DNA of 64,000 nt from assembly GCF_000010665.1 (NCBI RefSeq), contig NC_012796.1, positions 3,377,501-3,441,500 on the forward strand. The letters run 5' to 3'. The position numbers and the translations under genes were made by a program. A model generated the notes under the pieces. The model did not search any database. It was given only the letters and a program-made list of their open reading frames with translations, and was not told the DNA's origin. This DNA comes from Solidesulfovibrio magneticus RS-1. Its GTDB lineage: Bacteria; Desulfobacterota; Desulfovibrionia; Desulfovibrionales; Desulfovibrionaceae. Below are positions 1-64,000 of this stretch, in pieces. Positions within the stretch are counted from its first letter, which is position 1. The number at the start of each line of letters is the position of its first letter.

Positions 1-1
1 C

Positions 2-1633
2 CTCAAGCTGCTGCCGGATTTCCACCGACACGGCCATGAAGATCCAAAGGCCATTTATCGCACGCCCATCTATCTTTGGCTGCGCCGCCTCGTGGTCTGG
101 TGCGTGAACCATCGAAAAACGGTCGTGTGCCTCACCTCCCTGCTCTTTGCCGCCTCCATCGTGGCGTTCTCCTTCGTCTCGCGCCAGTTCTTCCCCTCCT
201 CTTCCCGGCCGGAGCTGTTGGTCGAAGTGCGGCTGCCGGCCGGGTCCGCATTCAAGACCACGGCCAAGGCCGTGGAAGCCCTGGAAAGGGTTTGCCAGGC
301 GGACCGGGAGGTCAAGACCTCCACCAGCTACATCGGCTCGGGCGCGCCCCGGTGGTTTTTGCCCATGGCGCCGGAACTCCCGGACGTGAGCTATGGCATC
401 ATCGTGCTCAATACGGATGACGCCGCCTCCCGTGACCGCGTCAAGGCCCGCATCGAGGCTTTTGCCGCCCAGGGAGGACTGCCCGAGGCCAGGGTGCGCG
501 TGACCACGCTCTTTTTGGGCCCGCCGGTGGGCTATCCCGTGCAGTTTCGGGTCATCGGCCCCGACGCCAAGCGGGTGCGGGAAATCGCCTATCAGGTCCG
601 CGACGTCATGCGCGCCAATCCCCACACCACCGACGTCAACCTCGATTGGAACGAGCAGGCCAGGGCCATCCGGCTGGTGGTGGACCAGGACCGGGCCAGG
701 GCCTTGGGGCTGACCCCCCAGGACATTGCCGAATCCCTGCAGGCGCTGCTTTCCGGCGTCACCATTACCCAGGTCCGCGACGGCATCGAACTGGTCAACG
801 TCGTGGCCCGGGCCGTTCCCGAGGAACGGTTGCGGCCGGAAGTCCTGGCCGATTTGACCGTCAGCATCCGCAACGGCAAGATCATTCCCCTGTCCCAGGC
901 GGCGCGGCTGGAATACGTCTATGAGGAACCCATTCTCTGGCGGCAAAACCGCGATTTGACCATCACGGTCCGGTCGGAAGTCGTGCAGGGCGTGCAGGCC
1001 CCGGACGTCACTATGCAGATCGCGCCCAAGCTCAAACCCATCGTTGACGCGCTGCCGCCGGGCTACCGCATCGAGACCGGCGGGGCTTACGAGGAAAGCG
1101 GCAAGGCCAACCAGTCCATAGCCAAATTACTGCCCATGGCCGCCGGAGTCATGCTCGTCTTGCTGATGTTCCAGGTGCAAAGCTTCCCGAGCCTGTTTCT
1201 GGTGCTGACCACAGCCCCCTTGGGCTTGATCGGCGCGGTCGGCGCCTTGTTGCTCTTTGACCAGCCCTTCGGTTTCGTGGCCATGCTCGGCGTCTTGGCC
1301 CTGGCCGGCATGATCATGCGCAACACGGTTATTCTGGTAGACCAGATCGGCAAGGACATCGCGGAAGGGATGGAGGCCGGGGAAGCCGTCATCGACGCGA
1401 CCATCCGCCGGACGCGGCCGGTGGTGCTGACGGCCCTGGCCGCCATCCTGGCCATGATCCCCTTGTCGCGCAACATCTTCTGGGGCCCCATGGCCGTGGC
1501 CATCATGGGCGGACTCTTCGTGGCGACGGTGCTGACGCTGCTTTTCACGCCGGCCCTGTACGCCATGGTGTTTCGTATCGACAGGCCAGAAAAGCAACAA
1601 ACCACTATGGGGAGCGGACGAATTGCGCAATAG
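2..1633 (+). CDS. RND efflux permease, C-terminal part (cut by window edge)
   Basis: The frame is open from base 2, so the 5' part lies outside the window. What remains is about 540 residues: one transmembrane helix (WCVNHRKTVVCLTSLLFAAS), a long periplasmic porter domain, then a cluster of hydrophobic helices (LPMAAGVMLVLLMF, FLVLTTAPLGLIGAVGALLLF, MLGVLALAGMIMRN, VVLTALAAILAMIPL) ending in FTPALYAMVFRI. This is the second half of an AcrB/MexF-type proton-driven inner-membrane transporter that works with a periplasmic adaptor and an outer-membrane channel. The substrate cannot be read from the sequence. The C-terminus looks natural. It is GC-rich, unlike the sensory block that follows, and is probably host backbone. 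Confidence 0.93.
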   Translation, partial: LKLLPDFHRHGHEDPKAIYRTPIYLWLRRLVVWCVNHRKTVVCLTSLLFAASIVAFSFVSRQFFPSSSRPELLVEVRLPAGSAFKTTAKAVEALERVCQADREVKTSTSYIGSGAPRWFLPMAPELPDVSYGIIVLNTDDAASRDRVKARIEAFAAQGGLPEARVRVTTLFLGPPVGYPVQFRVIGPDAKRVREIAYQVRDVMRANPHTTDVNLDWNEQARAIRLVVDQDRARALGLTPQDIAESLQALLSGVTITQVRDGIELVNVVARAVPEERLRPEVLADLTVSIRNGKIIPLSQAARLEYVYEEPILWRQNRDLTITVRSEVVQGVQAPDVTMQIAPKLKPIVDALPPGYRIETGGAYEESGKANQSIAKLLPMAAGVMLVLLMFQVQSFPSLFLVLTTAPLGLIGAVGALLLFDQPFGFVAMLGVLALAGMIMRNTVILVDQIGKDIAEGMEAGEAVIDATIRRTRPVVLTALAAILAMIPLSRNIFWGPMAVAIMGGLFVATVLTLLFTPALYAMVFRIDRPEKQQTTMGSGRIAQ

Positions 1634-1787
1634 ACCGTACCGAACCCACTTGGCGTCAGACTCCCAGGATTTGCAGAGGCCCAGGGTTTTTGGGGCAGTT
1701 TCACTGTAAGCGGTCAATCAGGCCCTTCTTACGCCGCTTGAGTTTTGTGTCATGGTTTATTCCTACAGGAGGAAGACCATGGCCACA

Positions 1788-2129
1788 TCAGCAGCAGAGG
1801 GATGTTCCGAGAAGGCGGCATACTGGACTGAACATATTGCGGCTTGGCACAAGAGCGGCCTGAGTCAAGGGGCATACTGCCGGCGGCATGGTCTTTCTCA
1901 AAGTTCCCTGAGCTATTGGCGGAAGCGTTTAGGGGCAACGGACGACGTGGGAGTCGCGTCTTTCGTCACCATCGTCCCCGTGCCGCTGCTCGCGTCGGCT
2001 CAAGCAGACATGGCAACCGTACCTGAACCGCTGCTGGTACATGTAGGTGACGGCTTTCGCATCGAGATCAGAGGCGACTTCGCCGCGCCGGTGCTGGAAA
2101 AGCTTGTCCGCACGCTGACACGGCTATGA
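1788..2129 (+). CDS. tnpA: IS66 accessory protein TnpA
   Basis: Small protein with the IS66 TnpA/IS3-like helix-turn-helix pattern (EHIAAWHKSGLSQGAYCRRHGLSQSSLSYWRKRL). The helix AYCRRHGLSQSSLSYWR probably binds the element ends. I chose the ATG before ATSAAEGCSE because it fits the family start; an upstream in-frame ATG at 1752 adds 12 residues (MVYSYRRKTMAT...) and cannot be excluded, since AGGAGGAAGACC precedes the 1788 region. The stop overlaps the tnpB start by four bases (ATGA), the usual translational coupling in this family. Confidence 0.85.
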   Translation, partial: SAAEGCSEKAAYWTEHIAAWHKSGLSQGAYCRRHGLSQSSLSYWRKRLGATDDVGVASFVTIVPVPLLASAQADMATVPEPLLVHVGDGFRIEIRGDFAAPVLEKLVRTLTRL

Positions 2130-2479
2130 TGTCGCCGGTAAGCGGCGTCCGGGTTTACTTGGCTATGGGAGCCACAGACATGCGCAAGTTCATCGACGGG
2201 CTGTCCATCCTGGTCTCACGCCAGCTGCAACTCGATCCGTTCGCCGGTCACCTTTTTGGCTTTTGCAACCGCAGCCGGACGATCATCAAGCTGCTCTACT
2301 GGGATCGCAACGGCTTTTGTCTGTGGCACAAGCGTCTGGAGCAGCATGTGTTTCGCTGGCCAACCCGCGAGGCGGAGGTGCTGGCCATTGACTCCCGGCA
2401 ACTCGCCTGGCTGCTTGACGGTCTCGATCCCCTGGCCGTGACGGGACACTCCCGCTTGGAGTATTCGACGCTCTTTTAG
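2126..2479 (+). CDS. tnpB: IS66 accessory protein TnpB (Orf2)
   Basis: This 117-residue protein has the diagnostic IS66 Orf2 sequence: VYLAMGATDMRKFIDGLSILV, then LFGFCNRSRTIIKLLYWDRNGFCLWHKRLE and FRWP. The family is required for IS66 transposition, but its biochemical role is unknown. It overlaps tnpA by 4 bp and is full length for the family. Confidence 0.93.
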   Translation: MMSPVSGVRVYLAMGATDMRKFIDGLSILVSRQLQLDPFAGHLFGFCNRSRTIIKLLYWDRNGFCLWHKRLEQHVFRWPTREAEVLAIDSRQLAWLLDGLDPLAVTGHSRLEYSTLF

Positions 2480-2528
2480 GCAGTATTGCCTTGATTAAAT
2501 TGAATAATAGTGGGAAATTGTTCGGGCC

Positions 2529-4100
2529 GTGGACATCAATTCCCTCCCTGACGACCCTGGCGCACTGAAAGCTCTCATTGTCGACATGGCTGCCAGTCAG
2601 GCTGACCAGCAAGAGCACATCGTCCAACTTGAGCAGCGCCTTCAGCTCCTGAACCTGATCATTTACGGGCGAAAGTCCGAGAAAAAGCCCCGTACCGGCC
2701 AGGAGCAGCAGCTCTCCCTGTTCGACGAGGCCGAGCAGACTGCGGAGGAGCACAAACCGCAGACCTTCGTGGAGGCCTGCGCCCCGGCGAGCACCCGCCG
2801 CAAACGCGGCCGTCGCCCCATCCCTGCTGCTCTGCCCCGGGTAGAGATCATCCACGACCTGCCGGAATCGGAAGAGGCTTGCGCTTGCGGCGCGTGCCTG
2901 GTCCGCATCGGTGAGGAAGTCAGCGAAAAGCTCGACATCGTGCCGGCCAAAATCCAGGTCATCCGCCACATCCGGCCAAAATACGCCTGCCGGACCTGCG
3001 AAGGTGTGGAGGACGATGGGCCGACGGTGAAAACCGCGCCCATGCCGCCCCAAATCATCCCCCAGGGCATCGTGACCCCGGGCCTTTTGGCCCATGTCGC
3101 CGTTGCCAAGTATGCCGACACGCTGCCCCTGTACCGCCAGGAGGATCAGTTCGCTCGCCTGGGGCTGGACATCTCTCGGGGAACCCTGGCTGGCTGGATG
3201 ATCCGCGTGGCCAAGGCCTGCGAGCCGCTCATCGACATGATCATCGCTGCAATTCGTTCCGGTCCCATCGTCAACATGGACGAAACCACGGTCCAGGTGC
3301 TTGCCGAACCAGGTCGGGCCAACACCACGAAATCCTTCATGTGGGTTGCCCGGGGCGGAACACCGGGAAAACCGGTCGTGCTCTTTCGCTATCATCCGAG
3401 CCGGGCCGGCAACGTGGCTGCGGAAATTCTGGGCGACTTCAAAGGCTATCTGCAGACCGACGGCTACAGCGGCTATGAGGCCCTGGGCGAACGGGAAGGC
3501 CTGCGCCATCTCGGCTGCTTGGCCCATGTCCGGCGCAAGTTCGTCGAGGTCGAGAAGTCCGCTGGCAAGAAGGCCAAAGGCAGCACGGCCCATGCCGTCC
3601 TCGATCTGATCGGCAAACTCTACGGCGTGGAGCACCAAGCCGAAAAGCAGCAGCTCAATCCAGAGCAGATCAAGGTCCTGCGAGCCGAAAAATCCAGGCC
3701 GATCCTGGACAAGCTTAAGGCGCTGCTCGATGCCCGCGCCTCCACCACCCCGCCTAAGAGTCTGCTCGGCAAGGCCATCGGCTATGCCCTCAAGCAGTGG
3801 GACCGGCTCGTCGTCTATCTGGAAGACGGCCGACTGCGTCCGGACAACAACCTGGCCGAAAACGCCATCCGTCCCTTTGCCGTGGGCCGCAAAAACTGGC
3901 TGTTCTCAGGCCATCCGCGCGGAGCCGACGCCTCGGCTATCATCTACTCCCTCATCGAAACGGCCAAAGCCAACGGGCTGGAGCCATACCGCTATCTGCG
4001 CCACCTCTTCGAGCACTTGCCGGCGGCAACCACTAACGCCCCACGCAAGGCCCTCCTGCCCCAGGACATCGATCCACAAAGCCTGATCATCCCGGCCTGA
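2529..4100 (+). CDS. tnpC: IS66 DDE transposase TnpC
   Basis: This 523-residue protein starts at a GTG. It has an N-terminal coiled region (QQEHIVQLEQRLQLLNLIIYGRKSEKK), a basic linker, a four-cysteine zinc-binding segment (ACACGAC...YACRTCEG), and the DDE catalytic domain with VNMDETTVQV, LQTDGYSGYEAL, HVRRKFVEV and the C-terminal DNNLAENAIRPFAVGRKNWLFSG block carrying the catalytic Glu. It catalyses cut-and-paste movement of the element. Length and motifs look intact. Confidence 0.95.
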   Translation: MDINSLPDDPGALKALIVDMAASQADQQEHIVQLEQRLQLLNLIIYGRKSEKKPRTGQEQQLSLFDEAEQTAEEHKPQTFVEACAPASTRRKRGRRPIPAALPRVEIIHDLPESEEACACGACLVRIGEEVSEKLDIVPAKIQVIRHIRPKYACRTCEGVEDDGPTVKTAPMPPQIIPQGIVTPGLLAHVAVAKYADTLPLYRQEDQFARLGLDISRGTLAGWMIRVAKACEPLIDMIIAAIRSGPIVNMDETTVQVLAEPGRANTTKSFMWVARGGTPGKPVVLFRYHPSRAGNVAAEILGDFKGYLQTDGYSGYEALGEREGLRHLGCLAHVRRKFVEVEKSAGKKAKGSTAHAVLDLIGKLYGVEHQAEKQQLNPEQIKVLRAEKSRPILDKLKALLDARASTTPPKSLLGKAIGYALKQWDRLVVYLEDGRLRPDNNLAENAIRPFAVGRKNWLFSGHPRGADASAIIYSLIETAKANGLEPYRYLRHLFEHLPAATTNAPRKALLPQDIDPQSLIIPA

Positions 4101-4194
4101 CCTTCTGCCGCTGCCTGCTCACTCTGACAAGATGCGTCTTATTGAGCGCTTACGAGAATTCCAGTGCCTGCATCTTGTCATGAGGTGGCAAAAA

Positions 4195-5115
4195 TCAACA
4201 CTTACTGTGATCGACATCCAGTAATTGTTGAATAAACCATCCTAACCCGGGATCAGTGTCCATCAATTTATTCCAAATAAGGTACAAGCCAAAAGTGGGA
4301 AGTTCTACTGGAGCATCAACTATACGGGCACCAGAAAAGTCAGCCAAAATTTTAGCAACCTTTTCAGGAACTGAAGCAATCAAATTTGTTTTTGACGCTA
4401 TACTAGCAGAAGTAAAAAAAGAATGAGACATCACGACAATTTTTCGACTTAGACCAAGCTTATTTAGGTAGTCATCGATAAAGCTTGAATTCACACCAGG
4501 GTGATATGTCCTAACGTGTCCAAAAGACACATAATCATCCAATGACAAAGCATCCCCTTTAAAGAAATTATTTTTGGACACCAAACAAACCATTTTTTCA
4601 TCAAACAAAAGTTTATTCGAAAATCCTTGCGGGACGCTTGTTATCCAGAATGAACAATCAAGTTCATTTTTGCTAAGAAGTTCCATTGTGTAGTTATTGG
4701 TTTGAAAAAGATTAAAAGACAACCCTGGCCCTGACTCAATCATTTTTTGCATAATATTCGGCAAAAAATACATAGCCTCCATTTCAGAAGCAGATACTTT
4801 AAAGCATCTACGACTCTCTGCCGGATCGAACGTTCGAATACTGTCAAGATTCATTAGGGGTATTAACTGATTTTGCAGAGATTTAAGCAAGTTTAATGCG
4901 CAAGCAGTTAAGCGATATCCTTTTCTCCCACCAGACCCATCTCGCACCAACAGATCGTCACCGAAAATATTTCGGGCTTTCAAAAGGACTTTACTCATAG
5001 AGGACTGACTCACATCGGCCACTTCTGCAGCTCGCGACACATGTTTTTGTTCAAGCAAAACAAGCAAAAGAGGCAACAAATTCAAATCATAACCACAACT
5101 ATTCCGCTGAATCAT
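4195..5115 (-). CDS. LysR-type transcriptional regulator
   Basis: 306 residues from an ATG preceded by AGGAG at good spacing; the in-frame extension upstream has no such site. The N-terminal winged HTH spans about residues 8-70 (LPLLLVLLEQKHVSRAAEVADVSQSSMSKVLLKARNIFGDDLLVRDG). A periplasmic-binding-like effector domain follows (residues 90-300). The HTH resembles the NodD/LeuO subgroup. It is divergent from the chemoreceptor gene across about 260 bp. The AT-rich composition matches the sensory block. The ligand is unknown. Confidence 0.85.
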   Translation of the reverse strand: MIQRNSCGYDLNLLPLLLVLLEQKHVSRAAEVADVSQSSMSKVLLKARNIFGDDLLVRDGSGGRKGYRLTACALNLLKSLQNQLIPLMNLDSIRTFDPAESRRCFKVSASEMEAMYFLPNIMQKMIESGPGLSFNLFQTNNYTMELLSKNELDCSFWITSVPQGFSNKLLFDEKMVCLVSKNNFFKGDALSLDDYVSFGHVRTYHPGVNSSFIDDYLNKLGLSRKIVVMSHSFFTSASIASKTNLIASVPEKVAKILADFSGARIVDAPVELPTFGLYLIWNKLMDTDPGLGWFIQQLLDVDHSKC

Positions 5116-5377
5116 ATAAACTATTCTCCTGAAGATATGGACACTTCTTACCCTACTCGCTAAAAGATACTGACGTAAAAAAAGCTTGATACACCTAAAC
5201 GCAAAATAATTGCAAGCGTAAATTATTCTAGCAAAAGACACAATTCACACGTTTCCATTCTAAACATAGAATATTTAAATTTTGAACGCTAATAAAATGC
5301 ATCGATTATTATCAAGCATCCACGACGGGTGTCACAAACTTCACCAGACACTATGTCTGCACAAGGGGGTCTACACA

Positions 5378-7468
5378 ATGAACAACATTAAAATCGGAAC
5401 GAGATTGATTACTTCATTTTTATTAATTTCACTGTTCACATGTATTGTTGGATATATTGGCTACAATGGAATCAAAGAAACTAAACTGTCTGCAGATAGT
5501 GTTACAAAAGTATTTTTACCGAGCATTGAAGCATTGGCACAAGTCAAATTCAATATGAGAAATGTAATACTAGCTCAACATATTTTATTAATAAAAGATA
5601 TTTCAACTGAAAAAAGGAGTGTTCAGTATCAAAACATAGAAAAAGCCAGAAAACTATACAAAGAAGGAATTGTTACTTACGAAAAACTCCCACAAACATC
5701 CGATGAGAAAAATGCTTGGGACGATTTCAAAAGTTATCTCGAAAAAGCAACAGCAGCAAACATGAAAGGGTTTGAATTAATAAAGGAATGGGAAAACGAC
5801 ATTTCAAACGACGATAAATATAAATTAGCACTGAAACATATTGTATACGACACTCCAGAAACAAACCAAAAACTATTTGAATCGATCGAAACTGTTATAA
5901 ACATTAATTCATTAAATTCCAAACTTGAACTTAAAAAAACTGACAGCCAGTACAATGATGTCTCAAAAGAGCTGGCGTTTGCCACCTCAATCTGCTCTAT
6001 ATCGGCCTTACTTCTCGGTCTTTTTTTAACAAAATCTATTATCAACCCAATAAAAAGAGGACTTATATTTGCTGAGCAAGTAAAGGACGGAAAATTCTCT
6101 GCACGTTTGGATCTAAAGCAAACTGACGAACTAGGCATTTTGGCTTCTAATCTAAATCAAGCTTTCGAAAAAGTAACTGAAAACATGTTTTGGTACGAAA
6201 ACATTATAAATGCTATTCCATTTCCTGTTTCAGTTACTGACAACAATATGAAATGGACATTCCTAAACAAAGCAGTCGAAGACATTGCAAAAGTCAAGGC
6301 TTCGGAAATGCTTGGAAAAAAATGCAACAACTGGGGTGCCAATATTTGCAATACAGATGACTGCGGAGTTCGTTGTGCAGAACGAGGAAATGGTCAAGGT
6401 AGATCATATTTTACTCAGCCACAGTTTCCTGGCAAAGATTTTTTAGTTGATTGTTCATTCATTTACAACAACAAAAATGAAAAAATTGGCCACATCGAAG
6501 TCATTCAAGACATAACTGTAGCTAATGCGATTAAAAAACAAGCAGAACAAGCCCTAAAAGATGGAATAGTCCAAGCAGCTCAACAGCTTGAGTCAATTGT
6601 GGAAGTGATTACTTCAGCGTCCGAAGAACTTTCTGCTCAAATCGAACAATCTAGCCACGGGTCAGAAGAACAAGCTCAAAGTATTTCAGAAACAGCAACT
6701 GCTATGGAAGAAATGAACGCCACAGTCCTTGAAGTTGCTAAGAATGCTTCAAATGCTGCCGGTACTGCCGATCAAGCTAAAACTAAAGCTGAAGAAGGCG
6801 CCAAGATGGTCGGCCAAGTAGTTCATAGAATTGAACAAGTCCAAAACCAATCCCAAGAAATGAAAGTTGACATGGACAATCTGGGCAAGCAAGCCGAGGG
6901 AATCGGACAGATTCTTAATGTTATCTCTGACATTGCTGACCAGACCAACCTTCTGGCCCTCAATGCCGCCATTGAAGCGGCCCGGGCTGGTGACGCTGGA
7001 CGAGGATTCGCAGTTGTCGCTGACGAGGTCAGGAAACTGGCCGAGAAGACCATGACCGCGACCAAGGAAGTAGGGAACGCGATCCGGGGCATCCAGGACG
7101 GTACCAAGAAGAACATTGAAAACGTGGAGCGCACCGGGAAAAATATCGAAGAGGTCACAAACCTTGCGACAAACTCCGGTGACGCCTTACGACAAATTGT
7201 CACGTTGGCTGAAAAAACTACAGATCAGGTTCGGTCTATTGCCACAGCGTCTGATCAACAATCAGCTACTAGCGAAGAAATTAATCGCAGCATTGAATCT
7301 GTTAATCGGATTTCAACCGAAACTGCTGACGCCATGCGTCAATCTGCTCAAGCCGTAGGCGAGTTGGCCAACCAAGCCCAGGTACTCAAACGTCTGATTG
7401 ACGAGATGAAATCTGACGGCTCGGATACGCGTGCTATCTCGGCATCTAGCCTAAAAAAACTCGGGTAG
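5378..7468 (+). CDS. Methyl-accepting chemotaxis protein with 4HB sensor and Cys-rich PAS
   Basis: The start is the ATG preceded by AAGGGGGTCTACACA; the earlier in-frame ATG adds a 32-residue leader without a good ribosome site. The order of 696 residues is: TM1 (about 9-30), periplasmic four-helix-bundle sensor, TM2 (about 198-220), HAMP, a PAS domain with several Cys ([18 protein letters not shown]), and the MCP signalling domain with hairpin tip [17 protein letters not shown] around residue 518. It would signal through CheW/CheA to flagella. The Cys-containing PAS is common in Desulfovibrio receptors and may sense redox state, which is inference. The 3' third is more GC-rich than the 5' part, suggesting domain shuffling. 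Confidence 0.93.
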
Positions 7469-7511
7469 TTCACCAACACAAATTCAAAATGAGGGATGGG
7501 CATAAGACCCA

Positions 7512-7874
7512 ATGACCTATCCCTCAAAAAAAATCATGCCATACGAAAACATAAAAGCTATTTCAAACAGCATTATCGGCAAAGAACGCCCAGTTCCATT
7601 CGAGAAAAAAGCTTTACTTGCGATGTACTTCTCAGAACTTCTTTCGATGAGTTTTTACGAGATAGAACAGATACTCGAATCAATAACTCGAGAAATAATG
7701 TATCAAATTATATATTTTAACAACCAGTTCGTAGAAGATATCTACACAAAATTTTCTAAATCTCAAATCGAAGAAATAATGTTGGCTATTTTCAACTACA
7801 TGGTCACTGCCAAAGAAGTTAACAGAAACTTGGATTTGCTTAATTCCGATGAAAAACTGACCATTGCTCAATAA
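7512..7874 (+). CDS. Small protein downstream of chemoreceptor, unknown function
   Basis: 120 residues, predicted mostly helical, with no family I recognise. It lies 43 bp behind the chemoreceptor gene in the same direction. GAGGGATGGG precedes the ATG; an internal ATG at 7536 is an alternative. The protein at 11393-11752 occupies the same position behind the second receptor and has the same layout (a KALLAMYFSELL or KSFLAIYFINLI segment near residue 40, then a helical C-terminus). The two are probably distant paralogues that serve their receptors. Confidence 0.6.
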   Translation: MTYPSKKIMPYENIKAISNSIIGKERPVPFEKKALLAMYFSELLSMSFYEIEQILESITREIMYQIIYFNNQFVEDIYTKFSKSQIEEIMLAIFNYMVTAKEVNRNLDLLNSDEKLTIAQ

Positions 7875-8760
7875 ACCTGAGCAAAACATGCAGTACACTG
7901 TGTCCCATCCTACATTGGTGATCCTCATGAAATCATTTAGTTGGCTGAAATTGGAAAGAAAATGTTTGCAGAACACTATGTCACTTTTCAGGCCTGGCCA
8001 GACCAATTCAACTGCCCCATCTACTGAAAATCAAAAGATGCAGCTTCCTGCATTTCAGATAAATAGGCCGTTTCAAGACAATAGACACCAAGCGGGGCTG
8101 AAAAATCGCAGGATCCTGCCATTGGACACGGGTGATTATGCTCCAAAATGTCATCTAGCCGGCCATCAGCTAAAAATCAAAAATTCCAGCAAACTGGACT
8201 TGTTAACTTCACTTACTTTTTCAGCTTTCTTCAAAGAGAACATATCAATCCCTTCCCTTGGGAGCTTTTGGGGATTGGGCTTCTCCTCGGACACCCCTCC
8301 CCCGCTCTCTACCGGACCATTCCTGGGCCTTTCCCACTCGTTCCCTTGTTGGGCTTCCCCTGGGCCAAAACCCCAGGAAATCACCGCGTACACCCAACGT
8401 CCGATTTCCATAGAGCTTTGTCTAGTCCGAAATTATATTGAACTGGACATAAGTCGAAAAAGACATGCTATTAATGCAGGAAGCTGCTTTTTGGCGCAAC
8501 TTTGAAAATACCACTTTGGACTCGTACATGCAACGCCTTTTACTAAAACATTTGTCTTGAAAAAGTTTTGCAGCAGAGGCAAAAAACAGATATACTTCAA
8601 ACTCCTATCAGTGTGCACCAAGTGACATGCGAGAGTCAATAGGCATTTTGCACTAAACTAAACGTCTTAGTTCAAGAATATCAACAACGTCAGGCTGCTT
8701 CATCGAAAAAACAGCACGGGCACTCATCCTGAAACCCGGAAACCTGACGGGGAGGAATCG
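7875..8760. other. Intergenic region with decayed module sequence
   Basis: No convincing gene. The open frame at 7864-8505 has low-complexity proline/serine-rich content and lies over a C-rich repeat (8276-8400), so I leave it out. Two stretches match the 58.86-59.05 kb region: the AAAATCAAAAxxTGCAGCTTCCTGCAT stretch near 8030 and the CTCGGACACCCCTCCCC...GCTCTCTACCGG stretch near 8298. This is a relic of the repeated module leader. The last 100 bases carry the promoter and leader of cheW. Confidence 0.55.
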
Positions 8761-9273
8761 ATGAAAGAACCAACAGAAAGTTGCGATGATCAGTACTTAA
8801 CTTTTACACTTGAAAAAGGGCTATACGCCCTAAGTATCAATCATGTAAGAGAAGTTCTTGAGTATGTGACAATTACTAAAATGCCGAGGACGCCGGACTA
8901 TATCTGTGGCGTTATTAATTTAAGAGGTCACGCAGTCCCAGTAGTCGATCTCAAAGTAAAGTTCGGCCTTGGACAAACCGAAAAAACCATCAATACATGC
9001 ATCATAATTACCGAAGTAAATTTTGAAGGTGACCAAACTGTGTTTGGAATTCTTTCTGATTCTGTCCGAGAAGTCTACGAAATGGATGAAGGACAAATCG
9101 AACCCCCGCCTAACATGGGTACTGCCATTCGAAAAGATTTTATAGTTGGGATGGGTCGATCAGATGATGTATTCATCATCATTTTAGATATTAACAAAGT
9201 CTTCAGTACGCAAGAACTTGCTAGCGTTCTTGATGCTGTCGGACAAGATAACCATTCCGCCATAGCTCTTTGA
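8761..9273 (+). CDS. cheW: CheW-type chemotaxis coupling protein
   Basis: 170 residues, a single CheW domain: LTFTLEKGLYALSINHVREVLEY, then ITKMPRTPDYICGVINLRGHAVPVVDLKVKFGL and FGILSDSVREVYEM. It links chemoreceptors to the histidine kinase CheA. The ATG follows GGGGAGGAATCG. It lies between two receptor genes, and CheV follows, but no cheA is in the window, so it must use a kinase encoded elsewhere. Confidence 0.95.
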   Translation: MKEPTESCDDQYLTFTLEKGLYALSINHVREVLEYVTITKMPRTPDYICGVINLRGHAVPVVDLKVKFGLGQTEKTINTCIIITEVNFEGDQTVFGILSDSVREVYEMDEGQIEPPPNMGTAIRKDFIVGMGRSDDVFIIILDINKVFSTQELASVLDAVGQDNHSAIAL

Positions 9274-9341
9274 TCTGATATTTAAGCTGATGCGTAGCAT
9301 GCTGTTCTTAAATCGCAAAATTTGCAACAACGGAGGGCAAA

Positions 9342-11351
9342 ATGCGAAATATTAAACTTGGGATGAAGATCGGCATTGGCTTTGGAATCCTCATATTAAT
9401 TTCATGCTCTCTTGGGGTGATGGCCATATTCAATATGTCCACAGTCGAGCACAATGCAAAAAGGCTATCAGATGAGTATGTCCCTGAGGTAGCCATTGCC
9501 AACAACGTTGAACGCTCTTCGTTTATGACGATGTACGCATGGCGAGGATATAGTCTTTCAGAAGAAGAATCATTTCTCGAAGAAGGCAAAAAAGAACTTA
9601 TTCAAGTTCAAAAGTATCTATCTGACGCGAAAGCACATGCCGACAAATACTCTGACTTGGTTAAATTACGCGAAAACGTTTCTTTAGCCCAAGGAAAAGT
9701 TAACGAGTATTCAAAGCTAGCAGACCAAACAGTTTCTTTAATCCAAGCTCTAGATAAAGACCGAAAAATTCTTAACGACTCGGCCACAAGCTACATTAAA
9801 AGCTCTAATGAATTTTTAAAAAGTCAAGAAGATTCACTGGCTAAAGATATAACCAGTGGAGTCTCCGCAGAAAAACTGAAAGAAAGATCGAGCAAAATTT
9901 CAAAGATCAACGACGTGATCGACCTCGGAAATGATACACGAATTTCTGTCTGGAAAGCCCAGGCACTCAGAGAACCCAAAGTTCTTGAAGGGGCGATGAG
10001 CAATTTTTCCAAAATCGAAGATTTGTTGTTCAAAATAAAAAACATCACTTTTGCTGAAAACAACCTGAAACAATTAGCCGCGATATCTGAATCTGCGCAA
10101 GCTTACAAATCTGCGATGACCGGTCTCTTGGCCAACTGGAATGAATTGCAAAAAATCAACGTTAAAAGGACAGAAATCGGCCAAGCAGTTTTAAGTGCTG
10201 CCGCTCAGACCTCCCTTGCAGGTATGGATCAAACCAGTGAAATTTCGAAGGAAGCAGTCACTAATCTTGGGACAGCATCTACTACAATGATTGTTGGACT
10301 TTCTATCGCACTCCTCCTTGGAATTATTGTTTCGGTAGTTTTGACAAAAGCCATTACGGGACCAGTCCAAAAGGGTGTTAAATTTGCAGAAGCAATGTCT
10401 AACGGTGATTTCACTAAAACTCTTGATATAGAACAAAAGGATGAAATTGGTATTTTGGCAGCATCCCTCAATACTATGGTTGTAAAATTGCGTGAAGTTG
10501 TTGCTGAAATCCAATCTGCCTCAGAAAATGTAGCCTCGGGTTCAGAAGAATTATCGGCTTCAGCTCAAAGTATGTCCCAAGGTGCTACTGAACAAGCAGC
10601 CAGCGTTGAAGAGATCTCTTCATCCATGGAGCAAATGTCTTCAAACATCAAGCAAAATGCTGAAAATGCACAGCAAACTCAATCAATCGCTGTAAAAGCA
10701 GCTCAAGACGCTCAAGAAGGTGGAAAAGCTGTCATTTCAGCTGTGACCGCCATGAAAAATATCGCTGAAAAAATTTCAATTATCGAAGAAATCGCTCGTC
10801 AGACCAACCTGTTAGCCCTAAACGCCGCTATCGAAGCCGCTAGAGCAGGTGAACACGGTAAAGGATTCGCAGTTGTCGCCGCAGAAGTCAGGAAACTGGC
10901 CGAGCGCAGTGGCAGTGCTGCATCCGAAATTTCTGACCTTTCGACCTCGAGTGTTCGAATTGCTGAGCAAGCTGGGGAAATGTTGACCAAGATGGTCCCA
11001 GACATCCAGCGGACAGCTGACCTTGTCCAGGAAATCGCTGCATCCAGTATGGAACAAAACTCTGGTGCAGACCAGATCAATAAAGCCATCACTCAACTTG
11101 ATCAGGTTGTCCAACAGAACGCATCTGCTTCTGAGGAAATGGCTTCGACATCGGAAGAACTCTCAAGCCAAGCTGAACAACTCCAAAGCACAATTGAGTT
11201 CTTCCAAGTTGGTAACACAGGTAACAGACGGCGTTCAATGCCCAAAGCCTTGCCTACTGGTCGCCAACGGGTCGTTCACTCTGCCAGAAGACAAACATCT
11301 ACCGCAAAAATCGATTTGGATATGGAAGATACTGACTTCGAAAAATTCTAG
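9342..11351 (+). CDS. Methyl-accepting chemotaxis protein
   Basis: 669 residues. TM1 spans about 10-30 and is followed by a large helical periplasmic sensor. TM2 is at about 316-337 ([20 protein letters not shown]), then HAMP ([32 protein letters not shown]). The signalling domain has its tip at about 484 ([37 protein letters not shown]). The C-terminal tail is basic and Arg-rich, without an NWETF-type CheR/CheB pentapeptide. The start follows GGAGGGCAAA. It is transcribed with cheW upstream and with the small gene and CheV downstream. Confidence 0.95.
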
Positions 11352-11361
11352 CAGGTTACGC

Positions 11362-11391
11362 AAGGAGGTGGGGACTGCCCCACCTCCTTGC
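11362..11391 (+). promoter_or_regulatory. Perfect 12-bp hairpin overlapping Shine-Dalgarno-like sequence
   Basis: AAGGAGGTGGGG pairs perfectly with CCCCACCTCCTT around a four-base loop, directly between the chemoreceptor stop and the ATG at 11393. There is no T-run, so it is a poor intrinsic terminator. The only strong ribosome-binding-like sequence for the next gene is inside the 5' arm. It may act as an mRNA stability element or restrain translation of the small gene. Confidence 0.5.
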
Positions 11392-11392
11392 A

Positions 11393-11752
11393 ATGAGCAC
11401 ACAGATGAATCTTTGCCAAGCCATAGATACAAATAAACAACTTTTTGATATGATTCAGATGGTTGGGAATACACTTTTGGGAGAAACCAAAGACAGAACC
11501 CAGATCAACAAAAGTTTTTTAGCTATATATTTTATTAACCTAATAGTTCTTGAAGACAAAAGATTTCTTGAAGCATATAAGAACGCTGGCAAAGAAAACA
11601 TACTAATATCATTGTACAATTCAGAAATTATTCTCGAAGAGGTGGAGCAAAATTTCCACGAAAACGATTTCTGTCAAATTGTCCGTCTACTTTCACATTT
11701 TCTGATAAATTTGGCGGCTAACACGCTAAACACAAAGACAACGCCTTCATAG
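11393..11752 (+). CDS. Small protein downstream of chemoreceptor, unknown function
   Basis: 119 residues, helical, of no recognised family. Layout and position resemble the 7512-7874 protein (KSFLAIYFINLIVLED versus KALLAMYFSELLSMSF). It starts two bases after a strong hairpin and has no free ribosome site of its own; a second ATG lies at 11405. It sits in one transcription unit with the receptor and CheV. A chemotaxis-related accessory role is inferred from position alone. Confidence 0.55.
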   Translation: MSTQMNLCQAIDTNKQLFDMIQMVGNTLLGETKDRTQINKSFLAIYFINLIVLEDKRFLEAYKNAGKENILISLYNSEIILEEVEQNFHENDFCQIVRLLSHFLINLAANTLNTKTTPS

Positions 11753-11775
11753 CATGACTTAGGAGAGGAAACCAC

Positions 11776-12720
11776 ATGTCACAAGAAATTCTTCTCGAAA
11801 CAGGAACTAATGAGTTCGAAATTTTAGAGTTTTTTATTTCGTCACAAATGTCCGAAGACCTACCAATTGAAACCAACTTGTTCGGAATTAACGTCGCTAA
11901 AGTAGTTGAAGTAATCGAAAGTCCTGGACTAGAAATAACTTACGACAATGTCAATCCTTGTTTCATGGGAGTCATCTCATTGCGGGGATCAATTTTGCCA
12001 ATTCTAGATCTTTCAAAATGGCTTAAAATATCCCGCCAAAAGTCTAAAAATGAAATCATAATTGTCACGGAATTCAGCAAACAAACAGCTGGCTTCTTAG
12101 TATCTGGAGTGGTTGAAATACATCGGCTTGACTGGACTCAAGTCGAATTTCCTGACAAGCTTGTCGCATCTAACAAAGAAAACTGCGTAGTTGGCATAGT
12201 ACAAATAGAACAAAAAATCATTCAGCTACTTGATCTAGAGTACATGATTTCTGATTTGACCGGCATTAATATTGAAACGAAACCTAGCTCCTTTGTTTCA
12301 GAGAATAAATTCCGGTCCTTGATAGCTGACGATTCAAAACTCATACGCGAAATGCTAAAAACGTCTCTAGAAGAAGCAAACTTCGAAGTACGCGAGTTTA
12401 CTAACGGACTAGACTGTTGGAATTTTTTAAGCCAGATAGCCGCTGACCTTCAAGACAATTCTGACTCAAAATATACTGGTTACGATATCATCATAACAGA
12501 TATTGAAATGCCTCAAATGGATGGTTTCACGCTTACAAAACAAATCAAACAACATGCAGTTTTGAAAAACATTCCTGTCTTGCTTTATTCATCTATCATC
12601 ACTGAAGAATTATACCACAAAGGCCAATTCGTTGGCGCAGACGAGCAAATGTCAAAACCTGACCTGCACAAAGTTCCGCAGGTTTCTGTGAAATTAATTG
12701 AGCAATACCGCTCAAAGTGA
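11776..12720 (+). CDS. cheV: CheV-type coupling protein (CheW domain plus receiver)
   Basis: 314 residues. The CheW domain occupies about 25-165 (FGINVAKVVEVIESPGL...CFMGVISLRGSILPILDLSKWL) and a receiver about 178-305, with acidic pocket ADDSKL, phospho-acceptor Asp in IIITDIEMPQMDG and Lys in QMSKPD. It couples receptors to CheA and adapts by phosphorylation. The start follows GGAGAGGAAACCAC. It is the last gene of the cheW-receptor-small protein-cheV run. Confidence 0.93.
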   Translation: MSQEILLETGTNEFEILEFFISSQMSEDLPIETNLFGINVAKVVEVIESPGLEITYDNVNPCFMGVISLRGSILPILDLSKWLKISRQKSKNEIIIVTEFSKQTAGFLVSGVVEIHRLDWTQVEFPDKLVASNKENCVVGIVQIEQKIIQLLDLEYMISDLTGINIETKPSSFVSENKFRSLIADDSKLIREMLKTSLEEANFEVREFTNGLDCWNFLSQIAADLQDNSDSKYTGYDIIITDIEMPQMDGFTLTKQIKQHAVLKNIPVLLYSSIITEELYHKGQFVGADEQMSKPDLHKVPQVSVKLIEQYRSK

Positions 12721-12856
12721 TTATATTGAGGCTAGCCAATAAGCTCAATACTTCAAAACAATTATTTCGACACTAACCATAAAAAATGACTTATTCACAA
12801 AAAACACCCAACAACCACAACGCGATGTGATCACCGCAAAGCATCCAAGGTATATA

Positions 12857-15793
12857 ATGTCACATTCTAAAGAAATCAACCACCCTACATCTAAAGAGAT
12901 TGAGACTCTTAGCAAGACAGTTATGCAAGACAAAAGCTTGTTTAACACTGTCTTGAATTGTCTTCCAATGCCTTACTTTCTAGTCGATAATTCAGAGCGT
13001 ATTGTTCAAACTAATTCAGCATCTCTAGAGATGCTCAAAATTTCTGGACCTATTGAAGAAACTTATGGAAAAACTTTGGCTGAAGTTTTTTACAACGACC
13101 CAAAGCATATAACTTTTATGAGCCAAACTCTTTGTCAAGGAATAGTTTATCGCGACCTTGAAGTTCCCACCAAAGATAGACACGGGAACGACCTCAATAT
13201 CATAGCTAACATTTTCCCGCTTTATGACACAAACAATATCTGCATAGGAGGAATGAGCATTTACGTTAACCATACAGAACGTAAAATGACACAAAAAGCT
13301 TTACAAGAAAGTGAAAAGAAAAATCATGACCTCATCCAAAATCTTCATGCAGGAGTAGTTGTACACGCTCCAGATTCCAGAATTATTGTCGCCAACGACC
13401 AAGCTTCTCAGTTACTTGGGCTTTCAATACCCCAACTTAAAGGCAAAAATGCACTAGACCCAGAGTGGTGTTTTATTCATGAAGATGGAACAAAAATGTC
13501 CTTCGCAGAATACCCAGTATCTCAGGTTATCAAAACCCGTTCTCCAGTGCGAAATTTAATTTTAGGAATAAATCGTCATCTTCACAAAGACTTAGTTTGG
13601 GTTTTAGTCAATGCTTTTCCTGAATTTGACCAAAACAATGAACTACTTCAGGTAATTGTAACTTTTGTCAATATAACTGACCGTAAAAAATACGAAGAAC
13701 AAATTCTTCGAAACGAGATGAGACTACTTTCTATTGTAAATATTCTTCAACATCAATTCACTTCTGCACAGGATTTTTTGGACTTTGCGCTCGATGAAGC
13801 CATAAAAATTACTGAAAGTAAAATAGGATATATATATCGTTACAATGAGGACAGACAGGTTTTTATTTTAAACACTTGGTCAAAAGACGTTATGCATGAG
13901 TGCAGCATCACTTCTCCGCAAGTTTGTTATGAATTAGATAAAACAGGCATCTGGGGAGAGGCTGTCCGACAACGCAAGCCCATAATCCTCAATAATTTCC
14001 AAGAAGAGCACCCTTTAAAAAAAGGGTTACCTCCTGGCCATGCATTTTTAAAATCATTTATGACAATTCCAGTATTCAAAGAAAACAAGATTGTTCTTGT
14101 CGTCGGCATGGGAAACAAAGAATCTGATTACTCTAGCACTGATGTTTACCAATTAACACTACTAATGGACTCTGTTTCCAAGATTCTCGATCAAAAAAAA
14201 GCCGAGCAAGCTCTTGTCAAAAGCGAAGAGACGCTACGATCCATCATACAGGAGACACCGATAGGCATACATATCTACGAACTCTTTGAACGCGAACTTG
14301 TACTCACTGGAGCAAATCAAGCTGCAGATTTAATACTTGGCATAAATCATTCACAATTGATTGGAAAAAAACTTAACGACGCTTTTCCAATGCTTGAAGA
14401 AACCAATATCTCGGATCAATATTTAGAAGTATTGAAAACGGGAAAGACTTGGCATACAGAGCAAATCGGATATGAAGACGTCAACATCTCAGGAACTTAT
14501 GAAATTCTTTGTTTTAGAATTTTTTCAAACCAAATCGCAGTAATGTTCATGGACATATCGTCTCGTAAGCAAGAGGAGTTTGAACTTGAAAATGCAAAAA
14601 GAGCCGCTGAATCTTCAAATAAAGCAAAATCTGAATTTCTCGCAAACATGAGTCACGAAATAAGAACTCCACTAAACGGAATCATGGGAATGCTACAATT
14701 GCTTGAGTCAACAGACACGGATCATGAACAAAGCGAATATATAGACATTGCGTTAAGTTCTTGCAGAAACTTAACACGTTTAATTTCCGACATTCTGGAC
14801 TTATCTAGAATTGAGCACGGAAATATCACTTTAGAAAACCACGGCTTCAACATCAGCCACCTCACCGAAGAAGTTATCAACACTTTCATAACAGAATTAT
14901 CTTCGAAAGAAATCGAGCTATCAACTTCCATAGAAAAAAATATTCCAGAAATTGTTTACGGAGATTCTGGTCGATTGAGACAAATTATTTTTAATATTTT
15001 TGGCAATTCAATTAAATTCACCTCAAGCGGACGTATATTCATTAACATTGATTCTTTAATTCAACGCCAGACCATATATCTATTTATTGAGGTATCAGAT
15101 ACTGGCATAGGCATTCCTGAAGACAAACTAGATGAAATTTTTGTTCCATTTACACAGGCTGATGGTTCATTGACTCGTAAATATGGTGGAGTTGGCCTGG
15201 GACTTTCAATCGTTAAAAAGTTACTTATTGCGATGGGAGGAACAATAACTGTAGAGAGCAACATTGACAAAGGGACGACTACTTGCATTGCCATTCCGTT
15301 TCAAACTAGCGAACCACCTATTTTAGACAACACCAACAAAAACTATGCGTTACCGGAAATAAATTCAACAAAATTAAAGATACTTATCGCAGAAGATGAC
15401 CCTATAAATCAACTAACAACATCGAGCTTTATCAAAAAAATTGGCCATTTTTCAAAATGCGTAAACGACGAAAAAGAAGCCATTGAAATTTTAAAATCTG
15501 AACACTTCGACTTAATACTAATGGACATACAAATGCCAAACTTAGATGGAGTTGAAACTACTTTAGTAATAAGAAATTCTAACGAAATTTTTTCTAAAAT
15601 TCCAATCATCGCTATAACAGCTCACGCAATGGATGGTGATCGTGAATTTTTTTTACAGAGCGGAATGAATGGATATCTATCAAAACCATTAATAATCGAA
15701 GACCTCAACAATGTCATCAACCAGACTCTCGCGAACGCTAACCGCCAAAGAGCTGACGAGGCAGTGATTTATCCGCACAACGAAAAAAATTAA
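12857..15793 (+). CDS. Hybrid sensor histidine kinase (PAS-PAS-GAF-PAS-HisKA-HATPase-REC)
   Basis: I chose the ATG at 12857, which has AAGG seven bases upstream; an ATG at 12827 adds ten residues. The 978-residue protein has no membrane helix. It shows two PAS domains (about 25-280), a GAF domain (about 300-455, [19 protein letters not shown]), a third PAS (about 460-570), HisKA with His in [15 protein letters not shown] near residue 598, HATPase ([24 protein letters not shown]), and a C-terminal receiver with Asp in [13 protein letters not shown] near 889. It is a soluble multi-input phosphorelay kinase. The free receiver gene directly downstream is a likely partner. Confidence 0.94.
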
Positions 15794-15819
15794 CAAGCAT
15801 TTCAGACTACACTTAATAA

Positions 15820-16221
15820 ATGAACATCACAAGAACAATTCTTCTCGTCGAAGATGACGTTATTAACAGAGTTGCACTTTGCCGTTTTCTCAGCAAACAG
15901 GGGCATGTGGTTCATCCAGCAAAGGACGGCGATGAAGCACTGGAAGTATATGCAAAAAATAAATTCGACTTGGTAATAATGGATCTTGTCATGCCCGGGA
16001 TTGATGGCGCTGAAACAGCAAGAAAAATGCGGTTTATATCCAACAGCACGGACGGTGACTACCCACCGATCATTATAATCACTGCCATTGATCACCGCGC
16101 ACAAAATTTAGAAAAGATATTCAGAGCGGGCGTCGACCGAGTAGTACAAAAACCCATCGAGCATGCTCAACTACTGGAGTGCATAGACGAACTGCTGTTG
16201 CCCAAAAGCGCAACTAAATAA
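15820..16221 (+). CDS. Single-domain response regulator
   Basis: 133 residues, only a receiver: acidic pair VEDDVINR, phospho-Asp in LVIMDLVMPGIDG near residue 54, Thr/Ser in IIITAIDHR, and Lys in RVVQKPIEHA. There is no output domain, so it acts as a phosphorelay intermediate or a CheY-like diffusible signal. It follows the hybrid kinase by 26 bp and probably shares its transcript. No clear Shine-Dalgarno precedes the ATG. Confidence 0.9.
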   Translation: MNITRTILLVEDDVINRVALCRFLSKQGHVVHPAKDGDEALEVYAKNKFDLVIMDLVMPGIDGAETARKMRFISNSTDGDYPPIIIITAIDHRAQNLEKIFRAGVDRVVQKPIEHAQLLECIDELLLPKSATK

Positions 16222-16223
16222 TG

Positions 16224-16261
16224 GCAAGCCCCTCCCCACGGACAAGAACGAGAAGGGGCTT
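16224..16261. terminator. Bidirectional terminator between receiver and AbrB-like gene
   Basis: AAGCCCCT pairs with AGGGGCTT across a 20-base loop between two convergent stop codons. It is placed to end transcripts from both sides. Confidence 0.55.
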
Positions 16262-16281
16262 ACAATGAAATTTTCTAGTTA

Positions 16282-16599
16282 CTACTTCTTTTCCAAAACG
16301 ATCCGCCCCTCTTCCAAGCAAGAGACCTTGAACTCATCACCCTGGCTAAACCCATAGTTCGCCAGCAGCACCGGAGACAGGCGGAGACCGTTCTTCGAGA
16401 ACTTGACTGCACCCGAAACGGTCCGAGTATTCATCCCCTCGACTTTATAGTACATTCCATCCTGATCCATCAGCTTTAGCAGATGGGCTTTAAGATTGTT
16501 CTTATTGATACCGAAAGCGTCAATGATCTGCTGAGCGGTTTTCCCTTCGGTGATCATGGTGCGAAGTTTCATCGCGTCGAATTTCGATGCCGGGGGCAT
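16282..16599 (-). CDS. Small HTH plus AbrB-like transcription regulator (copy 1)
   Basis: 105 residues. The N-terminal half predicts a helix-turn-helix (KLRTMITEGKTAQQIIDAFGINKNNLKAHLLKLM). The C-terminal half reads like an AbrB/SpoVT swapped-hairpin DNA-binding domain (LRLSPVLLANYGFSQGDEFKVSCLEEGRIVLEKK). It starts at ATG after AAGGAGATTAACC. It is nearly identical to 36026-36349, and a more distant relative lies at 46767-47144. Each sits next to a C-rich leader and a mobile-module gene set, so it is probably a module-specific repressor or activator. Confidence 0.75.
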   Translation of the reverse strand: MPPASKFDAMKLRTMITEGKTAQQIIDAFGINKNNLKAHLLKLMDQDGMYYKVEGMNTRTVSGAVKFSKNGLRLSPVLLANYGFSQGDEFKVSCLEEGRIVLEKK

Positions 16600-17066
16600 A
16601 GGTTAATCTCCTTAATTTTGTTTTAATGATTTAAGGAGACATTACCCAAGTTCCTCTTCTTGTCAACTTCTAGGGCAATAATTCTCCCCAAAGATGCTCA
16701 GGCAAGATGACATTCTGCATTTACCCTGACAGGACATTCAGCTTCATATTTATATTGCGCACGACCAACCACAAAGGCATCAATATCTTTCCAAAATCCA
16801 CTTGTTCTAGATTTATAGCACCCAACAAAAAATCAGCTCATTTGACCGCATAACATACTAAAATATCATTGTATTTTATACCCCTCCTCTGACCAAGCCC
16901 CTGCCCCGGACAGCCCCCAGGTTAGCTTCCTCCTCCCCGTCCTGGGCCGTTTCCAGGGGGCCAGGGCCAAATCCCGCCTACTCCCCAAAATCGCAGGGCG
17001 CCCCCGTCCCGGCCCAAAGCCTGTTTTCCTCCTTCGGCCCGTGACCTGGATCCTGGCCCCGGCTAT

Positions 17067-17190
17067 CTTATCGGCGGTAAGCAAGCTCATGGGGCATTCG
17101 TCGGTACACATGACCGCGAACCAGTATTACCACCTGCTCGGTGACGAGAAGCGTCGCACCATCGCCAAGTTGCCGAGCTTGAACGCCTAA
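17067..17190 (+). pseudogene. 3' remnant of tyrosine recombinase
   Basis: About 41 codons match the last residues of the intact integrase at 48383-49429 (LSAVSKLMGHSSVHMTANQYYHLLGDEKRRTIAKLPSLNA), including the catalytic His and Tyr, followed by the same stop. Everything upstream is missing and replaced by a C-rich module leader. It marks the left breakpoint of the 3.56 kb duplication. Confidence 0.9.
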
Positions 17191-17204
17191 GAGATAATTT
17201 TGGC

Positions 17205-17238
17205 AGGGGAGTGGGCCATTTGGTCTACTCCCTATTTT
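17205..17238. terminator. Bidirectional terminator (copy 1)
   Basis: GGGAGT pairs with ACTCCC across a 14-base loop, followed by TATTTTCATT. It lies between the convergent integrase remnant and hemerythrin gene. The copy at 49444-49477 is identical in structure. Confidence 0.5.
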
Positions 17239-17249
17239 CATTATCAAAT

Positions 17250-17654
17250 TCAAATTTCCTGAGACTTAAGATACATAAAAAAGTTTTGATCGACATATGG
17301 GATATGATTCATAATCCAAGTCACTAAAAAAGTAATCACATCAACCCGCAAAGACATCGAATCTAAACGTTCGTCAACAATAAACCTATCGACGCTCACA
17401 AGAAAGTCATTATGACTAGAAATGTGTTCATTAAGCATAGGGTAACCCGAAGATCGCATCAGAGACTCTTCTTCAGAAAAATGATACCTAGCATATCTAT
17501 ATAAATCAACCAGCAACACACGAAGATCACCAAGGACATATTCTTTTTCTATAGAATCCTGAAGTTTATTAATGTAAACAAAAAGTCTCTCATGCTGACT
17601 GTCTATTTTGCTGTGACCAACAGAAAGGTAGTCATCCCACTGCGCAATTGGCAT
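17250..17654 (-). CDS. Bacteriohemerythrin (copy 1)
   Basis: 134 residues forming one hemerythrin four-helix bundle with the diiron ligands in order: HSKIDSQHERLF (His, His), HFSEEESLM (His, Glu), HISSHNDFL (His) and MNHIPYVD (His, Asp). It binds O2 reversibly; in sulfate reducers such proteins serve oxygen sensing or delivery. There is no fused receptor domain. It is about 65 bp downstream of the GGDEF gene on the same strand, so an O2-linked c-di-GMP pair is plausible. Differences from copy 2 include YIN versus CIN and VLGD versus FLGD. Confidence 0.93.
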   Translation of the reverse strand: MPIAQWDDYLSVGHSKIDSQHERLFVYINKLQDSIEKEYVLGDLRVLLVDLYRYARYHFSEEESLMRSSGYPMLNEHISSHNDFLVSVDRFIVDERLDSMSLRVDVITFLVTWIMNHIPYVDQNFFMYLKSQEI

Positions 17655-17720
17655 CAGCGCTCCTAAACTTTAGCCATACAGCCCAAATTAATGTGCACAC
17701 GGAAAAATTGACACATCCTC

Positions 17721-18797
17721 TCACCATTCCGGCTCAACACTTATAACGCCAAACTGAGCAACATTATTCTTCCCAGTACCTTTTACATCGTACATAGCCT
17801 TATCCGCACAATTCAGAAGTTCATCCGACGACATACCCAACTGATACCCAGCGACCCCAATAGACACCGTAAATCGAATCGATCCATCTGCCAGCTTTCC
17901 GTTAATTCTTGGCTTGAATTCATAATTTTGAACAGCCAAACGTATTGCATCAGAATGCAGTAATGCTTCATCAACAGAAACAGCACACACAACAACCAGT
18001 TCGTCTCCACCATACCGAGCGGCAAACCACCCATATTTTTCAGAATGTGCACTGATAATTTTCGCTAAAGTCCTCAAGACATCGTCACCAACTTGATGAC
18101 CATATGTGTCATTGACTTCTTTAAAATTATCAATGTCAAGCATCAAGACAGAAAGAGGACTGTTATCTACTTGATTTTGTTCGATAGCATTCCGAAGGTA
18201 AGACTCAAGATACCGACGATTATGAAGTGGAGCTAAAAGCGGGTCAACATTAACCGTTTGCTCAAGGAATCGTGCTTTTCTTTCCCAGTCCTTTGCTTTT
18301 TCCTTATAATGCAACAACATGCTTTTCAGTAGAACTTTCAGCTTTGGCCTCAAAGCTTCGAGGTCATCAGCTTCGGAAAGTACCTCCAATGTCTCCCGCC
18401 CGAAGGTACTTAGCAACTTTCCCCGTTCTTGCTCTGAAGACAATGATTCGCTTATGAATTCATTGACCACCATTGCAAGCGATGATGTAATATTTTTTTG
18501 AGACTCAAGCTCATCTTCAGCACTGACAGTAACCTGGTTACTTGCTATAAACATTTCAAGGTCATCGATAATTTGATCAAAATTATTATCCGAAGAATCT
18601 TTTCTAGATAAACGACTAAATACTGTTCTTTGTATTGCTGATTTTTGTTCATCAGTAAATATCGAGAAGTTTCCAACCAAATTCCTGACAAAAAGAACTA
18701 CGGCGAGCCAGGAAGGCTTACTCCCGCATCCAATCTTGTGCATCTCAGAACATAATTTTTTTATCGCGCAAGAATCGCTGGGACAGTCGTTTGACAT
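17721..18797 (-). CDS. GGDEF-domain protein, predicted diguanylate cyclase (copy 1)
   Basis: 358 residues. The N-terminal about 190 residues are helical with an early Cys-rich segment (CPSDSCAIKKLCSEMHKIGCG) and have no family I recognise. The GGDEF domain (about 190-352) has DIDNFKEVNDTYGHQVGDDVLRTLA and active-loop sequence RYGGDELVVV, with Leu instead of Phe at the last position. No RxxD inhibitory site precedes the loop (KYGW occupies the position). It probably makes c-di-GMP; the Leu variant makes activity likely but not certain. The Cys cluster could bind metal or sense redox state. Confidence 0.88.
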   Translation of the reverse strand: MSNDCPSDSCAIKKLCSEMHKIGCGSKPSWLAVVLFVRNLVGNFSIFTDEQKSAIQRTVFSRLSRKDSSDNNFDQIIDDLEMFIASNQVTVSAEDELESQKNITSSLAMVVNEFISESLSSEQERGKLLSTFGRETLEVLSEADDLEALRPKLKVLLKSMLLHYKEKAKDWERKARFLEQTVNVDPLLAPLHNRRYLESYLRNAIEQNQVDNSPLSVLMLDIDNFKEVNDTYGHQVGDDVLRTLAKIISAHSEKYGWFAARYGGDELVVVCAVSVDEALLHSDAIRLAVQNYEFKPRINGKLADGSIRFTVSIGVAGYQLGMSSDELLNCADKAMYDVKGTGKNNVAQFGVISVEPEW

Positions 18798-19038
18798 AAG
18801 TTTCCTTTAGGAACGTTTTGACATTAACTTAAATCTCTAACCCAATAGCACCGCCGACACAAGTACTGCATCTGGCAATACCGAACTCACCGAGACTGCC
18901 AGGGTTGGTTGTCTCGGGGAACCCCGTGCAATCCACTTACTGCTTTTCATGGAAACATTTTTTTTGTATTTTTTAAAATACGCAGTTACTCGGTATTGGG
19001 TGTGACGTCCTTCACGATCGCCAGCAGGCGAGATAGAT

Positions 19039-20238
19039 ATGGCTTTGAAATATCAAATAATGCTGCCGTTACTCATGCTCCTTGCCCTCCTCGGCACGTG
19101 GATGACGGTTGGCAAGGTCTATGCTTCAGAAATAAAGGAGAACTCAGGTCTTCTGGCCCAGCGGTGGCCGCCACCCGATGCGTATCCCGCGAGACCAAAA
19201 GGTCCTCAACCCAACCCTCCACCAAGATTAGGGCAAGACGACAGAGGCAGGCCACCTGGGCCATGGCCACATAGGCCCGGCATGCCACCACCTCCTCCCC
19301 CGGGTCGTGGATCGCCTGATCGCCGACCGCCCGAACCTCCCCCCAGACTTGGGCAGGATGGCTGGAGAAGACCGCCAGGCCCATTGCCACAGACGCCCGG
19401 CATGCCCCCTCCAAACTTGGGCTGGGGTTTTCCCGGATCACCAGCATCCGAACCAAGGCAGGACGGCAGGAGAAATGCTGTTGCGTCAGAGACAGAACAA
19501 CCGGTCCAGAAACACATCCCCCCCGCAGTCATTCCCTCTGGGGAAACACCGGACCAACGCCGCGACAGTGAACAGACGTCCATGACACATCCAAAGCCCA
19601 ACCCCAGCCCACAGCCTGAAACAATGGCAGACCTTACCAGAAGGTTCAGCAGTTCGCCAATTTTTATCGCGACTGGCCTCGCTACGGGCTGCGCTGCAAC
19701 TATTGTTTATTTGTATATCATGATTTGCAAACGCAAGAACCGTCAAGAAGAAACTCTTCGTGAAGAAGCTGCACAAACATCTTCACACAACTTTCAAGAT
19801 CGAGTTAAAATGGATCACGAAGAACAGATCAGAAAGAATCTTGAGGATCAAAGCAATGCCTATTTACAGCGGGAAGCCGCTCGACGTCAACGTCAAAAGC
19901 ACAATGAATTTCTTAATGAATCTTGGCAACGTGCTCAAAGAAAACGACAAGAAAAAAAAGAACGAACGGAAACACATAACCATGAACAGAAAGATAACAA
20001 CCAACAAAAAGCCTCGAGAACGGCAGATCATCGAGACATATCGCATGACAAAAAGTGGGCGTGTTCGATTCTCGGTGTTAATTTACGGGCCTCTCCAAGA
20101 GAAATAAAACGATCATACATTAAAATGATAAAAAAAACCCACCCAGACAAGGCAAGCTCTATAAACAAAGCCACGGAAGCCGAGTTTCTGGAAAAAGCAA
20201 AGCTCATCAATGTTGCCTATGACATTATGAAGAAATAA
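19039..20238 (+). CDS. Membrane-anchored J-domain protein with Pro-rich exterior (copy 1)
   Basis: 399 residues. A signal peptide (residues 1-31, ending VYAS) is followed by an extracytoplasmic region very rich in Pro, Gly and Arg (about 40-200, repeated RPGMPPPPPP/PRLGQD/RPPGP units). A transmembrane helix follows (about 216-235), then a positive stop (CKRKNR), a charged coiled-coil linker (about 240-335) and a C-terminal J domain with the HPD motif (IKKTHPDKASS, about 340-398). Topology predicts the J domain in the cytoplasm, recruiting DnaK to a membrane site. Most J proteins have the J domain N-terminal. The start follows GGCGAGATAGAT. Confidence 0.85.
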   Translation: MALKYQIMLPLLMLLALLGTWMTVGKVYASEIKENSGLLAQRWPPPDAYPARPKGPQPNPPPRLGQDDRGRPPGPWPHRPGMPPPPPPGRGSPDRRPPEPPPRLGQDGWRRPPGPLPQTPGMPPPNLGWGFPGSPASEPRQDGRRNAVASETEQPVQKHIPPAVIPSGETPDQRRDSEQTSMTHPKPNPSPQPETMADLTRRFSSSPIFIATGLATGCAATIVYLYIMICKRKNRQEETLREEAAQTSSHNFQDRVKMDHEEQIRKNLEDQSNAYLQREAARRQRQKHNEFLNESWQRAQRKRQEKKERTETHNHEQKDNNQQKASRTADHRDISHDKKWACSILGVNLRASPREIKRSYIKMIKKTHPDKASSINKATEAEFLEKAKLINVAYDIMKK

Positions 20239-20582
20239 AGTCGCAGACGACGAGCTGTTTTTCACACGTCGACGAAGGTGAACCTGGGAGCCTATCAGAC
20301 ATCAACGCCAGCGAGGTTGAGAGGACACCTCACTGGCATGCTCAGTACCAAAATGGGGACCGTCTGCCCAAAATTTTACCCGCGCAACACAGCCCGACCA
20401 GAAAAACCCGCAAATCCGGGCCATCTCCCCAGCCGTCTGCCCGTACACGGGCCAACGTCTGCCCAAATGTTATCCAAAATTCCCACGTTATCCTGTAGGG
20501 TTGGCCAAGATGTTATCCAGCCCGGTTATCCACATGATAAAAGGGGCCAGGCCAAATACGACCTAACCCCTTGAATTAATTC

Positions 20583-20627
20583 TGGTGCGCCCAGCAGGAC
20601 TCGAACCTGCGGCCGTCTGCTTAGAAG
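20583..20627 (-). tRNA. 3' half of tRNA-Arg(UCU), attachment-site remnant
   Basis: On the minus strand it runs from the anticodon loop (CTTCTAA, anticodon TCT) through the anticodon 3' stem, the T arm (GCAGG TTCGAGT CCTGC), the acceptor strand TGGGCGC, and ACCA. The 5' half, including the complementary acceptor and anticodon strands, is absent; AT-rich sequence follows instead. It is therefore a non-functional fragment of the type left when elements integrate into a tRNA gene. Confidence 0.88.
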
Positions 20628-20803
20628 GCCGCCCTTGAATTTTTAATATACTGAAATTATTTGATTTTTTAGCAGAAATACTGCCGCCCCTTGGACAAAA
20701 TCGATCCTCGCGGGGACATTTCCGTTTCTCCAGAGTTTATCCAAAATCCCGGTTATCCAGGGCTGGAGAACCTATTTCAGCGTTATTCGGTAGAGAACTT
20801 CGC
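20617..20803. repeat. att-type repeat, copy 1
   Basis: It begins with the tRNA core CTGCTTAGAAGGCCGC and continues through GGACAAAATCGATCCTCG, CTCCAGAGTTTATCCAAAATC and GGAGAACCTATTTCAGCG to GTTATTCGGTAGAGAACTT. Relatives lie at 21894-22078, 28594-28772 and 52856-53032. Confidence 0.88.
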
Positions 20804-20955
20804 CCCCTCCTGACCCTGGTCCATTGCAAGCCAGACTCATACCGCCAAGTTGGTGTCCAAGAGAACCCTAGGCTAATCCATCTGATCAATAAACAATCTT
20901 TACAAAACTAGCAAGAATTGATACTTTTCAAAAAACCAAATATCTAGGTGTCTAC

Positions 20956-21669
20956 ATGAATATCAAATCATTCTTGACGTACTTAAAAAAACATTTCAAT
21001 GCAAAGAACGAAAATGAATTGGCCACAAAACTAAATATTTCTCAAGCTAATTTTTCACAATGGAAGAACACAGAAAATATTCCACATACTTCCATAGCAA
21101 ATATCTTGAATTGTAGTCTTAAAAATTACGCAGAGAACTGCATTAAATCAATTATAGAGTTTCACCCCATCAATTGTGTTGGAGATTCAAATCTTCGTTT
21201 TTTAAACAAAAATGACCCACAAAACAACGTAATTATCCAAGAGCTTGAAAAGCACAAAGGCGTATATACATTTTACGACTCATATGGCAAACTCATATAT
21301 GTAGGAAAAACAAAACAACAAGTGTTATACAAAGAAATGACGACCGCCTTCAACAAAGAAAGCAAGCACTTGTTCATGTGGTGCGTGGACCACCATTGCA
21401 ACCAAGCCCTGACAACAAATAAACAAATTCGGAAAAAATACGTCTACTTACATGATATTGCTAAATATTTCTCTGCATATCGGGTTGAAACCAAGTTGAT
21501 AGATGTAGTCGAGGCGTTATTAATTAGAGTTTCAGCCAACAATAATATTAACATTAAGATGGAAACGTTATCTGGCATCTATCCGCCAGCATGTAAAACA
21601 AATAAAAGGCCACGCCTCTCCTTCACAGGACGACGTGGGCCTTCCTGCACACTATTCCTGCAGCACTAA
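20956..21669 (+). CDS. HTH repressor-like domain fused to GIY-YIG domain
   Basis: 237 residues. Residues 1-70 form a phage CI-type HTH (FLTYLKKHFNAKNENELATKLNISQANFSQWKNTENIP). Residues 98-200 contain a GIY-YIG nuclease core (KGVYTFYDSYGKLIYVGKT, then a basic helix and VETKLIDVVEALLIR with the candidate catalytic Glu). I know of no well-described protein with this pairing. The last 25 codons run through a terminator-like stem-loop (21604-21645), so the original stop may have been lost. It is AT-rich and lies alone between two att-type repeats. Confidence 0.75.
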   Translation: MNIKSFLTYLKKHFNAKNENELATKLNISQANFSQWKNTENIPHTSIANILNCSLKNYAENCIKSIIEFHPINCVGDSNLRFLNKNDPQNNVIIQELEKHKGVYTFYDSYGKLIYVGKTKQQVLYKEMTTAFNKESKHLFMWCVDHHCNQALTTNKQIRKKYVYLHDIAKYFSAYRVETKLIDVVEALLIRVSANNNINIKMETLSGIYPPACKTNKRPRLSFTGRRGPSCTLFLQH

Positions 21670-22507
21670 GGCAATTCTCACCTATTTAGGCTGTCTGAAA
21701 AAAGAGTGCTATGCAGCCGTTCTCAGTATCTGCCTCGGGGTGAGCCAAGCCGCCTTAGTGGGCTGCTCCTGGTCTGATGCGTCGGGGAGCTCTCGCACCC
21801 AGCAATCTGCCTTTTGGGAAGATGCGACCTGCCCTATTTATTTCAAGAATTCAGTGTTATTTTAGCATGTTAGGCAATTACAAAAACATCAATCTGCTTA
21901 GAAGGCCGCTCTTGAATTTTTAATACATTGAAATCATTTAATTTTTCAACAGAAAAACTGCCGCCCCCTGGACAAAATCGATCCTCACTGGGACATTCCC
22001 GGTTCTCCAGAGCTTATCCAAAATCCCGGTTATCCAGGGTTGGAGAACCTATTTCAGCGTTATCCGGTAGAGAACTTTCGCTCAGTCCCCATCACCCATT
22101 TATGACTCGGTACATACTGCTGGAATCACCTGACACTTCTCTTCGCGGAACAGGCACGATAGGGACAAATCCCTATCCGATGCGGAGAGTTCAAGGAGAA
22201 ATCGGTATATAAATGAACAGTCACATCTATATGATTAGAAAGAAACGCACCTCATAATTCAAATTACAACATCGACACCAAAAAATGAATCCTCATCATC
22301 CAAGGCCAACAAAGGGCTAGATTTCCAACCCAGGGCAGTGTATTAAAAGCAACAATCTTTGCCGGACAGATTGTTGAAAATGTCATGCTTGTTGTTGCAT
22401 TACAACTTGCTTGTTATCTTTTCTTCCAAATTGTATTACAATACCAGCCGTCAAAAAACGGCTCTAAAGAAAGATCACTACCAGGCAGTGATCCCGAGAG
22501 CGGTGTT
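21670..22507. other. Non-coding DNA with att-type repeat, copy 2
   Basis: 21798-22078 is a repeat unit. The rest holds the leader of the autotransporter gene with two perfect hairpins: CAACAATCT/AGATTGTTG (22350-22376) and GATCACT/AGTGATC (about 22473-22493). Either could regulate the gene that follows. No gene is seen. Confidence 0.6.
21798..22078. repeat. att-type repeat, copy 2 (extended)
   Basis: About 280 bp are repeated at 28498-28772 exactly 6,700 bp away. It includes CCCAGCAATCTGCCTTTTGG, TCAAGAATTCAGTGTTATTT, the tRNA core CTGCTTAGAAGGCCGC and the TTATCCAAAATCCCGGTTAT segment. The pair brackets the autotransporter/phosphatase block. Confidence 0.9.
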
Positions 22508-24457
22508 ATGATCAAAATAAAACAATTCGTCCTGATCGCAAACTTTCTTGCCTTTGCCGCTCTCGGCATGCCCAATCCGACTGGCGCAACTGGATTATTC
22601 AATCAATACGTCGGCTTTGGCGACAGCACTTTGGACAGCGGCTATTTTCGCTACAACACCACGGGGAGTGCGACACAAGATGCAGAGATCGCCGCCGCCG
22701 TGGCGGGCGGAGCCAGCGGCGCGTTCGTCGGGCCCGGGGTGATGAATTCCACCATGCTGGCGGCACGGTTCGGCCAATACGGCGGGCCTGTTGGCGGCGG
22801 CGGATTCAACTTCGCCAATGGCGGAGCCTTTTCCGCGCCACTGCGCGCTTCCGACAGCTCCCCGGCCCTTTCCGGCGTGTCCGCACTCACAAACGTGGCC
22901 ACCAACCAGCAGATCCAGAACTATCTGGCCTCCGTTGGCGGCATAGCCAATCCCAACGGCCTCTATGTGGTGAAAACCGGTGACAACGACCTGCAGTTCC
23001 TGCGCTACATGGGGTCGACCTGGGCCGCCGCCAACCCCAACTTCCTGCCCGATCTGGCCATCGGCCAGGCTGCCAACGTGGCGCTCCTGCAAGCGGCCGG
23101 GGCGCGCACCATCCTGGTGCCCAATTCGTACAACGATGCCGTGTTCGCCGGCCTGGGCGGGGCCATCGCCTCGGAAAACATGGACCTGTACCAGACCTCC
23201 CGGTCGTATGGGATGATGCGTTGGACGAGCCTGACCGCGTTCGGCGTGCGTTATGTTCCCGCCGACATCGACAGTCTGATGCGCTTCGTCGTGTTCAATC
23301 CCACCCTGTTCGGGTTCACTCCTTCCTCGGTACTGTCGTCCAATACGCTCTCCCCGTCGATTTCCCCGCTGCTCGTCAGTTGGGCCGACGTCACCCCCAG
23401 CCAGTTGCAGACCAACCTTTTCATCGGTGCAAACGGCGTGCATTTCACCACGGCCGGCCAGCAGATAGAGTCGGATTACGAAGCGAGCCTGCTGACGGCC
23501 CCGAGCCTCATGTCCCTTTTGGCCGAGGCTCCGGTCCAGGGCGGCCTGGCCCGCGCGGCCGTCATCCAGGGCCAGATCGACCTGTCCGGACAGCATCGCG
23601 GCCCCACGGGCATCAACATCTGGATCGGCGGCGGCGGCGGCGCCCTGACGCTCAAGAATTTTTCCGGCCTGACCGATGTTTCCGGCACGCCGTTTACGGG
23701 CTCGGCGGGCGTGGACTACCAGATGCCGTCCGGACTCATCGTCGGCGCGGCCTTCACGGCCGGGACCATGACCCAGCACTTCTCCATCGGCGGCGGCCAC
23801 TTCGACCAGAACGATCAGGCCATAAGTCTCTATTCCGCCTACCAGGCCGGACCGGTCTGGGGCAATGTCGTGGCTTCCTGCGGCTGGCAGCAGGACAAGA
23901 TCGCCCGCGACGTGACGCTTGGCCTTTTTACCGACAGCAACAGCGCCACGACCACGGGAACGTCCCTGGCACTGGCCCTTCGTGCCGGCGGCGACATCCG
24001 CCTGGGACCGGTCACCACCGGCCCGGTGGCCGGCCTAGTGCTGCAACGGGTGCGCATCAGAGGTTTCGCCGAATCAGGGACCAGCGGCGGACTAACCGGC
24101 AGCAACGGCGTCACGGCCCTGTCGTTTGGCGAACAGTTACGAGATTCGGCCATAAGCCAGCTCGGCTGGCGCGCCTCGGTCGACGTGGGCGACTGGCGGC
24201 CGTTCGTGGAAGCCAAATGGAACCATGAGCTGGTCGACCAAAGCGACCGCAAGGTCAAGGCCGCGCTCACGTCGACGACGGCCGCGCCCTACTCCATGGC
24301 CGCCGCCCCGGTAAAATCGGATTGGGCCACGGCCTCGGTGGGCACTTCCTACAAGATCAGCGAAAGGGTGATGGTGCGGGGCTCGGCTTCGGCCATGGCC
24401 TTTAATGCGCAGACCGTCAGCTACGGTGGCGATGTGGGCGTAAGCGTCAGCTTTTGA
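22508..24457 (+). CDS. GDSL-type esterase autotransporter
   Basis: 649 residues from the ATG before IKIKQFVLIANFLAFAALG, a signal peptide; the longer upstream frame lacks a good start. The passenger (about 30-370) is GDSL-like: block I GFGDSTLDSGYF with the nucleophile Ser near residue 38, a YVVKTGDNDLQ segment, and NGVHFTTAGQQ as block V with the catalytic His. The C-terminal about 260 residues form an outer-membrane beta-barrel ending in VSF. It should display an esterase/lipase on the cell surface. It is GC-rich, in contrast to its flanks, and the first of three extracytoplasmic hydrolases in this block. Confidence 0.88.
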   Translation: MIKIKQFVLIANFLAFAALGMPNPTGATGLFNQYVGFGDSTLDSGYFRYNTTGSATQDAEIAAAVAGGASGAFVGPGVMNSTMLAARFGQYGGPVGGGGFNFANGGAFSAPLRASDSSPALSGVSALTNVATNQQIQNYLASVGGIANPNGLYVVKTGDNDLQFLRYMGSTWAAANPNFLPDLAIGQAANVALLQAAGARTILVPNSYNDAVFAGLGGAIASENMDLYQTSRSYGMMRWTSLTAFGVRYVPADIDSLMRFVVFNPTLFGFTPSSVLSSNTLSPSISPLLVSWADVTPSQLQTNLFIGANGVHFTTAGQQIESDYEASLLTAPSLMSLLAEAPVQGGLARAAVIQGQIDLSGQHRGPTGINIWIGGGGGALTLKNFSGLTDVSGTPFTGSAGVDYQMPSGLIVGAAFTAGTMTQHFSIGGGHFDQNDQAISLYSAYQAGPVWGNVVASCGWQQDKIARDVTLGLFTDSNSATTTGTSLALALRAGGDIRLGPVTTGPVAGLVLQRVRIRGFAESGTSGGLTGSNGVTALSFGEQLRDSAISQLGWRASVDVGDWRPFVEAKWNHELVDQSDRKVKAALTSTTAAPYSMAAAPVKSDWATASVGTSYKISERVMVRGSASAMAFNAQTVSYGGDVGVSVSF

Positions 24458-24551
24458 CGCGCTGGAGAGTCGTTTGTCCCTCGCGGCGAGCCTCTGCCGC
24501 AGCAGCGGCGACTGCTTGATCTTTTCATCGTGCTGGCGCACCGGAGAAACC

Positions 24552-26285
24552 ATGGCCTTGACGAGAAGAGCCTTCCTGAAGACCGGTGTCGCCGGCGCGG
24601 CCTGTATTGCCTGCGGCGCATACGCCATGCCGGGCCCGCATCCTGCGGCCGCCGCGACGATTCCCTGGACCAGCCTGGAGCGGACGGTGATTGCCGTCCC
24701 CGTGCCCGTCGCGTCGCCCGCCCTGCCGCCAACGGACATCGCCCAATTCGCGCGGTACGGCTATGGCGTCTGGCAGTATGGCCCGGGGCTGGCCTGCCAG
24801 AAGAGGCTGGACCTTATGCCGTCCGGCTACAGCGGTCAGGGCGTGACCCCGGAGGCGCGGCTGGTCCGCTTTTTCACCATCAGCGACATCCACCTGACGG
24901 ACAAGGAATCGCCGGCCCAGTTGATCTGTCTCGGCCTCGCGAAACATATCTCCTCGGCCTATTCCCCGGTCATGCTGTACACCACCCAGGTGTTCGACGC
25001 GGCCGTGCGGACCATTAATGCCCTCGACACCCAAGATCCCCTCGATTTCGGCCTCTCCCTGGGCGATGCCTGCAACAGCACCCTCTACAACGAACTGCGC
25101 TGGTACGTCGACATCCTGGACGGCAAGCCCATCACCCCCAGCAGCGGCGCCCATGCCGGGGCCGACGCCATCGACTACCAGAAACCCTTCCAGTCCGCCG
25201 GGCTTCACAAGTCGATCCCCTGGTACCAGGCCATCGGCAATCACGATCATTTCTGGCTGGGCTCGGCCCCGGTGGACGACTATTTGCGCCAGGCCTGCCT
25301 CGGCGATACGGTGCTCAACCTGGGAAACATCCTGGCCGACGGCATGGACAGCCGGGGCTTTTATATGGGGACCATCGACGGCAGCACCCCGCACGGCTCG
25401 GTGATCGATTCCGGGCCGGTGGCCGAATTCGCCGCCCCGCCCAAGGTCGCCCCAGACCCCGACCGCCGGCCGCTGACGCGCAAGGAATGGATGGGCGAAT
25501 TTTTCAAGACGTCCTCAAAGCCGGTCGGCCATGGCTTCAGCCAAGCCAACGTCGATGCAGACTTTGCCTGCTACAGCTTCGAGCCCAAGTCGGAGGTGCC
25601 GCTGAAGGTGATCGTCCTTGACGATACCCAACAAAACGAGGACTTTTCCGGCCGGGAGTTCCTCTGGCACGGCAGCGTGGACCAGAAGCGCTGGGATTGG
25701 CTGGTCGGCGAACTGGACAAGGGGCAGGCCGAGGGCAAACTCATGATCATCGCCGCCCACATCCCCATTGGCGTGGAAAAGCCGGGCGCGTTCATGAGCT
25801 GGTGGGGCAAGGCCTACGTCTCGGAGGAAGCGCTTTTTGCCAAGCTGCACAGCTATCCCAATCTCCTCCTGTGGCTGGCCGGACACCGCCATTACAACAC
25901 GGTCACGGCTTTTCCCTCCCCGGACCGGATGCGGCCGGAACTCGGCTTCTGGCAGGTCGAGACCGCCTCGTTGCGGGATTTCCCCCAGCAATTTCGCACC
26001 TTCGACATCGTGCGCAACAGCGACGACACCGTCTCCGTCGTGACCATCAATGCCGGTCCCCAGCTTGAGGACGGCTCGCTGGCCGCCGTGTCGCGCGGCC
26101 ATGCCATAGCAGCCCTGCAACTCATCATGAACCCGGCTATCTCCTCCAACCCCATGCTCTATCTGCCCACGGGATCGTACAACGGGGAGCTGGTCGTGGG
26201 GTTGAGCCCGGAGATGCAGGCGAAGCTGCAAACACACGGCACGCCGATCCCGGCAAAAACGGCCCCGGCGACAACCGGGGCCTAA
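24552..26285 (+). CDS. Tat-exported calcineurin-like metallophosphoesterase
   Basis: 577 residues. The ATG at 24552 follows GGAGAAACC and opens a Tat signal peptide (TRRAFLKTGVAGAACIACGAYA). The metal-binding motifs of the metallophosphoesterase fold are present in order: SDIHL (about 112), LGDAC (about 170), AIGNHDHF (about 230), AAHIP (about 402) and AGHRHYN (about 443). It would hydrolyse phosphoesters in the periplasm; the substrate is unknown. It resembles the long RPA4764-type family by memory. It lies 94 bp after the autotransporter gene. Confidence 0.88.
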   Translation: MALTRRAFLKTGVAGAACIACGAYAMPGPHPAAAATIPWTSLERTVIAVPVPVASPALPPTDIAQFARYGYGVWQYGPGLACQKRLDLMPSGYSGQGVTPEARLVRFFTISDIHLTDKESPAQLICLGLAKHISSAYSPVMLYTTQVFDAAVRTINALDTQDPLDFGLSLGDACNSTLYNELRWYVDILDGKPITPSSGAHAGADAIDYQKPFQSAGLHKSIPWYQAIGNHDHFWLGSAPVDDYLRQACLGDTVLNLGNILADGMDSRGFYMGTIDGSTPHGSVIDSGPVAEFAAPPKVAPDPDRRPLTRKEWMGEFFKTSSKPVGHGFSQANVDADFACYSFEPKSEVPLKVIVLDDTQQNEDFSGREFLWHGSVDQKRWDWLVGELDKGQAEGKLMIIAAHIPIGVEKPGAFMSWWGKAYVSEEALFAKLHSYPNLLLWLAGHRHYNTVTAFPSPDRMRPELGFWQVETASLRDFPQQFRTFDIVRNSDDTVSVVTINAGPQLEDGSLAAVSRGHAIAALQLIMNPAISSNPMLYLPTGSYNGELVVGLSPEMQAKLQTHGTPIPAKTAPATTGA

Positions 26286-26510
26286 ACGCCACGCCTGCGT
26301 CACAAGCCAGTCCCGGCTTTGCGGTGCGCCCGGATTTGCCGGAGGCGCTGCGGGGAACCGGCTCGGCCAGGGGCGGCGTGGAGATATTTCCCTGGCGTTG
26401 CCTGTACGGGCAAGCGGACAGGCATGGTTTGGGTCGCTGCGTTTTCGAGGCAGGAATTCTTTGCGTATGGGTGGCGTGACGCCAAAAGCATGGGAAAATA
26501 AGGCAGACCG

Positions 26511-28484
26511 GTGTCTTCTACAAAAATGCTGTCTGGGCTGCGTCGTGTTGTCTGTGCCCTGGCCCTGCTTGTCTGCCAGCCCTGGGCCACGGCCTTGGCG
26601 CAGCAGGCAATTGTGACGCCGATCCTCACCACGGCTGAGAACTTCAGGGATATTGCCGGAATCGCGGCCAGTGCCGGCGGGACCGGCTTCGCCAACCTGA
26701 CCAGCAACTTCGGCGTGATGCGGACCGGAGTTTTTTATCGTTCCAATGTCCTGGAACTGAGCACCGCAGATTGGACAACCCTCTCGTCGCTGCGCATCGG
26801 CCGGGACATCGATCTGCGCACCCCCGGTGAAATCAGCACGACGCCCGACGTGGTGCCGGCTGGAGCCGTCTATACCAACATCAATGTCATTGGCACATCG
26901 ACTCTGCCCACCATGATTCCGGCCAACGCCACGCTTGCGTCCCTGCTCAGCGTCGGCCAGAGCGGCTACCAGACTTTTGTGACCAATCCGGTCGAGCGGG
27001 AAGGCTTTCGCACGGTCCTTCTCACCCTGGCCCATGACCCTGGTCCCGATCTCTTCCACTGTTCCATGGGCAAGGACCGCACCGGGTGGACGGCGGCGCT
27101 CCTGGAGAGCATCGCCGGCGTCCCGTCGACGACCATCATGAACGACTATCTGGCCTCGAACACCTATCTGGCCGCAACCATCGATGCCCAGGCGACGGCC
27201 CTGGTGGCGGCGATCCCGGAACTGCGCGGCGTGGACCTGACCACGCTTCTCGGTGTCGATTCCAGTTATCTCCAAGCGGCACTCGACCAGGTGAACACTT
27301 CGTATGGCTCCATGTACGGCTACCTGATGCAGGGCCTGGGCCTCAGCCTGGAAGACATCTATGTGTTGCGGGCGAAAATGGTCAATTACACTCTGTTGCC
27401 TGGACAAAACGCCTTTTCCGGAAACGATGTTTCCGGGGCCTCGTTTTTAAACACCTTGCAGAACTCCTCCCTTTCCGGCCATTATACCGCCTATAATTAC
27501 TATCTGCAGTCGTCGGTGGACGCAGGGACGCTCGGGGGTGTTCAGAGGCAGGTTGGCGGCCAGGTTCATGCCGATGCGGCATCCTACCTGTTGCGGCAGC
27601 CTCGTTGGATCGATGCGGCCATCGCGCCCTATACGAACAGCCGTGATCTTTCCGAAGGCCAAGCCCGGATGTGGCTGTCCGGGATGGGGAGCGGCTTCTG
27701 GTCCCAGGCTCGGGCAGGCATTTCCCCGAGCACGGAACACAGCGCCGGCACGCTTATCGGCGTGGCCTACCGCCCAAGCGAGCGGGCCAGCGCCAGTCTG
27801 GGCCTCGGCTATACCGCCGGCACCGTCGAAAGCGCCGCAGCCACCGCCAGGGTGAACACGGTCATGGCCACAATCGGCGGGCGCTACGGGTTTTCAAGTC
27901 TGGAAACCGGTCCGTACGTCATCGGACGTGCAGATGGCGGTTGGGTCGACTACCAAAGCAGCCGTCCCCTAGGTGGTGGCCTGGGGACGGCCAGCGGACA
28001 CACCAACGGTGCCCTTTTAAGTGGATTAGCCGGGTTGGGTGACGTCATTCGTCTTGAGCCGTTCACGTTTACGCCCCAAATAGGAATTCGCGTGACGAGT
28101 CAAACCCTCAACCGATTTACGGAAAGCGGCAGCGAAGTCGCGCTTGGCGTCCATGGCCTCGACAACACCGCCACGAACCTCCTGCTCGACCTGGAAGCGA
28201 GACTTGATCCGCAACAACTGGGTACCTGGAACATAACACCCGCAGTCCTGCTCAGGTATGAGCGCTACCTCGGCAACCCCCAGGTCGAAAGCACGGGAAC
28301 GCGGTACGGTTGCGCCGTGAGCCAGAAGTCGGCCTTTGACAGTCGCGATCTCATGACTGCCGGCCTAGGTGTTGTTGCCAAGCGCAATGCCCTCACCCTG
28401 GAGGGCAGAATCAATGCCGTAGTCGGCGACGGAGCGGGGAGCACCGGTGTCAGCGGACAATTCTCTTTGGGGTACAGCTTCTAA
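26511..28484 (+). CDS. Tyrosine-phosphatase-like autotransporter
   Basis: 657 residues with a GTG start; an ATG five codons downstream is an alternative. A signal peptide (to about residue 31) precedes a phosphatase domain (about 35-290) with NFRDIAG, YRSNVLELSTADW, IDLRTPGEI and the P-loop HCSMGKDRTG near residue 183 (Cys-x5-Arg). This is the bacterial tyrosine/lipid phosphatase (LipA-like) pattern. The C-terminal about 270 residues form an autotransporter barrel (RMWLSGMGSGFWSQ..., ending LGYSF). A dual-specificity phosphatase carried on the surface by its own barrel is unusual. It is the third gene of the GC-rich block. Confidence 0.87.
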   Translation: MSSTKMLSGLRRVVCALALLVCQPWATALAQQAIVTPILTTAENFRDIAGIAASAGGTGFANLTSNFGVMRTGVFYRSNVLELSTADWTTLSSLRIGRDIDLRTPGEISTTPDVVPAGAVYTNINVIGTSTLPTMIPANATLASLLSVGQSGYQTFVTNPVEREGFRTVLLTLAHDPGPDLFHCSMGKDRTGWTAALLESIAGVPSTTIMNDYLASNTYLAATIDAQATALVAAIPELRGVDLTTLLGVDSSYLQAALDQVNTSYGSMYGYLMQGLGLSLEDIYVLRAKMVNYTLLPGQNAFSGNDVSGASFLNTLQNSSLSGHYTAYNYYLQSSVDAGTLGGVQRQVGGQVHADAASYLLRQPRWIDAAIAPYTNSRDLSEGQARMWLSGMGSGFWSQARAGISPSTEHSAGTLIGVAYRPSERASASLGLGYTAGTVESAAATARVNTVMATIGGRYGFSSLETGPYVIGRADGGWVDYQSSRPLGGGLGTASGHTNGALLSGLAGLGDVIRLEPFTFTPQIGIRVTSQTLNRFTESGSEVALGVHGLDNTATNLLLDLEARLDPQQLGTWNITPAVLLRYERYLGNPQVESTGTRYGCAVSQKSAFDSRDLMTAGLGVVAKRNALTLEGRINAVVGDGAGSTGVSGQFSLGYSF

Positions 28485-28889
28485 AAGGTGTGCCTCCCCC
28501 AGCAATCTGCCTTTTGGGAAGATGCGGTCTGGCATATTTTTTTCAAGAATTCAGTGTTATTTTGGCACGTTAGGCAGTTGCAAAACCATCAATCTGCTTA
28601 GAAGGCCGCCCTTGATTTTTTAACATATTGAAATCATGTAATTTTTTAAAGGAAAAACTACCGCCCCTTGGACAAAATCGATCCTCGCTGGGACATTTCC
28701 GGTTCTCCAGAGTTTATCCAAAATCCCGGTTATCCAGGGCTGGAGAACCTATTTCAGCGTTATCCAGTAGAAATTGCAAGCTTCGTGACAACTCCCGAAA
28801 CAATATAAACATAAATAGGGTTTAAATCGAACCAAACCGAGCTTAAAAATATTAGATCATAATGCAAAGCGACACTATAAAGCTAAAAA
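28485..28889. other. Non-coding DNA with att-type repeat, copy 3
   Basis: It begins right after the autotransporter stop with repeat copy 3 (28498-28772). The last 115 bases are AT-rich, with no gene seen. Confidence 0.7.
28498..28772. repeat. att-type repeat, copy 3 (extended)
   Basis: Same unit as 21798-22078, 6,700 bp downstream, with the tRNA core CTGCTTAGAAGGCCGC at 28594. It closes the autotransporter block on the right. Confidence 0.9.
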
Positions 28890-29537
28890 CTACAGCAAGG
28901 ATGAAAGCGAATCCTTGTCAACAATATTGCTAAACAATCGTTTAAAGCCAATAACTTTTGCACCGTTAAATTCTGTCGAAGCACAACCATCCTTCCAAAG
29001 ACTACAACTGTCAACGCGAACATTAAAACGATCCACAAACAACTCAAAACTTTTCTTTCCTTCACAAACAATGATCTTTGGCATGCATTCCGAAACAATA
29101 ACCATAGCGCATTCCTTTGAAACACTGTCAATATCTAATTGAAAATTATTCTTGATCAAGCCCAAAAGCTTCCACAGATCGCGCTGATTATCAGTTGCGA
29201 GGAAGTAGTGATTGATCTTTGTCGAGCAATCTAATTTTTCAGACTTTTGTGCCTTCTTAAAAACATCTTTAATTTCTCTAGCCAAAGAATAGTTTCCTTT
29301 AATATATTCTAGTTCTATTTCTGGATCAAATTTTTGGACTCGCAATCCATGTTCCCCATAATACCCTGAGCCAGGATTAAGCCCAACAAAAAGAACTTCA
29401 GGTTTCTTAATTAGTGGACCATAAAAAACCTGACACCCTTTATATAATTTATCAATTTCAGAATCATGCAGGCATGAATCCAAAATAGTCTTATCCAAAT
29501 CCTTAACCCGAGACAATAAAGAAACCATAGAATTCAT
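28890..29537 (-). CDS. Uracil-DNA-glycosylase-fold protein
   Basis: 215 residues. EVLFVGLNPGSGYYGEHG (about 47-64) matches the nucleotide-binding motif of the uracil-DNA glycosylase superfamily. A central MVIVSECMPKIIVCEGKKSFELF strand-helix pair and a C-terminal AKVIGFKRLFSNI follow, in place of the usual HPS motif. It could act on damaged or modified bases in DNA, but the catalytic residues cannot be assigned. The ATG follows AGGGGGATTGT. AT-rich and on the minus strand, it is the first gene of the 24 kb segment. Confidence 0.6.
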   Translation of the reverse strand: MNSMVSLLSRVKDLDKTILDSCLHDSEIDKLYKGCQVFYGPLIKKPEVLFVGLNPGSGYYGEHGLRVQKFDPEIELEYIKGNYSLAREIKDVFKKAQKSEKLDCSTKINHYFLATDNQRDLWKLLGLIKNNFQLDIDSVSKECAMVIVSECMPKIIVCEGKKSFELFVDRFNVRVDSCSLWKDGCASTEFNGAKVIGFKRLFSNIVDKDSLSSLL

Positions 29538-29846
29538 ACAATCCCCCTACAAATACGAATTAATCGCGCCCATACCACAGCAAGTGAAGTCAATTCAACA
29601 GCACAAGGACAATACATGATACACCGAAAACATTTTTCAGTCGAAAGCTACTGGAGAAGAATCTCCCAACATTCGGGCATAATAGCGAGCATATCATCAA
29701 AAACTTGTACCACTATAGTCTACGCCGAAATGATCATAGTAGTAAATTCGGAAATATTCTATTTTTCTACAATCAGACAAACAAGTCAAGCCACTAACTA
29801 TGGTTGGCAGAAAAAAACATCTGATATTGAAACTTGCCAACGATAT
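29538..29846. other. Intergenic region, AT-rich
   Basis: 309 bp between the UDG-fold gene and the FtsZ-like gene, both on the minus strand. The only open frame here (29616-30002, plus strand) runs antisense into the FtsZ-like gene and looks spurious. Nothing else is seen. Confidence 0.5.
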
Positions 29847-30683
29847 CTACACATTCACAACCATCACACAGCTGAATTCATCAACTTGTTCACGCATATA
29901 ATCCACCGAAAAAAACATGGCAGCACTTGGGTTAACAAAGGCCCTCAAACGCTCCACAATGGAATCAATGAAATCGACGCCAAGCTCTACTTTTTTATCT
30001 AAAACTAAAAAAACAAACAGCCCTGTCGTTTGTCGAATCAAATTTTCATGTCTTAACACAAAAGCATCTAAACTCGCAACAGCGTTTTTAAATCCCGACT
30101 CGAAGCGCACCCCGACAGAAAGCTTGCCGCCCATGACAGACTTCAAATCAGCTACATCAACGCAAATCAAAGACCTTCTCAAAAAAGCGTGTGCGATAGT
30201 ATCTAAAATTCGAGACACCGCATCATTGTCAGTATCATTATAGAAAGTCAATCCTGCAAAACTCTCTCCAAACAGCCCAGAGCAATCCAACGCACTAACC
30301 ATCATATCCTTAAAACCAAAGACACTTATCATAAACAACGCGCCATCAGAAGTCAAGGCATGCTGGTTCATCACCATTCTATTCAGGTCTTCTGATCCAA
30401 CAACAAAACAAAGCATACTCATGTTTGATATTTTTGACAATAAGACATCATTTACATATTCGACTACCTGCAAGCTTGAAGCAACCGTCTTGCCTTCAAG
30501 AAAATTCCAATCCGAGCATTCCATATCAATCAAACAAGAACCAACACTTTTAGGCAAACAGTTATATGCATGCTTATTTTCTTTATGAACAGGCGCAACT
30601 TCAGTGACGATTATGTTATCATACTCATCCATATAATTTCCAGCATAGGCAAGAAAAACACGTGCGCAAAAATGTTGTCTCAC
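29847..30683 (-). CDS. Divergent FtsZ-like (tubulin/FtsZ superfamily) protein
   Basis: 278 residues from a GTG with GGAG eight bases upstream. The C-terminal two thirds align by eye to FtsZ: SFAGLTFYNDTDND (cf. VDTLIVIPND), a helix, SLICVDVADLKSVMGG (cf. GLINVDFADVKSVM, the T7 synergy loop), VGVRFESGFKNAVASLDAFV, a GLFVFLVLDKKVELGVDFIDSIVERL strand-helix, and a final FSCVMVV strand (cf. VTVIATG). The loop keeps both Asp (176, 179) but has Cys for the leading Asn. The N-terminal glycine-rich GGGTGTG nucleotide motif is not visible, and the protein is shorter than FtsZ. It may not polymerise by itself, or may interfere with host FtsZ. Confidence 0.6.
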   Translation of the reverse strand: MRQHFCARVFLAYAGNYMDEYDNIIVTEVAPVHKENKHAYNCLPKSVGSCLIDMECSDWNFLEGKTVASSLQVVEYVNDVLLSKISNMSMLCFVVGSEDLNRMVMNQHALTSDGALFMISVFGFKDMMVSALDCSGLFGESFAGLTFYNDTDNDAVSRILDTIAHAFLRRSLICVDVADLKSVMGGKLSVGVRFESGFKNAVASLDAFVLRHENLIRQTTGLFVFLVLDKKVELGVDFIDSIVERLRAFVNPSAAMFFSVDYMREQVDEFSCVMVVNV

Positions 30684-30717
30684 TGTTTTGACTCCAAATA
30701 AATTGACACAACGTCAG

Positions 30718-30740
30718 CCACCCCGGCTTATCCGGGGTGG
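30718..30740. terminator. Perfect 9-bp hairpin between minus-strand genes
   Basis: CCACCCCGG pairs with CCGGGGTGG around a five-base loop, upstream of the FtsZ-like gene and downstream of the 30777-31094 gene. On the minus strand no strong T-run follows, so it may attenuate rather than terminate. Confidence 0.45.
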
Positions 30741-30776
30741 CACATAAACAGATCGATGCCGGCCCAGCAAGGTTGT

Positions 30777-31094
30777 CTATGGTAAAGCAATATCTAGTTT
30801 CCTAGCCAAACTCATTACAAGTTCTTCCCCTTCGTACCGCTCGCAATAGCCGTCCTCATCCAGGGAATAGGTCTCCCCTGCGTTTGTACCCCGGCTATGG
30901 TTGATCCCATGCCCCCCTTTTAGCACAACACCATAGATATCTTTATCCGAATCTTTAAAAACATATACAAGACTTCCGTTATATGTTTGATAAAGACAAC
31001 CATCTTCTGGCACCACAGCTTCAGTGTCCTTGAATTGTTCCAATGTAGCAACAACCATCTTCAATCGCTTAAGTGTCGCAGTAACTTTTGACAT
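30777..31094 (-). CDS. Hypothetical protein
   Basis: 105 residues from the ATG preceded by GGAGAAGTGGC; a longer frame begins with TTG and lacks a ribosome site. The first 35 residues are helical and the rest beta-rich and acidic (EDGCLYQTYNGSLVYVFKDSDKDIYGVVLKGGHG). I do not recognise the family. It belongs to a minus-strand run of small genes leading into the FtsZ-like gene. Confidence 0.6.
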   Translation of the reverse strand: MSKVTATLKRLKMVVATLEQFKDTEAVVPEDGCLYQTYNGSLVYVFKDSDKDIYGVVLKGGHGINHSRGTNAGETYSLDEDGYCERYEGEELVMSLARKLDIALP

Positions 31095-31225
31095 GCCACT
31101 TCTCCATTCAGACAATTTGGTTATTCATTTTTTTACCACAGAACACAACGAACACAAGACGCAAAACAACCAAAGACCACACCAAAACAAACAACTCAAT
31201 AAATATCTTCTAAAGAATAATGTCG

Positions 31226-31516
31226 TTACCACAAGCCCATACTTTCATAATCAAATTTGTCCAAAGGGAAGCGATCAGATTCTGTCCAACCCTCTTCTTT
31301 GAGATCTATGATGATATGCTGCATGGCTACCTTCTCGGCATAGTCTCCAAAAATTTCTATCGCCTGCTTGACTCCAGCCGCATGGTGCCTGAGTTTCCGA
31401 TGCCGGGTCATATAGGGTTCGACACCATGAAATTCATCAAGCCAACGATGTATCTCTGGGTATGGATTCCCAAACTCTCTCTGAGAAGCCTCACAATGCT
31501 TTTCGAAGGTAGCCAT
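31226..31516 (-). CDS. DUF6915-like small protein
   Basis: 96 residues. HCEASQREFGNPYPEIHRWLDEF, then RHRKLRHHAAGVKQAIEIFG and AMQHIIIDLKEEGW match my memory of the DUF6915 pattern (HCESS..KFGG..YLPIHEWFDE, DFRHRALRHHSEGIF, EQHVREDLG). That family is found in phages and mobile elements; its function is unknown. The His-rich core might bind metal. The ATG follows AGGTAATTTGC, and the gene starts 9 bp after the upstream gene ends. Confidence 0.65.
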   Translation of the reverse strand: MATFEKHCEASQREFGNPYPEIHRWLDEFHGVEPYMTRHRKLRHHAAGVKQAIEIFGDYAEKVAMQHIIIDLKEEGWTESDRFPLDKFDYESMGLW

Positions 31517-31525
31517 GCAAATTAC

Positions 31526-31855
31526 CTATTCAAAAACCACATGGAAATAAATCTGCTCATAATCATCAGACCGAACAAACACAAACTCCCCATTGCCGAC
31601 GAAGCAGTCAATCGCAAACCACTCCTCCTCATCGCCGTCTTCGTATGCATCCGACTTGTAGAACCATTTTGAATTTTCCTTTTTGAAGACGACTTGAAAT
31701 TCTTCATCATTGCCACGAAGTTCGACACGCAGGGTGTGTTCCTTCGGATTGACTACGATTGAATCCACAGCAGATGGATAATAAAGGCCAGCACGCTCAT
31801 CCCTATCGATCCAAAAAGTGTAGACATCCGCAATGTTGTTTTTAAAAATATCCAT
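31526..31855 (-). CDS. Hypothetical acidic protein
   Basis: 109 residues, beta-rich and strongly acidic (DAYEDGDEEEWFAIDCF). No recognised family. It has a strong ribosome site (AGGGAGAAAT) and is separated by 8-9 bp from its neighbours on both sides, so it is translated from one minus-strand transcript with 31864-32052 and 31226-31516. Confidence 0.6.
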   Translation of the reverse strand: MDIFKNNIADVYTFWIDRDERAGLYYPSAVDSIVVNPKEHTLRVELRGNDEEFQVVFKKENSKWFYKSDAYEDGDEEEWFAIDCFVGNGEFVFVRSDDYEQIYFHVVFE

Positions 31856-31863
31856 ATTTCTCC

Positions 31864-32052
31864 CTAGACATTACTGGTTAAAGCTTTTACCATCTCACAC
31901 TTGAAATCATAAGCACAGCGTGCCTTTTCAACCAACATACAAAAACGCAACTCGATTCCTTCAATGGTCAACGATGAACCTGTGTTCCAATAACTACAGC
32001 TGCTGCAAAACTCAAACCGACTATCCCTCTTTTCATCACCTGACGTCACCAT
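31864..32052 (-). CDS. Small Cys-rich protein
   Basis: 62 residues with Cys at CSSCSYW, FCMLVEKARC and KCEM, a pattern that could hold one zinc ion. The ATG follows GGGAGGGCTAG. It is the first gene of the small-gene operon, divergent from the WYL regulator across 93 bp, so that regulator could control both directions. Confidence 0.55.
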   Translation of the reverse strand: MVTSGDEKRDSRFEFCSSCSYWNTGSSLTIEGIELRFCMLVEKARCAYDFKCEMVKALTSNV

Positions 32053-32145
32053 CTAGCCCTCCCTGTCAGCCATGGGCGGGATAGTAGTTGCGGACCGTTC
32101 CATAATTCGGTACTTTTAAAGAAATATTTTATTGTTTAAAAACAG

Positions 32146-33156
32146 ATGGTTGCGCAAATGCCGCCCAAAAAAGACCAATATTCATCACCTTCACAAAAAA
32201 TCCTGAACCTTTTCAGCATATTACTTTTCACCGGACGCCAATTTTCACTTGGACAAATTGCTGAAATGCTTGAATGTTCGAAACAGACCGCTAGCAGAAT
32301 TACCGAGGAGCTGGCCCGCACGCGTGACATTCAGCTTAGAGTCTGGAAGGAAGACCGCCAGAAATGGTTCCAAATAGAGTCATCCCCGCGTCCGCACGTG
32401 TCACTTTCCCCCAGAGAAATTCAATTGCTGGGGATGTGCAAGGAACTCGTTTGGCATCTTTTGCCGAAAGGAATCTCTGAGGAGGTGGAAAGCGCTCTTA
32501 ATAAAACAACCGCTCTTCTCCCCAATATGGCAAACAGAGCGGATGCCCTCGACTCGATTTACGATGTCTCAGTTAAAGGAGCTATCGACTACACACCTTA
32601 CCAAGATATTATTGAAACAATCCTACATGCCATTCGCGAAAAAAATGTTTGTGAAATTATTTACCAGTCACCGCATCGCTCAGAACCCAAAAGTCATTGT
32701 TTCGCTCCGATGAAAATCATTTCTTACCATGAATCCCTTTATGCCGAGGGTTTTTCCCTTAACAATGAGACGGACCAAGAGATACTGCACCAAACAACAT
32801 TTTCTATTCATAGGATCAACGATGCAACGATATTAAACCGCAAACATCATTTCGAAACTCGAGAAAACGACCAGAAACAACAAGCCTTTGGCTTTATGGA
32901 AGGTGAACCATTTCCAGTCTTGATTAAATTCACTCCGCAGGTTGCACATTATATCAAAGAAAGAATATGGAGTGACCACCAAACAATTAAAAGCTACAAA
33001 GACGGCAGCATCTTATTAAAATTCATGGTTCAAAGCGCGCCAGAACTAATCGCATGGGTCTTAAGCTTCGGAAAAGAAGCAAAACTTATAAAGCCTAAAG
33101 CTCTTAAAGAACGAGTCGCAGAAGAGCTAAAACTAACGACACTACTTTACAACTAA
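32146..33156 (+). CDS. WYL-domain transcriptional regulator
   Basis: 336 residues. An N-terminal HTH (about 18-75, LNLFSILLFTGRQFSLGQIAEMLECSKQTASRITEELA) is followed by a WYL domain (about 155-240, KNVCEIIYQSP...HCFAPMKIISYHESLYAEGFS...FSIHRINDATIL) and a C-terminal WCX-like region. WYL proteins bind nucleotides or nucleic acid, and the CapW/BrxR type controls phage-defence loci. It is followed 24 bp later by an exonuclease gene in the same direction. An ATG at 32158 is an alternative start. Confidence 0.85.
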   Translation: MVAQMPPKKDQYSSPSQKILNLFSILLFTGRQFSLGQIAEMLECSKQTASRITEELARTRDIQLRVWKEDRQKWFQIESSPRPHVSLSPREIQLLGMCKELVWHLLPKGISEEVESALNKTTALLPNMANRADALDSIYDVSVKGAIDYTPYQDIIETILHAIREKNVCEIIYQSPHRSEPKSHCFAPMKIISYHESLYAEGFSLNNETDQEILHQTTFSIHRINDATILNRKHHFETRENDQKQQAFGFMEGEPFPVLIKFTPQVAHYIKERIWSDHQTIKSYKDGSILLKFMVQSAPELIAWVLSFGKEAKLIKPKALKERVAEELKLTTLLYN

Positions 33157-33180
33157 ACAAACCGTTCTGGAGCTAACTAC

Positions 33181-33720
33181 ATGACTGGGTTAGTTATAGA
33201 TTTTGAAACAAATGGATTTTATCGATCTTCTGTTCTATCTGTTGCCGCTATAAAAATAGATGTCGATTGGAACCTCAAAAAAGTAGACAGGCTCGATACA
33301 TTCGTGCGACACTATCATCCAGTTGAAAAGTGGAATCCGCATGCACAAGCTGTTAATGGCCTCTCTGCAAAGAAAATAGAAAGGCTACGAACAAGTGCCG
33401 AATACCCCGCCTACTTTAAGGACGATCACGGGTTAACTAATTTTGCTAGCGAAGCTGTGTTCGCAGTTGCCCACAATGCTAAGTTTGATAGTAGCTTCGC
33501 CAATCTCCAGATTCCGTGGATATGTACCATGAAACTTTGCGGCGGCAAATTAGCGGATGCTGCAAGATTGAGAGGGATTGTTGTCAAACAATCTCAACTT
33601 CACGAAGCTCTATACGACGCCGAAGTTTGTTTAGACTTATTCACACTTCTTGTACGAGATGAAAAATATTTGCCACAACAAGACTCACAGCTTCGACGAC
33701 ACTACAACACTAACAGGTGA
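33181..33720 (+). CDS. DEDDh 3'-5' exonuclease (DnaQ-like)
   Basis: 179 residues, a lone exonuclease domain with all catalytic residues: Asp7 and Glu9 in LVIDFETNG (ExoI), Asp103 in VAHNAKFD (ExoII), His141 and Asp146 in LHEALYDAEV (ExoIII). It trims DNA or RNA 3' ends with two metal ions. There is no polymerase or helicase fusion. The ATG follows GGAGCTAACTAC. Placed between a WYL regulator and a nuclease-like gene, it reads as an effector of a defence operon rather than a housekeeping proofreader. Confidence 0.88.
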   Translation: MTGLVIDFETNGFYRSSVLSVAAIKIDVDWNLKKVDRLDTFVRHYHPVEKWNPHAQAVNGLSAKKIERLRTSAEYPAYFKDDHGLTNFASEAVFAVAHNAKFDSSFANLQIPWICTMKLCGGKLADAARLRGIVVKQSQLHEALYDAEVCLDLFTLLVRDEKYLPQQDSQLRRHYNTNR

Positions 33721-33780
33721 CTATTGGCATGCTTCAACGACGTGATGCTCTCGACTCAACAACTAAAACAAGGAGAATAT

Positions 33781-34482
33781 ATGGAAAGTTTCGGCGACGT
33801 GGTCTACAAATCAAATATTGGAGATGGCCCAGGAATAAGAACTACTAAAGATTTTTTAGAAAAAATGACAAAAAATCTACTCTTAAACTCAAAAGAGTAT
33901 TGCGACATCACCGAGGAACTTCCTCTTTGTTTCAAAGAAAAGCAACTGCTGCCGTTGCTTGGTTCTGCTATTCAGAAAACTACCCCAGCTTTCATGGGTG
34001 AAGTACCAATTACACGAAGTTCAATTTTCAAAAAAAGCAAATCATCCCCTGGATTTGTTGACTTTTGGGCTACATATCGCAACACTAGTTTTTTTATCGA
34101 AGTCAAGCACAGTTTCTTTTCTTATTTTTCGCAAGAAATAAACTCACACTCAATAAAAAAATGGGAGACGGCCATTACCCAACTAAAAACATCTGCAAAA
34201 GCTTTACGAGAAGGATGGAATATATCCCAGCAAGCCATGCTCATTTCATTAATGGTAATGCCATTTTACATATCAGAATCAGCAGTCAAAAAACAAAAAA
34301 GAGAACTATCACCCAAGAACATAGACCAGTGCAGTGCCAGCATCCTAAATGCACTAGTTCCAGACTGGTATTCAACTTGCTACTTAAATGGTAAATATTC
34401 TGGGCCTTATAAGTACCTCAAATCAAGTGAATACCATCCTGCGATCGGGGTCTATGCTAAAATTATTAAGTGTACCGAATAA
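33781..34482 (+). CDS. PD-(D/E)XK nuclease-like protein
   Basis: 233 residues from an ATG with AGGAGAATAT upstream; the longer frame from 33724 lacks such a site. GFVDFWATYRNTSFFIEVKHS (Asp94, Glu107, Lys109) has the D-x(n)-E-x-K layout of the PD-(D/E)XK phosphodiesterase core, with beta-strands on both sides. The rest is unassigned. It follows the exonuclease gene by 60 bp and precedes an IS1182-type element by only 5 bp. Together with the WYL regulator it forms a three-gene unit. The nuclease call is motif-level only. Confidence 0.55.
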   Translation: MESFGDVVYKSNIGDGPGIRTTKDFLEKMTKNLLLNSKEYCDITEELPLCFKEKQLLPLLGSAIQKTTPAFMGEVPITRSSIFKKSKSSPGFVDFWATYRNTSFFIEVKHSFFSYFSQEINSHSIKKWETAITQLKTSAKALREGWNISQQAMLISLMVMPFYISESAVKKQKRELSPKNIDQCSASILNALVPDWYSTCYLNGKYSGPYKYLKSSEYHPAIGVYAKIIKCTE

Positions 34483-34486
34483 ACAC

Positions 34487-35942
34487 TTAACAGGCCGTTG
34501 CAAAAAGCTGTTTCCGGCTATTCTCCCCCGCAGATGACGGCGATGGGCATGATTCCACAGCATCGTCCTTCGACCACCATGACGATGGCCAAATAGGCCA
34601 TTGAGGGATGCTGATTGGGCCAAATGAGCGCAAGCCAGGCACTGGCCCAGCCCCTGGGGGTGCCATGGCCGGTCTTGACCCGCATCAGCAGGCCGAGATT
34701 GAAACCGGCCACATGGAGCAGATACCGTTTCTGGATGTTCTCCCGTCCCCGGAGCCAGACCCGGCGCATACCGCCAGACCGGTCCAGCGTATGCTCGAAG
34801 CTTCTTTCGACCAGTTCCGTCCGCTGTTTTCCCATGGCCTTCCCGACCATCGACGATATCCGGATTCGGTTGTTGTACACGGCGCGCCGCGCCTCATGAT
34901 CGCCACGCCAGGAGTTCAGGCCGTTGCGCTTGGGTTCGGCGATTCTCGTCCGCCATGGCCCTCCGTCCAGGTCTTTGAGGACATCCCGGGAGAAATAGCC
35001 CTTGTCCGCGACCAGTTCCGCAGGATCGTCCGGGCATGGCGGTGTGGAAGTGACCCGTCGCAAACTTTCTTGAGCGGCTTTCAGCGTCTTTTGCAGAGTC
35101 GAAGTGTCCCCCTTGTCCGCTTCATGCACCTCGACCGCCACGACCGCGCCGGTGTCCAGGTCCACCGCGTGCTCCGGCTTGTACGCCAGATGCGTTCGGC
35201 CATCCTTCATCTTGGCGATCTTCGCCTCGGGATCGACCTGCGACTGCCAGTCCTTGTTCGAAAGCGTCTTGCCGACGCGCTTGCGGTCCATGCGAGCCAG
35301 ATCCTCATCCGTCGGAGAGTCGATGCCGCTCTCCTTAGCCATGCGCAGGAGCATCTTGCGGTAGCTCTCACCCGTGTCCCGGCGCACGATGGTTTTGAGC
35401 GCCGCGTTGGCCTCCATGGTCGAAGCGTCCACGCCAATGCGGCCTCCAAGGACCAAGCCATCCTTGCTGAGCAGCTTGAGAACCCAGGTGAAAACCTCTT
35501 GGTGGGTCGCCAGCGGCAGACGGGACCGTGTCCGACTGAGCGAGGAATGATCCGGCACAGACTCCTTGGGCGAAAGCTGGAGAAAATCCCGGAGGGAAAG
35601 CGAATCGGCGCAGCGCCACTCAATGCCGCGCTCGCTGTCGATGCCCTCGAAATACCCCACGAGGTGCATCCGAAAATACCGGCCAGGCGGAATGGAGGGA
35701 CGCCCCTTGTCGGAATAGAAGGGCTTGCACAGCTTCTCGGCGAAACCATCGAAGGCGGCTTTCCGGAGAGTCTGCTGGAGACGATCGTAAAAAGCGTGCC
35801 CACGAGACCGAGGAATCTCATCCCAGGCCAGATACATCGTCCCCTGCTGATCACCCTGACGGCCAAGCCCCATCAGATCACCTCCGGAACCGCGATGGCT
35901 GGATTCTCGGTCACTTGGCGGAGTTTTTCAACACGCTGTTAA
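34487..35942. mobile_element. IS1182-family insertion sequence
   Basis: A single minus-strand transposase gene lies between imperfect inverted ends (TTAACAGGCCGTTGCAAAAA on the left, TTAACAGCGTGTTGAAAAAC reading inward from the right). TTAA occurs at both outer ends and may be a 4-bp target duplication. A decayed relative lies at about 62940-63560. Confidence 0.8.
34518..35873 (-). CDS. IS1182-family DDE transposase
   Basis: 451 residues. The N-terminal helical region has the family sequence FCKPFYSDKGRPSIPPGRYFRMHLVGYFEGIDSERGIEWRCADSLSLRDFL and VPDHSSLSRTRSRL. The catalytic domain shows RIGVDASTMEANA (first Asp), ELVADKGYFSRDVL (second Asp) and TELVERSFEHTLDRSGGMRRVWLRG (Glu). The frame looks intact. 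The true start may be the internal MYLAWDEIPRSRG. Confidence 0.9.
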   Translation of the reverse strand: MGLGRQGDQQGTMYLAWDEIPRSRGHAFYDRLQQTLRKAAFDGFAEKLCKPFYSDKGRPSIPPGRYFRMHLVGYFEGIDSERGIEWRCADSLSLRDFLQLSPKESVPDHSSLSRTRSRLPLATHQEVFTWVLKLLSKDGLVLGGRIGVDASTMEANAALKTIVRRDTGESYRKMLLRMAKESGIDSPTDEDLARMDRKRVGKTLSNKDWQSQVDPEAKIAKMKDGRTHLAYKPEHAVDLDTGAVVAVEVHEADKGDTSTLQKTLKAAQESLRRVTSTPPCPDDPAELVADKGYFSRDVLKDLDGGPWRTRIAEPKRNGLNSWRGDHEARRAVYNNRIRISSMVGKAMGKQRTELVERSFEHTLDRSGGMRRVWLRGRENIQKRYLLHVAGFNLGLLMRVKTGHGTPRGWASAWLALIWPNQHPSMAYLAIVMVVEGRCCGIMPIAVICGGE

Positions 35943-35958
35943 AAGAAATTTTTTTAAC

Positions 35959-36000
35959 AAAGCCCACGCCAACCAATTTTCCTGGACGACGTGGGCCTTT
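35959..36000. terminator. Terminator-like hairpin
   Basis: AAAGCCCACG pairs with CGTGGGCCTTT across a loop, just right of the IS1182-type element and downstream of the minus-strand HTH/AbrB-like gene. A near copy lies inside the 3' end of the HTH/GIY-YIG gene at about 21604-21645. Confidence 0.5.
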
Positions 36001-36025
36001 CAGCATAACTACCTGAAAATTCGCA

Positions 36026-36349
36026 CTAACTTGACTTCTTCTCCAGCACGATTTTGCCCTCTTCCAGACACGACACCTTGAATTCATCACCCTGGCTGAA
36101 CCCATAGTTAGACATGAGGGTCGGGGACAGACGAAGCCCCGTGGTCCCGAACTTGGCATTTCCAGAAACGGCTCTGTCCCCCATACCTTCGATCTTATAA
36201 AACTTCTCGTCCATCTGCATCAACTTCAAGAGATGGGCTTTCAACGTCACCTTATCAATCTCGAAAGCATCAATGATCTGCTGAGCGGTTTTCCCTTCGG
36301 TGATCATGGTGCGAAGTTTCATCGCGTCGAATTTCGATGCCGGAGGCAT
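36026..36349 (-). CDS. Small HTH plus AbrB-like transcription regulator (copy 2)
   Basis: 107 residues, close paralogue of 16282-16599. The N-terminal 35 residues are identical, the mid part differs (FEIDKVTLKAHLLKLMQMDEKFYKIEGMGDRAVSG), and the AbrB-like half is conserved (LRLSPTLMSNYGFSQGDEFKVSCLEEGKIVLEKK). It is divergent from the three-gene cassette that starts at 36850. The intervening 500 bp contain a conserved AT-rich motif and a C-rich leader, a natural place for its operators. Confidence 0.78.
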   Translation of the reverse strand: MPPASKFDAMKLRTMITEGKTAQQIIDAFEIDKVTLKAHLLKLMQMDEKFYKIEGMGDRAVSGNAKFGTTGLRLSPTLMSNYGFSQGDEFKVSCLEEGKIVLEKKSS

Positions 36350-36412
36350 AGGTTTATCTCCTTAATTTTATTTTAACGACCTAAGGAGACATTACCCAAG
36401 TTTCTCTTCTTG

Positions 36413-36598
36413 TCAACTTCTAGGCAATAATTCGCCCCCAAGATGCTCAGCAAGATGAAATTCCGCATTTACCCTGACAGGACATTCAGCTTCATATTTA
36501 TATTGCGCACGACCAACCACAAAGGCATCAATATCTTTCCAAAATCCACTTGTTCTAGATTTATAGCACTCAACAAAAATCAGCTCATTTGATCGCAT
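36413..36598 (-). CDS. Possible small protein upstream of HTH/AbrB-like regulator
   Basis: 61 codons (MRSNELIFVECYKSRTSGFWKDIDAF...). The same region at about 16670-16850 is conserved in sequence, but the frame is broken there by one extra T. No Shine-Dalgarno precedes the ATG. It could be a real small gene, a gene fragment, or only conserved leader DNA. Confidence 0.3.
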   Translation of the reverse strand: MRSNELIFVECYKSRTSGFWKDIDAFVVGRAQYKYEAECPVRVNAEFHLAEHLGGELLPRS

Positions 36599-36625
36599 AA
36601 TACACTAAAATATCATTGTATTTTA

Positions 36626-36845
36626 CACCCCTCCCCTGGCCCAGCCCCTGCCCCAGACATCCCCCAGGCTCGCACCCTCCTCCCCTCCCTGGGCCATTCC
36701 CAAGGGACCAGGGCCAAATCCCCACCCGCTCCCTCAAAACGCAGGGTGACCCCGCCCCGGCCCAATGCCCGTTTTCGCTGCCGCCCCGTGACCGGCCCCA
36801 TGGCCCAGGATACCTTTTCCGGGTCCGATTCCTGGCCCACGAGGT
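36626..36845. repeat. C-rich leader repeat upstream of cassette copy A
   Basis: Strongly C-biased plus strand (CCCCTCCCCTGGCCCAGCCC ... GACCCCGCCCCGGCCCAATG) ending directly at the ribosome site of the first cassette gene. Relatives lie at 8276-8400, 16877-17066, 46480-46680 and 58930-59160. Confidence 0.75.
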
Positions 36846-36849
36846 GAAC

Positions 36850-37107
36850 ATGCCGACCGAAGCAGAATCCAACGACAAGGCACTCGAACTGGTCGAGGAA
36901 ATCGTCCAACGGTTTCGGCCGATCGAGCAGCTGTTCGACGTCATGGGCGCGGCGGATGCTGGCGTGCAGGGCGTCTTTGTGCGCCGATGGGCTGAAATTG
37001 GCACCCATCTCGCGACAAGCTTTCGGGAACACCTCGACCAGATGGTCGCAATAGCCAGGAACGACGACCGGAGTCCTGGCAAGTCATCAACTTCAACGGA
37101 GGAATAG
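36850..37107 (+). CDS. Cassette A gene 1, hypothetical
   Basis: 85 residues from an ATG after GAGGTGAAC. Mostly helical (LELVEEIVQRFRPIEQLFDVMGAADAGVQGVFVRRWAEIGTHLATSFREHLDQMVAIARND), with no recognised family. The paralogue 59169-59393 is almost identical in the central 55 residues and differs at both ends. The open frame continues far upstream over the C-rich leader, but that part is low-complexity and differs between copies. Confidence 0.7.
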   Translation: MPTEAESNDKALELVEEIVQRFRPIEQLFDVMGAADAGVQGVFVRRWAEIGTHLATSFREHLDQMVAIARNDDRSPGKSSTSTEE

Positions 37108-37110
37108 AAC

Positions 37111-37308
37111 ATGATCATTTTGGAATTTATCGCCGGAATCGCTTTGGGTGCTGTAGCTGGCGGCGTCATCAAGGTGATCACTCATGGTGGCGGTGCCATT
37201 GTCGGAAGGGACAATGTTCGAAATGCAATCAAGAAAGAAGAAAGGAACGTACGTGGACGGTTCAACGACCTAAAGGTCACCAAGAACGACCCGAAGTTCT
37301 ACGAGTAA
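37111..37308 (+). CDS. Cassette A gene 2, small glycine-rich membrane protein
   Basis: 65 residues: one N-terminal hydrophobic helix (ILEFIAGIALGAVAGGVIKVI) followed by a basic soluble tail ending KNDPKFYE. The helix has GxxxG-like small-residue spacing, suggesting oligomers in the membrane. It starts 4 bp after gene 1 with GGAGGAATAGAAC. The paralogue 59433-59630 differs at only six or seven residues. Holin-like or stress-type roles are possible but not shown. Confidence 0.7.
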   Translation: MIILEFIAGIALGAVAGGVIKVITHGGGAIVGRDNVRNAIKKEERNVRGRFNDLKVTKNDPKFYE

Positions 37309-37337
37309 TCGAGAACTTGCCCCGAAGGAGAACTCTC

Positions 37338-37715
37338 ATGGACGACTGGCCGATCATTTACAGCTACACCCGCGCCCAGGCCATCGCCGACGGCGTCCTA
37401 ATCGACGTCACCGCCCAAGCCGCCGAGGTGGGCTTCAAGGTGCACGCGGTGGTCACCGACCATCTATATAATAGCTATGTGGTACCGCCGGCCGGGCTGG
37501 AAGGCGAAGGGCAGTCCGTCGAGGGCCGGCTTCACGACTTGCTCTTTCGCACCCTGCTCGCTGCTAAGGCTATCAAGGATAGCGACCGCGCCGAATTCGA
37601 CGTCCTTTTCCTCATGGCACCGGGGCGGTGGGACACGGCCCATGTCGTGGCGGTCATCGGCCCTGGTGACCAAGGCGAGCCGGTCATGACGATCATGCTG
37701 CCCGAGGACGATTAA
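37338..37715 (+). CDS. Cassette A gene 3, DUF6573-like protein
   Basis: 125 residues. DWPIIYSYTRAQAIADGVLIDVTAQAAEVGFKVHAVVTDHLY, then GQSVEGRLHDLLF and a C-terminal GPGDQGEPVMTIMLPEDD match my memory of DUF6573, a family of unknown function common on plasmids, ICEs and phages. The ATG follows AAGGAGAACTCTC. The paralogue 59660-60037 is about 95% identical. It closes the three-gene cassette. Confidence 0.78.
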   Translation: MDDWPIIYSYTRAQAIADGVLIDVTAQAAEVGFKVHAVVTDHLYNSYVVPPAGLEGEGQSVEGRLHDLLFRTLLAAKAIKDSDRAEFDVLFLMAPGRWDTAHVVAVIGPGDQGEPVMTIMLPEDD

Positions 37716-38040
37716 AACTACCTGAAACTACATGACAAACTGTTTGTAACGACACGCACTAATTTCAGACGAAATCACGATGAAATCGCTGCGTGACTTT
37801 TTGAACCAAACTGTGAAAGTGGAAATAATCTGAGCTTAAAGCGTAGAAAAATATTCTCTAGTGGTAAACAAAAAAGTCTCACCCCAGGATTTTGAGCACC
37901 GACCTTGAAAAGACAAGGGGTGAGTGGTAAATTTGTTTTTTCCCTTGATCCGCCAATATTACGAGAGCCAGAGGTGCGGTCTTGTACATTGTGCTTAAAA
38001 CATACGCCCTCACAATAAAGAACAGTGAAATTTAATGACA
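37716..38040. promoter_or_regulatory. Conserved 3' repeat zone of cassette A
   Basis: GACACGCA (37751-37758) and TGCGTGAC (37790-37797) form an inverted repeat around a 31-base spacer. After it come several copies of an AGTGG(A/T)AAA-type word and a stem with AAAAAAGTCTCACC and GGGGTGAGTGG arms. The same arrangement follows cassette B at 60038-60279. It lies between convergent genes and could hold terminators, operators or promoters. Confidence 0.55.
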
Positions 38041-39765
38041 TCACTTATTTCCACGCTCATATTTTCTCCGAGAAAAACCTAGAGAATCAAGCTTGCTGCG
38101 GAACGTAGAATAATTAACGCCTGCATGCTCTGCTGCTTTAAGTTTGGTTTTGTATTTATCAATTAGATATTTATAATACTCTCTAAGCAAATCATCCTCA
38201 TTCAAGCCAAATAATTCAAAATCCATTCTATTTACATCCTTACCACCCATAATCATATTAAACTCATCATCAGTCAACATCTGCTTTACATGCATCTCCC
38301 AAGACTCGTTAAAGGCACATTCGTATTTAGTAGCGATCTTAACGCCAGCTACAAATTCTAAAGCTTGTTTAACCAAATTTTTCTTGTAGAATTTCTCAAA
38401 AATATTTCTTTCAAGACTGCTTGTCCAACACGTATCAGCGATAGAATGTTCATGGGAACTAAATATATCTTTAGCCGCTCGTGGATTCTTTAAAAATAAT
38501 CTACAAAGAGAGTCAAAACAAATGCCAACATTTTCAATCTTATCCATAGTGTTAATTAAAAATATTTTCTCAAATAGCTGCTCAACACAAGATGAATCAC
38601 GCCAAACAACAATCGATTTATAATAATTACATTTACAGCCTTGAGCTTGTTCATAATTGGCCAAAAAATTTGCCTGATTTAACATTACGAACTCGTAAGT
38701 TTTTTTCTGAGTTGTTTGCTCATAATTCAATTCAGAATAATCTATATCATCGAGTTTATTTAAACATTCTTCAATCAAAGTATCCAAATTATCGTTAATG
38801 AGCATTTTTATTTGTTTGTAAAAATCATACAAATCTCCAGAGAGACTTAAGGGGAAAGGTATGGAAAGACCATACTTTAAAAGTATTTTATTAAGACTAT
38901 TGACATCAAAACCATTGCCAGCAAGCTTCACATTGAAATCACACAAAGACGAAAAAGACAATAACGTTTGCCGCTTGTCACTAGGCAAACACAACGGATT
39001 CGAATCCATCCCTTTACCAGCCCCACTATTACCCTGGCCACCTGACACCAAGCTATCTTCAAGCATTATCAAGGAAATAACTCGCTCAATTTCTCGAACA
39101 TTTCCAGGCCAATTATACGACAAAAGTGTAAGAGCATGCTGCGGAGTAAGCCTACAGAAGATGTCAGGATGTTTGTACGCAATAAAATATAAAACATCTA
39201 GTCGTCTTTCGTGCACAGGTGGTATAAAAATCGGGAAAAATCTAAACCAAAAATCAGGCCTAAAAGACTTTTGGGTTTTATTGGTAGTTCCTATAATTTT
39301 CAAATTAGCACTTTCTAATTTATTACTTCCAACCCGGCGATACCTCCCTTCTTCTATAAAAATCAATAACTTTGCTTGAACTTCTTCTGAAAGCTCTCCG
39401 ATCTCATCGAGTATCAACAAGCCACCATCCGCAACTTTTACAATGCCTTCTTTGTCACGAGTTGCGCCTGTAAAAGCACCTTTTATATGTCCGAATATCT
39501 CTGATTCAGCGATCTGGCTTGTGAAAGATGCACAATTCAAACGGACGATTGATTTAGGAGAAACTCCATAACTTAAAGCTATTTGAGTTGCAGCCTCAAG
39601 AAACAAACTCTTTCCAACACCAGAATCTCCAATCACTAATATTGGAGTTTTGTGATACAATGGATTCTTCAACAAATAATCTTTTGCGATAGTTGTAAAT
39701 TCACAAAAAACCCCTTGCTGTCCAGGCAAAACTATCCATGCTTTTTCTTTAAAATCAATACCCAT
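38041..39765 (-). CDS. Sigma-54-dependent AAA+ activator with unusual long C-terminus
   Basis: 574 residues; the ATG at 39765 is preceded by GGAGAAAGT, better than the longer GTG start. There is no receiver, GAF or PAS domain, only a short N-terminus. The AAA+ domain (about 20-250) has Walker A GDSGVGKS, the sigma-54 contact loop GAFTGA, Walker B LLILDEIGEL and the sensor region NWPGNVREIERV. About 300 further residues have no recognised family and end in a Fis-type HTH (KLKAAEHAGVNYSTFRSKLDSLGFSRRKYE). It remodels sigma-54 holoenzyme at its own target promoters. It is convergent to cassette A, as the phage-type RNA polymerase is to cassette B. Confidence 0.88.
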   Translation of the reverse strand: MGIDFKEKAWIVLPGQQGVFCEFTTIAKDYLLKNPLYHKTPILVIGDSGVGKSLFLEAATQIALSYGVSPKSIVRLNCASFTSQIAESEIFGHIKGAFTGATRDKEGIVKVADGGLLILDEIGELSEEVQAKLLIFIEEGRYRRVGSNKLESANLKIIGTTNKTQKSFRPDFWFRFFPIFIPPVHERRLDVLYFIAYKHPDIFCRLTPQHALTLLSYNWPGNVREIERVISLIMLEDSLVSGGQGNSGAGKGMDSNPLCLPSDKRQTLLSFSSLCDFNVKLAGNGFDVNSLNKILLKYGLSIPFPLSLSGDLYDFYKQIKMLINDNLDTLIEECLNKLDDIDYSELNYEQTTQKKTYEFVMLNQANFLANYEQAQGCKCNYYKSIVVWRDSSCVEQLFEKIFLINTMDKIENVGICFDSLCRLFLKNPRAAKDIFSSHEHSIADTCWTSSLERNIFEKFYKKNLVKQALEFVAGVKIATKYECAFNESWEMHVKQMLTDDEFNMIMGGKDVNRMDFELFGLNEDDLLREYYKYLIDKYKTKLKAAEHAGVNYSTFRSKLDSLGFSRRKYERGNK

Positions 39766-40325
39766 ACTTTCTCCATACATTAAGTTTTGAAACTCTAGAT
39801 TTACACCATCAATAAATGACCATGACAGTCGATATTTAAGCACACCTCAAAACCAGCAACCAACGAATGCCCTGACTCGTCAATACCGTCGCAAAACCTC
39901 TAACTGGGCAGGCCTCTACCCGTCGTCCAGCCTTAAAATCTTCCCAGACAAAACCTCCGACGTCAACCTCTGCCAGAGAACAAACGGGATATATCGCATT
40001 TTATCGTGGCATATCCCGTTTACAAACACATTTTTCTCCAATCTTTGACAAAAAATTCAATTATTTCAGCACAGATAACCTTGGCACACTTTCTGCTTTT
40101 AGCTGAGCATCTTTGACAACGGAAAGTGCCAAATGAGCCAACGCCGGCACATTGCTGTACGCCAACACTTTCCCACATAGAGTGCAGAATTGTTTTCAAG
40201 CCTGAGTCTTCATAGAGGGTCAAGCCAACCCTTTACGAATGACGCCTGGAATCAACATCAACATTCTAACTGAGTTGGCGTTGTTCTCAACAAGAGACTT
40301 TCCACCAACAAGAAGGAGAATTGTC
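39766..40325. other. Intergenic region left of the HTH/AbrB-like gene
   Basis: 560 bp with one possible small minus-strand gene (40020-40178). The remainder shows a CGGGATATATCGC.../GGCATATCCCG near-palindrome around 39988-40020, perhaps an operator or terminator. No other gene is seen. Confidence 0.45.
40020..40178 (-). CDS. Possible small zinc-ribbon-like protein
   Basis: 52 codons from an internal ATG (MWESVGVQQCAGVGS...), or 67 from a TTG at 40223. Cys residues at FRCQRCSAKSRKCAKVIC suggest a metal-binding knuckle, as in phage Ogr-type regulators or truncated transposase zinc ribbons. There is no clear ribosome site. Low confidence. Confidence 0.3.
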   Translation of the reverse strand: MWESVGVQQCAGVGSFGTFRCQRCSAKSRKCAKVICAEIIEFFVKDWRKMCL

Positions 40326-40763
40326 ATGGCTTGCAATCCTAAAGCTCGCACGGCGAGCAAAGAACAGAAAGATATCTTTGTCCAGCAATTCATTGAGAAG
40401 TACGAGAACAAGAATGGATTGCCTGTCGAAGTTGACGTGAAGGACGCCAGCAACGCCTTCAACGTGTCCACTTCTATCATCAAGGAAATCTACATCGATG
40501 CGATCGGCAAGGGAATGCGCAATGTCAGTTTGAACAGTGCGGACCATTGTTCCGATAAACCCGAAAAGCAGTCCATCAACTCCAAAGGGAACTTCATTCT
40601 TCCGAAAGATACGATCGCAGAGTTAAACAAAACTCTCGAAGAAGAACGGAAGTTCAAGACCGGGGACAAGTTCACCGCCACGCTTGAGGGCGAGAGGATC
40701 ATCCTGGACAGGGTTCCGTGTGAATTCCCTCAGGAACAGGATGCACCCAGCGAAGCGGCCTAG
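40326..40763 (+). CDS. HTH plus AbrB-like regulator, second subtype
   Basis: 145 residues from the ATG after AAGGAGAATTGTC. The N-terminal region (VEVDVKDASNAFNVSTSIIKEIYIDAIGKG) predicts HTH. The C-terminal half is AbrB-like (SKGNFILPKDTIAELNKTLEEERKFKTGDKFTATLEGERIILDRV). The gene cut by the window's right edge (63854) begins with the same design (VDIKDMCSHFSVSKSI). It shares the HTH-plus-hairpin architecture with the 16282, 36026 and 46767 proteins but is a separate subtype. A regulator for the replication genes downstream is plausible. Confidence 0.65.
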   Translation: MACNPKARTASKEQKDIFVQQFIEKYENKNGLPVEVDVKDASNAFNVSTSIIKEIYIDAIGKGMRNVSLNSADHCSDKPEKQSINSKGNFILPKDTIAELNKTLEEERKFKTGDKFTATLEGERIILDRVPCEFPQEQDAPSEAA

Positions 40764-40839
40764 CCGACACCCGATCACCCCAAACCCCAGCGGCGTGGTT
40801 CGCTTAGTGACGCGAGCCGCGCCACCCAAAAAGGTACCC

Positions 40840-41460
40840 ATGACCAACCACACCCATGAGACCCCTGGAAGCCCGGCTGACACCCCCTCGGCCCACGACA
40901 GCGAGTGCGACGGCGACATGCTGCTGCCGCTGTTAGGCGCGCCGTTCGAACCCGTCGATGAAGACGGCACCGGCAATCCGCTTCGGTCGCTCCCCTGCGA
41001 CGAAAACGGCGACGTGTTCCTCCCCCTCTTGGGCGACGAGGACGAGGCCCTGACCCCTGGCAACACCAACACAAACTTTCCTACGAACGAGTACAAAACG
41101 ATGAACAACTGTGACTATGCTGCGAGCTTCCGTGACCTTCTGGGAAATCTTGTGGTCGTCAAAGTGTGGAACACTTGGCGCGGATTACGCTTCACTTGGC
41201 AGAAGACGAGCCGTTTCGAAATCTCGCCGAGCCTGCGTGACCTCTCTAAAGATATCAAGCTGTGGAGCATCATCAACGGCAACTTCGAGTCTCGAGAGCT
41301 TCTTGTGACCATCTACCACGTTGATGCTTCTATCCTGACGAAGGGCTACATGCACCGCCTTATCAGGTCCATGATCAAGCACCACGCGAATGCGACCACT
41401 ATTAGCCTGCCCAAGTTCGACGACCTCCAAGCCTATATCGCCTGGAACGCGCGAGCCTAA
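40840..41460 (+). CDS. Hypothetical protein with disordered acidic N-terminus
   Basis: 206 residues from an ATG with AAAAAGG upstream; an internal ATG at 41101 would give a 119-residue folded core. Residues 1-85 are acidic and contain a repeated short motif (DMLLPLLG, DVFLPLLG) of the kind used for docking to partner proteins. The C-terminal part (about 88-205) looks globular. No family recognised. It lies between the HTH/AbrB-like regulator and the replication protein on the same strand. Confidence 0.6.
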   Translation: MTNHTHETPGSPADTPSAHDSECDGDMLLPLLGAPFEPVDEDGTGNPLRSLPCDENGDVFLPLLGDEDEALTPGNTNTNFPTNEYKTMNNCDYAASFRDLLGNLVVVKVWNTWRGLRFTWQKTSRFEISPSLRDLSKDIKLWSIINGNFESRELLVTIYHVDASILTKGYMHRLIRSMIKHHANATTISLPKFDDLQAYIAWNARA

Positions 41461-41726
41461 CCAGCAGACGCCATAATGGAACCGATCTAGGACGAAAGAG
41501 AAAGACGAGGGGCTTGAAAAAACACCCCAAGCAGGAGGACTCATCAAAAACGACAATAACATGTTATGCGCTAAGCACAAACATCCGAAACAAACAGCAT
41601 CACATCGAACCAACCTCAACAAATAACAACACCAAAACATTGGGCAAAAATGCCAGCCTTGCGCACCCTATTGGTGCGCGAGGCCATTCTCTCGGTATTT
41701 AAACATCTACCGAAGAGAAGTTTAGC

Positions 41727-44639
41727 ATGTTGGATCATCCATCATCGACAGCGATGAAGCCTAGCGAGTTCTGGAGTATCCTTTGGCTTCAATACCAAGG
41801 GAAAGGGGTCCAAAACCTTTGGACGCTCCCAGATACGAAGACCTACAACTTCGAATGCTCAACGGAACTTGGCTCTATCGACGATACTGTCGAGTCACTC
41901 GTACAAGAAGGCAAGGACGTCTACTTCCAGGTCGGACTGCAATCCCAAAAATGGGGTGCGCATAAACGAGGCAAGGAAGAGACAACCATTGCCATCCCTG
42001 GTTTCTGGCACGATGCCGATATCGCCGGCCTGGGCCATAAGCAAACGGCCCTGCCGGAAGACTTGGACGCGGCTTTAAGCCTGCTGTTCGGCTTCCCCCT
42101 CACCCCGACGCTGATCGTCCATTCCGGCGGGGGTCTGTACCCGTTCTGGCCCTTGAAAACGCCCTGGGTCTTCAGCTCTGACGCCGAGCGAGAAGCAGCC
42201 AAGAACCTTTCAAAGCAGCTCCAGGACGCGCTGAACGACCTCGGCAGACAGCGCGGGTACAAGCTCGACTCCACGTCAAACCTTGACCGGGTGCTTCGGA
42301 TTCCGGGGTCGATGAACTTCAAGATACGCGAGAATCCTCGCCCCGTGCGCGTCATCCACTACGACCCAAGCAAGCGTTACACCCTGGACGAGATTAAGGA
42401 TCGTTTGCCGGCACGGGCTATCTCTGTCGTCGCGCCTCCAGCCCAAAAGGGGACGAGCATCCCCCCGGGCGAGACGAAATACCCCCCGGCCGATCTGAAC
42501 AAAATCGTCCAAGGCTGTGCATGGATGTGCCACATCCGTGACGATGCCACGGCCTTAACCGAGCCTGAATGGTATGCTGGCATATCGATCTTATCCAGAT
42601 GCCAAGACGGTCGTTCTATAACCCATCAATGGAGCAAACCTTACCAAGGATACAAACAACAAGAAACAGACAAGAAGTTTGACGATGCTCTTAACAATGC
42701 GGGGCCTCGAACGTGTGAAAACATCAGGCAAAGCTGCGGCGGCGAAGCATATTGTAGCAAATGCTCGTCGTGGGGCAATATCAAAAGTCCAGCAGTCCTC
42801 GGCATTTCTCAAGCCTTCATAAAGGAGTATGTCGCAGATAGCTTGCCTGGGGCTCCTGTTTCGCAAGGCATTGTCATACCGGAAGGATACGTCATCAGTT
42901 TAGAGCATGGAGTTGAACGCATCGAAATGCGAGGCAAAGGGGACGACAAATCCGAAGTAAAAATAAAGGTTCTTATCACACCTCTTGTCATATCTAAGCG
43001 CCTTGTCGATGTAAACAATGGCGAGGAGTCCATTGAGATCGCTTGGTATCGCGATGGGGCGTGGAAATCACGGATAGAATCTCGTTCTACGATCTTTACC
43101 GCAAGGGAGATCATGAGCGTCGCAGGACAAGGTCTCGCTGTCAATTCGAATACGGCGTCTTTAGTCGTTGCATATCTGGCAGACTTTGAGCAAGCGAACA
43201 GAGACATCATACCTGTTGTATCTGTCACATCCGTATTAGGATGGCAGAAAGGCCTGAAGACCTTTCTTTGGGGCAAGCAGGTTCTTGCGTCTCCTGGCTC
43301 AAACAACCATGTCGTGTTCAAAGCGCAAGAGGATGGCGACGATCAGATTGCCTCTGGGTTTTACGCTAAAGGATCATACCAAGCATGGGTCAAAACAATC
43401 AACAGTTTGTATGACCACGAACGATCGATCATGATGGTCTATGCTTCGTTCATCCCTCCTTTCTTGAAAATCATCGAGGCAAACAACTTCGTTGTCGACC
43501 TTGCATTTTCAAGCTCTAAAGGAAAGTCAATAGCCTTGCGTTGTTCCGCATCCGTTTGGGGCGACCCTTCTGGAACTGGAAACACGGTGTTCTTCACGTG
43601 GAAGACATCCGAAGCATGGATTGGTCAAACTGCAACGCTTGTCACCGACCATCCGTTAATTCTTGATGAAACAAAGCTTGCCGGAACAGCCGGCAAGAAA
43701 GGAGAAGCAGCAAGCAAGGTAAGTTCAACGATTTATCAGGTATCAAGCGGACAAGATAAAAGAAGGGGTTCACTTAAAGGAACCAGGAGAACCGGCACTT
43801 GGCGTTTGGTCCTTTTGTCTACCGGGGAACAACGGGCCGTTGATTTCTGCAAGGAAGACGGCGGTGCCCATGCTCGCGTCTTAAGCCTTTGGGGAATGCC
43901 GTTCTCGGGAGACAACCTCGCAGACTACGTCAACGATGTCGAACTCACGGTCAAGGAGAACTTCGGCCATGCCGGCCCAAAAGTAGTCGAGTTCATCCTC
44001 GCACACAGACGCGATTGGCCGCTGTGGCGCGAGACCTATCTGGAGCTTCGACGGTATTACACCAAACGTGCCGGCGGCAATAACATCGCGGTGCGGCTCA
44101 GCGACCACCTCGCCGTCCTCAACACGGTGATCCCCTTGGTCCACGCCGCCCTGCCCGAGTTGAAGCCCACGCGGCCCATCAGGGAGTACCTTGATGGCAT
44201 CTGGGACACGGTCAGCAGGAATGCCATGGAAGCAGACAGAGCGACCGTTGCCTTACGGCATGTATATGACTGGTCGGTTGCAAACAGAGACAAGTTCTTC
44301 GATGGCAATGCTCACGACAACAACCAGACCTATGTTCCGTCCATGGGATGGGCTGGACGCTGGGACAATGGCAAATGGAGTGAGATAGCTTACCTCAAAC
44401 CTCAGTTAACCAAACTGATAGAGGAATCTGTCGGTGAACCCGATGCGATCATCAGAACATGGGCAGACCGAGACTGGCTGTACAAAGACAAGCAAGGTCG
44501 GAACCAACGACAACTGACAATCCGTGGACAGAAGACTTGGGTTTACTGCCTCAAGAAGTCAACCGTCGAAAAGGAACTTGGCATCAAATTCGATGACGAC
44601 GCAACATCGACGACCAAGGATTTAAAACCACCGTTTTAA
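41727..44639 (+). CDS. PrimPol-type primase fused to DUF927-like helicase (replication protein)
   Basis: 970 residues. The N-terminal archaeo-eukaryotic primase-like domain shows GFWHDADIAG (about 92-101, metal-binding Asp pair), HSGGGLYPFWPL (about 132-143) and STSNLDRVLRIPGSMNFK (about 182-199). A central region has four closely spaced Cys (CGGEAYCSKCSSW). The C-terminal half fits DUF927-type helicases: VLGWQKGLKTFLWG, Walker-A-like SSSKGKS, WGDPSGTGNT and Walker-B-like HPLILDETKLA. Such fusions initiate replication of plasmids, phages and integrative elements. An origin-like repeat region follows directly. Confidence 0.82.
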   Translation: MLDHPSSTAMKPSEFWSILWLQYQGKGVQNLWTLPDTKTYNFECSTELGSIDDTVESLVQEGKDVYFQVGLQSQKWGAHKRGKEETTIAIPGFWHDADIAGLGHKQTALPEDLDAALSLLFGFPLTPTLIVHSGGGLYPFWPLKTPWVFSSDAEREAAKNLSKQLQDALNDLGRQRGYKLDSTSNLDRVLRIPGSMNFKIRENPRPVRVIHYDPSKRYTLDEIKDRLPARAISVVAPPAQKGTSIPPGETKYPPADLNKIVQGCAWMCHIRDDATALTEPEWYAGISILSRCQDGRSITHQWSKPYQGYKQQETDKKFDDALNNAGPRTCENIRQSCGGEAYCSKCSSWGNIKSPAVLGISQAFIKEYVADSLPGAPVSQGIVIPEGYVISLEHGVERIEMRGKGDDKSEVKIKVLITPLVISKRLVDVNNGEESIEIAWYRDGAWKSRIESRSTIFTAREIMSVAGQGLAVNSNTASLVVAYLADFEQANRDIIPVVSVTSVLGWQKGLKTFLWGKQVLASPGSNNHVVFKAQEDGDDQIASGFYAKGSYQAWVKTINSLYDHERSIMMVYASFIPPFLKIIEANNFVVDLAFSSSKGKSIALRCSASVWGDPSGTGNTVFFTWKTSEAWIGQTATLVTDHPLILDETKLAGTAGKKGEAASKVSSTIYQVSSGQDKRRGSLKGTRRTGTWRLVLLSTGEQRAVDFCKEDGGAHARVLSLWGMPFSGDNLADYVNDVELTVKENFGHAGPKVVEFILAHRRDWPLWRETYLELRRYYTKRAGGNNIAVRLSDHLAVLNTVIPLVHAALPELKPTRPIREYLDGIWDTVSRNAMEADRATVALRHVYDWSVANRDKFFDGNAHDNNQTYVPSMGWAGRWDNGKWSEIAYLKPQLTKLIEESVGEPDAIIRTWADRDWLYKDKQGRNQRQLTIRGQKTWVYCLKKSTVEKELGIKFDDDATSTTKDLKPPF

Positions 44640-44971
44640 ATAAAAGGGGAGGAAAGAGGGCATCCTGCGGTCCTGAGGGCCGCAGGACAGCCCGCAGGAC
44701 AAAGTTTTATAATAAAAACAATATGTTATTTACAATTTCCTGAGAATCCTGAAGGATTTAGGGGGTATGGTCCAAGGGGCACCAAAACGCCATTTCGCCC
44801 ATCGGGCTCCTTCCCCCAAAGGGCCACACCCTGTTTTTGCGCAGTCCCGCAGGAATTCAGGAAATGGTTTATAACATATTAAAATAATTTATTTTTTTAA
44901 CAAATCTACGTCCTGAGGCCCTCAGGATTTTTCAGGACTGCCCTAACAAGGATGCAAATCCGGAGGATAAT
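44640..44971. other. Origin-like repeat region downstream of the replication gene
   Basis: Contains TCCTGAGG/CCTCAGGA-type palindromic words and two long AT-rich arms (44695-44750 and 44849-44916) that are imperfect inverted repeats of each other: CAGGAC, about 40 AT-rich bases including ATATGTTAT, then TTTCCTGA and TCCTG. A homologous single arm with the same flanking words lies at 58602-58705. The layout fits iterons with a DNA-unwinding element, or a pair of phage-type promoters. Function unproven. Confidence 0.5.
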
Positions 44972-45292
44972 ATGAGTTATTTCGATGAAATGCTGGATCG
45001 ATACGGACTGTCCCATGACATTTTCGGCCTGTCGCCTGTCACCACACCGGCTTTACGGGACACACCGGTCGCATCGAATTCACAACCTATTTTGGCCGCA
45101 CCAGACGAGACGCCGGCACCGGATACGCAGGCGGAAGCGACCGCGGTGCCCCTCGAGATCGAAAATGCGCCTGTCGTCGACCCTGCGCCAGAGCACGACC
45201 CTTCGTTACCGCCGTGGGGGCGTGACGAAGACGACGACCTCCTCGCTGGTATGCCGGATTTAATCGCCGGCACCGCAGAGGGCATCTTCTAG
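44972..45292 (+). CDS. Hypothetical acidic, Pro/Ala-rich protein
   Basis: 106 residues with a strong ribosome site (GGAGGATAAT). It starts MSYFDEMLDRYGLSHDIFGLSP and then becomes a disordered Pro/Ala/Glu-rich linker ending GRDEDDDLLAGMPDLIAG. No recognised fold. Its acidic docking-like end recalls the DMLLPLLG repeats of 40840-41460; both may bind the same partner. Confidence 0.55.
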   Translation: MSYFDEMLDRYGLSHDIFGLSPVTTPALRDTPVASNSQPILAAPDETPAPDTQAEATAVPLEIENAPVVDPAPEHDPSLPPWGRDEDDDLLAGMPDLIAGTAEGIF

Positions 45293-45310
45293 TCAAAAGT
45301 GGAGGTGAAT

Positions 45311-45341
45311 GGCATGGCGGTCGATTTCAGACTGCCATGCC
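45311..45341. terminator. Strong hairpin after the acidic-protein gene
   Basis: GGCATGGCGGTC pairs with GACTGCCATGCC (12 bp with one G-T pair) starting 18 bp after the stop. There is no T-run, so it may be a rho-independent-like or processing hairpin. It separates the gene from the structured RNA region. Confidence 0.5.
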
Positions 45342-45499
45342 ACCCCATGGACCAAACAACCAGGCCGAGCTATGCATATGGAGTCTGCCGTTTCGTTCGG
45401 TCAGCTCAAGAAAAACAATCATGAGACGTCGAGTTTATCGATCATCCGCATAAAAAAGTTACCTGTTTCACGTCAACCAGAACGATACATAGAGATACA

Positions 45500-46465
45500 A
45501 ACATGACAATAATCGCGGTTCGTAGACAGAAATAAGTTGATAATATCATTGTATATTACAGAATACATATCAGACTATTTTGAATTTTCAACTTGCGTTT
45601 CTAACACGAGCTTTCGAAATCGTTTCATGTCTTTCAGAATTTACGAATGATCTTTCAAATATAAGCGTAGTTAAATCGCCATGGGTGCCTTGCATCAAGT
45701 CGGTGGTCGAGCGTTGCTGATAGTGCAACCATTATGTATGACCTAGATACATAATGCGGTCGAAAAATGTACTTGACTCAGAATTATCAAACTTCTTGTC
45801 GATCTCCATCGAACAAGACTTCCTGAGCATGATCTACTCGATATGAAGTAATTCAGTCGGGGGAGGGATTGAGACCGAATGACTGGCCCGTATTCATGAT
45901 CTTTCATGAAGAAGCTATGGTGGCGCATATGGTGAACGAGGTTCATGGCAAACCGAAGTTTATTGGAATCTCCAATTCCGAAGATATAGTTAGGTGACGT
46001 ATCTTCTGACCATATGCAAGCGATTAGGCGTGGGACTGTCAGAAATGACCAGACTTAAGACCAAGGGAAATCCTTAGGGGATGCTTTTCAGTAGAACGTT
46101 GGAGAAGTTTATGTCCTATAAGGATGGCTGCGTATCCGTAAGGGATACGGCAAGAGATGTTGCTATTTGAAAATCATTCAGAAACCTGAATAGACACGGA
46201 ACTTCGTTTTGAATCCTCAAGATACACTTGTTGAAAAACTTCGAATAGCCTTGATCGTTCTGGAACTACCATGATTTTTCAATACATCTCTTGCTTCAGC
46301 CCAATACGGGGAAACCGTACGTTGGGTTGTGAAGGACGCTTGATCCGGCGACGAATCATTCGATCCTAAAGTCGCTGTCCTCCCTGGTGGTTTAGACCAT
46401 CGGGGACGACGGCGAGACTACGCGCTTCTGCTGAGGACCGCGCCTTCGGGCATGGTCCTCTTTTT
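45500..46465 (+). ncRNA. Large structured non-coding RNA; possible ORF-less group II intron
   Basis: Nearly 1 kb without a credible gene but dense in perfect hairpins: 45730-45756 (10 bp), 45794-45818, 45893-45910 (7 bp), 45980-46006 (7-bp arms), 46131-46149 (7 bp, GTAA loop) and 46176-46191 (6 bp). At 46298-46328 a hairpin has the layout of group II intron domain V: AGC triad, 7-bp lower stem AGCCCAA/TTGGGTT, CG bulge, 5-bp upper stem TACGG/CCGTA and a GGAAA loop. A stem with GCGAC/GTCGC arms (46347-46375) follows where domain VI would be. A U-tailed terminator closes the region. The exact 5' end is not determined; GTGCC at 45686 is one candidate. The alternative is a giant phage-type RNA such as GOLLD or ROOL. 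Confidence 0.55.
46433..46465 (+). terminator. Intrinsic terminator of the structured RNA
   Basis: GAGGACC pairs with GGTCCTC, with an inner GCC/GGC pair set and a UUCG-type loop, followed by TTTTT. It is positioned to end a plus-strand transcript of the structured region. Confidence 0.75.
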
Positions 46466-46479
46466 CGATCAGAAATTGG

Positions 46480-46680
46480 ACCGGACGGTGGCCCCATGGC
46501 CCGCCCCCGATCCTGGCCCCGGCCGGCCCACAAAACCGGCCCTGTATCCTCCCCGCCCTGGGCCGTTTGGACCCCGCCCCATAGTTTGCCCTCCCCCGTG
46601 ACCAAAACCCCCGGAAATCTGACCCTGGGGCCATAGCCCGTTTTCCACCGGGGCTCTTGCCGCCGTAACGGGCCGCTTAC
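46480..46680. repeat. C-rich leader repeat upstream of HTH regulator
   Basis: C-biased sequence (GATCCTGGCCCCGGCCGGCC...) of the leader family, here about 85 bp ahead of the 46767 regulator gene. It shares GATCCTGGCCCCGGC with the copy at 17049-17064. Confidence 0.6.
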
Positions 46681-46766
46681 GAGAAATAGTAAGCAAGTAA
46701 CGCTACTTTTTAAGTATCTTCGAGCAAATACAGAAATTATCAATCAAACCAAACAAAGGAGCTTGT

Positions 46767-47144
46767 ATGAGCAAGAAGACTGATACTGCGGCTGTGGAAG
46801 GACAGGATGGTTTCGACAAGAAGAAGATCGAGTCGAAGTACAATCCTTCGCTTCTTCGCGAGTGCATCTTCAACGGCATGGACGCCTCGGAGATCATGGT
46901 CAAGATGGATGTCAAGCATCGTCAGACCTTGAAGCAATACGTCTTGAAGCTGATGAGCGACGACAAGACCTACTACGAGGTCAAGGGCCTTTACCTCAAG
47001 AATTCGAGGAGGCCCAAGGTGAACAACAAGATGGAACTGAAGATCTATCTCAAGAGCCTTGACCTACAAGGCATGTCCATCAGCGAAGGCGACGAGTTTT
47101 CCATTCTGGTCGAGGATCAGAAGATCATCTTGACCAAGGTTTAG
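46767..47144 (+). CDS. HTH plus AbrB-like regulator (distant copy 3)
   Basis: 125 residues after AAAGGAGCTTGT. The layout matches the 16282/36026 regulators: HTH (LLRECIFNGMDASEIMVKMDVKHRQTLKQYVLKLMSDDKTYYEVKGL), then an AbrB-like half (NNKMELKIYLKSLDLQGMSISEGDEFSILVEDQKIILTKV). It has an extra lysine-rich N-terminus. It lies downstream of the structured RNA and C-rich leader, and upstream of two recombinases. Confidence 0.72.
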   Translation: MSKKTDTAAVEGQDGFDKKKIESKYNPSLLRECIFNGMDASEIMVKMDVKHRQTLKQYVLKLMSDDKTYYEVKGLYLKNSRRPKVNNKMELKIYLKSLDLQGMSISEGDEFSILVEDQKIILTKV

Positions 47145-47416
47145 TACATTTGGACTTTAACATAGTCATATCGCAAGATGTGACTATTTTTCGATTCTTT
47201 CGCGCAAGATCGAGAATTATATGCAACTTCATACAGAAATTACACTTATAGCGAATGTACGTTTTGTACCCAAAACGAACATTGGAGGCATTTATATGGA
47301 CTTCTGCAAGAAATCAAAGGCGTTACCCCCAGGGGCTTTGGAGCTCAAGGGGACAAGGCCGATTTAAATGCACGTTTCCAGCATGGTCGGAAGAAAAACA
47401 AGCATTGGAGGCAACG

Positions 47417-47974
47417 ATGAAGGTCGAACCCATTATTGACGTGAAGAGCATCAAAAGCATCAAGAAGATACTTTCTGACAATCTTCGCGACAAACTGCTC
47501 TTCATCATGGGCATCAACACTGGACTTCGTGTCCAAGACTTGCTTGCCCTCAAGGTCGGCGACGTTCGAGAATCAAATGTCGGCGACCGTGTGGTCTTGC
47601 GCGAAAAGAAGACTGGCAAGGAGAACGTGTTCATTATGAACAAAGAGATCAAGCTAGCGCTTGATGACCACCTCAATGAATCAAAGCTAAATGATGAGCA
47701 TTACCTGTTCAAAAGTCGTAAAGGAAAAAACTATCCTCTCACGACATTTGCCGTCACCAAGTACGTCAAAGCGTGGGCTGAAGCTGTTAACCTGAAAGGG
47801 AACTATGGGGCCCATACGTTGCGCAAAACATGGTGCTACCACCAGCGCAAGGCATTTGGCGTACCATGGGAAGTACTGGCAAAGAGACTCAACCATTCTA
47901 GCCCATCGATCACACGTCGGTATCTTGGCATCCAGGAGGAAGAAGTCGAAGAAATATTAATGCATGTCATTTAA
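47417..47974 (+). CDS. Short tyrosine recombinase (catalytic domain only)
   Basis: 185 residues from the ATG after GGAGGCAACG. It contains the whole catalytic domain: Arg in GINTGLRVQDLLALK, Lys in REKKTGKENVF, HxxR in YGAHTLRKTW, His in RLNHSSPSITRRYLGI, and the Tyr in the same segment. The N-terminal core-binding SAM-like domain is missing, as in small integron- or phage-type recombinases. It could resolve multimers or work with the larger integrase downstream. Confidence 0.88.
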   Translation: MKVEPIIDVKSIKSIKKILSDNLRDKLLFIMGINTGLRVQDLLALKVGDVRESNVGDRVVLREKKTGKENVFIMNKEIKLALDDHLNESKLNDEHYLFKSRKGKNYPLTTFAVTKYVKAWAEAVNLKGNYGAHTLRKTWCYHQRKAFGVPWEVLAKRLNHSSPSITRRYLGIQEEEVEEILMHVI

Positions 47975-47976
47975 AA

Positions 47977-48004
47977 ACCAGGGGCCTTCCCGGCCCCTTT
48001 TCTT
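47977..48004 (+). terminator. Intrinsic terminator after short recombinase
   Basis: GGGGCC/GGCCCC stem with a five-base loop followed by TTTTCTT, directly after the recombinase stop. Confidence 0.75.
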
Positions 48005-48153
48005 AGCGACACGACAAGATGCTCAACAAGAGCATACCATATTTACCTTAACAACAAAATATATTTCGACGACATAATTGTCTCTTCGTAACCAGGCAAC
48101 GAAAGGCTCACAATAAGCACACTTGTTCAAGAGGTTAATCATGGACGGAGGAT

Positions 48154-48381
48154 ATGGCTAACGGCCTTGGGCCGTTTTACGATTTGGAACGTGCTGCGGA
48201 GTATTGTGGATACAGTACTTCGTACTTTGCAAAGCTGATCAGAAAGAAAAGCATTAAACGATATGGACCGTCTCAATCTCGGTTCGCTCGTGCTGATTTA
48301 GATCGCTTTATGGCTAATCCAGATAGCTTCTCATCAACACTCGAAATGAAACCTAGAACTCCTATCGAACTTGAGGTGTAA
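48154..48381 (+). CDS. Excisionase-like HTH protein
   Basis: 75 residues with a winged-helix excisionase/HTH_17 pattern: FYDLERAAEYCGYSTSYFAKLIRKKSIKRYGPSQSRFARADLDRFM. Such proteins bend DNA at att sites and steer integrases toward excision. Its stop is one base before the integrase ATG, with that gene's ribosome site (GAGG) inside it, so the two are co-translated. Confidence 0.82.
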   Translation: MANGLGPFYDLERAAEYCGYSTSYFAKLIRKKSIKRYGPSQSRFARADLDRFMANPDSFSSTLEMKPRTPIELEV

Positions 48382-48382
48382 C

Positions 48383-49429
48383 ATGTCCGTTCACATGCGG
48401 AAGAACAACGGCACCTACTACGTCGCCTATCGAAACGCCGAGGGCAACCAGACGACCAAGACATTCGGCAAGGGGCGGGAGGGACGCAGGGCGGCCCAGA
48501 AATTCGACAAGCAGGTCAAGGACCATGGCCCGGTCCCGCCGAGCACCCCTGAGGCCATCTCCGAAGTGGTGGCCGTCGCCGACAAGATTTATCTCGACCA
48601 ACTGGCCCAGATATATATCAACACGAGGAAGGTCGAAGGAACAACGGTCAAAACCCTTAACGAGATCAGGTCGTTCCTGAAGAAACACCTGATACCCGTC
48701 TTCGCTCAACGACCCATCGACGAGATTCGTTACGATGAGATATTGACGATCGTGGGCAAGGCCTACGCCGATCATTCCCCCGTCACGCGGGGACGGTATC
48801 TGTCCTACCTGAAGACCGTCTTTCAGTTCGGGGTCAAACAGGACCTCATTGAAAAGAACCCACTGCGCCACTGGAAGAAAGCAAAAGAGCACCCCCGTGA
48901 CACCAAGCTGACCGTCGCTGACCTTATGAAGATCAAGGCCGTCGCGGCCCCGCATCTGGCCTGGGCCATCGAGGTCGCCTGGAACCTGGGCGTCCGCACC
49001 GGGGAATCCGAACTCTTCGCCCTGAAATGGGCCGACGTCGACTGGGCACAATCGACCGTCAAGGTCTTCGCCACCAAGACCCAATCGGCAAGGGTGATCC
49101 CGATCTCCCCCGAGTTCATGGCCCGGCTGCGAGAGATGCAGGGACGCGCCAAGACCGAATATTTGATCGAATACGCCGGCCGGCCCGTCAAACAGTTCCG
49201 GATGTCGTTCCGGTCGGCCTGCAAGCGGGCTGAAATCCCTTACCATGTCGTCTTGTATGATATCAGGCACTTGTTCGCCACCACCCTTCTTCAGGAAGGC
49301 GGCGACTTATCGGCGGTGAGCAAGCTCATGGGGCACTCGTCGGTGCACATGACCGCGAACCAGTATTACCACCTGCTCGGTGACGAGAAGCGTCGCACCA
49401 TCGCCAAGTTGCCGAGCTTGAACGCCTAA
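48383..49429 (+). CDS. Tyrosine-recombinase integrase of the island
   Basis: 348 residues: an N-terminal arm/AP2-like part (MSVHMRKNNGTYYVAYRNAEGNQTTKTFGKG), a core-binding SAM-like domain (about 60-165) and a catalytic domain with Arg in GVRTGESELFALKW, a Lys strand, YDIRHLFATTLL (Asp replaces the usual first His), His in LMGHSSVHMTANQYYHLL and the nucleophile Tyr. It is about 3.4 kb from the tRNA-Arg half at 52822, the likely att site. Its last 41 codons are also present at 17067-17190. Confidence 0.92.
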   Translation: MSVHMRKNNGTYYVAYRNAEGNQTTKTFGKGREGRRAAQKFDKQVKDHGPVPPSTPEAISEVVAVADKIYLDQLAQIYINTRKVEGTTVKTLNEIRSFLKKHLIPVFAQRPIDEIRYDEILTIVGKAYADHSPVTRGRYLSYLKTVFQFGVKQDLIEKNPLRHWKKAKEHPRDTKLTVADLMKIKAVAAPHLAWAIEVAWNLGVRTGESELFALKWADVDWAQSTVKVFATKTQSARVIPISPEFMARLREMQGRAKTEYLIEYAGRPVKQFRMSFRSACKRAEIPYHVVLYDIRHLFATTLLQEGGDLSAVSKLMGHSSVHMTANQYYHLLGDEKRRTIAKLPSLNA

Positions 49430-49443
49430 GAGATAGTTTTGGC

Positions 49444-49477
49444 AGGGGAGTGGGCCATTTGGTCTACTCCCTATTTT
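49444..49477. terminator. Bidirectional terminator (copy 2)
   Basis: GGGAGT/ACTCCC stem between the convergent integrase and hemerythrin genes, identical in layout to 17205-17238. Confidence 0.5.
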
Positions 49478-49488
49478 CATTATCAAAT

Positions 49489-49893
49489 TCAAATTTCCTG
49501 AGACTTAAGATACATAAAAAAGTTTTGATCGACATATGGGATATGATTCATAATCCAAGTCACTAAAAAAGTAATCACATCAACCCGCAAAGACATCGAA
49601 TCTAAACGTTCGTCAACAATAAACCTATCGATGCTCACAAGAAAGTCATTATGACTAGAAATGTGTTCATTAAGCATAGGGTAACCCGAAGATCGCATCA
49701 AAGACTCTTCTTCAGAAAAATGATACCTAGCATATCTATACAAATCAACCAGCAACACACGAAGATCACCAAGGAAATATTCTTTTTCTATAGAATCCTG
49801 AAGTTTATTAATGCAAACAAAAAGTCTCTCATGCTGACTGTCTATTTTGCTGTGACCAACAGAAAGGTAGTCATCCCACTGCGCAATTGGCAT
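49489..49893 (-). CDS. Bacteriohemerythrin (copy 2)
   Basis: 134 residues, differing from copy 1 by only a few substitutions (FVCINKL, EYFLGD, VSIDRF). All diiron ligands are retained: HSKID, QHERLF, HFSEEE, HND and NHIPYVD. Neighbours and spacing to the GGDEF gene are identical. Both copies look functional, so gene dosage rather than decay is suggested. Confidence 0.93.
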   Translation of the reverse strand: MPIAQWDDYLSVGHSKIDSQHERLFVCINKLQDSIEKEYFLGDLRVLLVDLYRYARYHFSEEESLMRSSGYPMLNEHISSHNDFLVSIDRFIVDERLDSMSLRVDVITFLVTWIMNHIPYVDQNFFMYLKSQEI

Positions 49894-49959
49894 CAGCGCT
49901 CCTAAACTTTAGCCATACAGCCCAAATTAACGTGCACGCGGAAAAATTGACACATACTC

Positions 49960-51036
49960 TCACCATTCCGGCTCAACACTTATAACACCAAACTGAGCAA
50001 CATTATTCTTCCCAGTACCTTTTACATCGTACATAGCCTTATCCGCACAATTCAGAAGTTCATCCGACGACATACCCAACTGATACCCAGCGACCCCAAT
50101 AGACACCGTAAACTTAACTATTTGTTCTGCCAGCTTCCCATTTAATCTTGGTCTGAATTCATAATTTTGAACCGCCAAGCGTATTGCGTCAGAATGAAGC
50201 AATGCCTCATCGACAGAAACATCACAAACGACAACCAGTTCATCCCCTCCATATCGAGCTGCAAACCATCCATACTTCTCAGAATGAGCACTTATTATCT
50301 TTGCCAAAGTCCTCAAAACATCATCGCCGACCTGATGTCCATATGCGTCATTTACCTGTTTAAAATTATCAATGTCGAGCATCAAGACAGCAAGATGATT
50401 ATTATCTATCTGATTTTGTTCGACAGCATTACGAAGAAAAGACTCAAGATACCGACGGTTATGAAGGGGAGCCAAAAGGGGGTCAACATTAACCGTTTGC
50501 TCAAGAAATCGTGCTTTTCTTTCCCAGTCCTTTGCTTTTTCCTTATAATGCAATAACATGCTTTTCAGTAGAACTTTCAGTTTTGGCCTCAAAGCTTCGA
50601 GGTCATCAGCTTCGGAAAGCACCTCCAATGTCTCCCGCCCGAAGGTACTTAGCAACTTTCCCCGCTCTTGCTCTGAAGACAATGATTCGCTTATGAACTC
50701 ATTAACCACCATTGCAAGCGATGATGTAATATTTTTTTGAGACTCAAGCTCATCTTCAGCACTGACAGTAACCTGGTTACTTGCTATAAACATTTCAAGG
50801 TCTTCGATAATTTGATCAAAATTATTATCCGAAGAATCTTTTTTAGACAATCGACTAAATACTGTTTTTTGCATTGCCGATTTTTGTTCATCAGTGAATA
50901 TCGAGAAATTACCAACCAAATTCCTGACAAAAAGAACAACGGCGAGCCAGGATGGCTTACCCCCGCATCCAATCTTGTGCATTTCAGAACATAATTTTTT
51001 AATCGCGCAAGAATCGGTTTGACAATCGCTTGGCAT
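49960..51036 (-). CDS. GGDEF-domain protein, predicted diguanylate cyclase (copy 2)
   Basis: 358 residues, same layout as copy 1 with RYGGDELVVV. Substitutions cluster in the catalytic domain (FKQVNDAYG versus FKEVNDTYG, RPRLNGKLAEQIVKF versus KPRINGKLADGSIRF, DNNHLAVL versus DNSPLSVL), while the N-terminal sensor part is nearly unchanged. At nucleotide level 50104-50480 is visibly more diverged than its flanks. The Cys-rich N-terminus (CQTDSCAIKKLCSEMHKIGCG) is conserved. Confidence 0.88.
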   Translation of the reverse strand: MPSDCQTDSCAIKKLCSEMHKIGCGGKPSWLAVVLFVRNLVGNFSIFTDEQKSAMQKTVFSRLSKKDSSDNNFDQIIEDLEMFIASNQVTVSAEDELESQKNITSSLAMVVNEFISESLSSEQERGKLLSTFGRETLEVLSEADDLEALRPKLKVLLKSMLLHYKEKAKDWERKARFLEQTVNVDPLLAPLHNRRYLESFLRNAVEQNQIDNNHLAVLMLDIDNFKQVNDAYGHQVGDDVLRTLAKIISAHSEKYGWFAARYGGDELVVVCDVSVDEALLHSDAIRLAVQNYEFRPRLNGKLAEQIVKFTVSIGVAGYQLGMSSDELLNCADKAMYDVKGTGKNNVAQFGVISVEPEW

Positions 51037-51277
51037 ATATTCCCTTTAGGAACGTTTTGACATTAACTCTAATCTCTAACCCAATAGCACCGCCGACACA
51101 AGTACTGCATCTGGCAATACCGAACTCACCGAGACTGCCAGAGTTGGTTGTCTCGGGGAACCCCGTGCAATCCACTTACTGCTTTTCATGGAAACATTTT
51201 TTTTGTATTTTTTGAAATACGCAGTTACTCTATATTGGGTGTGACGTCCTTCACGATCGCCAGCAGGCGAGACAGAT

Positions 51278-52477
51278 ATGGCTTTGAAATATCAAATAAT
51301 GTTGCCGTTACTCATGCTCCTTGCCCTCCTCGGCACGTGGATGACGGTTGGCAAGGTCTATGCTTCAGAAATAAAGGAGAACTCAGGTCTTCTGGCCCAG
51401 CGATGGCCGCCACCCGATGCGTATCCCGCGAGACCAAAAGGTCCTCAACCCGACCCTCCACCAAGATTAGGTCAAGACGACAGAGGCAGGCCACCTGGCC
51501 CATGGCCACATAGGCCCGGCATGCCACCACCTCCTCCCCCGGGTCGTGGATCGCCTGATCGCCGACCGCCCGAACCTCCCCCCAGACTTGGGCAGGATGG
51601 CTGGAGAAGACCGCCAGGACCATTGCCACAGACGCCCGGCATGCCCCCTCCAAACTTGGGCTGGGGTTTTCCCGGATCACCAGCATCCGAACCAAGGCAG
51701 GACGGCAGGAGAAATGCTGTTGCGTCAGAGACAGAACAACCGGTCCAGAAACACATCCCCCCCGCAGTCATTCCCTCTGGGGAAACACCGGACCAACGCC
51801 GCGACAGTGAACAGACGTCCATGACACATCCAAAGCCCAACCCCAGCCCACAGCCTGAAACAATGGCAGACCTTACCAGAAGGTTCAGCAGTTCGCCAAT
51901 TTTTATCGCGACTGGCCTCGCTACGGGCTGCGCTGCAACTATTGTTTATTTGTATATCATGAATTGCAAACGCAAGAACCGTCGAGAAGAAACTCTTCGT
52001 GAAGAAGCTGCACAAACATCTTCACACAACTTTCAAGATCGAGTTAAAATGAATCACGAAGAACAGATCAGAAAGAATCTTGAGGATCAAAGCAATGCCT
52101 ATTTGCAGCGGGAAGCCGCTCGACGTCAACGTCAAAAGCACAATGAATTTCTTAATGAATCTTGGCAACGTGCTCAAAGAAAACGACAAGAAAAAAAAGA
52201 ACGAACGGAAACACATAACCACAAACAGAAAGGTAACAACCAACAAAAGACCTCGAGAACGGCAGACCATCGAGACATATCGCATGACAAAAAGTGGGCG
52301 TGTTCGATTCTCGGTGTCAATTTACGGGCCTCTCCAAGAGAAATAAAACGATCATACATTAAAATGATAAAAAAAACCCACCCAGACAAGGCAAGCTCTA
52401 TAAACAAAGCCACGGAAGCCGAGTTTCTGGAAAAAGCAAAGCTCATCAATGTTGCCTATGATATTATGAAGAAATGA
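51278..52477 (+). CDS. Membrane-anchored J-domain protein with Pro-rich exterior (copy 2)
   Basis: 399 residues, nearly identical to 19039-20238 with about nine substitutions, mostly in the cytoplasmic linker (INHEEQ, HKQKGNNQQKTS). Signal peptide, Pro/Arg-rich extracytoplasmic region, single transmembrane helix and C-terminal HPD-containing J domain are all intact. The gene is divergent from the GGDEF gene across a 240-bp conserved intergenic region that must hold both promoters. Confidence 0.85.
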   Translation: MALKYQIMLPLLMLLALLGTWMTVGKVYASEIKENSGLLAQRWPPPDAYPARPKGPQPDPPPRLGQDDRGRPPGPWPHRPGMPPPPPPGRGSPDRRPPEPPPRLGQDGWRRPPGPLPQTPGMPPPNLGWGFPGSPASEPRQDGRRNAVASETEQPVQKHIPPAVIPSGETPDQRRDSEQTSMTHPKPNPSPQPETMADLTRRFSSSPIFIATGLATGCAATIVYLYIMNCKRKNRREETLREEAAQTSSHNFQDRVKMNHEEQIRKNLEDQSNAYLQREAARRQRQKHNEFLNESWQRAQRKRQEKKERTETHNHKQKGNNQQKTSRTADHRDISHDKKWACSILGVNLRASPREIKRSYIKMIKKTHPDKASSINKATEAEFLEKAKLINVAYDIMKK

Positions 52478-52821
52478 AGTCGCAGACGACGAGCTGTTTT
52501 TCACACGTCGACGAAGGTGAACCTGGGAGCCTACCAGACATCAACGCCAGCGAGGTTGAGAGGACACCTCACTGGCATGCTCAGTGCCAAAATGGGGACC
52601 GTCTGCCCAAAATTTTACCCGCGCAACACAGCCTGACCAGAAAAACCCGCAAATCCGGGCCATCTCCCCAGCCGCCTGCCCGTACACGGGCCAACGTCTG
52701 CCCGAATGTTATCCAAAATTCCCTCGTTATCCTGTATGGTTGGCCAAGATGTTATCCAACCCGGTTATCCACATGATAAAAGGGGCCAGGCCGAAACAGA
52801 CCTAACCCCTTGAATTAATTC

Positions 52822-52866
52822 TGGTGCGCCCAGCAGGATTCGAACCTGCGGCCGTCTGCTTAGAAG
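52822..52866 (-). tRNA. 3' half of tRNA-Arg(UCU), second attachment-site remnant
   Basis: Same fragment as 20583-20627 with one T-loop difference (TTCGAAT). The anticodon TCT is followed by the T arm, acceptor strand and CCA. The sequence on its 5' side (GGCGAAGCGCC before TTCTAAG) does not supply a matching 5' half, so this too is a remnant. Confidence 0.88.
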
Positions 52867-53032
52867 GGCGCTTCGCCAAATGCTATCGACTGATATAATT
52901 GAGCTTTTTTCTCGAACGAGCCCCCTCCCCTGGATAAAATCGATCCTGTCTGGGACATTTCAGGTTCTCCAAAGGTTCTCCAAAATCCCGGTTATCCAGG
53001 TCTGGAGAACCTATTTCAGCGTTATCCGGTAG
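52856..53032. repeat. att-type repeat, copy 4
   Basis: It begins with the tRNA core CTGCTTAGAAGG, diverges for about 60 bp, then returns to the family sequence (GGATAAAATCGATCCTG, CAAAATCCCGGTTATCCAGG, GGAGAACCTATTTCAGCG, TTATCCGGTAGG). It is the most diverged of the four copies and probably the outer boundary. Confidence 0.8.
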
Positions 53033-53532
53033 GGAAAGCAGATGGACAGAGGAATATTAAATATATTAGACAGATAAAGCCATTACCCAAAAAGTTTCAA
53101 TTTGATGTATTTGAAACGCAAAACGAAGCAAGAGTGGTTCATTCATTAATGTTACGAACCTACGGATCATACTAGTACCATCATCGTTGATATTTATTCA
53201 ACAAATGGAACAAATGAATATCTGTTACCAACTCGACATGTAGTCAGACCTAAATGTTTCCATTCACAAGAAAATATCCAAAATTAAACCGTGAGTCTTG
53301 TTGTCTCGTTACAGGTTGATAGGAATTGTCCGCAATCCTCTCCCCAATTTTTTCGAATTGCCAGCAGTACGACCAGACTCTCTTGCTATTTAAGCCCTTT
53401 AAGGGCGTTACAAAAATTATTGGAAAAATTCCATACTCCCAGAATTCAACGGTTGTGTATCGTGTCCCCATTGCTCGTGCTGATTTTCTGGGGTATACTA
53501 AATTACATGAAAAATTAGTTCCCGGAGTAAAT

Positions 53533-54222
53533 ATGGCCAAAGTGCAAAATTCTGGCAAGAGCAGGAGAGTAGGAGAGCAGGAGAGCAGGAGAGCAGGAGA
53601 GCAGGAGAGCAGGAGAGCAGGAGATTTCGACGAAATGGACATGCACGTCAAGTCACGTGGGATCCACCACCGCATGAGTAGACGCAGAACGGAACAACCG
53701 AGCGAGAGAAATCTACTCGTATGGTTAGTCTCGGCCATGGTTGTTATTGCCATTATCGGGGTGGTTGTAGTTTTACAATCGGGTGTTAGAAATCGTCGTC
53801 TTTCTGAAACCGCTCTGCCCTCTGGAGTTGGGCCAGAACAGATGCGCCTCATCAATACCCCTTTCTCAGTTGGTATTGGTTCTGGCCAGATGCAGCTGAT
53901 CAAACAAAACACACCCTTTTTAGGTCTTTATTTGAGTGATATGTCTCCAGATTTAGCCGCACAGCTAAGACTAGCCATCAACCGAGGAGTCTATGTTAAC
54001 GACGTTGTTCCTTTATCCCCAGCAGAGACAGCTGGGATAAAACCTGGTGACGTCGTAACTCAATTGGACGGAACGGACCTGATCAAGTCGAATGTCGTAG
54101 GCATTGTTTTGTCTAAACATTTACCCGGTGACGTTGTACAAGCAATCATTATACGCAACCAAACACAGCTCGCAACAAATATAAGACTAGAAACAATGCA
54201 AAACCAGCTAAAGTCATTCTAA
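53533..54222 (+). CDS. Membrane-anchored PDZ protein with N-terminal octanucleotide tract
   Basis: 229 residues; the ATG follows CGGAGTAAAT. Residues 9-30 are a GEQESRRA peptide repeat encoded by eight 8-bp units. A single transmembrane helix (about 60-80, VWLVSAMVVIAIIGVVVVLQ) and a C-terminal PDZ domain follow (about 130-225, FLGLYLSDMSPDL, RGVYVNDVVPLSPAETAGIKPGDVVTQLDG). There is no protease domain. It resembles PDZ anchors of the DegS/MamP type without a heme motif. It should scaffold or sense proteins in the periplasm. Confidence 0.75.
   Translation: MAKVQNSGKSRRVGEQESRRAGEQESRRAGDFDEMDMHVKSRGIHHRMSRRRTEQPSERNLLVWLVSAMVVIAIIGVVVVLQSGVRNRRLSETALPSGVGPEQMRLINTPFSVGIGSGQMQLIKQNTPFLGLYLSDMSPDLAAQLRLAINRGVYVNDVVPLSPAETAGIKPGDVVTQLDGTDLIKSNVVGIVLSKHLPGDVVQAIIIRNQTQLATNIRLETMQNQLKSF
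53559..53622 (+). repeat. Octanucleotide tandem repeat (8 x GAGCAGGA)
   Basis: Eight contiguous 8-bp units, seven identical and the second with T for C, inside the first 30 codons of the PDZ gene. Because 8 is not a multiple of 3, gain or loss of one or two units shifts the reading frame. This is typical of a phase-variable locus. Confidence 0.95.
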
Positions 54223-54384
54223 ATACTTGCAACTATTAAACACAAAATCGTTTCCTTCGCGTGCACGTAATCCCTTAAAACAACAGGAGATATACTAACA
54301 ATAACTGCCACGATATCAACAAAACAATGAGGCTTAACACAACAAACTTCAACCGTTAACAACATACCCCAAGGATTTAATACT

Positions 54385-54714
54385 ATGACGATCATGTTCA
54401 GAGAAGACAATACAGGCGACAACAAAAAGACTCTACACATTGACCTTGCAGGGCATCTCGACATATTTTCGCATGAACAATTCAACAACTACAAACTATA
54501 CATTGACGAATGCAACAAAGTAGTTATTAATATGTCAGGTCTTGAACACCTCGACAGTAGTTCACTTGGATTGCTCCTCATGTTGCGAGAGCGTGCAGGT
54601 GGCACGACTGCAAACATTGAGATCATAAATTGCTCGCCTTCAATATTTAAGATATTCACTGCCGTGAAATTCAATCTCCTGTTCAACATAACTCCAAAAA
54701 ATCACACTTCATAA
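54385..54714 (+). CDS. STAS-domain anti-sigma factor antagonist
   Basis: 109 residues, one STAS domain: HIDLAGHLDIFSHEQF, then KVVINMSGLEHLDSSSLGLLLMLRERAG with the phosphorylatable Ser, and IFKIFTAVKFNLLFNI. In partner switching the unphosphorylated form captures the HATPase kinase. The genes directly downstream encode that kinase type and the matching phosphatase type. Confidence 0.9.
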   Translation: MTIMFREDNTGDNKKTLHIDLAGHLDIFSHEQFNNYKLYIDECNKVVINMSGLEHLDSSSLGLLLMLRERAGGTTANIEIINCSPSIFKIFTAVKFNLLFNITPKNHTS

Positions 54715-54787
54715 CAATGAACCTGACAAACTGCATGATGGACTAACGATCACTAAAGAACATCTTTAGACACAAACAGGAACTATT

Positions 54788-55732
54788 ATGACTACAAGCA
54801 TGACTTCTGACAGTCAGCCGTGTATGAACAAAAATATTCTTGTCGTTGAAGACGATAAACTCTCAGCCAACCTTATTGAGAGTTATCTTACTAAATTTGG
54901 TTACGCAGTTACCTGTGCAGCCGATGGCGAATCAGCTTGGAATATTCTGCTGCAAGACACTACGCGATTCAAATGCATCCTCCTTGATTATATGCTCCCT
55001 GATATTGATGGCATGGAAGTCTTGCATCGAATAAAAAAGGCTCCAGGCCTTAGCGAAATACCTGTTATTTTTGTAACTTCATTAAACGATGTAGAAACTA
55101 TTCAAAACGCGTTTGCACATGGAGCATTTTCATATCTAACAAAACCACTTGATATAAAATTAATGAAAAGCATAGTCCATGCTGCAATCGATAGATGTAA
55201 AATCAACTTCGACATCGCCAAGGACAGACAAGAGTCTGAACGATCACTTGAACTTCTCAATTCGGGAATTTTCCACTGCAGGACATTAGATGAAGCACAA
55301 TTGCTTGCAAAGACTCTTGCCATGGCATGCCCAGATTCTGGAAAAGTATCATCGGGTCTTCTTGAGTTGTTAATAAATGGGATAGAACATGGAATGCTTG
55401 ATATTACTTACGACGACAAAACAAAACTCGTACTTTCAGAATCATGGAAAGAAGAAGTTAATCGCCGACTAAAGCTTAAGTGTTATCTTGACAAAAAAGT
55501 TACAGTCTTATTTGAGCGAAAATTTGGCGAGATAGTACTAACAATCAGGGATGACGGTCCTGGATTCGATTGTCAATGCTATTTAGAATTTGATCCAGCA
55601 CGCGCCATGCACCCACATGGGAGAGGAATAGCTATGGCTTGCATGTTTAACCTGGACAATGTTGAATTCTTAGGAAATGGCAATACTGTCCGTGTAACAA
55701 TAAGTACTGGACACAACTCCCCCACTCTTTAG
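54788..55732 (+). CDS. Receiver-HATPase fusion (switch kinase)
   Basis: 314 residues. The receiver is at about 15-135 (VVEDDKLSANL, LLDYMLPDIDGMEVL with phospho-Asp, VTSL, LTKPLD). A C-terminal RsbW-type HATPase follows at about 190-310 (LLELLINGIEHG N-box, LTIRDDGPGFD, HGRGIAMACM). There is no HisKA, so it is a protein Ser/Thr kinase or anti-sigma factor gated by phosphorylation. It presumably phosphorylates the STAS protein encoded 73 bp upstream. The upstream histidine kinase is not in the neighbourhood. Confidence 0.88.
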   Translation: MTTSMTSDSQPCMNKNILVVEDDKLSANLIESYLTKFGYAVTCAADGESAWNILLQDTTRFKCILLDYMLPDIDGMEVLHRIKKAPGLSEIPVIFVTSLNDVETIQNAFAHGAFSYLTKPLDIKLMKSIVHAAIDRCKINFDIAKDRQESERSLELLNSGIFHCRTLDEAQLLAKTLAMACPDSGKVSSGLLELLINGIEHGMLDITYDDKTKLVLSESWKEEVNRRLKLKCYLDKKVTVLFERKFGEIVLTIRDDGPGFDCQCYLEFDPARAMHPHGRGIAMACMFNLDNVEFLGNGNTVRVTISTGHNSPTL

Positions 55733-55753
55733 CAATGCATTTACGAGATATAT

Positions 55754-56989
55754 ATGAATTTTAACATTACTAATTTGCGTGAATCGATAGAGTTTCTAAA
55801 CATTCTCTTCGAAAAAATTCCTTCGGTCGTCATGCTGGTCGACAAAGATTTAGTCGTCCAAGAAGTTAATGACGCATATCAGGTTATATTCGGGCTACCT
55901 CGCGAGCAAGCTGTTGGTCAACGATGTGGGAATGCACTCAAATGCGCTTTTGCAGTTACTGAGGAAACATTATGCGGCGAAACAAGCAACTGCGAGCAAT
56001 GCCTTCTTCGTCAGGCAGCTATTCAAACTCTCTTACAACAAGTCCCTGCTGATCAAGAAAAACTTGTTCACACTTTTTTTATCAATGGCTCAAGAGAGGA
56101 ACGTCATTTTGAATTCAGTACCCGCTACGTCACATTCCATGGCGAACAAATGGTGCTGGTAATTCTCTATGATGTTACAAAACTTGAAGTTCAAAAACTC
56201 GAATTAATAGACAAGCAGTCTAAAATCGACGAATCACTTAAAGCCGCAGGCATAGTTCAGCTCAGTCTTTTGCCTAAGAAACTACCACATGTTAAAACAG
56301 TCGACTTTTCATGGAAATTCATACCATGCGAAGGCATTGGTGGTGACATTTTAAATGTGGTACATCTTGATAAAGACAATATCGGACTTTACATGTTAGA
56401 CGTTGCTGGACATGGTGCTCCTTCAGCAATGATATCTGTCTTGGTCTATCAACTGATGAACTCACAAACTGGCATCCTCTTAGACAATACGACAACACCA
56501 CCGCTTATTCGAAAGCCTGAAGAAGTTTTGAACCTACTTGACAAAGAGTTTCCTTTGATGCGGTTCAAAAGACACTTCACTATAGTTTATGCGGTGCTTA
56601 ATCATCGCACAGGCACCTTAACCTATAGCAATGCAGCACACTGTTCACCGATTGTGTTAACTCAAGATGGCGTCATCAAGACACTTGACGTTTCCGGAAC
56701 GGTTATCGGCATTGGTGCGATGCCTTTTGGGCAACAAACAATTGCACTCTCCCCAGGCGACAAGGTCGTATTGTTTAGTGATGGCGTAGAAGAAATGGGT
56801 AATGCTGATAACGAATTATTCGGCAGCGAAAGACTTGCAAACACATTAATCGCACTTAGAGACACTTCGACGGATGGCTTGGTGCAAGGCATATATAAAC
56901 AAGTCATGCACTTTGCAGGAGGGCACCCTCCAGTTGATGATTTAAGCATATTAGCCTTTGAGTACAAAGGTACGACGAGCAGTGTTTGA
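55754..56989 (+). CDS. PAS-SpoIIE protein phosphatase (RsbU/RsbP type)
   Basis: 411 residues. The PAS domain (about 12-140) carries a Cys cluster (CGETSNCEQCLLRQ). A coiled linker (about 140-165) and a PP2C-type SpoIIE domain follow (about 170-405) with metal-binding motifs GIGGDIL, LDVAGHG, LFSDGVEEMG and PPVDDLSILAF. It should dephosphorylate the STAS protein when its PAS input is active. It lies 21 bp after the switch-kinase gene and completes a three-gene switch. Confidence 0.92.
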   Translation: MNFNITNLRESIEFLNILFEKIPSVVMLVDKDLVVQEVNDAYQVIFGLPREQAVGQRCGNALKCAFAVTEETLCGETSNCEQCLLRQAAIQTLLQQVPADQEKLVHTFFINGSREERHFEFSTRYVTFHGEQMVLVILYDVTKLEVQKLELIDKQSKIDESLKAAGIVQLSLLPKKLPHVKTVDFSWKFIPCEGIGGDILNVVHLDKDNIGLYMLDVAGHGAPSAMISVLVYQLMNSQTGILLDNTTTPPLIRKPEEVLNLLDKEFPLMRFKRHFTIVYAVLNHRTGTLTYSNAAHCSPIVLTQDGVIKTLDVSGTVIGIGAMPFGQQTIALSPGDKVVLFSDGVEEMGNADNELFGSERLANTLIALRDTSTDGLVQGIYKQVMHFAGGHPPVDDLSILAFEYKGTTSSV

Positions 56990-57071
56990 CGACAATCAAT
57001 AACCCACATCAAGATCGGTAGGTATCAATGACTGATCACTACAGACTTTAATAATTTTTGTCGAGGCCATA

Positions 57072-58316
57072 ATGATAATAAAAGTTAGTACAAAAAGTTT
57101 GAAAGTCGGGATGTACATATCAAATCCAGGGATGAGCGAAGTCTCGAATCCAAATGTTTTCTTATCTGAAGGTGAAATCACAACAGATTTAGTTCTCCAA
57201 AAAATCGCAAGTTCAAACTACTCAGACACCTTTATCGACACAGAGAAAGGTGTTTATTTCGCAAAGCACAAAAAGAAAAAACAGGAAATCGAAAGCCTAT
57301 TTTCATCAACTGAAAACCTCGACAACCTCGATCCCTCAGATGCACAAACATTCGATTGCATCCTTGAATCAATTGATTTTGCAGAAAATCAATACACCCA
57401 GTTAATCGAGGACTGCAAAAAATTAATTTTAGCTGCCAAAGAATCTGGGAACATTGACACATCGCCTACGTATAAACTTGTAGATCACCTCATAAACAAT
57501 GACAACCAAACAAACTACGCAATGATGTTCCTTTCTAATCTCAGAGGACACGACGAACACACATACACTCACTGCATAAATGTAGCATTATTTTCAACAA
57601 TGTTTGGAAAATACCTTTCTCTTGGACCCGAGAACTTAATACATCTTGGGTTTGCTGGATTTTATCACGATATAGGCAAATTAAAAATTTCTGATAAAAT
57701 TATCAAAGGAACGAAAAAACAATCTGCAAAAGATTTGCTCGAGTTCCAAAAACATCCACTTTACAGCTATGACATGCTCTCAAAACAATGCACGATTCCA
57801 GATGATATCTTGCGCGCAGTCTTAGAACATCATGAAAATTATTCTGGCACTGGATACCCATGCAAGAAACAACGAAATGACATATCACCCCAGGCCTCGC
57901 TAATAAGTATTGTAGACACTTTTGACTCGTTAAAATCAGAAAGATCCTACCGCATGTCTGTATCACCCCACAAAGCTATTTCCGCTATATTTCAATCTAA
58001 AGGAGCAGCATTCTCTCCATCTTTAGTAGATAAGTTTGTTAAATTTATTGGAATATATCCGAACGGGTCAATTGTTGTTCTAAAAAACAATAAAAAAGCT
58101 ATCGTCATGTCTCAAAACATAAAGTCTTTGCTGTATCCAGTGGTCCGCATTGTCCTAGACGAAAACAATCGGCACTGTGAACCACAAGACATAGACTTAT
58201 ACGAAGCCAAGGACATTGATGACAAGCATCATATTATTGATGTTCTTGATGCTAAGGATTGCAGGTTACATATTTCTGCATACATCAAAACAAAAGGTAA
58301 ATCATTAAAACTATAG
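57072..58316 (+). CDS. HD-GYP c-di-GMP phosphodiesterase
   Basis: 414 residues. The N-terminal DUF3391-like domain (about 1-120) is followed by HD-GYP (about 150-330): HTYTHCINVALFS, GFYHDIGKLKIS (HD), HPLYSYDML, EHHENYSGTGYPCKK (GYP motif in variant GTGYP) and SIVDTFDSLKSERSYR. About 80 further C-terminal residues follow. It degrades c-di-GMP or pGpG and so could oppose the two GGDEF proteins of the duplicated block. The gene follows the SpoIIE gene by 82 bp. Confidence 0.92.
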   Translation: MIIKVSTKSLKVGMYISNPGMSEVSNPNVFLSEGEITTDLVLQKIASSNYSDTFIDTEKGVYFAKHKKKKQEIESLFSSTENLDNLDPSDAQTFDCILESIDFAENQYTQLIEDCKKLILAAKESGNIDTSPTYKLVDHLINNDNQTNYAMMFLSNLRGHDEHTYTHCINVALFSTMFGKYLSLGPENLIHLGFAGFYHDIGKLKISDKIIKGTKKQSAKDLLEFQKHPLYSYDMLSKQCTIPDDILRAVLEHHENYSGTGYPCKKQRNDISPQASLISIVDTFDSLKSERSYRMSVSPHKAISAIFQSKGAAFSPSLVDKFVKFIGIYPNGSIVVLKNNKKAIVMSQNIKSLLYPVVRIVLDENNRHCEPQDIDLYEAKDIDDKHHIIDVLDAKDCRLHISAYIKTKGKSLKL

Positions 58317-59168
58317 TTCTCCACTGAATTACATTGGTAGATTAGTAGACTTTTCTCAGATAACTTACAACTATAATTCAAACTGGTACGTGCTCAGAAC
58401 TGCTTTAATGCCGATAAGACCAATTATATCTTGCCGATTTTTTTTACGGAATGGCGATTGCAAAATAACTTGAACTTGATCGATGTCATTGAGCAACTGA
58501 ATCAGATGTACTTCATAGCAGTATATAGCATTCCAGGGTCACCTACCCTCCTGCCCTAGAATATCCTCACAAGTTCCCACACACCATTTTAAAAGGGATG
58601 CTGTCCTGAGGTCCTGAGTGCCTCAGGATAGCCCTCAGGACAAAAAAAGTGTAATAAAAACATTACTTTATATACTACTTCCTGAGATCCTGAGGATTAT
58701 AGGGGGGGGTTCCCCAGGAGTGGTTTTGGGGGTCGGGGACGGAGGTGTTTTTGAAATCCCCTTTTTGGGGGTACCCCCTTTGATTTTCGTTCTAATAAAA
58801 ACGAAGGGAAACACGTTTTTCTAAAAGCAATACCAGCGCCACCTTCTCTAGCAATGCGCTAAAAAATCAAAAATTGCAGCTTCCTGCATCGCATAACGTC
58901 CTGGGATATCGCTAGTTTCCCTTAGAAACATTCCAGCCCAACTCCCCTGCCCCGGGCCAGCCCATCCCCTCGGACACCCCTCCCCTGCTCTCTACCGGCC
59001 CCGTCCTGGGGTTTTTCCAGTTGAGCCTTCCTTCTTGGCCCGCCCGCTCCCCAAAATCGCAGGGCGACCCCGCCCCGGCTCAATGCACGTTTTACACCGC
59101 CGCCCCGTGACCGGCCCCGTGACCCAGGTTACCTTTCCCGGGTCTCATCCCTAGTCCACGAGGTGAAC
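58317..59168. other. Non-coding region with origin-like arm and C-rich leader
   Basis: 58602-58705 repeats the origin-like words of 44.66-44.76 kb (GTCCTGAG, CCTCAGGA, AATAAAAACA, TTCCTGAGATCCTGAGGAT). 58686-58790 has G-runs (GGGGGGGG, GGTTTTGGGGGTCGGGGACGG) that could form a quadruplex. 58860-58890 matches 8030 and 58930-59160 is the C-rich leader. The short frame at 58618-58824 runs over these repeats and is not credible. Confidence 0.6.
58930..59160. repeat. C-rich leader repeat upstream of cassette copy B
   Basis: Same family as 36626-36845; the last 120 bp (GCAGGGCGACCCCGCCCCGG ... GACCGGCCCCGTGACCCAGG ... CCACGAGGTGAACATG) are the best conserved. Confidence 0.75.
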
Positions 59169-59393
59169 ATGCCGACCGACGCAAAACCGCACGGCGAGGT
59201 GCCGCTTGAAATTCTGAAGGAACTCGCTCAGCGGTTCCGGCCGATCGAGCACCTGTTTGACGTCATGGGCGCGGCGGATGCTGGCGTGCAGGGCGTCTTT
59301 GTGCGCCGATGGGCTGAAATTGGCACACATCTCGCGACAAGCTTTCGGAAACACCTCGACCAGATGGTCGCAATAGCCAGGAACGACGATTGA
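59169..59393 (+). CDS. Cassette B gene 1, hypothetical
   Basis: 74 residues after GAGGTGAAC. Paralogue of 36850-37107: central RFRPIEHLFDVMGAADAGVQGVFVRRWAEIGTHLATSFRKHLDQMVAIARNDD is conserved, while the N-terminus (PTDAKPHGEVPLEILKELAQ) differs and the C-terminal tail of copy A is absent because of an earlier stop. Helical, of unknown function. Confidence 0.7.
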   Translation: MPTDAKPHGEVPLEILKELAQRFRPIEHLFDVMGAADAGVQGVFVRRWAEIGTHLATSFRKHLDQMVAIARNDD

Positions 59394-59432
59394 AGTCCTT
59401 GCAAGTCATCAACTTAAACGGAGGAATAGAAC

Positions 59433-59630
59433 ATGATCGTTTTGGAATTTATCGCCGGAATCGCCTTGGGTGCTGTTGCTGGCGGCGTCATCAAGATGAT
59501 CACCCATGGCGGCGGTGCCATTGTTGGGCGAGGCAATGTTCGAAATGCGATCAACAAAGAAGAGAAGAACGTCCGTGGCCGGTTCAACGACCTGAGAGTC
59601 ACCAAGAATGACCCGAAGTTCTACGAGTAA
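59433..59630 (+). CDS. Cassette B gene 2, small glycine-rich membrane protein
   Basis: 65 residues, near-identical to 37111-37308 (MIVLEFIAGIALGAVAGGVIKMITHGGGAIVGRGN...). One hydrophobic helix precedes a basic tail ending KNDPKFYE. The ribosome site is GGAGGAATAGAAC. Conservation of the protein despite leader drift indicates selection. Confidence 0.7.
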   Translation: MIVLEFIAGIALGAVAGGVIKMITHGGGAIVGRGNVRNAINKEEKNVRGRFNDLRVTKNDPKFYE

Positions 59631-59659
59631 CCCCGAACTTCTCCGAAGGAGAACTTGCC

Positions 59660-60037
59660 ATGGACGACTGGCCGATCATTTTCAGCTACACCCGCGCCCA
59701 AGCCATCGCAGACGGCGTCCTAATCGACGTCACCGCCCAAGCTGCCGAGGTGGGCTTCAAGGTGCACACGGTGGTCACCGACCATCTATATAATACGTAC
59801 GTGGTGCCGCCGGCCGGACTGGAAGGCGAAGGGCAGTCCATTGAGGGCCGGCTTCACGATCTGCTCTTTCGCGCCCTGCTCGCGGCTAAGGCTATTAAGG
59901 ATAGCGACCGCGCTGAATTCGACGTCCTTTTCCTCATGGCTCCGGGGCGGTGGGACACGGTCCATGTGGTAGCGGCCATCGGCCCGGGCGACCACGGCGA
60001 GCCGGTCATGACCATCATGCTCCCCGAAGATGACTGA
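59660..60037 (+). CDS. Cassette B gene 3, DUF6573-like protein
   Basis: 125 residues, about 95% identical to 37338-37715, with the same ribosome site (AAGGAGAACTTGCC). Ends GPGDHGEPVMTIMLPEDD. It is convergent with the phage-type RNA polymerase genes across a 240-bp conserved repeat zone. Confidence 0.78.
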   Translation: MDDWPIIFSYTRAQAIADGVLIDVTAQAAEVGFKVHTVVTDHLYNTYVVPPAGLEGEGQSIEGRLHDLLFRALLAAKAIKDSDRAEFDVLFLMAPGRWDTVHVVAAIGPGDHGEPVMTIMLPEDD

Positions 60038-60279
60038 AATTATAGTGGGAGTGGGTTGAAGCGTCACGCACTTATTCCATACGATTTCGAGATGAAATTA
60101 CTGCGTGACAAGACCAAGAAAATACCGTCAAGTGGGGAAGCATGAATGAAATAAAATCATATCTTACGCAAAAGTGGAAATTAAAAAAGTCAAACCTCGA
60201 TTTTTTGAGCACACCAACTTCAAAACAGAGGCCAAAGTGGGAAATTGCAGATTTTCTAAAAAATGCACATCATCAAAAC
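60038..60279. promoter_or_regulatory. Conserved 3' repeat zone of cassette B
   Basis: GTCACGCA (60063-60070) and TGCGTGAC (60102-60109) form a perfect 8-bp inverted repeat. AAAGTGGAAATT, AAAAAAGTCAAACC, TTTTTTGAGCAC and AAAGTGGGAAATT words follow, matching the order seen after cassette A. The zone lies between the DUF6573-like stop and the RNA polymerase stop. Confidence 0.55.
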
Positions 60280-62139
60280 TCAATAGAAAAAGTACCTACT
60301 TTTCAAGACATCATTTAAATCCAGATTTCCAAAACTAGGCAAGTCTGGCAAAGAAACATCAAAAAATTGTTCAACTTGATCTTTGAATATTTTCAACTGA
60401 TTTTTAGAATGCATTTCACAAAATTGTTCTCTTATTATTTTTTGCAAAGCATTAACATGCGTAGTGTGGCAAGCAAAACTGTCGTGAACAGAGGCAATAC
60501 AATGTGGAGTGTTTTTTCCTAGACTTTTGACAAATGAAGTGATTATTTTAGCGGCATGTCCAGCGTCGAGCGAATGTATGTAATTAGGAGAAATACTCGA
60601 GCTTGTTTTCTTTTTTCGGAGAGACATTTCTTGAGTAGACTCATAATCTCTAAATTGAATTTTGTGCAATTTACCATCCATATACAAGCTTATTTCGTAC
60701 ACTGGGAACTGATAGTAAAAATTATGAACAGGCACACCGGCAGGATTGTTCCAGCAAAGACATTTATTGTTTTCGTTGAACAAAGACTGGACGCCTGTTA
60801 GCCAGTTTTTAGCTTGTGAAAATGCAGGACAAATATCTTTAATAGCGTCGTCAATCTGCTTTTCGATCTTGCGTGCTTTTTCAAGAAGTTTGATATCTTT
60901 GTCTTCTATCGAGTTCTCAGTAGCAAGTCCAATAACTTGAAACCAATTTTTTCCATATTTTTGAACCAAGGCATCGTGTAAGTTTTTTGAAGTCACTTTA
61001 GATCGCCTTTCTAGCCCTGCGCCGTATCCTGCTGAAATTATCGACTTCTTAATGAAACTACGATCAACAAATTCAGCGACAAATTTCCTTGTAATATCAT
61101 CGCTGAAATCGGTAGTCCCTGCAGAAGAATGCAATTTATCGACAACGTTTTGATAAAAATCTCCAGGAATTTCGCCATCAACAAGATTGACAAAAGGAGC
61201 AGATATATGGTCGCGCAAGAGAGCGGCATAATGCTGGAAACCATTGCAGGTTCCATCTACATAGACAGGAATATTTGTATATCGTTCTCCGGCCTTGGAT
61301 TGTTGGATATTCTTCCACTCAAAACAAAAAGCCAAAAAAGAATATCTATCTGATGCTTTCTGCCAAAACTCGAAATTTAAAATTGGGTCTTGAGCGGATT
61401 TAAAAATATCTCTCTCATTACTTTCAATCCACGAAATCATTTTTTCCTTTGAAACCTTTCCTGTTGGCGAACCATACTTTGAATAACCAAACACAGCAAG
61501 ATTCTCAAGCGAGGCACATTCGTTGTGTTTGTCAATATGTTTTTTCTCTGAAAAAACAAGCAAAGAACGACCTTCATCGTGACTTTGGGGGCTAATCTGC
61601 AAAACAGAAGAATACATCCTCCCGCGAAAGTCGAGATACCAGGGAATATAAAAAGTCCGATCTGCGAGGTCGTCAGCCAAGCTTAAGGTTTGATCCTGGA
61701 GTAATTTTTTTGTCAAATTGTTTCCATATGAAGTAGATCCATGAAAGTGCTTCATAGTGTTTAGTATTTTTTTATTGATATTATAAGGCGTTTGCTGAAG
61801 CAGATTCAGCGCTTTTAAAAACGTCTTGTCAAAACTGTTCTTTTTGTATTCAGAAATAATACATATTCTTTGCTTGGACGATTTGACATTAAACGCAAAG
61901 CTATGGTCTTCTTTTATCAAATACCCGCCACCACTCAAGTCCTTTTTCCATTCGTCTGGGCTACAAAACATTGGATACTTTCGTGGCTTAAACAGACTCC
62001 CTTTTGTTTTATTAGGGTCATAATATTCAGCAAATTTCTCACTGAACCCTATACGACGCGTGTCGCGACCACGTTGCTTGCCAAGTTTAATTATAACATC
62101 TTGACTTGAAATAAATTCATTCAAAAAAGTACCCGGCAA
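60280..62139 (-). CDS. Single-subunit (T7-like) RNA polymerase, catalytic part
   Basis: 619 residues from a TTG. All hallmarks of T7 RNA polymerase are visible: FYIPWYLDFRGRMY (cf. FPYNMDWRGRVY), YVDGTCNGFQHYAALLRD with Asp295 (T7 D537), DRSFIKKSIISAGYG with Lys364 and Tyr372 (T7 K631, Y639), CLCWNNPAGVPV (promoter-recognition region), ISPNYIHSLDAGH, and CIASVHDSF with Asp553 (T7 D812). The C-terminus LPDLPSFGNLDLNDVLKSRYFFY mirrors T7's PALPAKGNLNLRDILESDFAFA. All catalytic residues are present. The N-terminal domain is encoded in the overlapping frame upstream. AT-rich; no other phage genes surround it. Confidence 0.93.
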   Translation of the reverse strand: MPGTFLNEFISSQDVIIKLGKQRGRDTRRIGFSEKFAEYYDPNKTKGSLFKPRKYPMFCSPDEWKKDLSGGGYLIKEDHSFAFNVKSSKQRICIISEYKKNSFDKTFLKALNLLQQTPYNINKKILNTMKHFHGSTSYGNNLTKKLLQDQTLSLADDLADRTFYIPWYLDFRGRMYSSVLQISPQSHDEGRSLLVFSEKKHIDKHNECASLENLAVFGYSKYGSPTGKVSKEKMISWIESNERDIFKSAQDPILNFEFWQKASDRYSFLAFCFEWKNIQQSKAGERYTNIPVYVDGTCNGFQHYAALLRDHISAPFVNLVDGEIPGDFYQNVVDKLHSSAGTTDFSDDITRKFVAEFVDRSFIKKSIISAGYGAGLERRSKVTSKNLHDALVQKYGKNWFQVIGLATENSIEDKDIKLLEKARKIEKQIDDAIKDICPAFSQAKNWLTGVQSLFNENNKCLCWNNPAGVPVHNFYYQFPVYEISLYMDGKLHKIQFRDYESTQEMSLRKKKTSSSISPNYIHSLDAGHAAKIITSFVKSLGKNTPHCIASVHDSFACHTTHVNALQKIIREQFCEMHSKNQLKIFKDQVEQFFDVSLPDLPSFGNLDLNDVLKSRYFFY

Positions 62140-62674
62140 TACGCTTTAAGTTGTTTTCTATAGGTGACAGTTTTTCATCAACAGGCATAATTTCGCTAAT
62201 TGTTTGGCCAGATAAAATTTTGCTATCGACAAGCATTTTTTTTGTTTTTCGAAAAATTTCTTTAGCTATTCTTCCAACTACGTATTGATAGCTAACGTCA
62301 GAACTGTCTTTGCTTTTGTTGAGGCAAATATCAAGAGTTATCTTGGTTGTTATAAAAACCAAATATTTGCAATTACTATGCATGAAGCGCAGCATAAGTT
62401 TTTTGAATTTTTCCTTATGCCTTTCGTCTGCGATGCCAGATCCAATATGTTTAAATTTAACATCGAGATTCTTTTTTATATGCCCAGGGATGTTTTTCAT
62501 GGTTTCGTTGTAGAATGGTCCAAGCTCTTTTTCCCACAGCGAAGAGCTAGTGGTTGAGTTGTGTCCATTCAAAGGATTCTTTTTTGCAAGAGACTCGCTG
62601 AATAAATTGAAATCTATGTCGTTTAATAACTTCTCTCGCTCCATTTGAATTTTTCTCAGGCTATCGGAAGACAT
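62117..62674 (-). CDS. Single-subunit RNA polymerase, N-terminal domain (separate frame)
   Basis: 185 residues after a GGAGTTGTCAAG-type ribosome site. YLVFITTKITLDICLNKSKDSSDVSYQYVVGRIAKEI aligns with T7's AYITIKTTLACL...VQAVASAIGRAIEDEA, and the protein ends where T7's helix leading to IEMLIES would begin. It overlaps the catalytic frame by 23 bp; the frames differ by +1 at a run of six T (TACTTTTTTGAATGA on the minus strand). Skipping one T fuses RIAGYF directly to LNEFISSQ, giving an uninterrupted polymerase of about 797 residues. A sequencing or natural indel, a programmed frameshift, or a true two-subunit enzyme are all possible. Confidence 0.82.
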   Translation of the reverse strand: MSSDSLRKIQMEREKLLNDIDFNLFSESLAKKNPLNGHNSTTSSSLWEKELGPFYNETMKNIPGHIKKNLDVKFKHIGSGIADERHKEKFKKLMLRFMHSNCKYLVFITTKITLDICLNKSKDSSDVSYQYVVGRIAKEIFRKTKKMLVDSKILSGQTISEIMPVDEKLSPIENNLKRIAGYFFE

Positions 62675-62939
62675 CTTGACAACTCCTTTCTGTTTTGAAT
62701 ATTTTTACATGATTTCATTGGCGCTAGTTGAAGAAAAAATCAAAAATATCACGCTAAATAATTGCAAGGAGTGTTGTGCTTAACAATTGAGTACAACAAA
62801 GATCTATCTTTGTCGAGCAAGTTTACTGCATAAAGGACGCATTGGGCTACCTCCGCTCTAGATGGCAGTGATGACATGGTTTGGCGGTATTGATTCCGGC
62901 GACCAATCCACTGAGCCTGTGATTTCGGGTCAGACAATT

Positions 62940-63560
62940 TGCAAACAAGTGGTGGCCCAGCCCCTCGGCGTGCCGTGGCCGGTCTTAACTCACATCAGCA
63001 ATCACAATTGACCGAAAACTGCCACGAGGAGCAGATAGCGTTTCAGGATGTTCTCCTGTCCCTAAATCCAAACCTACAAACCCGATGCATGCTGAGCGGC
63101 GACGGTCCAGGGTGCGCTCGAAGCTGAGCTCAACGAGTCCTGTCCCGTCCGCCATCTTCCAGCGACTTGCCACCCCTAGGCAATATCCGGGTGCAGTTGT
63201 TGTACACGGCGCGCCGAGCGTCATGTCTCCACGTCGGGAATTCAGCCCGTTGCGCATAGTATCGACGAGATTTTTTCTCCACGTCTCCCCACCGTATAGG
63301 CTTTTGAGGACATCTCGGGAGAAATGACCCTTGACCGCGACCTAGTTAGCCGGGGCGTCCGGACAGGGCGGTGTTGTGGCGTGACCCTGCCCAGGCATTA
63401 CCAGCGGCCTCCTCCTGCGTCTTGGGCAGAGCTAAGGTGCCGCCCTTGTTAGCCTCGTGAACCGCGACGCGACGGCGACAACTACGCCGGTGTCTGTCCA
63501 CGCGTGCTCGCGCCCCCGTGTCGGCCTGATCTGACCCGCTAGAGGTCCTTTGCAATTTAC
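62940..63560 (-). pseudogene. Degenerate IS1182-family transposase
   Basis: The plus strand reads GTGGCCCAGCCCCTCGGCGTGCCGTGGCCGG and GGAGCAGATAGCGTTTCAGGATGTTCTCC, collinear with 34643-34745 of the intact IS1182-type element. Further matches run through the regions equivalent to the KGYFSRDVLKDL and VHEADKG coding segments. Many indels and stops break it, and the segment beyond the first Asp is missing. Confidence 0.82.
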
Positions 63561-63739
63561 TCAGATCGTCCGCAGATGGCTAGAATTTTGGGTTTTATGC
63601 TTTTGATATTTTCAACTACTTGTTTTTATTGTACTAATTTTTTCATCCGGGGGACTAATAGAAAGACTGTCCATCGCGAAAAATCTGCGAAAAGGCCGGT
63701 AACACCGAGCCCATTCACAATGCTCTGCACAAGATTTTG

Positions 63740-63798
63740 GCAGAGCCTTGCAAATTGATTGATTTATTCAATTAATTGCAAGGCTCTGCTTTTTTTTT
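63740..63798 (+). terminator. Strong intrinsic terminator
   Basis: GCAGAGCCTTGCAA pairs perfectly with TTGCAAGGCTCTGC (14 bp) around an AT-rich loop that has its own weak TTGA/TCAA pairing, followed by nine T. What transcript it ends is unclear. Confidence 0.85.
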
Positions 63799-63853
63799 GC
63801 AAGCAACCTTGATTAATACATTCAATAATCAAACGTAAATGAGGAGATGTCTC

Positions 63854-64000
63854 ATGTCAAATAAACTCCGGACCATCACGCCGGACCAGTTGAAAGAAAT
63901 GGCCATCGATTTCATCAACAATCACAAGTCAAGCGATGGCACGACTATTGGAGTAGACATTAAAGACATGTGTTCGCATTTCTCTGTTTCAAAATCTATT
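63854..64000 (+). CDS. HTH regulator, start only (cut by window edge)
   Basis: 49 residues are visible from an ATG after GAGGAGATGTCTC. ITPDQLKEMAIDFINNHKSSDGTTIGVDIKDMCSHFSVSKSI matches the N-terminal design of 40326-40763 (VEVDVKDASNAFNVSTSI), so an AbrB-like C-terminal half is expected beyond the edge. Confidence 0.65.
   Translation, partial: MSNKLRTITPDQLKEMAIDFINNHKSSDGTTIGVDIKDMCSHFSVSKSI

Follow-up and report, generated by a model that had tools for sequence, protein, structure and literature searches.

The window analyzed in the present study is a 64,000-nt stretch of Solidesulfovibrio magneticus RS-1 (GCF_000010665.1, NC_012796.1, positions 3,377,501-3,441,500 of the forward strand). 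An earlier note on this DNA had described 60280-62674 as one T7-like RNA polymerase gene. We found that this region consists of two overlapping open reading frames (ORF1 and ORF2) in different frames and that the sequence as it stands does not encode one continuous chain, contrary to the one-gene description. ORF2 encodes the catalytic portion of a single-subunit RNA polymerase of the T7 type and, when mapped onto T7, spans from about residue 211 to the C-terminal end. Both ORFs lie in an integrative element (element B) that has a sister element (element A). The features are listed in Table 1.

Table 1. Features of the polymerase locus and of the integrative elements around it (window numbering, continued into the flank).
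Feature	Position	Strand	Details
ORF2, catalytic part of polymerase	60280..62139	-	619 aa
ORF1	62117..62674	-	185 aa; ATG preceded by AGAAAGGAG
ORF1/ORF2 overlap	62117..62139	-	Point of frame change; homopolymer run inside
Element B, in-window part	52868..64000		Continues to about 74049 (L003 10049)
Left attachment site of B	52822..52867		Imperfect tRNA-Arg(tct) 3'-half copy; 9/47 mismatches
Intact tRNA-Arg(tct)	74003-74079	-	
Further imperfect tRNA-Arg 3'-half copy	20583..20629		7/47 mismatches
Right-end remnant of third element	17067-20629		
Sister element A	20630..52867		In tandem with B
Left cargo of B	53326..58316	+	PDZ protein, STAS, response regulator, PAS-SpoIIE phosphatase, HD-domain (HD-GYP-type) protein
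Small-gene cassette of B	59039..60109	+	86.9% identity with 36721-37797 (element A)
Cassette genes	59163-59393, 59433-59630, 59660-60037	+	59660-60037 is DUF6573
Variable slot of B, with polymerase	60110..63852		40.6% G+C
Transposase relic	62953..63509		70% identical to 34643-35174, inside open transposase ORF 34518-35873
132-aa gene	63854..64000	+	Start within window, ends at 64252; family unknown
DUF927/Cch helicase of B	64536-67448		
XerC-like protein of B	70050-70607		
Small HTH protein of B	70723-70989		Weak excisionase-type match
Tyrosine integrase of B	70979-72037		
Gene in slot of A	38041..39843	-	Sigma-54-activator-type AAA+ protein, 600 aa; PF00158 E 1e-37
DUF927/Cch-type helicase of A	41727..44639	+	87% identical to B counterpart
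Integrase of A	48371..49429	+	98% identical to B counterpart

The identity of ORF2 was examined at the level of profile, residue, and fold. ORF2 matched PF00940 in Pfam (E 6.5e-71) and phrog_414 'RNA polymerase' in PHROGs (E 3.7e-118), and among PDB sequences it matched T7 and mitochondrial polymerases with E-values of 2e-38 to 3e-36. The residues previously named as catalytic, D295, K364, Y372, and D553, corresponded to T7 D537, K631, Y639, and D812 in motifs A, B, and C; all were invariant in an alignment of ORF2 with five reference polymerases (three from phage records and two from records of phage-like plasmids), and none was lost on realignment. The predicted FFY end was also observed, as 'YFFY'. 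The chance of a 619-codon open frame at the composition of ORF2 was about 2e-20. The AlphaFold model of ORF2 (pLDDT 82.9) showed the palm-fingers-thumb fold, and its top Foldseek matches were T7 and mitochondrial polymerases (E 9.4e-30 for T7 RNA polymerase). These results demonstrated that ORF2 is a genuine single-subunit RNA polymerase sequence with a retained catalytic core. The window polymerase thus shares the fold, the motif A/B/C residues, the C-terminal FF-aromatic end, and the expected total length of about 800 aa with the T7 / Autographiviridae enzymes (PF00940, phrog_414), whereas it is highly diverged, lies in two frames, and has no phage context.

Over long stretches, ORF2 shared no more than about 32% identity with its relatives, and a 153-residue segment of the G016 polymerase reached 35%. 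The terminal branch of ORF2 measured 4.2 changes per column, compared with a median of 0.58, and the tree, built by a quick method and burdened by this very long branch, gave no supported position; of the analyses proposed earlier, the profile search identified the family and the tree did not place the copy. Exact peptide patterns confirmed no close relative in the genome or viral collections, and no T7-type polymerase was found elsewhere in the same genome or in the 13 congeners searched. Conservation among 149 relatives was 95% or higher in 51 columns, and ORF2 retained 46 of these. Given a branch of 4.2, this retention suggests that ORF2 was under selection for almost the whole time it diverged. 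In that case, the frame change must either have happened recently, or not be real, or be bridged. The base composition of ORF2 and ORF1 (36.9% and 34.9% G+C) was unlike that of the host, as compared with 58.3% in the adjoining cassette and 67.8% in the chromosomal stretch 74918-83314; other cargo was also AT-rich, including the signalling genes of element B (39.3%) and the slot gene of element A (35.1%).

We then considered the two frames. By place and length only, ORF1 fits a putative polymerase N-terminal (promoter-binding) domain. No significant homology of ORF1 was detected by Pfam, PHROGs, tblastn against phages, or Foldseek, and hhalign against the polymerase N-terminal domain gave a probability of 0.2%. 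Its HMM score was 0.8 bits, with 4 of 200 shuffles scoring higher, and its alignment with the N-terminal region was weak and collinear. The AlphaFold model of ORF1, made without an alignment, was all-helical with low confidence (pLDDT 52), and among the 21 genomes searched ORF1 matched its own genome only. At the junction, ORF2 has no ATG or SD; its earliest possible start is TTG, with the first ATG only at codon 57. The homopolymer run in the overlap is short. In 149 of the 168 relatives examined, the polymerase forms a single ORF of 706-896 aa (measured from the first ATG), the single reading frame of T7-type polymerases that the window copy lacks. The other 19 comprised three in one frame, six cut by a contig end, and ten in two frames. 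Two-frame copies include that of the sphingomonad locus L097, and the G016 polymerase, whose 4.7-kb contig has no T7-type markers, is likewise split between two frames. Natural two-gene T7-type polymerases were found on seven viral contigs that form one clade (support 1.0), in which the stop and start codons overlap and an SD-like GTGAGG lies in front. The window copy differs from this clade in frame relation and in split point, since the N parts of the viral polymerases end near T7 residue 300.

Element B is 21 kb long (52868-74049) and is bounded by imperfect copies of the 3' half of tRNA-Arg, with an integrase near the duplicated tRNA end, as in tRNA-anchored integrative elements. Both imperfect copies listed in Table 1 are preceded by about 230 bp common with the right end of B. 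The core genes of A and B are 87-88% identical, whereas the slot gene differs and A has no polymerase; the sole similarity of at least 60 nt between the slot of B and element A is the transposase relic. Part of the product of the 132-aa gene shows 43% identity with the protein encoded at 40239-40763 in element A, and B also contains hemerythrin and GGDEF genes. The small-gene cassette, transposase relic, and signalling genes noted earlier as neighbours were all real. Like tRNA-anchored Cch/DUF927 elements with an SCC/PICI-like replication module, B has a tyrosine integrase, a small HTH protein, and a tRNA 3' duplication; its Cch-type helicase matched NF047345 at E 1.3e-17, far under the cut-off of that model. 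Unlike these tRNA-anchored elements, B has no packaging genes among the proteins tested, and one copy (B) carries a phage-type polymerase where its sister (A) carries an AAA+ activator.

Phage genes were searched for by tblastn in the window plus 40 kb on each side, with 29 T7-type query proteins that included capsid, terminase, and DNA polymerase, and this panel, which sees only kin of its members, gave no match at E 1e-4 in the 144 kb. The gene set of a T7-like prophage (DNA polymerase, primase-helicase, exonuclease, portal, capsid, tail, and terminase) was therefore not present by this search, in agreement with the earlier statement that the window lacks capsid, terminase, and DNA polymerase genes, and no podovirus-like prophage was seen in the 40 kb on either side. 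By comparison, 67 of 80 other polymerase loci (the best 80 of 179) had at least one panel match. When 10 of the element proteins were compared with PHROGs, four matched (two integrases, a weak excisionase/HTH, and a primase/helicase), six matched nothing, and no packaging or capsid-remodelling gene was detected. The loci G097, G230, G055, and L036-L040 belong to the same host family and enzyme family as the window polymerase. In G097, G230, and G055, a whole polymerase gene lies beside T7-like genes, namely DNA polymerase, primase, exonuclease, and endonuclease, with portal and capsid also nearby in G097 and G230, whereas none of these lies at the window locus. Collectively, the results indicated that the polymerase gene is cargo of a tRNA-Arg-anchored integrative element with an integrase and a Cch/DUF927-type helicase, not of a T7-like prophage, and the earlier placement outside a recognisable phage was supported.

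Thirteen of the best 80 bacterial relatives (of 179 matching loci) had no T7-type neighbours. The type I restriction gene hsdR occurred in 8 of these 13 loci and in 0 of the 67 with markers, a comparison in which three of the five hsdR queries derived from the hsdR loci themselves (favouring their detection), three marker-free loci (L071, L091, L108) are contigs of <7 kb, and four of the 67 (L077, L105, L109, L116) rest on a single marker each. The eight loci are L058 from Nitrospina and L051, L062, L065, L071, L075, L097, and L103 from sphingomonads; the seven sphingomonad copies are of one kind, giving at least two origins, not eight. In L062 and L051, hsdR and the polymerase lie on one strand with gaps of 47-49 bp. 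Among the seven sphingomonad polymerases dN/dS was 0.11-0.21, with many dS values saturated (1.3-2.1), and two close pairs (dS 0.22-0.23) gave 0.11 and 0.14; these copies are under purifying selection. The L058 island, with tRNA-Arg at its end, holds hsdR, hsdM, an hsdS-like gene, the polymerase, and an integrase; the integrase and tRNA-Arg recall element B. Kin of B carry hsdM-hsdS-hsdR (L236, L237), and B itself gave no match to hsdR or hsdM. The restriction-locus polymerases resemble the window copy in having no T7-type phage genes; all but L097 have a single frame, and they lie next to hsd genes, whereas the window copy is split and its element has no hsd genes. In six added stretches from genomes of one Sphingomonas genus, four had a polymerase, all with phage markers; L261 had a phage primase without a polymerase match, and L262 had neither. 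A serine-recombinase link (sphingomonads, L081, L094) was not shared by the window. Defence-type islands have thus gained phage-type polymerases repeatedly, through at least two independent acquisitions.

A promoter of about 20 bp repeated in front of target genes had been predicted. In the 13 intergenic regions of B, k-mer discovery yielded no such element that stands out; the best k-mer occurred in 3 of 13 regions, versus 2 in each of eight shuffles, and the positive control recovered the T7 promoter in 14 of 22 regions. Twelve further loci gave nothing clear (T7 control, 7 of 14 regions). The negative result in B is weak because the method also found nothing clear in the four of these loci that carry phage markers (L100, L052, L046, L043) despite their expected repeated promoters. 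A T7-like octamer site at 58689-58703 was dropped, as it falls within a repeat region that element A has as well. The sequence CCCCTTYWTATAGAG occurs just after sphingomonad polymerases in L051, L062, L071, and L092 (0-1 mismatch) and in L103 (3 mismatches), and it was absent from L065, L075, and L097. Each of five genomes scanned held at most one match with 0-1 mismatch, and weaker matches were no commoner than those of a reversed control; it was therefore rejected as a regulon motif. No promoter shared among the hsd-associated polymerase loci was found.

Based on these results, we consider it probable (about 0.6) that the gene is a T7-type polymerase of podovirus-like origin, captured in the distant past, which an integrative element carries in its variable slot as accessory cargo. 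Element B would use its own tyrosine integrase to insert at the tRNA-Arg 3' end, with the polymerase riding in its slot, and the enzyme would formerly have served its own promoter without need of the host polymerase. With its coding sequence in two frames and no good start for ORF2, the window polymerase is probably silent today. It is apparently dispensable for the element, since sister A has the same core genes and no polymerase. A sequence or assembly error, with the gene whole in the living strain and the split only apparent, is a possible but rather unlikely alternative: the frame change falls at a homopolymer run and nearly all invariant sites are kept, but the run is short, the long neighbours (helicase, integrase, and signalling genes) are uninterrupted, and two-frame copies such as L097 occur elsewhere. 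The private transcription system suggested in the earlier note, with ORF1 and ORF2 joined by programmed frameshifting or acting as two chains on promoters of the element or others, was not supported and is unlikely. The intact catalytic core, the run within the overlap, the viral two-gene precedents, and the limited power of the promoter search leave room for it, whereas the different split and frame relation, the junction without ATG or SD, the blank promoter search in B, and the core genes common to polymerase-free A argue against it.

A T7-like prophage remnant or phage satellite is highly improbable. The family matches of ORF2 are phage enzymes, Cch/DUF927 helicases occur in phage satellites, and the G097, G230, and G055 polymerases adjoin T7-like genes; against this stand the blank 29-protein panel, the six element proteins with no PHROGs match, and the boundaries, which the tRNA-Arg copies and the sister element account for. 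The restriction loci suggest that an island polymerase might keep defence genes transcribed under phage shut-off or act on phage templates. The hsdR distribution, the short hsdR-polymerase gaps, the low dN/dS values, the Nitrospina island, and the hsd-bearing kin of B point in this direction, but B has no hsdR/hsdM match, the window copy is split, the origins may be as few as two, three of the five queries came from those loci, and no common promoter emerged, so that such a defence accessory role is improbable for the window gene. Similarly doubtful is a broader proposal that phage-type polymerases repeatedly moved out of phages into defence islands anchored at tRNA genes, in many cases next to type I restriction systems, and there give phage-proof transcription, with the window gene as the most diverged member, decaying or two-chain.

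T7-type polymerases are usually regarded as phage or organelle enzymes. For the window, our preferred reading, that of captured slot cargo, corrects a likely over-reading, as the polymerase is split cargo that is apparently dispensable to its element. Very diverged polymerases and their promoters may be orthogonal to existing tools, and the conserved, selected island copies beside restriction genes suggest a testable use of host-independent transcription outside phages.

A genuine T7-type RNA polymerase is present in the window (G000:C2:3377501-3441500 of the 5.3-Mb host genome), and it is split between frames. Its catalytic part, ORF2, was matched by PF00940 in a Pfam profile search (E 6.5e-71) and by phrog_414 in PHROGs (E 3.7e-118), and its PDB matches were the T7 and mitochondrial polymerases (E 2e-38 to 3e-36). 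An AlphaFold model of ORF2, run with 19 relatives, reached a pLDDT of 82.9 and a pTM of 0.83, and its first Foldseek match was T7 polymerase (E 9.4e-30). These results confirmed the phage-type identity claimed in the earlier note. The catalytic residues it had named were also present: D295, K364, Y372 and D553 were invariant in an alignment with five polymerases from phage or phage-like plasmid records, and corresponded to T7 D537, K631, Y639 and D812 in a 149-sequence alignment. In the latter, ORF2 kept 46 of the 51 columns that were at least 95% conserved, and the five lost were T7 G213 (a gap), D471, R478, M635 and M696.

The interval 60280-62674 had been read as one polymerase gene, and this reading did not hold, as it consists of two ORFs in different frames, which were searched and folded separately, unjoined. 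The frame of ORF2 is closed just upstream; no Shine-Dalgarno sequence is visible before its earliest possible start, a TTG, and the first ATG of ORF2 comes at codon 57. One ORF of 706-896 aa, counted from the first ATG, was observed in 149 of 168 relatives; the remaining 19 comprised 3 that were also in one frame, 6 truncated where their contig stops and 10 in two frames. ORF1 is the probable but unproven N-terminal part of the polymerase: its position fits that domain, and its best alignment, a weak one, runs collinearly (HMM 75-119, with ORF2 from HMM 194), but its HMM score was 0.8 bits (exceeded by 4 of 200 shuffles), hhalign of ORF1 found nothing, and its all-helical single-sequence model was poor (pLDDT 52).

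A T7-type polymerase split into two overlapping genes was observed in seven IMG/VR viral contigs (L161, L162, L172, L185, L194, L197 and L198). The N part (244-259 aa from the first Met) ends near T7 residue 300, and the C part is open over 554-579 aa. The frame relation was identical in 7/7, with a stop/start overlap of TGATG, TAATG, ATGA or TTGA preceded by GTGAGG, and the seven formed one exclusive clade (FastTree support 1.0). Nothing specific was found in the literature on naturally two-gene split T7-type polymerases of viral contigs.

The polymerase belongs to the cargo of an integrative element at tRNA-Arg, without genes of T7-like phages. Right of the window (L003, where window positions above 64000 lie), the genes encode first a DUF927/Cch-type helicase, then two small proteins, one XerC-like and one an HTH protein with a weak excisionase-type match, and next an integrase; hemerythrin and GGDEF genes and finally tRNA-Arg(tct) come after these. 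When the 3' 40 nt of this tRNA was searched with up to 6 mismatches, the intact gene was the only match. Each imperfect copy of its 3' half is preceded by about 230 bp with a roughly 90% match to the right end of the polymerase-bearing element (element B); the copies and shared right ends thus delimit element B, its tandem sister (element A) and the remnant of a third element. A and B were 86.9% identical in the small-gene cassette, 87.7% in the helicase region and 86.6% in the integrase region. The minus-strand slot between cassette and helicase holds the polymerase in B and a sigma-54-activator-type AAA+ protein in A. The G+C content was 36.9% for ORF2 and 34.9% for ORF1, compared with 67.8% in the chromosomal stretch 74918-83314; other element cargo was also AT-rich (35-39%). 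A 29-member panel of T7-type phage markers gave zero matches in the 144 kb around the polymerase (the window and 40 kb on either side), which supports the claim that it lies outside a recognisable phage.

Features of the polymerase and its elements (window positions; those above 64000 lie in L003)
Feature	Position	Strand	Remarks
ORF2, catalytic polymerase part	60280-62139	-	619 aa; PF00940, phrog_414, PDB matches
ORF1	62117-62674	-	185 aa; ATG start behind AGAAAGGAG
Intact tRNA-Arg(tct)	74003-74079	-	
Imperfect copy of tRNA-Arg(tct) 3' half	52822-52867		9/47 mismatches
Imperfect copy of tRNA-Arg(tct) 3' half	20583-20629		7/47 mismatches
Element B	52868-74049		21.2 kb
Sister element A	20630-52867		
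Right-end remnant of third element	17067-20629		

Repeated TCCTGAGG words and their inverts were observed in intergenic stretches at 58604-58696 and 44671-44927 of the window and at L003 3558-3735; these stretches follow the helicase gene and flank the small-gene cassette on its left, and are possibly a replication origin. In element A, a row at 32146-34482 encodes a WYL-type regulator and a DEDDh-type exonuclease (PADLOC matches) and an uncharacterised 252-aa protein, perhaps defence cargo. Two related islands (L239 and L240) each encode two proteins of about 310 aa, radical-SAM-like by eye, near DUF6573 genes.

Searches of phages, plasmids and the genomes of the host's family, order and phylum found no close kin of the window polymerase. 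Matches were obtained in 2625 phage records, all below 60% identity (25-28% in the 30 listed), in 4 of 72,556 plasmids, and in 6/288 family, 6/348 order and 3/395 phylum genomes, sets that overlap and each count the host itself; the best long matches in these three genome searches were 30-32% identical. A quick tree of 107 rows gave the window protein no supported position; its end branch was 4.21 versus a median of 0.58, and its highest identity in the set was 30% (L058). In this tree, G055 of the host's family and Desulfovibrio sp. MES5 (L085) had identical polymerase rows. That nearly all invariant sites were kept across such distance argues for long selection on the window polymerase, so that a break would be young. 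An 11.4-kb plasmid of Peribacillus frigoritolerans (unnamed3, L030) carries pieces of a phage-type RNA polymerase annotated as two CDS, and had no match to the T7-type panel.

The earlier note had further proposed private transcription from a repeated ~20-bp promoter. Intergenic regions were searched for 20-mers at a threshold of 15 matches, and the T7 promoter was recovered in 14 of 22 intergenic regions of the T7 control (shuffles 1-2). In element B, the best 20-mer occurred in 3 of 13 intergenic regions versus 2 in all eight shuffles, and the summed score was within the range of the shuffles. Four loci that do have phage markers likewise yielded no clear motif by this method, so the negative result for element B is weak evidence of absence. 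The motif could not be predicted from that of T7, because such promoters diverge between phages, as is shown by LUZ100, which is T7-like but has temperate features (PMC10134795). The core genes of element B are present in A without the polymerase. A private regulon inside element B found no support.

Among the best 80 of 179 matching bacterial polymerase loci, 67 had one or more T7-type markers in the flanks covered and 13 had none. It was observed that hsdR occurred in 8/13 marker-free versus 0/67 marker-bearing loci (Fisher 4.4e-8), with three of the five hsdR queries taken from the hsdR-bearing polymerase loci themselves. Because seven of the eight are sphingomonad loci, six in one tree clade plus L097, which is absent from the tree and is 94-95% identical to two of the six, the association has at least two origins, not eight. 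Pfam confirmed HsdR and HsdM in both L075 and L058, and HsdS in L075. In the sphingomonad loci L062 and L051, hsdR is followed by the polymerase after a gap of 47-49 bp, and a serine resolvase lies downstream of the sphingomonad polymerase. The L103 polymerase shares 63-72% identity with the others that were compared over their whole length, and the hsdR beside it is a different one (22% identical). Pairwise dN/dS was 0.11-0.21 among the seven sphingomonad copies, many dS values being saturated, and 0.11 and 0.14 in the two close pairs. Upstream of the serine resolvase, a conserved block (GTCCCAATAGGGTTGAC and further bases) was observed in L051, L062, L065, L075, L092, L097 and L103; the 17-mer was found with at most one mismatch in 6/7 loci (missing in L062), and the block is perhaps a resolvase site.

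In the Nitrospina locus L058, the first 41 nt of tRNA-Arg(ccg) are repeated 22.7 kb away from the tRNA, and the stretch between the two holds hsdR, hsdM, an hsdS-like gene, an integrase and a whole polymerase of 823 aa. Kin of the window's element with hsdM-hsdS-hsdR and without polymerase were found at two loci of one genome (G215; L236 and L237). A whole phage-type polymerase was also observed in Pleionea sp. (L109), where the sole T7-type panel match nearby was of the T7-lysozyme family; T7 lysozyme inhibits T7 polymerase. We found no paper in the open-licence literature that linked such polymerases to satellites or to type I restriction loci, and the passages of PMC5512222 examined made no such link.

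Collectively, the window polymerase would have been captured from a podovirus-like source and formerly active, and is probably now silent. A wider pattern in the data is the occurrence of phage-type polymerases in defence-type islands. Phages commonly shut off host transcription, and polymerases in such islands may, for example, provide transcription beyond the reach of this shut-off.
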